A stretch of 35,824 bases of DNA from a virus. This document shows positions 1-35,824 of this stretch, piece by piece; position 1 is the stretch's first letter, and each line of letters opens with the position of its first letter. The position numbers and the translations under genes are program-made. The notes below the pieces were generated by a model. It worked only from the letters and a program-made list of their open reading frames with translations, did no database searches and had not been told where the DNA came from. The stretch covers positions 1 through 35,824 of IMG/VR virus record IMGVR_UViG_3300046010_013789. The stretch is one strand, 5' to 3'.

Positions 1-50
1 TACGCTATGACAACGTTTTTGAAAATGTCGTTTTCATTGAATTTGTACAT
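1..50 (-). CDS. Partial CDS, N-terminus of next virion-module gene
   Basis: An ATG on the minus strand at 50-48 lies nine bases after the stop of the 362-residue gene and opens a frame that runs off the left edge. The visible residues are MYKFNENDIFKNVVIA. Only about 16 residues are present, so no function can be read. Its place at the end of the tail/baseplate gene run suggests another virion protein. The upstream bases AAAGAAATGAA give at best a weak ribosome binding site. Confidence 0.6.
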   Translation of the reverse strand, partial: MYKFNENDIFKNVVIA

Positions 51-59
51 TTCATTTCT

Positions 60-1148
60 TTAGTAATCTAGGCGTACTCTCAAAGTAAACTCTGTTGAAG
101 GAGTTTTCTTGATTGGCTCTGACATTTTTGCCACAGCCAACAATTCATTGTCCGCAGAATATAGACCAACTGTTGTTGCATAAGTTACTGGTTCATCTGT
201 TGTAGAATTCTTAACAACGATTTTGCTGCTGCTTAAATAAGTTGGATTTGCACTGTAGTTAAAATCTCCTGCATTTGCGCGGCAGAAATAGATTGTGGAA
301 TTTAACTCTGTTGTATTATTGAATGAAACGTTATACAATCTACGTCTAAACGCATCCGCAATTGAATTTATATTTGAGCCAGTCAATAGAGCGTTTGTAG
401 TTCTATTTGAAGAATCCAAAGTTGAACCGCTCAAGAATAGCTGGTTTGTGGCTCCAGATACCGAAGTGGCAACGCTAGAGGTAGCTAAGGATAAAACAGC
501 AACGCCAGCTTGATAATAAATCAAACCAATTGGATATGCATTAGATACGGCTGTAAAAGCGCCTGCTGGAATTGTTCCAGTGCTTGTTACATATAGAATA
601 CCATATTCGCCCGCTGGTGAATTTACCCTATATTCATTTTGAGCGTTAGTGTCTTGAATAGTTACCAACCCTGCTGGTGAAGCAAAAGTACCGCTGGCGA
701 AATATTGGAGGCTAAAAGAACCTTTCTTTATTTCATCTTTAACCAACAATCTTGAAAAATTGACAAATAAGCAGTTTCTTAATTTCGCGCCACCACCGAG
801 TTGACCATCTTCATCAAATAATCTTACTCTTTGCTGAGTATCAAAGCCAGCAAGAACCTGCGCCATTTGATTATAAACTTGAAGTTTCTTGGCGTTATCT
901 GTTGAGGATGAACCACTCAAACCAGAACCAGATGCATAACCAAATGTCAAATCAAATATGTGATTTGCTGAAGAACTTGCGTATGGATAGTCATAAACAG
1001 ATTGAAACATATTATGAGAATAAGTTTTAATATTATTGTCTGAATATGTTCCAGAAACTATCGTTCCAGTAATTGGAATAGCTTCATTCAATAATGTTCT
1101 TGTTTGAGTAACGTCGCTACTTAATAATGTTTTAAAGCTACTAGCCAT
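60..1148 (-). CDS. Probable virion structural protein (362 aa)
   Basis: No named family is assigned with certainty. The protein is rich in Ser, Thr, Ala, Asn and Gly, has no signal peptide or membrane segment, and looks beta-rich. Its C-terminus (about residues 310-362) has a predicted strand-rich segment containing VGLYSADNELLAVAKMSEP and ends in RVRLDY. I associate that ending with structural proteins of large myoviruses, but this is recollection, not a search. The start is well supported: AAGGA lies 7 bases before the ATG and overlaps the TAA stop of the upstream 341-residue gene (TAAGGAATGAAAAATG), so the two are probably translationally coupled. The place after the baseplate wedge genes suggests a peripheral baseplate or tail component. 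Confidence 0.6.
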   Translation of the reverse strand: MASSFKTLLSSDVTQTRTLLNEAIPITGTIVSGTYSDNNIKTYSHNMFQSVYDYPYASSSANHIFDLTFGYASGSGLSGSSSTDNAKKLQVYNQMAQVLAGFDTQQRVRLFDEDGQLGGGAKLRNCLFVNFSRLLVKDEIKKGSFSLQYFASGTFASPAGLVTIQDTNAQNEYRVNSPAGEYGILYVTSTGTIPAGAFTAVSNAYPIGLIYYQAGVAVLSLATSSVATSVSGATNQLFLSGSTLDSSNRTTNALLTGSNINSIADAFRRRLYNVSFNNTTELNSTIYFCRANAGDFNYSANPTYLSSSKIVVKNSTTDEPVTYATTVGLYSADNELLAVAKMSEPIKKTPSTEFTLRVRLDY

Positions 1149-1158
1149 TTTTCATTCC

Positions 1159-2184
1159 TTATGGTGTTGATTTATATTTCAAAAATCTGATTGGAAGATC
1201 AAGTGAATTACCAGTTTGCGCCCCAGTAACTCTCACAATTGTATCAATATAATAGAAGGTGCCGTTTCCGCCGCCTTTTAGCGGATAAGAATCGGTTCCA
1301 CCCAATAATTCAAATAAATAAGTGCTTTGTTGCAAGTCCACTGAAGCTCCGATCAAAAACTTCAAAGCCGTTCCTCTTGGACCAGCGATTACATTTTTTG
1401 AATTATCTACGGTAAAATCATTAATTTGTTTAACAAATGCAGTATCGTTTGCTAATGAAAAATAATAACTAGCTATATTATCATCATCAATAAAGGATAT
1501 AGCGGCTTTTGATATTTGATCTTCTGGATTCACAATGTTGCCCAATCTATTATCTATTTCAATAATATATTGAGTTTCAGTTAGAGTGGTGTCTAATTTT
1601 TGTAATGGGGGAATTGCTGTTGTATCTTGCCCTTGATCTATTCTAATTTGAGCACCATCGGTTTCAGTAGCCGAGCCAAACAGAACAGTTGTATTGCCAG
1701 CCGAAGTTTTGAATGGCGTTAGATTTTCATTAACTGAATTTGGATTAGACACGCCAGTTCCAAGATTGGGTGGATCTACTGAAACATAAATTACCCCACC
1801 ATCGTCAAAGCCATTTGCGGCTGTGCTTAATGCAATTTTGCTTGGTCCAGATTGACCATCAAGGTTATTAGCACCAGCCGTATCATTCAATTTCATTGTT
1901 GGCAAATATAAAAGATTGGTTTGTGGAATAGAAATCAATCTGCTTTTAAGTATTGAAGTGTTATTCGTAAACGCCTCTAAAACTGGCGTCTGTAACAAAC
2001 TTAAATCATAATAGGCAGAACCGCTGGCATTATTTTTATCATAAAGAGTATAATCAATTTCGTCGTCACCTAAAGCAAACTTGGCTATTTTAAATGTGCC
2101 ATCCGCCCTAGCCAATCTCTTTCTACCAGCATCTGTTAATACAGCATCCAGTATAATATCTCCACTGTTATCTAAAAAAGCCAT
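1159..2184 (-). CDS. Probable virion structural protein with N-terminal 'LTxxG...DDxxxY' module (341 aa)
   Basis: The protein begins MAFLDNSGDIILDAVLTDAG. Residues 16-45 form a compact module, LT-x2-G-R-K-x-L then G-x-F-K then D-D-E-I-x-Y. The 325-residue protein encoded at 9236-10213 has a recognisably similar module at its N-terminus. The rest is Asn/Ser/Thr/Gly-rich with alternating hydrophobic stretches typical of beta-rich virion proteins and ends in a strand-rich segment. The start has a good ribosome binding site, AGGAG seven bases before ATG. It sits after a roughly 40-base gap, the largest in the window, so it could be the first gene of a sub-transcript. The virion role is inferred from context and from my memory of similar proteins in large myophages. 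Confidence 0.62.
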   Translation of the reverse strand: MAFLDNSGDIILDAVLTDAGRKRLARADGTFKIAKFALGDDEIDYTLYDKNNASGSAYYDLSLLQTPVLEAFTNNTSILKSRLISIPQTNLLYLPTMKLNDTAGANNLDGQSGPSKIALSTAANGFDDGGVIYVSVDPPNLGTGVSNPNSVNENLTPFKTSAGNTTVLFGSATETDGAQIRIDQGQDTTAIPPLQKLDTTLTETQYIIEIDNRLGNIVNPEDQISKAAISFIDDDNIASYYFSLANDTAFVKQINDFTVDNSKNVIAGPRGTALKFLIGASVDLQQSTYLFELLGGTDSYPLKGGGNGTFYYIDTIVRVTGAQTGNSLDLPIRFLKYKSTP

Positions 2185-2224
2185 ATCAATACTCCTGTTA
2201 CTTCATTATAAATAGTAGCCAATT
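2185..2224 (-). other. Largest intergenic gap; possible regulatory region
   Basis: These 40 bases separate the 1146-residue gene from the 341-residue gene. They hold the AGGAG ribosome binding site of the 341-residue gene. The octamer TATAAATA, identical to the T4 late-promoter core, lies at 2207-2214 on the plus strand, the wrong orientation for the flanking genes. On the minus strand the same bases read CTATTTATAATGA. Whether this is a promoter cannot be decided from sequence this AT-rich. Confidence 0.25.
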
Positions 2225-5200
2225 TTATTTTTTGTTTTGTTGATTCTTTGGATCTAAGAGAAAAGATTTATCTACAGATTTACTAAACGATAAATTAATA
2301 TCTACTTTCTTTTTTGATCTCTTTGATGTTAATCTAATCTTAAATTTTTTCTCAAATATAGATGGATTTAATAAGCCAAATTCTCCACCGCTTATATTAT
2401 TTGCGCTTTGAATTTGTTCTCTTTGTAAAATGTGATCTTGATTCACATTTATCATAAATCTATCTTTTATGCTCTTTACTTTTGTTCTTATATTTTTTTC
2501 TTTAATTTCTACTATTTTTATAATTGGATAAATAGCGCCTGAATTTTCAACTATCTCTACTTCATAAATAGCAGAGGGATTAGAATACATATAGTGATTA
2601 TCTATCGCTCTAAACATATAATAATATTTAGTGTTAGGCTCTATCATGTCTTCAAAGCCATTTTGAGCATCGGCAGTTAAAACAAATAATTTAGAACCTT
2701 CAAAATCAGTATATTTTTCTGGTTTTTTGTCTAATTTATATACAATAAATCCAAGAGATGGCTCATCGCCCTTGAATGTAATTTTGCCATCATTATTCTT
2801 ATACTTCTCATTTTCTAAAAGTTTTTGAATATTTTCTTTATCATTTTCAACAACTTCTATTGGATAATCTCTGTATGTGAAATATGAATCACTAAGGAAA
2901 AATTTAATCTTGTTCTTTACATTTTTAAATGGAATAGGCAAAGCATCTGGAGGTGGTGGCGGATACGAAACAGACCGAACAGTGGTTTTATCAATATAAG
3001 GAATGCCGGCTAAAATAATGTCTGTGTAATTTAACACTCCAAATTCTAGCTTGCCAAAGATACCCTTAGAACTTTTAATTGCTGAAAATCTTGGATAATA
3101 TGGGGGTACAGTATCAGTGGAAGAAGGAAATTCTTTTAAACCAAAATTTGGTTCAACATTTAAATCTGGTTCTTTTTTATAGAAAGAATATCCTCCATTT
3201 AAAAATTTATCTGATGCTGGGGATTGTACAGAATTGAAGAACTTAGATTTTAAATAACTTTCAAACTTTTTAGATAATTTTATTACATTTTGCACATTTC
3301 CAACATTTTCGGGCGTTATTGATGCAAAATGGGTTTGAAATATATTTTCTGCCTCTTTTCTAACAAATCCTTTTAAAATACCAACAGTTTGAAAAAATTC
3401 TAATATTTCATATATAAAAGAAATTTCTGTTTGTTGTGTTGTTTTTATTTGAGCAAGCTTTGGTAATTTTTTTGTTGGCGCGATTGATATATTTACACCA
3501 GATATAATTTCTTTTTGAGATTCACCATCGTATTTATCATAAGCAAACGTAAATGTTTTTGTATCAGCAGTTGAATATGCTAATAGATCTGCAAATCTAG
3601 TTGCAAACTTATTATTAAGTTCATTTATTATTTTATTTGCCTCTAAAACTTGACCATCAGATAGTTTGCCAGTTGGCGATAAAACTTTTTGATATTTGTT
3701 GTTTAAAAGGGTATTATTATTATAAGTTTCATAAAGTAAATTAGAAAAATTTATAGCATTTGGTTCTGATTTTTGTGTAAAAGTATTTGTACCGTCTTTA
3801 AAAGTTTTTTGTTTTACTAAGCTTGGGAAAGATGGATCAAAACCATTAAAATAGTTTGAATTTGATTCAATAAAATCACTCATAGTTTGACCAGCGACAT
3901 ATGGTAAAACAGAACAAAAGGCATCTAAAATTCTAAACCATTTAAAATAATTGGTGTCCCCCTTTTGTATTGTTGGACCATTTTCTTCTAATATTAAGAC
4001 GCCAGCATCATTTTTGGTAGCTGAAAGTGATGGACCCATCATTGGAACTGGATTATTTTTTAAACTATTATAAAAGTTTATTGTTGGAATTGGCTGTATT
4101 CTATCGAAATATTTATATTTATTTCCTATTATTAGTGTCCATGCAACAACATCATAAACATATTCTTTGTCATAAGCGATTTGCGTATCGAAATATTTAT
4201 ATATATCTAAATTTTCCGTATTAGATATGACAATACTTTGAAGCGGAGTTGTAAGGCTGTTTGGATCAAATTTTCTTATTTCAAAAAATAAAACTTCGTT
4301 ATACGCCGATGCTCCCGCCAACATATCTAAATAACTTCTTTTGTTATTTTTGATGATCTCATCAATTTTTTTCTGTAATAAGAACTTCTTTATTTTTTCC
4401 AAGAAAGCAGATTGTTGTTCTTTTTGACTATTAGAAAAAATTATTGTTTCTTCATCATTAATAAAACCTTCAGGAATTTTCAAATTGGCTACATTTTTTA
4501 CCCATTCATTCAAATTAATAAATGGGATTGCCTGTTCCTCTGAAACAAGCGGAAATGGCAAATTAGATTCCGTTTTATCGCCAATGAATAGTCGTGTTGC
4601 AAAAGCTTTTTTTGTGCCAGATAAAGTTTCAAACTTTATCTGACCGCCACTTGGAAGAGTATAATTATTTAATAATACAACTTTTTCTAAAGAAAGCGTG
4701 GCATTTGTTTTTTGTAATGCAGTATTAATAGCTAATTTTGGCTGCGTTGGTATTTGTATTTCTATTCCATATGGTTGCAAAGATTTCTTATTTTCTAATT
4801 CATTTATCAATTTAACTGCGTCTGGTAATATTATTATTGATTTCTTTAGAATATTACTAGGACCATCATAGAAAGATACTGCTTTTAATAGTTCAACATC
4901 TCCAACATTTGTTGGATCTAATATTTTTTGCAAAAAAGAAGTATATTTTTTTAATAATGGAAGCAGATTTTGTATTAAAAATTTTTGTTTTTCTGGCTGA
5001 ATGCCAAGGAGTTTATCAAAATCAAAATTTGCCGAAACATAATAATAAAGAGCATAAAAATTATATAAAGATTGCGATGAGTTATTATTTGCTATTTGTT
5101 CAAAATCTTTATCAAAATAATTATAAATTGGCTCAATAGACGCGATGGTATTCGCAGTGGGACTCTTATTTATTGTCTCAAGATCTATATTATCTGTTCG

Positions 5201-5665
5201 TGGAAGAATAGGAAGTTGTATCCCCATATTATAATCATAATAATATTGAAAACCATATTCTTTGATTAATTTATCTGGATCATTGGGATCCACTTCATTA
5301 ACATATTTTGAAAGCTTATAATAATAGCTATCTGCTAAAACTTTGTTGATATCTGTTGCCAATTTATCTATTGTATTTTGATTAATTGGTGGTACAGCTT
5401 TATTATATGCATCCATTTTGAAAAGACATTTAATCATTTCTATTGGATCCGATTCTTTGGTGCTTATAGAAAGTTCTTTTGTATTTTCTATTAATGATTT
5501 TTTTTCATTTGAGACAGATGCATCATTAGAAAACCACAAATATTTTTTATCTTTTGTTGTAAAATAATAGTTTCCGAGCAAGTTTCTTACCACGTTGTCA
5601 GAAGAATAAGAATCTTGTTCTGGGTTTAGAAAATCTATGTCTGAAATTACTATTTGTTTTTTCAT
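2225..5665 (-). CDS. Large virion protein with fibronectin-III-like segments (1146 aa)
   Basis: No family is recognised for the whole protein. It is dominated by Asn, Lys, Ile, Tyr and Phe. Two stretches look like fibronectin type III or related Ig-like beta domains. One, around residues 445-525, contains the Tyr-rich strand DKEYVYDVVAW. The other, around residues 905-1045, contains NTKYYYMFRAIDNHY followed by YSNPSAIYEVEI, the usual 'Y-x-Y-x-V-x-A-x-D ... G/SxPS' flavour of the family. A five-proline run near residue 900 precedes the second. The C-terminal 60 residues are basic. No signal peptide or membrane helix is seen. The ribosome binding site is weak (GAG, eight bases before ATG). The domain style and position suggest an exposed tail or baseplate component, but binding function is inference. 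Confidence 0.5.
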   Translation of the reverse strand: MKKQIVISDIDFLNPEQDSYSSDNVVRNLLGNYYFTTKDKKYLWFSNDASVSNEKKSLIENTKELSISTKESDPIEMIKCLFKMDAYNKAVPPINQNTIDKLATDINKVLADSYYYKLSKYVNEVDPNDPDKLIKEYGFQYYYDYNMGIQLPILPRTDNIDLETINKSPTANTIASIEPIYNYFDKDFEQIANNNSSQSLYNFYALYYYVSANFDFDKLLGIQPEKQKFLIQNLLPLLKKYTSFLQKILDPTNVGDVELLKAVSFYDGPSNILKKSIIILPDAVKLINELENKKSLQPYGIEIQIPTQPKLAINTALQKTNATLSLEKVVLLNNYTLPSGGQIKFETLSGTKKAFATRLFIGDKTESNLPFPLVSEEQAIPFINLNEWVKNVANLKIPEGFINDEETIIFSNSQKEQQSAFLEKIKKFLLQKKIDEIIKNNKRSYLDMLAGASAYNEVLFFEIRKFDPNSLTTPLQSIVISNTENLDIYKYFDTQIAYDKEYVYDVVAWTLIIGNKYKYFDRIQPIPTINFYNSLKNNPVPMMGPSLSATKNDAGVLILEENGPTIQKGDTNYFKWFRILDAFCSVLPYVAGQTMSDFIESNSNYFNGFDPSFPSLVKQKTFKDGTNTFTQKSEPNAINFSNLLYETYNNNTLLNNKYQKVLSPTGKLSDGQVLEANKIINELNNKFATRFADLLAYSTADTKTFTFAYDKYDGESQKEIISGVNISIAPTKKLPKLAQIKTTQQTEISFIYEILEFFQTVGILKGFVRKEAENIFQTHFASITPENVGNVQNVIKLSKKFESYLKSKFFNSVQSPASDKFLNGGYSFYKKEPDLNVEPNFGLKEFPSSTDTVPPYYPRFSAIKSSKGIFGKLEFGVLNYTDIILAGIPYIDKTTVRSVSYPPPPPDALPIPFKNVKNKIKFFLSDSYFTYRDYPIEVVENDKENIQKLLENEKYKNNDGKITFKGDEPSLGFIVYKLDKKPEKYTDFEGSKLFVLTADAQNGFEDMIEPNTKYYYMFRAIDNHYMYSNPSAIYEVEIVENSGAIYPIIKIVEIKEKNIRTKVKSIKDRFMINVNQDHILQREQIQSANNISGGEFGLLNPSIFEKKFKIRLTSKRSKKKVDINLSFSKSVDKSFLLDPKNQQNKK
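4102..4202. repeat. 17-bp perfect direct repeat inside the 1146-aa gene
   Basis: TATCGAAATATTTATAT occurs at 4102-4118 and again at 4186-4202. The copies are offset by 84 bases, exactly 28 codons, so both are read in the same frame and encode the recurring peptide YKYFD (followed by T in one copy and R in the other). The copies flank a predicted beta-rich segment. Chance plus shared codon choice could explain it, since the match is short and AT-rich. Confidence 0.5.
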
Positions 5666-5678
5666 TTGTAAATCTCAA

Positions 5679-5696
5679 TATAAATATATATAAATA
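5679..5696 (+). other. Two TATAAATA octamers, opposite in orientation to the genes
   Basis: The 34-base gap 5666-5699 carries TATAAATA at 5679-5686 and again at 5689-5696 on the plus strand, ten bases apart. The octamer equals the T4 late-promoter core, but here it would direct transcription rightward, antisense to the upstream 1178-residue gene. The gap is almost entirely A and T, so low-complexity sequence is the simplest explanation. Confidence 0.2.
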
Positions 5697-5699
5697 AAA

Positions 5700-8600
5700 T
5701 TATAAATTTCTAAATTTATTTATATTATTAGTGATATCTTTTGCTTTTACATCCAATCTTTGTTCTTTTTGAGATCTTATATCAATCACTCTTTGTTGTT
5801 CAGTAATTCTGGTTTCGGAAATATTATTTATATTAGTTGAAAATCCTTGATTTGAAAAAACTTCAATTGCATCTTTTATTGAAGTTGGAACTAAGGATGC
5901 TGCAACAAATTCCAATTTAGATGCAGGCGGCACTTTAACTGCGGCTGCTTGAAGATCATCGACAAAAGAATTTGGACCAACTTTATTCGGAGTTTGCAAA
6001 GGATTATTTGATGGTGGCAAACTTATTTCTGCGGCAGTTTGAATTTGTTTTTCAACGCTAACTAATAAATCTATAGAATTATCTGGTATAATGTAGAAAT
6101 ATTTATCAAAAATTGGCATTTCCAATTTCTTTATATTTGGAAAGTATTGCTCAAATGATTTTAATTTATATTTTTGAATACGACAAAGAATTTTAGAAGA
6201 TGAAGAATTTAATTTATCTATTGTTAATGTCTTCCAAATAGGAGATTTTACATCATCTTTGTCAAAACTATCAAAATATTGTATTTCAAAAAGATTTTTA
6301 AAGTTTATCCAAAACTTAAAAAAGTTTTCTGGATATTTAGAAGAATCTTTAACTGAATTAAAATCATCATAAGCTTTTGTAACCCCCGATAAATTACCTC
6401 TTGATACAATTAAGTGTTTTATTGGTATTGGTAAACTTCTTATATAATCTTGAACAGTTGCATTAAAATCTAAACCAGTTCCTAAAAGAGCAGAAACTGC
6501 GGCTTCACCCGCAACTTTATCTAAAAAGAAATCTGGATTTTTATCTCCTTTCTCATCTAGCAAACAAAATATTTTAAAATTCTTAAGATTGTCTAATTCG
6601 TCTTTGCTTCTTGCTAATTCATTTAACAATAACTCAAATAATAAAGAGGATGGATTTTCATTTTTATTTGATGTTGATGACTTGGCTGAATAATTAATGT
6701 TTGAAATTTTTTCTTCTATCTTACTTACAGCGGCAGCAGGATCTGAATAGCCAAAAACATTATATACGCCATCATTTTTATTTTTATTATAAGAAGAAAC
6801 TGGCTCTTCGGTTGCAATAGAAACGTCTGAAAATTCATAATATCCAAACAAATCTAATAGTTGAGCCTTAATAATTAAATCATCTTTACTTAAAGAAGAA
6901 TTTGTTGGAACTTCTTGTGAAGTAAAATTTGTCTGTTGAATAGTATTATAATTTACTACATCCAAGAACATATTTTGATATAATTGTTGATTTTTAAATT
7001 GTTGAGACAGCGACGACAAATCATAATTATTTCCTATTAAACCTATAGAAAAAACTGGAAGGTATGAATATTTAGAATTGTCGTCATTGAACTCGTCAAC
7101 AAAATCATAAACATCTAATGTATCTTCGCCATATATTTCTTTTATATTCAAAGACGTATAATCATTAAAATGTTTTTGCGAAACAAAATCTGTTATATTT
7201 TTATATTGATCTAACTCTATAGAATTAAAACCATCGGCGTTGGCAGTAAAATTTCTAATTATTTTATATCCAACGCCGTTCATAACAGCAGCATTAAAAT
7301 AATTATCATACATACTATCAATTTTATATTCTATTTGTCTTCCTAAATTATCTGCCGAAGAAGGCTCTAGCACGTATTCAAAGGACAATAAGTTGTTTTT
7401 GCCAGATGGGCTTGCCTTTTTTTGTTCGTTTGTTAAGCCAAGCAATAACTGCAATTTTTCTACAAAATCACTAACTATTTTTATTATTAATGAAATAGTG
7501 TCTGGTGATGATGTTGGCGGAAATAATAACTTGTTCATATTAGATATTAATTCCAATTCTTCAGCAGGGGTTTTGGTATTATAATAATTAAAAGCTTTGG
7601 CGGCAGTTAAGAAATATAATAAAGCGAATTGAGCCTCTAAAGCAACATTTGAATTTTCGGTTATGAAAGATGGTATAAACTTTCCAAGAAGATTATCAAA
7701 ATATGGAGTGTATTTTGCTTTAGAATAAGACATATCCCCAGAGATTTCTGGTGAATTATAAGTTCCATTTACTATATCTTTTTTATTTGAAATTGCTGCA
7801 TTATAGTATTTTTGAAGTTTAAAAATAACTCCATCTTCTTTAGTTAAGGAATTTAAAATATTTTCCAAAACTTTTCTTGTTGGGTCTTCAACTTCCATGG
7901 AAATTTTATATTTATATAATCCATATCCAATATCACTCATTTTTGAATCATAAACAGAATATGATTTAATATTTACTGGATTAATTCCCTCTACATTATT
8001 TTCTGCAATATATGAACCGTCATAAATACTAAGATCCGGAGTAGATAAAATATCTTTAGTTTGTTGTGAAGTTGAATTTGAAGCAACTAAAATAGGAGAG
8101 TTTTCACTGTCGAAATTTATTTCTTTTATATCTTTTCTAATTCTATAAACAGAAATATTCTTTACTCTAACTTGTTCTGCTAATATATTTGGATTATAGA
8201 TCGGATCTAAAACTTTTGGATAAAAAGAATTATCCAATATAAATTTTTTCTTATTAAAGAAGAAGCTAAATCTACAGTTGCCTTCCTCATCAAGAGAAAA
8301 TAAAGGCTCGCTAAAATATTTTGAATAAACATTTTTATTGTTTTTATTAACAAGATTCTTAATTTGTAAATCTGTTTTAACAAAATTATTTATAATTCCA
8401 GCTTCATCAATAAGGGACTTATCTTCAAAAAACCTTCTTGATCTCATATCACAAACTATATTTTGTACGTCTGTGACTAATTGTAAATCTTGTGATTCAA
8501 CAGTTTCCACCGCTCCAGTTCTATATTGTATAGAACCGTCTGCTTCTGTATTGACATGATATTGCCCATAATAAAATTGCCCATCTGGCAATATAAAGTA

Positions 8601-9236
8601 TTGAAATTGAGAAACAACAGATTTGTCCCTTATGACAACCATTGGCGTCAAACTTTTTGAAAGAGCTTCTTCTTCTAAAATATCTGTTATGCCAAAAGAG
8701 CTTGCAAAATCTTTTAAATTAAACGTCATAAAAGCAATTATTGATATAAAAGGATCATTTTCATCATCAAATAAAAATCTAAGTTCGGCTTTAATTGGGA
8801 CTGTTATTTCTTTTGTACCGTCATCATTATCAACTTTATAATTTTCTGTATAAAAAGCACCCTTGTTTTGTTCAAGCTCTTCTTTTGTTGGCAAAGAATA
8901 AGATTCTTTTAAAATTAAATTCTTATTTTCTTCAGCTATTTTTAATATATCTGCATAACTGTAATCTTCTGCTGATGAAAAATTTAAAATTGTATTATAT
9001 AAAGTTTCTGATTTTATAATAAAAACTCTCAATTTCATAAATTTTTGCAAATCTTGTTCTTCAAACCACTGAGATATACCGTCTTTGTCCACAATATCTT
9101 TTAAAGACATTGTTGCTCTCAAAGAAGATAATTTTTGATTTTGGAGAGTATTAGCTGGCTCAAGAATAACTTGTTCTATAAATACAGTTGGCAATAATTG
9201 TTCAATATCATTTATGTAATCAGCATTATTAGCCAT
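5700..9236 (-). CDS. Unrecognised large virion protein (1178 aa)
   Basis: The protein matches no family I can name. It is Asn-, Ser-, Lys- and Asp-rich, with no signal peptide or membrane helix. It begins MANNADYINDIEQLLPTV. The last 40 or so residues (TRITEQQRVIDIRSQKEQR onward) look helical and charged, possibly a coiled coil used in assembly. A TTG six bases upstream of the ATG could extend the frame by two codons. The ATG at 9236 is preferred because AGGAG lies eight bases before it but only two before the TTG. The ATG shares its A with the TAA stop of the 325-residue gene (TAATG), which implies coupled translation. The baseplate role is inferred only from its place between gp6-linked genes and other virion-type genes. 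Confidence 0.5.
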   Translation of the reverse strand: MANNADYINDIEQLLPTVFIEQVILEPANTLQNQKLSSLRATMSLKDIVDKDGISQWFEEQDLQKFMKLRVFIIKSETLYNTILNFSSAEDYSYADILKIAEENKNLILKESYSLPTKEELEQNKGAFYTENYKVDNDDGTKEITVPIKAELRFLFDDENDPFISIIAFMTFNLKDFASSFGITDILEEEALSKSLTPMVVIRDKSVVSQFQYFILPDGQFYYGQYHVNTEADGSIQYRTGAVETVESQDLQLVTDVQNIVCDMRSRRFFEDKSLIDEAGIINNFVKTDLQIKNLVNKNNKNVYSKYFSEPLFSLDEEGNCRFSFFFNKKKFILDNSFYPKVLDPIYNPNILAEQVRVKNISVYRIRKDIKEINFDSENSPILVASNSTSQQTKDILSTPDLSIYDGSYIAENNVEGINPVNIKSYSVYDSKMSDIGYGLYKYKISMEVEDPTRKVLENILNSLTKEDGVIFKLQKYYNAAISNKKDIVNGTYNSPEISGDMSYSKAKYTPYFDNLLGKFIPSFITENSNVALEAQFALLYFLTAAKAFNYYNTKTPAEELELISNMNKLLFPPTSSPDTISLIIKIVSDFVEKLQLLLGLTNEQKKASPSGKNNLLSFEYVLEPSSADNLGRQIEYKIDSMYDNYFNAAVMNGVGYKIIRNFTANADGFNSIELDQYKNITDFVSQKHFNDYTSLNIKEIYGEDTLDVYDFVDEFNDDNSKYSYLPVFSIGLIGNNYDLSSLSQQFKNQQLYQNMFLDVVNYNTIQQTNFTSQEVPTNSSLSKDDLIIKAQLLDLFGYYEFSDVSIATEEPVSSYNKNKNDGVYNVFGYSDPAAAVSKIEEKISNINYSAKSSTSNKNENPSSLLFELLLNELARSKDELDNLKNFKIFCLLDEKGDKNPDFFLDKVAGEAAVSALLGTGLDFNATVQDYIRSLPIPIKHLIVSRGNLSGVTKAYDDFNSVKDSSKYPENFFKFWINFKNLFEIQYFDSFDKDDVKSPIWKTLTIDKLNSSSSKILCRIQKYKLKSFEQYFPNIKKLEMPIFDKYFYIIPDNSIDLLVSVEKQIQTAAEISLPPSNNPLQTPNKVGPNSFVDDLQAAAVKVPPASKLEFVAASLVPTSIKDAIEVFSNQGFSTNINNISETRITEQQRVIDIRSQKEQRLDVKAKDITNNINKFRNL
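5717..5724 (-). promoter_or_regulatory. Candidate T4-type late promoter core (TATAAATA, sense)
   Basis: On the minus strand TATAAATA lies about 52-59 bases upstream of the ATG of the 1146-residue gene, inside the end of the 1178-residue gene. Orientation and spacing suit a gp55-type late promoter giving a 5' leader of roughly 45 bases, and a gp55-like sigma gene is present in the window. With this base composition several such octamers are expected by chance, so support is weak. Confidence 0.25.
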
Positions 9237-10213
9237 TAGCAAGGCTCCTGTGAATCATCGGCGTTCTCATCAACATAATAATCAAACTCGCCTGCGGATT
9301 GTTGCTCAAGAAAATCATCTATTTCTTTGTCGCCAAGAACTGAGAAAAACCATTCAACATCATATTTTTCTTTAATAAGTTGTTCATTAATTTCTTCTTG
9401 TTGTTGATCAATTATAATTTCAGCATCTGCTTCTGATTGTGTTAACTGTTGTGATAGATCAGCCGCATCTTTTGTAAAGAAATAAAGATTTTGTAGGTCT
9501 TCTTTTTGCCCATCAACTTTTTCTACTTCAAAAATTTCAATATCAAAATTTTCTTTATCAAATACAGAGTTTAATTCTTTTACATTAGCGAATATGGCAT
9601 TCGTTTGATAAATAACATAATATGTATTATCACTAAAAATTTCAGATTTATAGACAACTTTTTTGTCTTTAGTAGAAGGTATGAACTCATATTCATCAGT
9701 ATCATTTCTCATTTCATATAAGAAAGATGATGTACAATAAATTTGAGGAATATATTCATAATAATCTTCTTCTGCACTGTACGTTTTGCTATATGAGCCA
9801 GTATTTATAAATCCAGTTTCTAATTTAATATCCCATGCTGGAGTATATTGATTTGAAAAATCTCCCAGCCCGAGTGCATATTTTAAAGGATTGTGATTTT
9901 TATTGTAAAGAAGTTTTTTAGTTGTCTTTTTCTTGCTTGTATTGTTAATTTTATCTAAATCTTGCTTTAATTTATTAAATTCTGTTTCCAAGCCATAAAC
10001 TATATTTTGAGTTTTTATTCTTGGAGTTTCTTTTATTCTTGGTGTGGATTCATTTTGCAATTCAGAAAAGCCACTTCCCAAAGTTTCATATAATACATCA
10101 TCATCATAAAATTCATAATAATAGGGCTTGAATTCGCCTTGAGATAACAAACGCTTGCCATCTTGCGTAAGCTGAATTTCTAATACTTCTTCTTTTCTAT
10201 CAAAAAATTCCAT
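9236..10213 (-). CDS. Probable virion protein, acidic C-terminus, N-terminal module shared with the 341-aa protein
   Basis: Function is not recognised. Residues 15-45 read LT-x2-G-K-R-x-L, then G-E-F-K, then D-D-D-V-x-Y. They match the spacing of the module at the start of the 341-residue protein at 1159-2184, apart from a two-residue gap. A short peptide repeat, TPRIK, occurs twice near residues 57-67, followed by a Lys-rich patch around 93-100. The last 70 residues are strongly acidic and Gln/Glu-rich and end in Cys. The start codon shares one base with the stop of the 2627-residue gene (TAATG), and the same TAATG arrangement links it to the 1178-residue gene after it. It is therefore translated as part of the baseplate cluster, where it may be an adaptor. 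That role is inference. Confidence 0.5.
   Translation of the reverse strand: MEFFDRKEEVLEIQLTQDGKRLLSQGEFKPYYYEFYDDDVLYETLGSGFSELQNESTPRIKETPRIKTQNIVYGLETEFNKLKQDLDKINNTSKKKTTKKLLYNKNHNPLKYALGLGDFSNQYTPAWDIKLETGFINTGSYSKTYSAEEDYYEYIPQIYCTSSFLYEMRNDTDEYEFIPSTKDKKVVYKSEIFSDNTYYVIYQTNAIFANVKELNSVFDKENFDIEIFEVEKVDGQKEDLQNLYFFTKDAADLSQQLTQSEADAEIIIDQQQEEINEQLIKEKYDVEWFFSVLGDKEIDDFLEQQSAGEFDYYVDENADDSQEPC
9245..9249 (-). promoter_or_regulatory. Ribosome binding site deciding the 1178-aa start
   Basis: AGGAG on the minus strand lies eight bases before the ATG at 9236 and only two bases before the alternative TTG at 9242, so it favours the ATG. Confidence 0.7.
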
Positions 10214-13200
10214 TATTCTTTCTTCTTATATGTTACTTCAGCATCTATCTTGGCTAATTCAACCAAGGAGAAAAAGTCATATGGCCAATTATAACTATAT
10301 GGCAAGATGGATTTTTGCGCTGAAACTTTTTCATTGCCGATCTGGAATTCAAAATCAAAGCGCGTATCTTGGCTTGCACCTATGACAGAGTTATAATAAC
10401 TATTTTCAGCTTTTTTCTTTACTTTGAACACAATCCATCTTGTTTGATCATCAAAATTCCTATCAAATATTTCACCGGGTCCAAATGAGTGTTCAATAGA
10501 TTGTTCATCTAATTCCATCTTTGTCGCAATTTCTGGCATTACACCTTGCCAAATTTTACCCAAATCTGATTTGGTTAAAGTGTGTGTAAATTCAAAAATA
10601 TACATACCGAATGGTCTAACTGATTTATTATTTACAAAATCTAGATGTGGTGGGAATACATATTTTTGCATCGTTTCATACATGTCAATCAAAGTTCTTG
10701 ATGGCTTTGGATTAAAAGGTTTTGCGGCATTTACTAAATCTGGGTTTTGTAATAGTTTAAATGTATCCGCCGAAATTTGATATCTATTGCCGTTTCTATC
10801 AATTGGAATAGCAACTATGGCTTCAGATATTTCTTTTGTTTCTGCCACCTGACCAAGTTTTTTACTTGATTTATTTTTATCAAATTTTAGCACATCAATT
10901 AATGAACCAGTGGTCGAATTGTTAACACCACGAATTTGTGGAAATGGATCACTTATTTCCAAGAATATACCTTCATCGTCATTTCCTTGATCGCCCTTAT
11001 AATTTATCCACATTCCAGTAGAATAACCGCTTGTAACCTTATCTCTATAATTATAAATTGGAGTTTCAAACTTTGGAGATATTACCCAAGTATCATACCC
11101 AGAATCCGATGTTTGATCAAAAATCTCTAAAGGTGTTAAATCTGGTCTATAGACAACTTGTTTTAGTGTAGCTGCTCCGAGTAGATTAATTGAAGCATCA
11201 ATTCTCATAACAGATGACAAAGCTGCACTGCCAGTAACTACTGGAAGTTGTCTTACGTCCCCAAAGGAATTTGAATAGCTTGATGTAAGCCCAGCAAATA
11301 TCTCGCTCAATTTATATTTTCTGGTTTCAGAAGGCTTAAAGCTTAATCTAACAGAAGAATTGCCATAAAAGTATGGAGGTGTGGCTGAAGCATAAGAGGG
11401 ATCTTCAAAAGTTCCACCAGTTCCGGGATCATACATTGGACCATATGGAGCGCCAGCTAGTTTTCCGCCGCCAGAAGTTGGTCCTTCGTGCATTATAAAA
11501 TTATTACTTTTATATAAAGTAATATCCATATAATATGTTTTATTTTCATCTAAAACGTCAAATTCAGATTCTTTTGAAGAGGCAATTGTTTGTGTACTTT
11601 CACCACTCAAAAAGAATTTAATTGATTCGCCAAAGAAGTTATTTGAAGCTAATTCATATAACGAATTATTTTTATTTCCATTCCAAGATGCGCTAACAAA
11701 TAAGCCGCCATTACCAGCATAGCCTATTGGCTGATTGGAAACCAAATTAGATTTATTTAGGGAAATACAAGATTCAAATTTCACTCTATAATCAGGAGCC
11801 TTAAGAACACCTTCGGTAAAGGTTATTGAACTTGATAAAACTGTTCCAGTGTGTGCTGGAAAATCCACGGCAATGCCGGATTTAATTGTGTTAAATATAA
11901 TTCCCGGTGAAAAGAATAATGAGAAAAATGGTGCGTAATTAGAAGACCCACTATATGATGCGCTGCTATAAACGCCACTCTGCCAACCGCCAATGGTTGT
12001 TCCAGAGAAAGAGCTTGAAAATAATTGTGCAAGCTGCAACAGTCGGTTAGAAGGATAAAAGCCATTATATGGCAAAAGCTTCTTTACGGCTGACAATTTT
12101 ATTTTGATTTTCTTATCAGAATTTGAAAGCTCTGTTTCGCTCAGATCGGATTCAAAAGTCGCATAATTGTTTATAAAGTCAGTGTGTGAATATACTTTGT
12201 AAAAATCTTGTTGATTGCTTGCAGAAATTGAAGCGCCATCAAGTTTTAAAAAGTTTTCTAGTATTTTTGAATTAAAATTTAAATCACCGCCAGCAGTAAA
12301 ATAAGGAATATGATCGCTAATTCTAAACTCTGGAACAACAGAATAATCTTTACCAATCGTCCTAATGTCGTTTGAATAATCATCATATGAATCATAAAAT
12401 GGATTAATTCCAGAATCACTAATAACTTTATTTGCGAAAGAAACTGCTGATGGAGTAAAAGCGCTATATAGAGCTGATGCTGTTACTAAATGATTTCCAG
12501 AAATATAAGAGGGCAATAAAACATAAGTTGTTTTTTTCAAAAGCTCGCCATATGTTTCAGACACAAAATCATAATCTAAAGAGTAGACCGATGAAGTTAA
12601 CTGAGATGTTATAGAAAAGAAAGTATTGCCTTGGCTATTCAAGGATCCCAAAGTTCTTCTTCTATCTGTTATATTATCTTTCCAGAATGTTCTGCGAGCT
12701 ACAACATCTTGAGAATCTTTTTGAGATTGAGTTTCTTCATAGGAGGTTCTTCCTCTCACAATACCACGATATGCATTGACTTTGCGTGGGAATAGCTTCT
12801 CTTTATAAGAAAATCCTTCTACAGATTTTATTGGAGAGTAACTATCTTTTGTCTTAATTAATTCCTGCACTTGATCATAGGCTAATTTTGGAAGATCATT
12901 AGAATTTATATATTTATCATTTAATTCAATATTATTAAAATATTCTTTAACATTTGAATAAGAAATTTTTAATGGAGTATTTGATGTTTGCAAAACTCCA
13001 TTTTTATAATTCTCAATGACAAAATTATATTTAACTGGATAATTTTCTGCCATTGGAGTTTCTGTATAATTTGTTATTGTATCGACAGAAACGGATTGAA
13101 TTGCGCCACCCCTAAATGGTGTGATATTTGTTTTCTTTGGTTCAACTGTAGAGAGAATATTATTTTCTTTAAAAACTCTCGCCAAAGGATGATTGGATGT

Positions 13201-16200
13201 TCTTATCTGCAACCAACTTGGATAGCCATATCCGGCGTTTCTTTTTGTTATCAAAGCAGAAAATGCGCCGGGGCTTGATAATGAATAATATCCATTCCCA
13301 CTGTTGATATAAGAAGAAATATTGCCACCATCAATTCCCAAAAGATTAGAAGCAGTATTTATTGGATCTATAACATAGAAATTAGAATCAGTGTAAACAA
13401 CTGGCTGAAGCAATTGCGAACCGTCTGTTTTTGCCAAGCTGCTTGCACTTGTAAAGGAATAACTATCACAGCTTGATGTAGCTGTCGCAGAATCAAATAT
13501 CCATTTATATTTCAGATCACATTGAGGAATTGGATGTTGAATCCAGAAGTTGTCGTTATTTGTACTACCCGCAATATTTGAATAACCATTCTTTGGAACT
13601 TTGTGGAATGAAGCAGTCGTAGAAGAGCCTGATTGATAGCCCCCCGCTGTGCTTGGAATAGTTAGAAGTGTTTTTAAGGCATTTCTTACATTTAAATTTC
13701 TAAATGGCAGAGCGTTATAAACAGAATATTGGGCTGATTTTGCATCAAGAGCGCCCTCGCTCATAACCAATGGATCGCCGGGAGCGCTAAATCTTTCAAC
13801 AAACACCGTTTCTGTTCTTGTGCGAGTTGGAAGCGTCCAAGCTAAATTGCCCGAAACATATGGATCTGCTCTGCCAGTTGAATCAATACCATTATTGCTT
13901 GTAAAAAAGAAATTATTTACATTTCTATCGCTTGTTTGGAAGAAATGATACTTCTTATCATAATTGCCGATTATTGTTGAGCCTGTTGTTTGAGCAATAT
14001 TTTTAATATTTACAGGTCTTTTGGCAGTACCATCTCTATAAAAATCAGATCTCGCTTGATTTATATTAGATAAAAATGGATTACTTATGGTGGTTGTAGT
14101 TCCAGAGCCACTTATTATATAAGCTTCTGCTCTATTAGAACCTGAAGAAAATAATTGTTGATGGCGATGGAAGTTGCCACCAACATATTTTTCTGTAAAT
14201 GGTCCCTGCAATGGGATTTCATAGTGCGGACCATAAACATCTAATTTGTTTGTTGAAATGTTTTGAATAGAACCACTGATTGCGTTTTTATTTGCAACAT
14301 AATATGAGAATGGCAAAGCAAATCTTGACTTATAACCATCAACAGATACTACTGATTGAATATCAAACTTTGTTGAAAGATCTGCATAATCTGTTGTATT
14401 TGGAGCAAGAACATTGTTAGAAACTTCTACAGAAATACTTTGCTTATTTGGCTTATAATAGTCAAATTTCTTATTTTTAAGATTTGTGCCACCCATAAAA
14501 TATTTGCTTTCGTCGGCAGCAAATCTTTGAGCAGTTGTAAAACTTCTATTGAGCGTTTGGTACGAAGCTGATAAAATTAAAGTTTTGTCGTTATTTACAC
14601 CAGCATTTGAAGAAGATAAAACAGGACCATTCCTTTCCGCTCTCTTATTCCACCACAAACTACTTGTTATTTCTTGTAATGGAATTGGTGCGTGACCATA
14701 TTTCCAATTATATAAATGCTTGTTTATAGTATTTAAACCAGCTTCCAAATCTACTGGTTTAAATTCCATTGTTGGAAATTTCCATTTATATTTGCTTCTT
14801 TCCAATACATGACTTTCGATCATTGTATTTACTTCTTCAGAAACATCAGCAGAAGCAGGGAATAGTGTTTGAATTACTTTATTTAATGAAACATCAAGCC
14901 ACTTATAATATTCAACATATTTGTCAAGATCTGGGGTATTTCCAATTGATTCAAAGAATAGGCTTCTTAGTTTGCCCATATCTTTATATTCATGGCGATA
15001 TTGATTTTGTCTTTCTCCAACAAAGTTAGAGAATTGTGAAATAGAAGACATTAGCTTCATCATCTCTTCTGAGATGGTTTGATACATGCTTCTTTCTATT
15101 GAAATAAATGTTCTAATTGGTCTGCTTTCTTTTGTAAAAACAAGATCATCTTGAGTTAAAATTTGAACTGTGTCATCTGGCGAAACTTGTTCTGGCAATC
15201 TCTTTGTTAAAACAGGCAAATATTCTTTAAAAACTATCTTTGTATCATTTGCAAAATGATCGCCACGACCAGCGTGTTGGGCTTTTATAATGCCGCCTAA
15301 GATGCCATATCTTTGTGTTCCTTGGGCAGCAGAGCCAGATGAATTATCAATAACTGTAAATTGACCACCGACGCTTGAAGAATAAACTTGATTAAAAGAC
15401 CAATTGACAGCTAAAGTATCTATTTTTGGAATGAATACGCCATTTAATTGAGTTTGACCTACATAGGCACTTTTGTATGGAAGCTCATTGCCGTCAACAT
15501 TTGCCTGAATAGCATTATTGTAGATTGTATCATTATCAAGATAATCAAACCAAACTTTTGTAGATGTAGCTTTTATATCCGAACCAACTAACAAAGCACC
15601 TGTTACATTTGTTCTTGTTGAGCCGACATATAATCTACGAGGCTTTGACAATAGCGCCAATCCTCGGTCATAACCGATTGTCGTAGAAGCAGTAATTTCT
15701 TGAACTTTATAGTCGCCAATAACGCTTACACCATATAATTCTAAAGTATAATTTGTTGGGCTTGTAACCGCAGCACGATCTGATAAATCATATCCTTGTG
15801 GTACAATTCTTACAGCAAAGTTCCATCTTTGATCAGTATATAATTGTTTAATAGTGTTTGTTTGAATTACGAAGTTGTCAGCCGCAGTGGAAGATGAATA
15901 AGAGCTTTTAAGAACAAAATAAGCATTTTGTGAAAGCGATTCTGGTCTTACTGCGTATAACTCAAAATTACATAAATTATTTGCTGGAATTGTTGTATCT
16001 GTTGGATTGTTTGAATCTGCCGTAACAACACCAAATATAGAAGCCGAAACTGCGCTATATTCTACATGTCTTGGATCATTAATAGGTGGTTTTTGTGGGA
16101 ATACAACATCTATTTCATACGTATTGGCAATATTTTCTTCTATTTTAGTACTATCAAATGTTCCAGATATAAAACCAACGCTGCTGGCATTTGATGCGTC

Positions 16201-18096
16201 AGGATAAGAATATACAACGGCATCTGTATTGTATAGTTGATTAAAGTTGATATAATTTTTATTTATAGTGTTGTTCTTATATCTGTTTTGAATCTCATAA
16301 TCAAAATTATCATTATAGAGATTTAATTTATAAATCTCATCATCAACGCCGAAACAACGAATGAAATTTCTAAAAGCTTTCTCGTTGCCTTTGCTCTTTA
16401 AAATATAAGGTAGATTGTTATAAATATTTTGAAAAATTCTATTTTTTATTTGTTCAAAATCTTTTTCAAATAACTGTTTTTCATCTCTTGATAAGTATCT
16501 ATTAAAAAGTTCAATGTCGGCAAACAAATTAACAACTGGAAAACCAGCATTCTCTAATGCTTGAGCATAAAAATTATGTGGTTTATTTAATTCCTCTGTA
16601 TAATCTATATGTTTTATTTTTGGTAAAAATTGAATTTGTAAATACAGTTGGTCTAAATAACTTGCCATTATTTGTGTTAGCTTTCGTAACACAAATCCAT
16701 TTTGTGAATCTTCATCCCAAATAAATGCTGGAAGTTTTCCATATAAACTACCATTGTTTGAATAATCGTGCGTTCTTCCTTGAGCCATTTTGGTTTCTTT
16801 GAAAGAAGCAAGAGTTGGGTTATCTAAATAAATTATTGGATCTTTTGGCTCTGAAAACCCTGCGCTGTCTATAGCTGAACCAGTTTCTCTTGAGCTTGAA
16901 GAATATCCAACAAAAGTTCCATCGTTCTGTCTGCCAGAATAATCTAAAACTCTTGCATCTATTGAAGAATTTCCAACTATTCCTTCATTAAATTTAAAAT
17001 GAACGCCAAGATCAATATTGGCATCGTCTGTATTTGTACCGTCGCCAATTTCAGAAGTTAGATAATATCTGCCAATTTGTTTAGCATTTCTTCTGGTGTT
17101 CCAGAATCTAAATTCATCAATAGAACCAGACAACTTACCAGTGCCAAGTGGAACATCGCCAGCGGTCAAATATGAAGGACCGCCCATAGCGCCTATTGTG
17201 CATAAAGCAGAACCAGTAAAATCAATAATGGTTCCAGCATATGTTTTTGTTTCTTTATATACTCCATCAAGATAAAATTCGGATGTATATCCAGCAGATG
17301 AACTATAATATGTAAAAGCGTAATGGTGCCAATTAGAATCAGCGATAGTAGCCAATCCAGTATTGTATTCAAAATCGAATCTTAAATTAATGCCAGCGCC
17401 AGTTGAGTACTCTGCTTTAATGGTGTTTGTGCTACCATTTTCCAAATACAAAGTGAAATAATTTCTTGCCGAAGAACCAGTTGCTTTTGAATAAAAAATA
17501 ACTTCAGCCGTTGTTTGTGCAAATGATGGATATGCATTCTTTTTCATCCAGAATTCTATTGTAGAACCAGTTGAAAAAATAAATCTTGTGTTTTCTCTTC
17601 TTTTGGCTGATGGTTCATATACGTTTTCAATCTTATTATCTACAGCGCGATTGAAAAATTTTATATATTCTTTATTTTGTGGCACTCCAACGCCGACATA
17701 CGAAGAATCTTGAGTTCCCCATCCGCCAGATGCAAAGTTAACAAAACCTGTTGTTTTTGGATATTCATTATCAAAAATATAAAGATCTAATAAAGTTGAA
17801 CCATTTCTCCATTCTTTTTTCTCTTTTAAAGAACCATCAAATGGATATAAATTAATAACTCTATCAATTGAATCTTCATAATATTGCTCTGCAAGACCAA
17901 ACTTCGCAAAATTTGATGCAGTAGCGTAATTTACTGGTGGTATAAATCTGGTAAAATCTTTGTTAGATTCTTTAACAAATTCATAAGATTCAACATCTAA
18001 TGTTCCAGAATCAAAAGAAGTTAAATTCTGAAAATTGACTGTCGTTAAATTATTTTTCTTCTTTTGTTCCGCGTTAAAAATATCTTTTAAGCTCAT
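10213..18096 (-). CDS. Giant baseplate-associated protein with LamG/concanavalin-like domain (2627 aa)
   Basis: This is the largest gene in the window. Residues about 170-345 form a LamG/concanavalin A-like jelly-roll: EFWMKK, then SNWHHYAFTYY near 254-264, EFYLDGVY near 273-280 and GSIDEFRFWN near 334-343. This fold commonly binds glycans. Around residues 555-575 a helical segment (NNLPYILKSKGNEKAFRNF) resembles helices I associate with contractile-tail wedge proteins. A further helical block at about 1000-1150 precedes a very long Ser/Thr/Gly/Asn-rich beta-type region. There is no transmembrane helix or signal peptide. It follows gp6 and the DNRLRE-type gene, so it occupies roughly the position of T4 gp7, but homology to gp7 is inference. 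Its ATG overlaps the upstream stop as ATGA and its stop overlaps the next start as TAATG. Confidence 0.65.
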   Translation of the reverse strand: MSLKDIFNAEQKKKNNLTTVNFQNLTSFDSGTLDVESYEFVKESNKDFTRFIPPVNYATASNFAKFGLAEQYYEDSIDRVINLYPFDGSLKEKKEWRNGSTLLDLYIFDNEYPKTTGFVNFASGGWGTQDSSYVGVGVPQNKEYIKFFNRAVDNKIENVYEPSAKRRENTRFIFSTGSTIEFWMKKNAYPSFAQTTAEVIFYSKATGSSARNYFTLYLENGSTNTIKAEYSTGAGINLRFDFEYNTGLATIADSNWHHYAFTYYSSSAGYTSEFYLDGVYKETKTYAGTIIDFTGSALCTIGAMGGPSYLTAGDVPLGTGKLSGSIDEFRFWNTRRNAKQIGRYYLTSEIGDGTNTDDANIDLGVHFKFNEGIVGNSSIDARVLDYSGRQNDGTFVGYSSSSRETGSAIDSAGFSEPKDPIIYLDNPTLASFKETKMAQGRTHDYSNNGSLYGKLPAFIWDEDSQNGFVLRKLTQIMASYLDQLYLQIQFLPKIKHIDYTEELNKPHNFYAQALENAGFPVVNLFADIELFNRYLSRDEKQLFEKDFEQIKNRIFQNIYNNLPYILKSKGNEKAFRNFIRCFGVDDEIYKLNLYNDNFDYEIQNRYKNNTINKNYINFNQLYNTDAVVYSYPDASNASSVGFISGTFDSTKIEENIANTYEIDVVFPQKPPINDPRHVEYSAVSASIFGVVTADSNNPTDTTIPANNLCNFELYAVRPESLSQNAYFVLKSSYSSSTAADNFVIQTNTIKQLYTDQRWNFAVRIVPQGYDLSDRAAVTSPTNYTLELYGVSVIGDYKVQEITASTTIGYDRGLALLSKPRRLYVGSTRTNVTGALLVGSDIKATSTKVWFDYLDNDTIYNNAIQANVDGNELPYKSAYVGQTQLNGVFIPKIDTLAVNWSFNQVYSSSVGGQFTVIDNSSGSAAQGTQRYGILGGIIKAQHAGRGDHFANDTKIVFKEYLPVLTKRLPEQVSPDDTVQILTQDDLVFTKESRPIRTFISIERSMYQTISEEMMKLMSSISQFSNFVGERQNQYRHEYKDMGKLRSLFFESIGNTPDLDKYVEYYKWLDVSLNKVIQTLFPASADVSEEVNTMIESHVLERSKYKWKFPTMEFKPVDLEAGLNTINKHLYNWKYGHAPIPLQEITSSLWWNKRAERNGPVLSSSNAGVNNDKTLILSASYQTLNRSFTTAQRFAADESKYFMGGTNLKNKKFDYYKPNKQSISVEVSNNVLAPNTTDYADLSTKFDIQSVVSVDGYKSRFALPFSYYVANKNAISGSIQNISTNKLDVYGPHYEIPLQGPFTEKYVGGNFHRHQQLFSSGSNRAEAYIISGSGTTTTISNPFLSNINQARSDFYRDGTAKRPVNIKNIAQTTGSTIIGNYDKKYHFFQTSDRNVNNFFFTSNNGIDSTGRADPYVSGNLAWTLPTRTRTETVFVERFSAPGDPLVMSEGALDAKSAQYSVYNALPFRNLNVRNALKTLLTIPSTAGGYQSGSSTTASFHKVPKNGYSNIAGSTNNDNFWIQHPIPQCDLKYKWIFDSATATSSCDSYSFTSASSLAKTDGSQLLQPVVYTDSNFYVIDPINTASNLLGIDGGNISSYINSGNGYYSLSSPGAFSALITKRNAGYGYPSWLQIRTSNHPLARVFKENNILSTVEPKKTNITPFRGGAIQSVSVDTITNYTETPMAENYPVKYNFVIENYKNGVLQTSNTPLKISYSNVKEYFNNIELNDKYINSNDLPKLAYDQVQELIKTKDSYSPIKSVEGFSYKEKLFPRKVNAYRGIVRGRTSYEETQSQKDSQDVVARRTFWKDNITDRRRTLGSLNSQGNTFFSITSQLTSSVYSLDYDFVSETYGELLKKTTYVLLPSYISGNHLVTASALYSAFTPSAVSFANKVISDSGINPFYDSYDDYSNDIRTIGKDYSVVPEFRISDHIPYFTAGGDLNFNSKILENFLKLDGASISASNQQDFYKVYSHTDFINNYATFESDLSETELSNSDKKIKIKLSAVKKLLPYNGFYPSNRLLQLAQLFSSSFSGTTIGGWQSGVYSSASYSGSSNYAPFFSLFFSPGIIFNTIKSGIAVDFPAHTGTVLSSSITFTEGVLKAPDYRVKFESCISLNKSNLVSNQPIGYAGNGGLFVSASWNGNKNNSLYELASNNFFGESIKFFLSGESTQTIASSKESEFDVLDENKTYYMDITLYKSNNFIMHEGPTSGGGKLAGAPYGPMYDPGTGGTFEDPSYASATPPYFYGNSSVRLSFKPSETRKYKLSEIFAGLTSSYSNSFGDVRQLPVVTGSAALSSVMRIDASINLLGAATLKQVVYRPDLTPLEIFDQTSDSGYDTWVISPKFETPIYNYRDKVTSGYSTGMWINYKGDQGNDDEGIFLEISDPFPQIRGVNNSTTGSLIDVLKFDKNKSSKKLGQVAETKEISEAIVAIPIDRNGNRYQISADTFKLLQNPDLVNAAKPFNPKPSRTLIDMYETMQKYVFPPHLDFVNNKSVRPFGMYIFEFTHTLTKSDLGKIWQGVMPEIATKMELDEQSIEHSFGPGEIFDRNFDDQTRWIVFKVKKKAENSYYNSVIGASQDTRFDFEFQIGNEKVSAQKSILPYSYNWPYDFFSLVELAKIDAEVTYKKKE

Positions 18097-19508
18097 TGAT
18101 CAACCCTAAACTTGAAGATTTCATCCAGTTCTTTTAGATAATTATTCTCTTCTTTTACAATAAATTTAAGTGCATACATATAACCAGATTCAAAAAGAGA
18201 CATATCTAATGTGAAATAGCTTCCAACTTCATCATAAGAAACTTTCGTATGGTTTGTAGAAGCAGTTGCAGCATTTGCGATTACTTCTAAGCCGTCTTGA
18301 ACTCTATAAACTCTGTAGTACAGATTCTTTATATATTTTTGTTCAACATCGGCAGTCGCTTTAGTATAAATAGTTGGACTCCAGTTTTTGTTTCTTACAG
18401 AAAGTCTTAGTTTAGGAGTTTCTGTTGTGTTATAAGAACTTTTTAAATTGGTGACGGATACAATAGTTCTTTCTGTATCCATACTTTCAGAAGCAGCAAA
18501 ACTCTTTGGAGTTATTGTTCCCGTGTGATATTGATTGCTTCCACTAAACCAAACATCATAAATTGTTGTCGCTGTAGTATTTAACGCGAATGAAGCAGAA
18601 TATATGCCAGTTGCAACGTAACCGCCAGTTACAGGCGAGTTTGGTGCAGGAGTTAAGGCTGTGCCGCCTAAAGTCGTATAGAGATTTACATATATATTTC
18701 CGGTGCCTATACCCTCTATGTTTTTGAGCTGCCCTCTAACATAATTGTATAAATACAATGTATTCAAATTATCTGCACTTGATACGGCAGAACTACTGGC
18801 ATAAAAATTTGCTCTGTCGTCTTGTCTTGAAGAATCCCAGCGAGCTTCAATATATGGTCTTTTAAAGAAATATTCTGAACTTCTTGCTGAAAACTTTTTA
18901 GTATAGTATGAGCGGTCTGTGGCATTTTCTAAACTGGAAGATAACATAACACCAAGACCATAATTGGTCTTGGTTCCGTTTCTCCATTCCGTAACAGTAT
19001 TGGTAATGTCAACTTCTATGTCCTCAACACCAGTATCAAATGACGCTGTGTATATTGGAGAGGCATGGTAGTCGCCTCCTTGACTTGACCAATTTGTTAT
19101 GCCTGAACTTGCACTGCTGGCTACAACCCAGTTAGAATATCCAAGATCAGAATACTCGGACATATCTAAGCCCACGCCCTCGTCCCAATCTTTTGAAACA
19201 ACTTTTATTTCTAACTTAAAATTTGTTGGTAATGTATCATTGTGGGCTACATTAAACATTCTCAAATAAAACGATGCATCCGATGGGATTGTTCCATTCG
19301 TAATGTCTGTTTTTATTGTCTCAATTGGAAATTCAACAAGAATTCTCGATTTTTCAACACTGGAAGAATTTGCTTGACCATAAATTGAAAAAACCTCTAA
19401 CACATCAGAAGCGCCCATATTAGAGCCTGTTCCTCTAGTGGTTAGATTGGCTTTAAAAGCATTCGTGATTGTATTGTCAGCCGAAGCAACATATCTTTTT
19501 ATAGCCAT
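18093..19508 (-). CDS. DNRLRE-type virion protein (471 aa)
   Basis: The first 225 residues follow the DNRLRE/CBM96-like pattern. DNTI occurs near residue 11, the R-I-L-V-E-F strand at 55-60 (family 'R-x-L-L-x-F'), and K-D-W-D-E near 107-110. V-T-E-W-R-N-G follows at 172-178, N-Y-G-L-G-V at 182-187, then S-S-E and R-P-Y-I-E-A-R-W at 210-224. That order is typical of this extracellular beta-sandwich family. The remainder (225-471) is Thr/Ser/Ala-rich and probably further beta domains. No signal peptide is present, as expected for a virion protein. It lies directly after gp6 (TAATG overlap) and before the 2627-residue giant (ATGA overlap), so it is probably a wedge-attached or surface component of the baseplate. 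A glycan-binding role is possible but not shown. Confidence 0.6.
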   Translation of the reverse strand: MAIKRYVASADNTITNAFKANLTTRGTGSNMGASDVLEVFSIYGQANSSSVEKSRILVEFPIETIKTDITNGTIPSDASFYLRMFNVAHNDTLPTNFKLEIKVVSKDWDEGVGLDMSEYSDLGYSNWVVASSASSGITNWSSQGGDYHASPIYTASFDTGVEDIEVDITNTVTEWRNGTKTNYGLGVMLSSSLENATDRSYYTKKFSARSSEYFFKRPYIEARWDSSRQDDRANFYASSSAVSSADNLNTLYLYNYVRGQLKNIEGIGTGNIYVNLYTTLGGTALTPAPNSPVTGGYVATGIYSASFALNTTATTIYDVWFSGSNQYHTGTITPKSFAASESMDTERTIVSVTNLKSSYNTTETPKLRLSVRNKNWSPTIYTKATADVEQKYIKNLYYRVYRVQDGLEVIANAATASTNHTKVSYDEVGSYFTLDMSLFESGYMYALKFIVKEENNYLKELDEIFKFRVDQ

Positions 19509-21298
19509 TATACAACCGATCCTCTAATGTCGAACTGAACGTTTTTTACTTCCAAAATGTAATCTTCTGGAACTTCTACATAACGTTCATCTGCCGAAGT
19601 ACGTTCTTCTACGTTGAATGGAACTTGAGAATAGCCGAAAGAATTTATTGTTTCTATTTTTACACTCTTTGTATCTAAAACGCCTTCTACTCTATTTAAA
19701 ACTTTGTATATATCAGCGAAATAAAATGATTCGCCTATCTCATATTTTTTATTAAATACTTCGGTTTTAAGTGTTTCTAAGGCATTCTGTAAAACATCGT
19801 GTTTGTTTTTTTGCAATGTAGAAATTATTTCGAATTCAATACCTATGTTTACTATCTTGGCATCAAGAATATCTATCGTATCATTTATCATTTTATAGTT
19901 TAAAATCCAATTCTTTAGATTTTGTTTTGTAGTGTTGTTTGTTTGCGTCAAAAACCCATTTTGATCTTCTGAAACTACATACATATTAAGATTTCTTTTA
20001 AAGGAATCTTTGTCTTGCGTGATATTAACTCTCTTGATTGCTCCAAATTTTGGAGGCATAGAATAAACTAAAGATATGTAATCTTGTTTTGTAACTGCTC
20101 TATTTTGTGAAGCAAAATAAGATAATGCTCTTATTTTTATTTCATCATTTGTAAGTGGCGCTACGCTGCCAATAATAGGTTCTTCATTGTCGGCTTCTAT
20201 ACTGCCAATAACATTAAGCCTTGTAATTTGGTCTAAGTTATCTTCTAGGAATAGAAAGTCGTAAGTAACCACATTTGTAATTGAATTTGAAGCAATATTT
20301 ACTTCTTCTTTATTATTATATCTGTAAGCCACAGTAAGATTTGTATTGGCAGGGGCTATACCAAACTTATCAGTAGATATTAAATTATATGGATCAAATG
20401 TTTGATCTACAACATAATCTTTACCATATTGATCTAAAACAACTTCAGATGGATCGACTACGGCAATTGTTCGCAAATTTGAATCAGAACCATATCCAAA
20501 TTGTAAAATAGTTTTTCCATTATCATTTGTTTCTACCGTGAATCTTCTTGGAACAGCCACGGGCTTTAAAATATTTTTTGTATCAGAGCTATCAGCGTTT
20601 GTGTTGTTTATTGATTGAAAAATAACATTCTGTGTTAGAGAATCAACTTCGTAATATTCATTACCATCTGAATCTTTTACAGATAAAATTTCTACAACAT
20701 TATCAGAATCTAATTCTAATTTTAGAAATTTTTGAAAATTGCCGACAGTGAATGTCTGGGTTGAAAGCAGACCAGATATGACGCTGCCATATTTTTTAAA
20801 AATAAAGCTCTCTGGCGCTCCAGTATTTGCGTTAACTCTTCCGATTGTTATTTCTGGATCTACGCTAAAATCGATATTTTCATTTAATATGTATTGAACA
20901 CCAGTATCGCTTGAAATAACAGCTCCTTTTTTTAAAATAGGAACATATGATGTGTCAGGCAATTCTCCATCCGATGGCACAGCGATATAAAAAGCTACCA
21001 TTCCAGAAGCAGAAGGCGAGCCTCTAAATTTATAACCCAAAGCTCTTGCATTATTAATTGAATTTTTTCTTTCGTTAGATGTTATTAAAAAAGATTCATT
21101 TGCTTGATAATCTAAATAAAATGACATTATATCGCCAACATAAGATACCATGTCAGTCATTAAAGAACCAAAAGAAGATCTGTTGAAATCTTTATATGTA
21201 TCTGGATAATATCTTTTAGCATATTCTACTAATTCATTCTTAATAGAATTAAAATCTCTTGCCGTATAGTTGATCGGAGTTATATTTTTGTTAGCCAT
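19508..21298 (-). CDS. gp6: Baseplate wedge protein, T4 gp6 / J-like
   Basis: In contractile tails gp6/J proteins form the wedge ring that clamps around the hub and drives baseplate expansion. The N-terminus is characteristic: NYTARDFNSIKNELVEYA near 10-27, SSFGSLMTDMVSYVGDIM near 41-58, LDYQANESFL near 62-71, then ARALGYKFRGSPSASG near 84-99. The central region has the usual NDGK...LQFGYGSD elements, and the C-terminal half contains the family's 'avTkqDYisLv' segment. At 596 residues it is near the 660 of T4 gp6. It directly follows the gp25 homologue, the conserved gp25-gp6 pairing. The start ATG is 14 bases after the gp25-like stop and has no evident Shine-Dalgarno sequence, so coupling to gp25 translation is likely. 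Confidence 0.93.
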   Translation of the reverse strand: MANKNITPINYTARDFNSIKNELVEYAKRYYPDTYKDFNRSSFGSLMTDMVSYVGDIMSFYLDYQANESFLITSNERKNSINNARALGYKFRGSPSASGMVAFYIAVPSDGELPDTSYVPILKKGAVISSDTGVQYILNENIDFSVDPEITIGRVNANTGAPESFIFKKYGSVISGLLSTQTFTVGNFQKFLKLELDSDNVVEILSVKDSDGNEYYEVDSLTQNVIFQSINNTNADSSDTKNILKPVAVPRRFTVETNDNGKTILQFGYGSDSNLRTIAVVDPSEVVLDQYGKDYVVDQTFDPYNLISTDKFGIAPANTNLTVAYRYNNKEEVNIASNSITNVVTYDFLFLEDNLDQITRLNVIGSIEADNEEPIIGSVAPLTNDEIKIRALSYFASQNRAVTKQDYISLVYSMPPKFGAIKRVNITQDKDSFKRNLNMYVVSEDQNGFLTQTNNTTKQNLKNWILNYKMINDTIDILDAKIVNIGIEFEIISTLQKNKHDVLQNALETLKTEVFNKKYEIGESFYFADIYKVLNRVEGVLDTKSVKIETINSFGYSQVPFNVEERTSADERYVEVPEDYILEVKNVQFDIRGSVV

Positions 21299-21312
21299 AT
21301 TTGTAAATAGTT

Positions 21313-21690
21313 TTATTCAATAAATGATAATGTCAATTGGTCATTAAAGTTTAACGGCGTAATAAAATAATCTAATACTACGTACATCGTGTTATCTATG
21401 TCTGGGGATTCAAATATATTTATATTATTTATATTAATATATGGCAAATAAGTTTGAACTTGATCTGAAATTCTTTCAGAAATCGTTGAAAAAAGATCTG
21501 GAGTAGAATTTTGAAATAAATAGTTTCTAAGACCAACGCCAAACTCGGGCAAAAACACTCTTTCACCGGGAGCAGTTAAGCAAAGAATTTTTAGATTTTG
21601 TTTAATTTCATCAACATAATTATCTATCGATAAAATTCCATTTTTTTTATCAAGTGTTAATGGCAATTTTGGTCCAATTGAACTATTCAT
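21313..21690 (-). CDS. gp25: Baseplate wedge protein, T4 gp25-like
   Basis: gp25 (W/GpW-type 'lysozyme-like' fold, structural rather than enzymatic) links wedge to sheath and is among the most conserved contractile-tail proteins. The signature LTAPGERVFLPEFGVGLRNY occupies residues 38-57, followed by LFQNSTPD. The N-terminal segment with DNYVDEIKQNLKIL precedes it as in the family. At 125 residues it is close to T4 gp25 (132). AGGAG lies eight bases before the ATG. The gene sits immediately before the gp6-like gene and two bases after an unrecognised 529-residue gene. Confidence 0.95.
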   Translation of the reverse strand: MNSSIGPKLPLTLDKKNGILSIDNYVDEIKQNLKILCLTAPGERVFLPEFGVGLRNYLFQNSTPDLFSTISERISDQVQTYLPYININNINIFESPDIDNTMYVVLDYFITPLNFNDQLTLSFIE

Positions 21691-21692
21691 TT

Positions 21693-23282
21693 TTAATACT
21701 CCTTGCTATCTTTAAGCATAAAATCATTAGTTTGTAATAATGAACTTCTAATTGATTTTGCAATTAATACTTCTGGCTTCGGTGGAATTTCATTTATTTT
21801 TTGAAAAAATAAATCTTGTGCTTTTGTTGAAATATCAATTTTTTGCAAAACTGAAATTTGTTCTATTGGTATTATTTTCTTAAAAATATATTTAAATTCT
21901 GGAGTCCCCATGATTTTAGATTTTAATTCTTGTAAAATTTCGTCTGTAAACATCATCTTTTCACTTAAAGAAGCATCTTGATTGTTTCTGTCGTCATAAA
22001 ACACGCTAATTATGGGAAACCAAGATGATCTAAAAAATTGTTTTTTATCTTTAATTTCGTTTGGAACTTCTCCATGAATTATATAGCTTTTATTTTTAAT
22101 AATAGCATATTCTAAAGAAGTCATATTTAATGTTGGCTGTATAGTATCACTTCCAACATATTTTGAACGAGTTAATCTTCTAGAATTTGTTGTACCATTT
22201 TCAAGCAAAACTGAAGTGGATAACTTTATATTAGACAGGCTTTTTTGTTCTGTCTCATATTGTGCATCCGTTTTACCTAAAAAATTACTTTGTCTGCAAA
22301 CCAATCTCAATCCAAGTTTTACATTTTTTATAAACTTGTTAACAACCCCAAGAATTAAATTATATTGTGTTTCTCCCGAAGTTCCAGAAACCGCTTTTGG
22401 AAATATGCTTCTCATGTAAGTTGGATTTATAATTATATTTTTTTCTATATTTTTAGAATTATTTGCATTTATATTTTGTGTTTTAGTTAGAAAAAGACCC
22501 AAATTTAAACAGCTATAATAAAAAGTTTCAAAGTTTATATAACCATTGTTTGAAAGAGTAAAAAATTCATTTGAAGATATTTCTTTTATAAATTCATCTT
22601 GATCAAAATCAAAAGAAATAAATTTTTCAAAATGAAAACCTCTGTCTAAAAATTCTTTCTTATTGTAAACACTGTCATAATAATCTTTTTCAAAGAAATA
22701 TCTGTCTGCCTCATTTACAATATTTTTTTGAAAAAGGTTTTTATCATTAGGATTAATTTTGACTTGAAAGCTGTGTTCTTTTGTGAAGAAAGTATTGTTT
22801 ATGATACCATCAGAATTTAGTTCCACACTTGATATTTTTTTATAACTATTTTGCGTTATAATCGGGCATTCTACAATATTTGTATCATTTTCTCCAAAGA
22901 CAATATTTTTAAAAGAACTATCTTTCGCCTTTCTCTTAACAATTTCTATATCTTCTAAAATTTTTCGTAATATAAAATTACCTCTTTCGGTATCATCTTT
23001 AAGTGAATTTATTTGCCCTTCTTTGATAGAATATTTTTTTTCAAAAAATTTTACGTTTCTCGTATATACATCTAAAATTTTTCTTGGTATATCTCTTTGT
23101 TCTAATTGCTTTAAAGTTTCATCAAAGACAAAGTTTTGATTTTCATTAGAACTAATTTCATCAATAAATGGCAAAAAGTTAATAAAATCACTGTACAATA
23201 CTCTATTAATTTCAGAAATAACTGCAAAATAAAGCAAACCATCTGCAACTCTTATAGATAATTTTTCTGATTCAAATTTCAT
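21693..23282 (-). CDS. Unrecognised baseplate-cluster protein (529 aa)
   Basis: No family is recognised. The protein starts MKFESEKLSIRVADGLLYF and is rich in Lys, Asn, Ile and Phe, with no signal peptide. The first 130 residues look mostly helical and contain many charged residues. The middle appears mixed and the end helical. GAGG lies seven bases before the ATG, within the last codons of the upstream 1181-residue gene, so expression is tightly coupled. Its place immediately before gp25 is a position that in T4-like phages can hold wedge components such as gp53. It is much longer than T4 gp53 and I see no LysM-like motif, so that name is not applied. Confidence 0.45.
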   Translation of the reverse strand: MKFESEKLSIRVADGLLYFAVISEINRVLYSDFINFLPFIDEISSNENQNFVFDETLKQLEQRDIPRKILDVYTRNVKFFEKKYSIKEGQINSLKDDTERGNFILRKILEDIEIVKRKAKDSSFKNIVFGENDTNIVECPIITQNSYKKISSVELNSDGIINNTFFTKEHSFQVKINPNDKNLFQKNIVNEADRYFFEKDYYDSVYNKKEFLDRGFHFEKFISFDFDQDEFIKEISSNEFFTLSNNGYINFETFYYSCLNLGLFLTKTQNINANNSKNIEKNIIINPTYMRSIFPKAVSGTSGETQYNLILGVVNKFIKNVKLGLRLVCRQSNFLGKTDAQYETEQKSLSNIKLSTSVLLENGTTNSRRLTRSKYVGSDTIQPTLNMTSLEYAIIKNKSYIIHGEVPNEIKDKKQFFRSSWFPIISVFYDDRNNQDASLSEKMMFTDEILQELKSKIMGTPEFKYIFKKIIPIEQISVLQKIDISTKAQDLFFQKINEIPPKPEVLIAKSIRSSLLQTNDFMLKDSKEY

Positions 23283-23284
23283 TA

Positions 23285-26200
23285 TTAATCCTCGTCAAAA
23301 TATATTAATTCTTTTACATCAATCAGGACTTTTTCGTCATTATAACTTTCTCCTGTAAATTGATTAATTTCGAGAATATATTGGTCTTTTATTTGTATGG
23401 TTGCATTAAGGGCAAAAGAATCAAACGGCGATTGCCAATAACTTATTGTATTGTCTTCAAGTTTAAATAATACAGATTGTACATTATCTTTAGAAACTGA
23501 ATCGGAAATTATAGATTTCATTGAAAGATTTAAGTTAGAAATTGAATTATTAACTAATGCATCGTATTCAGAATTTTTTACAGAAACAAGGTATGGAATA
23601 TTTATAGAACCATTAACATATTGAAATATTGGTTCAACTGAAGTTGGATTGCCATTAGATTTTTGTTTAAACAATATATTTTTATTTTGAATTGTCAATG
23701 TTCCCAAAGGAGAACTATAAAAAACGTCTGTAGATCCAAGATTTGTCTTGGCGTAATTTTTATTAACAAAATTGACAATTTGTATTGCATTCGCAAATAA
23801 TTCAAATTTATAAGAATCCATGAATGACGCAAATGAATTTGACATGTTTTCAAGCTGTTTATTTATTTTATTTTTAACAATATCGGCAACTGGATAAGTG
23901 TGGTTTTCTTCTTTTAAGGAAACATTGTTATAGACGCCATTTTCAGAAATATTTTGTAATTCTTTATACTTTTCTTGTTGTTGTTTCCTTGTATTTTCTA
24001 TTATTTGATTTGCTTGTTCTTCTGTGAAGCCTTTATTAATCAGTTCTGTTCTTTTATTAGCAACATAATATTCTGAAAAATTAAAACATTTTTCACTATC
24101 ATCATCAACAGCCGTATTTGAATTTTCTAAATTATCTAAATAATTTTTACAATCAAAATCAAGGTTTTTATCAATAATAGATAAATTAATGAAGAATGAT
24201 TTTACAGCAAAAACACTAGATAAGGGGATTGAAGAAGCCACGCTTGAATTTAAAATAATTGGCGATTCTGAATATAATTTATAATGACGAACTTTTATAA
24301 ATTGCAATACTTCTTCAAGAAAATCGCTATCGGCAGAACCATTAAATAATGAACATACTTCTTCGTTTGTAAAAAAATTAAATAAATCATCCAATAAATC
24401 ATTTATATCCGAATTATCTCCAGATGTAAAAGTGGGTGGTGAAGAATTAATTGGATTAAGGTTTTTGTTGCTATTTTTATCTTTTTTACACGCGCTTACT
24501 TCAGATAATAAACTTTTTACTATTTGAATCGCAGCTTCTTTTAAAAGCCTCTCGGCTTCTCTTTCTGCTTGTTGTTGTAAAAGAATCCAAGCATTTCTTC
24601 TGGCAGTAGAAAGAAAGTTTCTTCCTTTTTTCTTTAATGCATCTCTAGCGCCGGGATTGTTTTTGTACAACTTGGCTTCTCTTACTAAAAGCGCATATTG
24701 TTCTTTTATTATTTGCCTAGCTTGTTTTGATGCTATATATGTTTCTATTAATTTATTTAATTCTTGATTTGAATTATAAAAAGTATCTAAGCACTTAATT
24801 AAAGTTGTAGAAACAAAATCTACATCAGTTGCTTTTTCAAAAACTTCTTTGAATACGGCAACAAGTTCTTCTAATATTTTTTTATACACAGAATCATCAA
24901 ATTTAAATTCGCCCGATATGTCTGGAATTGAAGGAAGAACAATCGCGCCAAATGAAGCTGGAAGGGGGAACCCAGTACATTGAATTGCCTTAACAACATT
25001 TGGATCTTTAAGATTGAGAAATTTAACTAAATTTTCTATAAAACTAGTTAATGCCAATAATTCTTCGTTAAGTAAAGGATTGTTCTGTAAATAACATTCT
25101 ATAGCTTCGTCTACTATATCTTTTAAATCAAATCTATAAAGTATATTTTCATATAGCTGTTTTAAGCTGCGAATATCTTGTAAAATATCTTTTATATTTT
25201 GTAATATTGTTTTTTTACTAAAATTATTTTTTTCAATATTTTTTCTTATATTTGAAAAGATAACTACATTCTTAAAATCGTTAACAAATGCTCTCTGAAA
25301 ATTCATTTGAGCTTGAGTCATAAAAGTATCAAATGGAAACTGTTCATCTTTTTTGAACTTGGTTTTCTCATATACTAATTTTGAAAAAAAGCTTTTTGGC
25401 ACATAATTTGCTGATGAATTAAAAATATTTTTTGAATTTACAAATAAATAAGCAGAAATATCAGAATCAATATTTAAAGATGATGGTACATATTCTTTAC
25501 TATCGCTAACTTTAAAATTTACCAAAGTTAGATTTGTTTGACCATCAACATATTTTTCTAAACAAAGATTATAAGCAGCCAAATTTGCATTATTAACTTC
25601 TGAATTTGGTGTTGAAGGAGCTAACTCGCATTTATTTCTTTTAAATTGAAAAGTGAATTTTGATTTTGCGTCAATTTTTTGTTCGTTGATTTTGTCAGTA
25701 AAATTAGAAATAAACTGATCAATATTATTTAAATAATAATTTATATCATAATTTTCTATTACAAATTTAGAATCTTCTAGAGATTTTAATTTCTTTTCTA
25801 TTGCACTTCTAAGGCTTTTTACGCTTTTTTGAACATCTTCTAAATTATCAAAAGTTGCTATATCATTGATCGCAAATTCTTTTAGATCTGTGGCTACTGA
25901 CAAATTTGGGAACTTATCAATGTAATATTTTGGAATTCCCAAAACAACGCTAGGATTACCATCTGCATCTACAGGCAAATAATTATAGAATATAGAAAGC
26001 CCATTTTTTAAAGAACTTTTATCAAAAAGAATTTCTCCAATAACAGTTGCTTCAGTGGCTGATGGTTTTCCGAAATTATTTAAAGAATCAAAAAATAATA
26101 TTATGTTATTTTCAAGTTGTAATAATGTATCAACAAATTGTTTTTCAAAGTTGACATTAACTTTTTCATAAGTTGCCTTACTTTGGTCAGTGATCTGTTC

Positions 26201-26830
26201 CGATTGTTTTATCCAACTACCTTTTTTATTTAAAGATTTTAAAATATTATCAATTCCATTTTGAATAAAGCCTTGATTCTCAGAAACTTGAAAATAATAT
26301 AGATACCAATCTTTAAATTTTTCTGGAACTGGAGCTAGAGTGCTTCTCTTATTTAGAATATTTTTATCATTTGGAGCCAACTTTTTAGATAGATCCGAAA
26401 ATAATCTTGTGTTTATTGTTTCTTTAATAGAAATAAATTCAAACTCTTCTTTTATAGAAACATCTTCATCTTTTGGTTCTAGGCTTATTTTACCGCTAAG
26501 TTCAACGTAATAATAAATTCTTCTAAATTTATTCAGATATTCTGGTTTAATGCCCTCTCCCTGAATTTTACTTATAAAATAATTTTCTTTTTGAACAGAC
26601 GAAATTGATTCAGGGTTAAATCTAGAATTAAGAAATGAATTTAATTTATTTTTTAAATTTATTATTATTGATGGATCGTAAGAATTTATTAAATCTCTTT
26701 TATATTCTGGCAAAAAAGATCCATCAACTTCTTCAGCAGCAAAAAATACTTTGTTCTCATTTAAACTAAGAACAATATCTGGGTTTCCAGCTTTTTGAAA
26801 CGTATTAATTATTTGTTGCTGTATCGCCAT
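23285..26830 (-). CDS. Unrecognised large baseplate/hub-region protein (1181 aa)
   Basis: No family is recognised. The protein starts MAIQQQIINTFQKAGNPDIV. It is Lys/Asn/Ser/Phe-rich and lacks a signal peptide or clear membrane helix. A strongly helical, charged stretch lies at about residues 695-775 and includes ARQIIKEQYALLVREAK and QQQAEREAERLLKEAA. A second Gln/Glu-rich helical patch lies around 928-957. These could be coiled coils for oligomerisation. The C-terminal part looks beta-rich. It lies between the spike-like gene and the wedge genes, so a hub or hub-to-wedge connector is plausible by position only. The upstream stop TAG carries an AGGA 12 bases before the ATG, a long spacing for a ribosome binding site. 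Confidence 0.45.
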   Translation of the reverse strand: MAIQQQIINTFQKAGNPDIVLSLNENKVFFAAEEVDGSFLPEYKRDLINSYDPSIIINLKNKLNSFLNSRFNPESISSVQKENYFISKIQGEGIKPEYLNKFRRIYYYVELSGKISLEPKDEDVSIKEEFEFISIKETINTRLFSDLSKKLAPNDKNILNKRSTLAPVPEKFKDWYLYYFQVSENQGFIQNGIDNILKSLNKKGSWIKQSEQITDQSKATYEKVNVNFEKQFVDTLLQLENNIILFFDSLNNFGKPSATEATVIGEILFDKSSLKNGLSIFYNYLPVDADGNPSVVLGIPKYYIDKFPNLSVATDLKEFAINDIATFDNLEDVQKSVKSLRSAIEKKLKSLEDSKFVIENYDINYYLNNIDQFISNFTDKINEQKIDAKSKFTFQFKRNKCELAPSTPNSEVNNANLAAYNLCLEKYVDGQTNLTLVNFKVSDSKEYVPSSLNIDSDISAYLFVNSKNIFNSSANYVPKSFFSKLVYEKTKFKKDEQFPFDTFMTQAQMNFQRAFVNDFKNVVIFSNIRKNIEKNNFSKKTILQNIKDILQDIRSLKQLYENILYRFDLKDIVDEAIECYLQNNPLLNEELLALTSFIENLVKFLNLKDPNVVKAIQCTGFPLPASFGAIVLPSIPDISGEFKFDDSVYKKILEELVAVFKEVFEKATDVDFVSTTLIKCLDTFYNSNQELNKLIETYIASKQARQIIKEQYALLVREAKLYKNNPGARDALKKKGRNFLSTARRNAWILLQQQAEREAERLLKEAAIQIVKSLLSEVSACKKDKNSNKNLNPINSSPPTFTSGDNSDINDLLDDLFNFFTNEEVCSLFNGSADSDFLEEVLQFIKVRHYKLYSESPIILNSSVASSIPLSSVFAVKSFFINLSIIDKNLDFDCKNYLDNLENSNTAVDDDSEKCFNFSEYYVANKRTELINKGFTEEQANQIIENTRKQQQEKYKELQNISENGVYNNVSLKEENHTYPVADIVKNKINKQLENMSNSFASFMDSYKFELFANAIQIVNFVNKNYAKTNLGSTDVFYSSPLGTLTIQNKNILFKQKSNGNPTSVEPIFQYVNGSINIPYLVSVKNSEYDALVNNSISNLNLSMKSIISDSVSKDNVQSVLFKLEDNTISYWQSPFDSFALNATIQIKDQYILEINQFTGESYNDEKVLIDVKELIYFDED

Positions 26831-26832
26831 AT

Positions 26833-26840
26833 TATTTATA
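26833..26840 (-). other. TATAAATA octamer beside the 1181-aa start
   Basis: The T4-late-like octamer is in sense orientation but ends only two bases before the ATG at 26830. A transcript initiated there would start inside the gene, so promoter function for this gene is unlikely. It may simply be part of an AT-rich leader. Confidence 0.12.
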
Positions 26841-26844
26841 ATTC

Positions 26845-27690
26845 CTAATTTGTTTTATTATACTGAGATAAGATGGATTTGAAATCTTTTGGAAGATTCA
26901 TATAATTATTTTTGATCGAAACAAGATTATCAGAATTTTGATTATCTTCTGAAGCGTGGGTGGCATTTTCAAAAGGAAAAACAGTTTTCATTAGTGTCGC
27001 GGTTACAGATGGAGCTGTGCCCGGTGGCGGATGTATATGCTCTGCGTAATTATTAACGAACACTTCTAAAAAATTCATTACACTATGAACTTGCGTACCA
27101 ACGTCTGATATCGATTGCGTAATATCTTTTAAACAGCTAACTAAATTATCACCTAAAACCATTGGCTGTAAAAACGAATCGTCATTTCCAGCTATTAATT
27201 CTATTCCTTTAACGCCCGATTCTGTACCATTCGAATTTGTTGGATTGGCTCTTGTAACTATTTTAACTCCTTCAACTCCTATTACTCTTATTGAATCGGC
27301 TTTTAAAGCTATAGCTGAAGCGCCAATTGAATTACCTATTCCGCCTTTTACTAAAGCAAAGTTTTTATCAACATCAGTTTTTTCACTTATATAGATTCTA
27401 GCTGCATCACTAAAAAAATCTGGATTTATATTTATTGCTTTGGCTTTATCATCTTTGGATAAAGTTTTTCCTCTTCCACAAACTATATCTATGGCAGATG
27501 AATCTGGAAATCCTTTTCCGCTGTAGCCACTATCTAAAGCCTTATTTCTGTCGCCACCAAGAACAATAGAGGCTTTTCCGTCATTAGAATATATTACATT
27601 TTCAACAGGAGCCTTATTAAATGCAATATCCGAATCTTCTTCTAATTTTCTTTCTCCAAATGATGGTGGATATATTGGTGGTGTCGCCAT
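26845..27690 (-). CDS. Baseplate spike-like protein (281 aa)
   Basis: The protein is probably a central spike or hub protein that punctures the outer membrane. Residues 95-147 show alternating short strands rich in Gly, Ile and Val (ARIYISEK, VKGGIGNSIGASAIALKADS, IRVIGVEGVKIVT), the pattern of a trimeric beta-helix or OB/needle spike like the T4 gp5 C-terminus. LQPMVLGDNLV at about 174-184 and a helical segment follow. An H-I-H-P-P-P motif at 218-223 resembles the His-rich segment I associate with phage spike proteins, where it can bind metal. Asn/Lys-rich residues close the protein. AAGGA lies eight bases before the ATG. It directly follows the tail lysozyme gene, so lysozyme and spike are on separate chains here. 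Spike identity is inferred from pattern and neighbourhood. Confidence 0.6.
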   Translation of the reverse strand: MATPPIYPPSFGERKLEEDSDIAFNKAPVENVIYSNDGKASIVLGGDRNKALDSGYSGKGFPDSSAIDIVCGRGKTLSKDDKAKAININPDFFSDAARIYISEKTDVDKNFALVKGGIGNSIGASAIALKADSIRVIGVEGVKIVTRANPTNSNGTESGVKGIELIAGNDDSFLQPMVLGDNLVSCLKDITQSISDVGTQVHSVMNFLEVFVNNYAEHIHPPPGTAPSVTATLMKTVFPFENATHASEDNQNSDNLVSIKNNYMNLPKDFKSILSQYNKTN

Positions 27691-27710
27691 AAAAATATTC
27701 CTTAAAAATT

Positions 27711-29000
27711 TTAAAACGGTTTTGGTGGTGGCGGTGGTGGAATGTTGCCTTCCTTTTTTCTTTTTAAATATTCACTTAACACTGATTTGCTTTTATTTGC
27801 TCTAGTTTTTATGGTAGCATTTTTTGCTGCCTGAAATTCTTCTTGAGTGGACGGAGGTTTTGGCGGCTTCAATCTTGCTCTAAACCTATCATATGTTTTT
27901 TTATTAGTGGTTGCTGGGGCTTCAAATCTAAGCAACACTTGCGTACTAGCTCCTTCTACTGTTTTTGTTTGTCTTAAGCCTTTTAACATATAATTTTCAA
28001 ATCTGTTTTTTACTTCCCAAACTAAAAATGCAAAATTCATTTCATTAGTTGCGCTTTCTTTTGTTATATCAAACCCATTAAAATTATCTTTGACATAATT
28101 TATGAAATTGTCTTTTCGTCCTCTAGTCGTCCATTGCGCCCAACCATATCCTCCAAATCTTTTCATTGGCAATAAAATTCCAAAACGACCTTCAACTATA
28201 CCCGGATTAAAGCCGCCTTCCGATAAAAGATTTCCAACAATTCCAGCAGCTTGAAAATCTTTAAGTTTTAAATCGCGAATTAATCCGTCTATGACCCAGA
28301 ATTTTGTATTAGGATCTGGTATATATGGTTTTGGATATCCGGGTGGGTCAGGATCATTTAAAGATGCTTTTTTGCCACCACCTTTTTTTGTTGTTTTGCC
28401 AGTGCTACCCTCGCCGCCTCCACCGACTTTTCCTGATTCTTTGGCTGGAGTAACTTGTGGCGTCGAAGGACCAGCTTGTGGTTCTGGTGGACCAATAATC
28501 TTGGTTGTTTGTTGCACATCAATTAATTTCGGAGGCATCGCAGGCAAAGTTATATCTTTAATCGCAGTTGCACGATCACCTATTTGTGGTTTTAAAGTAA
28601 TTTTATTTTCATCATATATAACTTTATTACCGCCAATACCAATTGCCGCGCAGGCAACAGCCATATTATAGGTATTTTTTTCAGAACCATCGCCTTTTGA
28701 TAAATTTAAAATATTGGTTCCAGCAGGCGGCAATTCTGAATTATGCCCTGAATGGAATTCTATAACTTTTTTATACTTTGATGAAACATCGGTTTCTGGC
28801 GAAACATGATTGTCGGAAGTTAAAAATGGCATAGCCTTTGGATCTATATCAATCGGGTCAATGGCTACAAGATTATCAGTTGCAATAGAAATAGTTTGTT
28901 TTGCCGCTGGCATCGTTGGCGCAAAATTTTGTGCATTACCAGCAGCCGCTGCTTGCCTGTATCTTGTCGATCCACGATCCGCAGAAAACGTCTTAGACAT
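27711..29000 (-). CDS. Tail lysozyme / peptidoglycan hydrolase (429 aa)
   Basis: The protein probably cleaves peptidoglycan locally during injection. Residues about 232-380 match the phage tail lysozyme pattern (Phage_lysozyme2-type). They include DFQAAGIVGNLLSEGGFNPG (residues 238-257 region) with a Glu following NLLS that fits the catalytic acid, then GGYGWAQWTTRGR, matching the family's 'G-x-A-Q-W-x-x-x-R'. The N-terminal 150 residues are a separate domain, without signal peptide, that may dock to the hub. A Pro/Gly/Lys-rich linker at about 170-232, including KVGGGGEG, joins the two. The last residues are a six-proline run, IPPPPPPKPF. AGGA lies ten bases before ATG. The spike-like gene follows, consistent with a split counterpart of T4 gp5. 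Confidence 0.75.
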   Translation of the reverse strand: MSKTFSADRGSTRYRQAAAAGNAQNFAPTMPAAKQTISIATDNLVAIDPIDIDPKAMPFLTSDNHVSPETDVSSKYKKVIEFHSGHNSELPPAGTNILNLSKGDGSEKNTYNMAVACAAIGIGGNKVIYDENKITLKPQIGDRATAIKDITLPAMPPKLIDVQQTTKIIGPPEPQAGPSTPQVTPAKESGKVGGGGEGSTGKTTKKGGGKKASLNDPDPPGYPKPYIPDPNTKFWVIDGLIRDLKLKDFQAAGIVGNLLSEGGFNPGIVEGRFGILLPMKRFGGYGWAQWTTRGRKDNFINYVKDNFNGFDITKESATNEMNFAFLVWEVKNRFENYMLKGLRQTKTVEGASTQVLLRFEAPATTNKKTYDRFRARLKPPKPPSTQEEFQAAKNATIKTRANKSKSVLSEYLKRKKEGNIPPPPPPKPF

Positions 29001-29003
29001 TCA

Positions 29004-29285
29004 TTACAAATCCTTCTGTTCCTTGATCATATCATAGAGGCTATTCTTATCAATTTTGTCTTCTTTAGATTCTTTCTTCTCCAAAAGGGTTATGATCTTT
29101 ACAAGTTGTTCATTTGAGCGCTGAAGCGTTTCAACATATTTGGCAGCAGTTTGACCAGCCATAGCATGACTCGTTTTATTGTTTAATATGTCATCTCTTA
29201 ATTCATACAACAGGTCTGAAGTTACTTCACGATCTGTGCGAAGATTTGTTAAGGCTTCCTCTAATAAAGCATTTTTATCTTTCAT
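29004..29285 (-). CDS. Small helical phage protein (93 aa), function unknown
   Basis: The protein is almost wholly helical and charged. AGQTAAKYVETLQRSNEQLV at about residues 43-62 is the most distinctive stretch, and the C-terminal third is Lys/Glu-rich. There is no membrane segment or cysteine motif. The ATG overlaps the sigma gene stop as ATGA, so it is translated with the late sigma factor and could be a transcription partner or an assembly protein. In T4 the coactivator gp33 works with gp55, but no sequence link to gp33 is seen. Confidence 0.5.
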   Translation of the reverse strand: MKDKNALLEEALTNLRTDREVTSDLLYELRDDILNNKTSHAMAGQTAAKYVETLQRSNEQLVKIITLLEKKESKEDKIDKNSLYDMIKEQKDL

Positions 29286-29944
29286 ACTCTATCTTCCCAA
29301 CCCTGTTTAAACTCAATATATTTTATTCTAATTTTATTTAAGCTTGAGGTAATCTGCTTAGAGTTTAAACCAGTAATTTCTCTCATATAAATATAAATAG
29401 CCTTCTTGTTAAAAATTTCAATATTATCTTTGTTGTGAAGTATTTGTTTTACAGATTCAAGGATCTTCAGGTCTTGTTCTTTTAATGAACTGCCCCAAGT
29501 ATCAATATCTTTTAATAGATCATTCCAAAATTGTTCCTGCTCTTGTCTTTCATGAAAATCATTCACAACCATGTGCTGCTTTTCAACTTCAACAGCAGAA
29601 TCTTCAAAAGATATTTCACTAGTCAAATTCTTATTATTGCTTTTAACTTTGTGAATAAACCAATTCTTTGTGATAACTGAGAAATAAGAAAACGCTTTGT
29701 ATCCTTTGCTTGGATCATACTTTTCTAGAATTGTTGTTAACCAAAACTTACACTCTTCTCTCAAACTATCAATATTTGGGAGATTTGTGAACTTATAAGT
29801 ATAAATAATTTTATCCACCATCTCATTAAAAGCTGGAGCTATATATGTTTCATATAGCAATTCCTTTTCTCTTTTATTTGTGGTGGAGCAGTATTCTATT
29901 ACTGCTTTTTCGTGTTCTGATGAAAAATAATATTTGTTTGACAT
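29282..29944 (-). CDS. gp55: Late RNA polymerase sigma factor, T4 gp55-like (220 aa)
   Basis: gp55-type sigma factors redirect host RNA polymerase to TATAAATA-type late promoters. Residues 41-101 match region 2 of sigma-70 proteins in the phage style: EMVDKIIYTYKF, then NLPNIDSLREECKFWL, then EKYDPSKGYKAFSYFSVITK, then NWFIHKV. A C-terminal segment near 190-215 (YMREITGLNSKQITSSLNKI) looks like a helix-turn-helix. A TTG 36 bases upstream would add 12 residues inside the preceding gene. The ATG at 29944 is chosen because it follows the upstream TAG by one base and has GGGAG 12 bases before it. The gene precedes the baseplate module it presumably helps express. Confidence 0.85.
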   Translation of the reverse strand: MSNKYYFSSEHEKAVIEYCSTTNKREKELLYETYIAPAFNEMVDKIIYTYKFTNLPNIDSLREECKFWLTTILEKYDPSKGYKAFSYFSVITKNWFIHKVKSNNKNLTSEISFEDSAVEVEKQHMVVNDFHERQEQEQFWNDLLKDIDTWGSSLKEQDLKILESVKQILHNKDNIEIFNKKAIYIYMREITGLNSKQITSSLNKIRIKYIEFKQGWEDRV

Positions 29945-29945
29945 T

Positions 29946-30245
29946 CTATTTGTTGTCTCCCTTTTCCTCGGGGATCTCAACTAAAAATGCATCATTAAAT
30001 TCTTTTATATCATTAATTATTTCTTTTGTGTGTTTTAACAAACTTTCCAAAGTTGAATCGCCATAAAATGTTGGAGCTTGATAAGTTTGTTGCAAGTGCA
30101 TTGAATACACCTCCAACAATCCTTTTAAGTCATCAATATTTTCTGCAAATTGTCGTGATTTATTTAAAAGGTGTTTGCAATATCTGTATAAAACTATTGA
30201 TATACCTAATAATAAGGCGACTAACGCCCCTAAAAATCCTTCCAT
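29946..30245 (-). CDS. Small single-pass membrane protein (99 aa), unknown function
   Basis: Residues 4-20 (FLGALVALLLGISIVLY) form one clear transmembrane helix at the N-terminus, followed by a basic RYCKHLLNKSR anchor and a soluble helical domain. That domain contains FYGDSTLESLLKHTKEI at about 61-77, a pattern I recall from small proteins of large myophages. The tail is acidic. There is no lipobox and no second helix, so nothing points to a holin or spanin. The ATG shares a base with the zinc-ribbon gene stop (TAATG), and the sigma gene starts one base after its own stop. A membrane role during late infection is possible but not shown. Confidence 0.6.
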   Translation of the reverse strand: MEGFLGALVALLLGISIVLYRYCKHLLNKSRQFAENIDDLKGLLEVYSMHLQQTYQAPTFYGDSTLESLLKHTKEIINDIKEFNDAFLVEIPEEKGDNK

Positions 30246-30505
30246 TATTCACCCCGAAGAGTTTCTTTATACTCTTTTAGTTCTTTTTTTGCATCCTCAA
30301 TGAACTGACGAGTCTTTTCGCCAGTTTTTTGATTGTGTTTATATTCCATAACTTCAGTTAATTTATTTATTGTTGTCGTATAGTTATAAACTTTTTTAAA
30401 ATTGTTTTGTTCGCAAAATGGGCAAACACTTGGCGACTCATCGTATCCATGATATTCAGTCCATTCTTTACTGCAAGATTTACATTCATATTGATAACTT
30501 GGCAT
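30245..30505 (-). CDS. FmdB-type zinc ribbon protein (86 aa)
   Basis: The N-terminus has the FmdB/CxxC regulatory zinc-ribbon layout. It opens MPSYQYEC, with Cys pairs at 8/11 and 28/31 (C-K-S-C and C-P-F-C) and the usual aromatic strands between them. The rest is a Lys/Glu-rich helix (about 55-86). Proteins of this family are small putative nucleic-acid or regulator-binding modules, and their role in phages is not established. It lies two genes before the late sigma factor, which suggests a transcription-related or late-regulatory role, but that is inference. The Shine-Dalgarno sequence is weak. The ATG follows the stop of the 60-residue gene by two bases, so coupling is likely. Confidence 0.8.
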   Translation of the reverse strand: MPSYQYECKSCSKEWTEYHGYDESPSVCPFCEQNNFKKVYNYTTTINKLTEVMEYKHNQKTGEKTRQFIEDAKKELKEYKETLRGE

Positions 30506-30507
30506 TT

Positions 30508-30690
30508 TTATTCTACCACAAAATCTTGTTGAGCCACCATTTTAAAGTGTGGTGGATTTTTAACAAATAGTTCATCATCTGTTACGTAAAAATCTAAATC
30601 TTTTAGTAGTGGCATAATATCTGTTTCTTCTGCAATACATTTTTGTAAACACATTAAAAGTGCGGCTGCTGCCTGATCTGAAAATTTCAT
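30508..30690 (-). CDS. Small conserved phage-type protein (60 aa)
   Basis: The protein starts MKFSDQAAAALLMCLQKC. It has a helical N-terminal half and a strand-like C-terminal half containing DDELFVKNPP. I recall similar short proteins from large myophages, with the same 'MKFS...LM..LQ' opening and 'KNPP' near the end, but I know of no function. A longer frame begins at 30750 but overlaps the cupin gene. The ATG at 30690 has GGAG six bases upstream and follows the cupin TAA by one base, so the short form is preferred. It sits at the border between the sugar cassette and the sigma block. Confidence 0.65.
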   Translation of the reverse strand: MKFSDQAAAALLMCLQKCIAEETDIMPLLKDLDFYVTDDELFVKNPPHFKMVAQQDFVVE

Positions 30691-30691
30691 T

Positions 30692-31054
30692 TTAATCTCC
30701 TTTTTGTATTCTGTAGCTATCATCTTCAAAATGTTGTGTTGAGAATTCAAACAATTCTGTATCTTCTATGGCTATCATTTGGTGTCTTAAACCAGTTGGT
30801 ACATGAAAAGAGTCGCCGGGATAAAGTACAGTGCTGTCTGACTTTTCCAAGTCGTCTTCGAATGAAAATTTTACAAGAATCTTTCCAGATTGAATATAAA
30901 ATACTTCATCCTTTATCTTGTGATAATGCCAAGAACATTTTTTATTTTTTTTAAAAACTAAAATCTTACCACAATATTCTTTTTTATTTACAATCCACTT
31001 TTCATATCCCCATCCTTTATGATGGATTTCTGGTACTTGAAAAAAATTGCCCAT
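30692..31054 (-). CDS. Metal-binding cupin, sugar-cassette enzyme or sensor (120 aa)
   Basis: This is a single-domain cupin. Motif 1 gives W-H-Y-H-K with His43, His45 and Glu50, followed by a Gly (QSG). Motif 2 gives PGDSFHVPTGLRHQM with His91. All four usual metal ligands are present. Relatives include phosphomannose-isomerase C-terminal domains and small sugar isomerases or epimerases, so the substrate is probably a sugar or sugar nucleotide. It is shorter than RmlC-type 3,5-epimerases (about 180 residues). An in-frame ATG at 31078 exists, but the ATG at 31054 has GGAG six bases upstream and is preferred. The first 38 bases overlap the end of the HAD gene in another frame. Confidence 0.8.
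   Translation of the reverse strand: MGNFFQVPEIHHKGWGYEKWIVNKKEYCGKILVFKKNKKCSWHYHKIKDEVFYIQSGKILVKFSFEDDLEKSDSTVLYPGDSFHVPTGLRHQMIAIEDTELFEFSTQHFEDDSYRIQKGD
30697..30700 (-). promoter_or_regulatory. Ribosome binding site deciding the 60-aa start
   Basis: GGAG on the minus strand, six bases before the ATG at 30690, supports the short form over the in-frame ATG at 30750. Confidence 0.7.
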
Positions 31055-31361
31055 CTTTAACTCCTTTATCGTCCACATAAAAATCCGCAGAGGGTTTTCC
31101 TAAAATTAACTCATGATATTTTAAATCCCATGATTTTAATTGATTCTGCGTAAAAGAATAATATTTATTAATTGCATAAAGTTGGTTATTTTTACTTGAA
31201 CCCATGCCTCTGGCAGTGAACATAATTATATGATGACCCTGTTCATATAGTTCATTTATTTTTGAGATTCTTTCACGATAAGGCGAAGCTTGTTCATAAT
31301 TTCCATATGTATTATTACATATAGTCCCATCTATATCAAAAACATATGTCGTTTTTACCAT
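31017..31361 (-). CDS. HAD-superfamily capsule-biosynthesis-type phosphatase (114 aa)
   Basis: This is a short HAD hydrolase of the EcbF/BcbF capsule-phosphatase type. Motif I is VFDIDGTICN (Asp9 nucleophile, Asp11), motif II is MFTARGMG (Thr49), the Lys of motif III is in LGKPSADFY (Lys89), and motif IV is the DD pair at 97-98. There is no cap domain, consistent with a small, possibly oligomeric sugar-phosphate phosphatase. Its neighbours are the heptose kinase/adenylyltransferase pair and a 4,6-dehydratase. A heptose bisphosphate phosphatase step (GmhB is also a HAD) would fit, but the substrate is unknown. The start overlaps the dehydratase stop by seven bases and AAGGA lies nine bases upstream. 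The end overlaps the cupin gene by 38 bases. Confidence 0.8.
   Translation of the reverse strand: MVKTTYVFDIDGTICNNTYGNYEQASPYRERISKINELYEQGHHIIMFTARGMGSSKNNQLYAINKYYSFTQNQLKSWDLKYHELILGKPSADFYVDDKGVKDGQFFSSTRNPS
31061..31064 (-). promoter_or_regulatory. Ribosome binding site deciding the cupin start
   Basis: GGAG on the minus strand, six bases before the ATG at 31054 and inside the HAD coding sequence, favours this start over the ATG at 31078. Confidence 0.7.
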
Positions 31362-32305
31362 CTAAATTTTTCCTTATAATAAAAAACAATTTTTTCTATT
31401 TCTTCATCAAAAATTTTATTAGGCTTCCATCCTAATTTTCTAATTTTTTCATCATTCAAAGAATATCTAATATCCTGTCCTTTTCTTACATATGAAAGAT
31501 CCACATATTTTTCAAATTCTTTGTCAGTTCCATAAAAATGTTTTATAATTTTTTTGATTGTTGTTTTATTATCTTGTTCTAAATCTCCAGAAATATTATA
31601 TATTTCATTTTTAACATCAGATTCAATTATTTTTATGACAGCGTTTGATGTATCTTCAGAATGTAACCAAACACGAACTGGAGTGCCTTTTTCATGAAGC
31701 CTCATTTTTTTTCCTCTCGTGAATAGTTTAATGGTGAGAGGAATTAATTTTTCTGGATACTGACCTATTCCGTAATTATTTGTTGGTCTTATTATTATAT
31801 AATTTATACTATGTGTTCTTGACCATCCAAGAACTAACATATCTGCTGCTGCTTTAGAAGCCGAATATGGATTACTAGGTTTCAAAATATCACTCTCGGT
31901 GTGAGAGCCACTTTTTATGTCTCCATATACTTCGTCTGTGCTAAATTGTATAAATATGGGTCTTTCGGCTACATTTTCTGATTTATTTTTAATTAAATTT
32001 AGAAGATTTTGTACGCCTAAAATGTTTGTGTTAATAAAATCATTACTGTTTATTATACTATTTTCTACATGCGATTCGGCAGCTAAATTAATAACATAAT
32101 CACAATCTGGCAAAAATTTTAACTTACTTATATCTTCTTTTATAAAAGAAAAATTTTTATTTTTATTAAATTCTTCTAAAAATTCAATATTCGCAGCATA
32201 AGTCTGGTCATCAATCCCGAGGACTTTCCATCCTTTTTCGAGGCATTTTCTTGTTAAATAAGAGCCTATTAAACCCAAACATCCTGTAATAACAACTAAT
32301 TTCAT
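31355..32305 (-). CDS. rmlB: NAD-dependent nucleotide-sugar 4,6-dehydratase (dTDP-glucose dehydratase type)
   Basis: This is an extended short-chain dehydrogenase. The Rossmann motif is TGCLGLIG (7-14), with AAESHVE at 75-81. The active-site STDEVYG at 122-128 carries the Asp-Glu pair of RmlB-type dehydratases, the YxxxK pair is Tyr147/Lys151, and NNYG and PEKLIP follow at 176-189. GDP-mannose dehydratases usually have S-E in place of D-E, so the dTDP-glucose type fits better. The enzyme oxidises C4 and removes water across C5-C6 to give a 4-keto-6-deoxy sugar. At 316 residues it is somewhat shorter than bacterial RmlB (about 350). It lies directly after the heptose adenylyltransferase (AGG six bases before the ATG), so its real substrate could be a nucleotide heptose. 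The substrate is uncertain. Confidence 0.85.
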   Translation of the reverse strand: MKLVVITGCLGLIGSYLTRKCLEKGWKVLGIDDQTYAANIEFLEEFNKNKNFSFIKEDISKLKFLPDCDYVINLAAESHVENSIINSNDFINTNILGVQNLLNLIKNKSENVAERPIFIQFSTDEVYGDIKSGSHTESDILKPSNPYSASKAAADMLVLGWSRTHSINYIIIRPTNNYGIGQYPEKLIPLTIKLFTRGKKMRLHEKGTPVRVWLHSEDTSNAVIKIIESDVKNEIYNISGDLEQDNKTTIKKIIKHFYGTDKEFEKYVDLSYVRKGQDIRYSLNDEKIRKLGWKPNKIFDEEIEKIVFYYKEKFRW

Positions 32306-32307
32306 AA

Positions 32308-32715
32308 TTAACCTATCTTTTCTAAAATATTTGTTGTTGATATTCCATCTATATAATCAAAAATTCGAACTTCAGCTAAATCATTACCAATTACTTTTTC
32401 TATTTTATAATCTCCACCTTTTATAATTATATCTGGTTTTATTAATTTTATTAAGTCATAAGGGGTATCTTCATTAAAAATTACTACCTCATCCACATAT
32501 TTTATTGATTTTAAAATGTTCAATCTGTCTTGTTGATTATTTATTGGTCTTTTATCGCCCTTAAGTCTTTTAACGCTTTCATCGCTATTAAGACCAACTA
32601 TTACAAAATCGCCCTGTTGTTTGCAAAATTCTAAAAGTTTTATATGACCAATATGTAGTATATCAAAACAACCATTAGTAAAAACTGTTTTACCTCTACA
32701 GCAATTAATTTTCAT
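32308..32715 (-). CDS. rfaE2: Heptose-1-phosphate adenylyltransferase domain protein (RfaE2/HldE-C type, 135 aa)
   Basis: This is a nucleotidyltransferase of the cytidylyltransferase-like family that activates heptose 1-phosphate with a nucleotide, usually ADP-heptose in LPS synthesis. The signature TNGCFDILHIGHIKLL at about 13-28 has HxGH as His21-Ile-Gly-His24. GLNSDESVKRLKG follows at 41-53, then KGGDY at 99-103, and the C-terminal GISTTNI typical of the RfaE branch. The length fits a stand-alone HldC. A longer frame reaches 32757, but the ATG at 32715 overlaps the kinase stop as ATGA and has GGAG ten bases upstream. Kinase and transferase are thus adjacent, coupled genes rather than the fused HldE of many enterobacteria. 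Confidence 0.88.
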   Translation of the reverse strand: MKINCCRGKTVFTNGCFDILHIGHIKLLEFCKQQGDFVIVGLNSDESVKRLKGDKRPINNQQDRLNILKSIKYVDEVVIFNEDTPYDLIKLIKPDIIIKGGDYKIEKVIGNDLAEVRIFDYIDGISTTNILEKIG

Positions 32716-33455
32716 ATTGTTACTACTCCTTGTTTTTGAACAACAATTGTAGCACATTTATTTGCAAATTCAATAGCTTTATCTATATCATTACTTTTAC
32801 AATATTCTATAGATAAAGCAGCCAAAAAAGTATCTCCAGCGCCAGATGTATCTTTAATTTCTACTTTCTCAACTGGATATGTTTTTTCTCTATACACGCA
32901 CCCATATGGTCCTTTGGTTACTATGAGATTACAGTTATTTAATTTCAAATATTCTAATGAATTCTTATATTCAACATTATTAACTTTTATAAAAGTAAAA
33001 TTTTTACTCCATTCTGAAATTTTTCTCTTCGTATCTATGAAAGTACATTTATGTTTTTTGGAAATCATTTCTAATATTTCATTAGACAAAAATCCTTTAT
33101 TATAATCAGATATAACAACTGCTTCATAATCTTGAAAATTTATATTTTTAATATCTTCTAATGTTAATTTGCCGTAGTTATCATCATTTTCGTCTAGACG
33201 TAAAAACATATGATTTGATTTTTCTTCTACATATCTTGTCTTTTTAATATCATGCCAGTTTTTATTTGTTACTATATCTACAATTATATTAGTAGATATT
33301 TTTTTCATGTTTAATTCAACATTTTTAGCCATGCCACCATTTTTTACAATTTTAGTTGATTTAAAGACTGGAACTGGTGCATCTGGGCATAATCTATCAC
33401 AAGTGCCATAGTGATATATATCTGAACAGCTTTCGCCAATTATCAAAATTTTCAT
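32712..33455 (-). CDS. rfaE1: Heptose-7-phosphate kinase, PfkB/RfaE1 type (247 aa)
   Basis: This is a ribokinase/PfkB family sugar kinase of the HldE N-domain branch. DRLCPDAPVPV at 20-30 corresponds to the family's 'R-x-S-P-E-A-P-V-P-V'. NGGMAKNV at 39-46 corresponds to 'GGAANV', ISDYNKG is at 115-121, and DTSGAGDTF at 202-210 carries the catalytic Asp208 and anion hole. It would phosphorylate C1 of a heptose 7-phosphate. It is shorter than the roughly 318-residue HldE kinase domain. The loss lies mainly in the segment after GGAANV and in the region before the ATP-binding half, while catalytic motifs remain. AAGGA lies six bases before the ATG. The stop overlaps the adenylyltransferase start (ATGA), placing two consecutive steps in one translational unit. 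Confidence 0.87.
   Translation of the reverse strand: MKILIIGESCSDIYHYGTCDRLCPDAPVPVFKSTKIVKNGGMAKNVELNMKKISTNIIVDIVTNKNWHDIKKTRYVEEKSNHMFLRLDENDDNYGKLTLEDIKNINFQDYEAVVISDYNKGFLSNEILEMISKKHKCTFIDTKRKISEWSKNFTFIKVNNVEYKNSLEYLKLNNCNLIVTKGPYGCVYREKTYPVEKVEIKDTSGAGDTFLAALSIEYCKSNDIDKAIEFANKCATIVVQKQGVVTI
32726..32729 (-). promoter_or_regulatory. Ribosome binding site deciding the rfaE2 start
   Basis: GGAG on the minus strand, ten bases before the ATG at 32715, supports that start over the in-frame ATG at 32757. Confidence 0.6.
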
Positions 33456-33478
33456 TTTAGATCCTTAAAAAATTTATT

Positions 33479-34417
33479 TTATTTTCTTGTATTATTATAG
33501 TTCTCAACAAACCAATTATACGATCTTTCAAGAGATTCTTCAAGATTTGTAAATCTAAAATTTGGCAAAGTAGCATAAAATAATTCTTTATTTGATTTTC
33601 TTCTTTTTTGCCCATTAGGTTTAGAAGTATCCCACAATACTTTGTGATAATCCGCAACTTCACATAGCTTATCAACCATTTCTTTTATTGAATGTTCATT
33701 ATCGCCAGATACAATAAGTTTTTTTGGCATCTGTTGTTCAGAAGATAAAAGTTTTAAACAAACCAACGCTAAATCTTTAGAGTAAATAAACTCTCTAATT
33801 GATGAACCATCCCCCCAGCAAATTAATTCTTTATTTTCTTTTTTGGCTAAATAAAGCTTATGAATAAGGCTAGGAATGACATGACCATCTTCAAGGTTAT
33901 AATTGTCATTTTCGCCAAATATGTTGCTTGGAATTACTGAACAGTAATTTAAATCACCATATTGTTTAGTATATGCCAGTATTTGAACGTCTGCCATTCT
34001 TTTAGCATATGCATATGCAAAATGAGCATCAAATGGTGGAGAATTATGCATAATATCTTCAGATAGATATTCTGAATCCGCTGGGAATACACAAGCTGAT
34101 GAAAAAACAATTAATTTTTGTACATTATTCAAAAAAGAACTATGTATTATATTTGTATTCATGAGAATGTTATCTCTAAACTGTTGAGCTGGCGTATTTA
34201 AGTTTCTTCCAATCCCGCCAACTCTTGCAGCGGCATGAATAACATAATCTGGCTTTATTTTATCAAATAATTTTGAAACTTCTTCTTCTTTTGTTAAATC
34301 AGCGTCTTCTCTACCAACGTAAAAAAACAAAAAATCATTAAATTCAGAACTCAAAGACACATTTTTAATAGCGTTTCCAACCAAGCCATGCCCGCCAGTA
34401 ACTAATATTTTTTTCAT
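33479..34417 (-). CDS. fcl: GDP-L-fucose-synthase-type epimerase/reductase (312 aa)
   Basis: This is a short-chain dehydrogenase of the Fcl/WcaG family. E. coli Fcl epimerises C3 and C5 of GDP-4-keto-6-deoxymannose and reduces C4 with NADPH. The nucleotide motif is TGGHGLVG (7-14), and AARVGGIGRN near 62-71 is typical. The active site SSACVFP gives Ser107 and Cys109, the YxxxK pair is Tyr135/Lys139, and the acid His179 sits in DGHVIPS. WGDGSSIREFIY follows. Numbering of Ser107, Cys109 and His179 coincides with E. coli Fcl, so catalysis looks intact. No GDP-mannose 4,6-dehydratase of the Gmd type is in the window, so the 4-keto substrate comes from elsewhere or from the RmlB-type enzyme two genes on. 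AAGGAG is six bases before the ATG. Confidence 0.88.
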   Translation of the reverse strand: MKKILVTGGHGLVGNAIKNVSLSSEFNDFLFFYVGREDADLTKEEEVSKLFDKIKPDYVIHAAARVGGIGRNLNTPAQQFRDNILMNTNIIHSSFLNNVQKLIVFSSACVFPADSEYLSEDIMHNSPPFDAHFAYAYAKRMADVQILAYTKQYGDLNYCSVIPSNIFGENDNYNLEDGHVIPSLIHKLYLAKKENKELICWGDGSSIREFIYSKDLALVCLKLLSSEQQMPKKLIVSGDNEHSIKEMVDKLCEVADYHKVLWDTSKPNGQKRRKSNKELFYATLPNFRFTNLEESLERSYNWFVENYNNTRK

Positions 34418-34427
34418 TTATTTCTCC

Positions 34428-34976
34428 TTATTTAATTGCTTCTATGTTTAAGCTCATTAACGAACCATTATTTTTATCCATATGTGGCAAATATGATTGG
34501 CTATAATCATCAACATAAAAATGCTCTGTTTTTTTCCAGTCATATTTTTTTACTTCTTTAAAACCAATTTCTAATAAATCTCTTTTTAGGGAGGCAAAAT
34601 CCCAGCAATTGTAATGAAAATCAAAATCATATTTTTGACCACCATATAATAAATGGATTATCTCATCTAAATTAGAAGTTTGTAAGTATCTTTTACATGC
34701 AGATTCAAAATCTGGAACTGCTATTCTTAAAACACCGCCTATTTTAAGAGCTTTATACCAATCTTCAACTACTTGTTTCCAAGTTATATTTTGAAAACAA
34801 TTTGGTTTAAAAGGAAAATGTTCCAAAACATGACAAGCATAAATTAATTCAATATTACTGTATTTTTCACTAATTTTTCTAATATCACAAACAATATCAG
34901 GATCACATTCTGACCTTGCATCAATATTTATAAAACCATGTATTTTTCTATTTCCACATCCTAAATTTAATTTCAT
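34428..34976 (-). CDS. Class I SAM-dependent methyltransferase (182 aa)
   Basis: This is a Rossmann-fold methyltransferase. Motif I is LNLGCGNRKIHGFINIDA (3-20), ending in the acidic residue that holds SAM ribose. D-I-V-C-D-I-R follows, and ACHVLEHF at 47-54 is the motif-IV-like segment common in sugar and lipid methyltransferases. GGVLRIAVPD lies near 89-98. It resembles small methyltransferases of glycan clusters. Its place between a glycosyltransferase-like gene and a sugar reductase suggests methylation of a sugar or glycan end. The acceptor is unknown. The start is four bases after the previous gene's last sense codon (TAAAATG), with AAGGAG 11 bases upstream. Confidence 0.82.
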   Translation of the reverse strand: MKLNLGCGNRKIHGFINIDARSECDPDIVCDIRKISEKYSNIELIYACHVLEHFPFKPNCFQNITWKQVVEDWYKALKIGGVLRIAVPDFESACKRYLQTSNLDEIIHLLYGGQKYDFDFHYNCWDFASLKRDLLEIGFKEVKKYDWKKTEHFYVDDYSQSYLPHMDKNNGSLMSLNIEAIK

Positions 34977-34977
34977 T

Positions 34978-35748
34978 TTATCCGAATCTCCTTCGCCAAA
35001 TTGTTGGACTTTTATTCCAATTAAAATAATCTATTTTTATAGGTCTTTCTAAATAAGAATTAGGTTCTTTATATATTTGTTGAAATAAGGCCAAATCATT
35101 TTGTTCGTATGCCTGCTGAACCGGGATATGATCGCCTTGATTTGGATTCCAATCATGATTGCAGACATACATATCAGATTCATATATTTTACCACCATCA
35201 TTTTGTAATCTAAAAGATAAATCATGAGTATTCATATTTAAATGCTCAAATCTGCAATCCCATCCTCCAAGTTCTCTAAAATATTCCAGCTTAAACATAC
35301 CAACCATTAAAATTTTATAATGCTCTGGAACTACTCTTAGGGTTGGATGATGATGAGCCATCCAATAATCATGATGCATTGGTGATCCTTGATAATTTCT
35401 GCCTTCTGTGTATCTAAGCGCAATAGCATCTTTATACCCCAAAAGTTCGTGTTTTTCTATACATGCTGCGATAGAATTATTTGTAAAAATCCCATCATCA
35501 GAACCCCACATCATTAATTCTCCTTCTGCTATAGAAGCTGCTATCAACCCACATCTAGATGGAGAACCATAATCTTTTATATATTTAAAATTTGTTTTGT
35601 CATTAAAAAAAGGAGGTGGGTCATTTGGTCCAACCATAATTAATTGCCAAGAATGTTCTCCTACAGAAGACACAATAGATTGATAAAAATTCTCCCATAA
35701 ATGAGTTCTGATAGCTGGTAGACATATTGATAGTTTATAATTATGCAT
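34978..35748 (-). CDS. Family-2-like (GT-A) glycosyltransferase (256 aa)
   Basis: This is probably a GT-A glycosyltransferase. It opens with the strand LSICLPAIRTHLWENFYQSI, similar to the start of family 2 enzymes. Residues 78-88 contain ELMMWGSDDGI, whose Asp-Asp fits the DxD-type metal/nucleotide site. MFKLEYFRELGGWD near 151-164 matches the usual acceptor-side 'F..lGGwd' segment, and NTHDLSFRLQNDGGKIY holds the later acidic region. There is no membrane anchor. The C-terminus ends WNKSPTIWRRRFG, a pattern repeated at the end of the partial gene upstream. The ribosome binding site AGAGG sits in the end of that gene. Donor and acceptor are unknown; the neighbours suggest a modified heptose or deoxy sugar. 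Confidence 0.72.
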   Translation of the reverse strand: MHNYKLSICLPAIRTHLWENFYQSIVSSVGEHSWQLIMVGPNDPPPFFNDKTNFKYIKDYGSPSRCGLIAASIAEGELMMWGSDDGIFTNNSIAACIEKHELLGYKDAIALRYTEGRNYQGSPMHHDYWMAHHHPTLRVVPEHYKILMVGMFKLEYFRELGGWDCRFEHLNMNTHDLSFRLQNDGGKIYESDMYVCNHDWNPNQGDHIPVQQAYEQNDLALFQQIYKEPNSYLERPIKIDYFNWNKSPTIWRRRFG

Positions 35749-35749
35749 A

Positions 35750-35824
35750 TTATCCTCTTTTAAATCTTCTTTCCCAAATTTGGGGAAATTTTTTCCATTG
35801 TTCTTTTTCGATAGTTATCTCCAC
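35750..35824 (-). CDS. Partial CDS, C-terminus of a second glycosyltransferase-like protein
   Basis: An open frame enters from the right edge and stops at TAA (35752-35750), one base before the ATG of the complete glycosyltransferase-like gene. The 24 visible residues end KEQWKKFPQIWERRFKRG. They resemble the end of the next gene product (WNKSPTIWRRRFG), sharing W-x-K-x-P-x-I-W-x-R-R-F. This suggests tandem paralogues. Only the tail is present, so the function is inferred from that match alone. Confidence 0.6.
   Translation of the reverse strand: MEITIEKEQWKKFPQIWERRFKRG

Follow-up and report, generated by a model that had tools for sequence, protein, structure and literature searches.

The last 5 kb of a 35,824-nucleotide viral sequence (IMG/VR record IMGVR_UViG_3300046010_013789, here called the window) raise the question of which activated sugar a phage could make with a kinase, a nucleotidyltransferase, a phosphatase, a cupin and two sugar-modifying enzymes of the SDR type, and whether it carries the whole route. 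The cassette comprises eight packed minus-strand genes, which overlap or lie no more than 23 bases apart, and a cut glycosyltransferase (Table 1). This content and packing agree with the original prediction, as does the sigma gene downstream on the same strand, and profile searches back every enzyme class proposed there except the glycosyltransferase, the methyltransferase being recognized from a weak PHROG match and its motif. The edge fragment was confirmed as a second glycosyltransferase using contig L005, which is almost identical to the window, adds 464 bases upstream and contains a longer part of this gene (∼35% identical to the complete glycosyltransferase).

Table 1. Features of the cassette and its context (positions in the window).
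Positions	Strand	Feature	Evidence
29282..29980	-	Sigma-like late transcription factor (context)	phrog_234, 1.7e-5
30692..31078	-	Metal-site cupin, T4-GC307/phrog_7851 family; proposed sedoheptulose-7-phosphate isomerase	Cupin_1/Cupin_2; phrog_7851, 1.8e-55
31017..31361	-	HAD phosphatase, EcbF/BcbF-like, T4-GC306; proposed heptose-1,7-bisphosphate phosphatase (GmhB role)	TIGR01689, 5e-12
31355..32305	-	RmlB-type NDP-sugar 4,6-dehydratase	TIGR01181, 289 bits (cut-off 365)
32308..32715	-	HldC-like nucleotidyltransferase, T4-GC304; proposed heptose-1-phosphate adenylyltransferase	TIGR02199
32712..33455	-	Short PfkB-family heptose-7-phosphate kinase, HldA-like, T4-GC305	TIGR02198, 1.8e-34
33479..34417	-	Fcl-like epimerase/reductase	NF047922 (GDPFucSynFcl), 207 bits
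34428..34976	-	Small SAM methyltransferase-like protein	phrog_6636, 7.8e-5 (weak); LNLGCG motif
34978..35748	-	GT-A fold glycosyltransferase	AlphaFold2 model, pLDDT 88.5
35750..35824	-	Second, paralogous glycosyltransferase, 3' end, cut by window edge	L005 3-539

All reading frames of the cassette are intact and catalytic residues are retained. The same arrangement was found again in many independent viral contigs and is therefore not due to chance; the gene order cupin-o80-zn86-m99-sigma is kept in relatives. The virus is a T4-like phage of a distant type that does not resemble cyanophages. A host assignment from the baseplate protein was dropped, its identity to Microcystis and Flavobacterium phages being only 33–34%.

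The core of the cassette consists of the kinase, nucleotidyltransferase, HAD phosphatase and cupin, a set common to cyanophages and many IMG/VR contigs. Of the 55 viral cupin loci that exceed 14.5 kb, 35 contain all four genes and 47 contain two or more. The kinase matches the PfkB/RfaE_dom_I profiles (its TIGR02198 score lies under the equivalog cut-off of 345 bits), with heptose 7-phosphate kinase 4e84 as the best PDB profile match (154 bits). Compared with HldA domains it lacks about 65 residues but conserves GAGD, NxxE and SDYxKG, from which a PfkB kinase of HldA type is predicted. The nucleotidyltransferase matches RfaE_dom_II and scores 173.4 bits against TIGR02199 (cut-off 181.5); its HIGH, KGGDY and STTNI motifs align with Escherichia coli HldE, as in an HldC-type enzyme, and this likeness makes ADP the expected nucleotide. 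Its start is probably at 32715, overlapping the kinase stop, and the ORF can be extended to 32757. The HAD phosphatase carries DxDGT, TAR and K..DD motifs, has capsule phosphatase 9iqw as a PDB match and is fused to the nucleotidyltransferase in one viral contig. The original prediction of a phage route to a modified heptose is thus well supported as far as a nucleotide-activated heptose is concerned.

The cupin is a 128-residue Cupin_2 protein (likely start 31054, M9) that is 57–71% identical to most other phage members of its family. Its metal site has the form HxHx4E…H; HxHx4E was found in 45 of 45 sequences, and H51, H53, E58 and H99 are invariant. The model (pLDDT 94.3) aligned to 7zvy, 7zvm and 7nzo with Z scores of about 15 in VIA-align; archaeal phosphomannose isomerases are among its best hits in the PDB, as are D-lyxose isomerases in complex with D-mannose or D-fructose. 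The protein thus combines a cupin fold with a four-ligand metal site of the phosphomannose/lyxose isomerase type, a fold that CapF, oxalate decarboxylase and KdgF match equally well; aldose–ketose isomerase activity is predicted solely from the replacement of GmhA. The role of RmlC/MlghB-type C3/C5 epimerase originally assigned to the cupin was rejected, the metal site standing in place of the metal-free His/Lys/Asn/Tyr/Tyr/Asp site of MlghB (PMC7949155). The family sits instead in the slot of GmhA, the only Pfam matches of the protein are Cupin_1, Cupin_2 and Lyx_isomer, and a phmmer search against E. coli RfbC gave none.

GmhA, the SIS-fold sedoheptulose-7-phosphate isomerase, is the usual first enzyme of heptose synthesis. 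In seven cellular loci, one of them (L084) woesearchaeotal, the cupin is fused to the heptose kinase, and in another (L085) it lies between GmhB and HldC in a GmhB–cupin–HldC fusion. GmhA has counterpart fusions, as kinase–GmhA in two loci and as GmhA–kinase in one genome. An in-place exchange in operons that are otherwise identical is seen between cupin–HldD–HldA–(GmhB–HldC) in L114/L115 and GmhA–HldD–HldA–(GmhB–HldC) in L116/L117. In 55 sampled genomes with the heptose kinase, which were MAGs of unstated completeness, the cupin is present in 17 and GmhA in 31, and the two never occur together. In the first phylum the counts are 13 with the cupin, 21 with GmhA, none with both and seven with neither; in the second they are four, ten, none and none. 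The exclusion over both phyla has a Fisher p of about 5e-9, with kinship between genomes ignored. The score thresholds were set after the lists had been inspected: 95 bits for the cupin, 140 bits for GmhA and, for the kinase, 200 bits in the first phylum or E ≤ 1e-40 in the second. Two genomes contain GmhA-like SIS proteins below the GmhA threshold: a distant one of 117 bits in G008, which also has a cupin operon, and one of 87 bits in G072. No GmhA was found in 20 phage records that contain the module, among them the complete genomes of the cyanophages P-SSM2, P-TIM68 and S-SM2, or in relatives of the window (itself a 35.8 kb record). In cyanophage SynMITS9220M01 the cupin adjoins an HddA-like kinase and an HddC-like transferase and therefore also suits the GDP-type route, whose kinase and transferase belong to unrelated families; a weak GmhA of 47 bits is present in the same phage, in a cluster apart from the cupin.

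We propose that the cupin would isomerize sedoheptulose 7-phosphate to D-glycero-D-manno-heptose 7-phosphate as a non-orthologous replacement of GmhA. The kinase would then form the 1,7-bisphosphate, the HAD phosphatase the 1-phosphate and the HldC-like nucleotidyltransferase ADP-heptose. The RmlB-like dehydratase and Fcl-like reductase would constitute a separate deoxy-sugar module beside this route, while the GT-A glycosyltransferases and the methyltransferase may build the sugars into a glycan of the virion or the host surface and modify them there. The phage probably encodes the whole route from sedoheptulose 7-phosphate to ADP-heptose, because the cupin replaces GmhA, excludes it and matches isomerase folds. 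We regard the proposal as a whole, four enzymes leading to a nucleotide heptose with the cupin for GmhA and a deoxy-sugar module apart, as likely on the comparative evidence. For the last genes, Pfam profiles gave no match to the glycosyltransferase; in Foldseek its model is closest to the rhamnosyltransferase RmlT and the fucosyltransferase WrtF (E ∼ 1e-10). The methyltransferase co-occurs with it in four loci.

The dehydratase and reductase probably form a separate, mosaic module. The dehydratase, an RmlB-like SDR, is closest in the PDB to the dTDP-glucose dehydratase 2hun (230 bits versus 38 bits for 7us5, a GDP-heptose 4,6-dehydratase of known structure). When aligned with E. coli RfbB and with PDB sequences, it proved to keep the RmlB catalytic residues (TDE and YxxxK). 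Throughout the clade, PxYG (Tyr224), which carries the RmlB sugar-stacking residue, is replaced by KxHD-type residues, RDW by RNW or RVW and GHD by GQD. A GMD-like GDP-heptose 4,6-dehydratase was rejected on the TDE motif, which is not the [ST]SE of GMD, and on the 38 bits to 7us5; a CDP-glucose dehydratase, hinted at by RfbH neighbours, was set aside on the catalytic couple, DE and not DK (motif table in PMC8987622). The idea that dehydratase and heptose core are tightly linked was rejected across 80 viral loci, in 36 of which an RfbH-family protein is the immediate upstream neighbour, the commonest one. The reductase (NF047922 cut-off, 500 bits) matches human GDP-fucose synthase in the PDB with 263 bits and keeps C109, H179 and YxxxK when aligned with E. 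coli Fcl. Its orthologues in the three closest relatives are followed by Gmd in canonical form and by a PLP enzyme that has the 3-dehydrase His.

These data bear on the original prediction that a nucleotide heptose is turned into a 6-deoxyheptose by the dehydratase and the Fcl-like reductase, with the cupin as C3/C5 epimerase, as with MlghB/MlghC of Campylobacter. The required enzyme classes do lie side by side in the window, and Gmd-like and RmlB-like dehydratases alternate directly after the cupin position in related phages. The PxYG segment, which contacts sugar and nucleotide, has changed across the whole phage clade, which leaves room for a substrate other than dTDP-glucose. Against this, the cupin is not of RmlC type and replaces GmhA in clusters without a dehydratase, the dehydratase has the couple DE rather than the SE of GMD, members of this dehydratase clade lie mostly away from heptose genes (two or more heptose-core genes accompany them in just 14 of 49 long viral loci) while RfbH-family neighbours are frequent, and the reductase orthologues precede Gmd and the PLP enzyme. 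The kinase and nucleotidyltransferase match heptose families. A hexose-type dehydratase and reductase, the result that the original prediction named as counting against it, is largely what scores and neighbourhoods indicate. The analogy to Campylobacter, where the heptose route is GDP-based (PMC7949155), was thus not borne out, and we consider a 6-deoxyheptose route distinctly improbable.

It is also unlikely, though slightly less so, that the cupin isomerizes another sugar phosphate or a broad range of them, for instance as a mannose-6-phosphate isomerase feeding GDP-mannose, with host GmhA serving the heptose route. Next to Gmd, and with no heptose kinase, the family occurs in MAGs of Binatota-like bacteria and Deltaproteobacteria and in three phage loci; there it might act as a mannose-6-phosphate isomerase, and phosphomannose and lyxose isomerases are among the closest structures. 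The genes next to some of the cellular cupin–Gmd loci, for example NusG, a family 4 glycosyltransferase and TldD, give no clue. The fusions to the heptose kinase and to GmhB/HldC, the exchange for GmhA within operons and the mutual exclusion in two phyla argue against this explanation, and a dual role of the cupin would be compatible with GmhA replacement. That the cassette is packaging filler or decaying cargo, an option left open for cyanophage LPS clusters (Sullivan et al., 2010; PMC3037559), seems very improbable. The deoxy-sugar part does look incomplete, neither Gmd nor RfbH being visible in the window, but the frames and catalytic residues are preserved, the cupin is well conserved among phages and the four core genes stay linked across diverse viruses.

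Both the heptose pathway and the fact that cyanophages carry it were known before; the nucleotidyltransferase, kinase and cupin (T4-GC 304/305/307) have been published since 2010 as 'LPS genes' (PMC3037559). The cupin isomerase is new as far as the literature could be searched: nothing relevant was found on a cupin with gmhA or sedoheptulose-7-phosphate isomerase, nor anything on Woesearchaeota with heptose, in a search that covered few subscription journals. We think there is a good likelihood that an unrecognized metal-dependent cupin family converts sedoheptulose 7-phosphate to D-glycero-D-manno-heptose 7-phosphate and has taken the place of GmhA both in ultra-small archaea and bacteria and, across marine and freshwater habitats, in hundreds of phages, giving the phages an entire nucleotide-heptose route. 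A widespread phage protein now labelled 'cysteine dioxygenase' or 'nucleotidyltransferase' would thereby gain a testable function, the label 'phosphoheptose isomerase' on its HAD neighbour would be corrected and the missing first step of phage heptose synthesis would be supplied. In two or more cellular phyla an unrelated fold would have taken over from GmhA, an enzyme regarded as basic to heptose synthesis, and whether cyanophage 'LPS' clusters function would become a one-enzyme assay.

Among known systems, the cyanophage 'LPS' genes T4-GC 304–308 (P-SSM2, S-SM2, S-SSM7 and P-TIM68; PMC3037559) comprise the same nucleotidyltransferase, kinase, HAD and cupin families in a cluster, but include an additional HldD-like SDR (T4-GC308) where the window has the RmlB-like and Fcl-like SDRs; the viruses themselves are only distantly related. 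Compared with the Gram-negative ADP-heptose pathway (GmhA, HldE, GmhB and HldD), the kinase and nucleotidyltransferase are homologues of the HldE domains, whereas the kinase is shortened, the cupin stands for GmhA, a minimal EcbF/BcbF-like HAD protein stands for GmhB and HldD is not in view. The GDP-6-deoxyheptose and related pathways of Campylobacter (DdahA–C and MlghA–C; PMC7949155) likewise combine SDRs, a cupin-fold protein and a nucleotide heptose, but use GDP, an RmlC-type epimerase cupin and a GMD-like dehydratase. The archaeal cupin phosphomannose isomerases (7zvm and 7zvy) and D-lyxose isomerases (7nzo and 2y0o) resemble the window cupin in fold and catalyse an aldose–ketose isomerization of manno-configured sugars like the step proposed here, although the identity is only 21–24% and gene contexts and substrates differ.

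The sugar cassette lies, as predicted, at the end of the window; it comprises eight tightly spaced minus-strand genes plus the 3'-terminal part of a ninth, and its enzyme classes were backed by profile searches. The order of transcription is glycosyltransferase fragment, glycosyltransferase, methyltransferase, Fcl-like SDR, short PfkB kinase, HldC-like nucleotidyltransferase, RmlB-like SDR, HAD phosphatase and cupin. One or two glycosyltransferases had been proposed; a nearly identical 16 kb contig (L005) showed the cut edge gene to be the second. The cassette glycosyltransferase gave no Pfam match, and its predicted model has a GT-A fold. T4-type baseplate genes, a phage tail lysozyme domain and a sigma-like gene are also present. 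A search for the window's own genome found no larger assembly than this 35.8 kb virus record; as the window is a fragment, further sugar genes, even the usual isomerase GmhA, may lie beyond it. Very large ORFs stand amid the tail genes; the PHROG search covered three and returned no match for these. The tail lysozyme gene is strongly divergent between window and L005 (85% identity), the contigs being otherwise nearly identical.

Positions of features in the window and in compared loci
Feature	Sequence	Positions	Length (aa)
Sugar cassette	window	30692-35824	
Large ORF, PHROG-searched	window	2225-5665	1146
Large ORF, PHROG-searched	window	5700-9242	1180
Large ORF	window	10213-18096	2627
Large ORF, PHROG-searched	window	23285-26830	1181
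Tail lysozyme gene	window	27711-29000	429
Tail lysozyme gene	L005	7289-8956	555
HAD and cupin genes, cyanophage RefSeq	L001	12410-13091	
HAD and cupin genes, cyanophage RefSeq	L002	11663-12432	
HAD and cupin genes, cyanophage RefSeq	L003	19616-20282	
HddA-like kinase, cupin, HddC-like transferase, SynMITS9220M01	L295	4964-6967	
HddA-like kinase, weak GmhA, SynMITS9220M01	L300	423-1873	
SIS gene, Fcl, Gmd	L231	14677-16945	
SIS gene, Fcl, Gmd	L243	9242-11501	
SIS gene, Fcl, Gmd	L251	13860-16313	

The kinase, nucleotidyltransferase, HAD and cupin belong to the cyanophage gene clusters T4-GC 305, 304, 306 and 307, respectively. T4-GC 304, 305, 307 and 308 co-occur in cyanophages, their functionality being left undecided (Sullivan et al., 2010; PMC3037559). 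The kinase GAGD and NxxE, nucleotidyltransferase HIGH and HAD motifs are intact. At least 588 IMG/VR stretches encode the cupin; all four core genes were found in 35 of 55 long cupin loci and two or more in 47, and nucleotidyltransferase and HAD are fused in locus L011. In three cyanophage RefSeq records the cupin is called 'cysteine dioxygenase' or 'nucleotidyltransferase' and the HAD gene 'phosphoheptose isomerase', annotations at odds with the sequence families.

Heptose synthesis starts from sedoheptulose-7-phosphate and requires the isomerase GmhA. No GmhA match was obtained in 20 phage records carrying the module, including three complete cyanophage genomes. The cupin is small and has a metal site, with residues H51, H53, E58 and H99 invariant in 45 aligned members. 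Matches to its predicted model (pLDDT 94.3) include D-lyxose isomerases with bound D-mannose or D-fructose and archaeal phosphomannose isomerases (Z about 15); the fold alone is not decisive, because CapF, KdgF and oxalate decarboxylase also match.

Prokaryote genomes were also scanned for the cupin, and MAGs of small archaea and bacteria proved to carry it. Its fusions with full-length heptose kinases there occur in loci L066, L082, L084, L120, L121, L127 and L128, and L085 encodes a single GmhB-cupin-HldC protein; the equivalent GmhA fusions are kinase-GmhA (L118 and L119) and GmhA-kinase (genome G346). The operon cupin-HldD-HldA-(GmhB-HldC) in L114/L115 is otherwise identical to GmhA-HldD-HldA-(GmhB-HldC) in L116/L117. 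A strong heptose kinase was found in 41 of 194 genomes of the G011 phylum (cupin 13, GmhA 21, both 0, neither 7) and in 14 of 192 of the G009 phylum (4, 10, 0 and 0), at score thresholds of our own choice. Fisher's exact test on the sum, which treats genomes as independent of shared ancestry, gave 5e-9. The exclusion agrees across both phyla, and the operon swaps are direct evidence. From this gene replacement we infer that the cupin acts at the first heptose step. The family also adjoins Gmd without a heptose kinase, so some members may use mannose-6-phosphate, of the same manno configuration. Pairing with a strong Gmd, with no heptose kinase nearby, was seen in L048, L049, L052, L056, L057 and L063 (Binatota/Deltaproteobacteria-type MAGs).

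Heptose genes including a phosphoheptose isomerase were reported for cyanophage SynMITS9220M01 (PMC7378029). Its cupin lies between a GHMP kinase and an NTP-transferase of other superfamilies than in the core module, and must therefore act at a step that the two routes share. A second cluster of this genome, with an HddA-like kinase and a weak GmhA, indicates that cupin and GmhA may coexist, though in separate clusters.

Judged from sequence, the most likely route would convert sedoheptulose-7-phosphate to heptose-7-phosphate (cupin, by gene replacement), then to the bisphosphate (kinase), the 1-phosphate (HAD) and ADP-heptose (nucleotidyltransferase), the last three steps being ordered by analogy with the HldE pathway. 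The GT-A enzymes would transfer the sugar onto a hypothetical virion or host-surface glycan. The predicted phage route to a nucleotide heptose has good support; the 6-deoxy modification does not.

That modification, with dehydratase and reductase acting on a nucleotide heptose and the cupin as epimerase, is improbable. The dehydratase is RmlB-like: it has a TDE motif and scores 230 bits against 2hun, compared with 38 against the GDP-heptose dehydratase 7us5. Tyr224 of RmlB makes a stacking contact with the sugar (PMC9415975); the PxYG segment containing it is lost throughout the clade, making the substrate uncertain. The dehydratase is not tied to heptose genes: just 14 of 49 long loci of its clade carry at least two core genes, and in 36 of 80 the gene directly upstream encodes a member of the RfbH family, a representative of which scored above the NCBIfam cut-off. 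In L149, L153 and L168, the closest relatives, the reductase orthologue is followed by Gmd and, further along, by a PLP enzyme bearing the His of 3-dehydrases instead of Lys. Dehydratase and reductase thus seem to belong to a mosaic deoxy-sugar module. RfbH-like 3-dehydrases, acetolactate-synthase-like TPP enzymes, split transketolases, NeuB and PseF are abundant in the dehydratase-clade loci L209-L288, phage islands that probably make branched, dideoxy and nonulosonic sugars. In other sugar islands of phages, Fcl and Gmd come straight after a GmhA-like SIS gene and the PfkB kinase is missing; these may encode a GDP-heptose route.

The Campylobacter pathways use an RmlC-type cupin epimerase and GDP as the nucleotide (PMC7949155), whereas neither feature holds for the window cassette.
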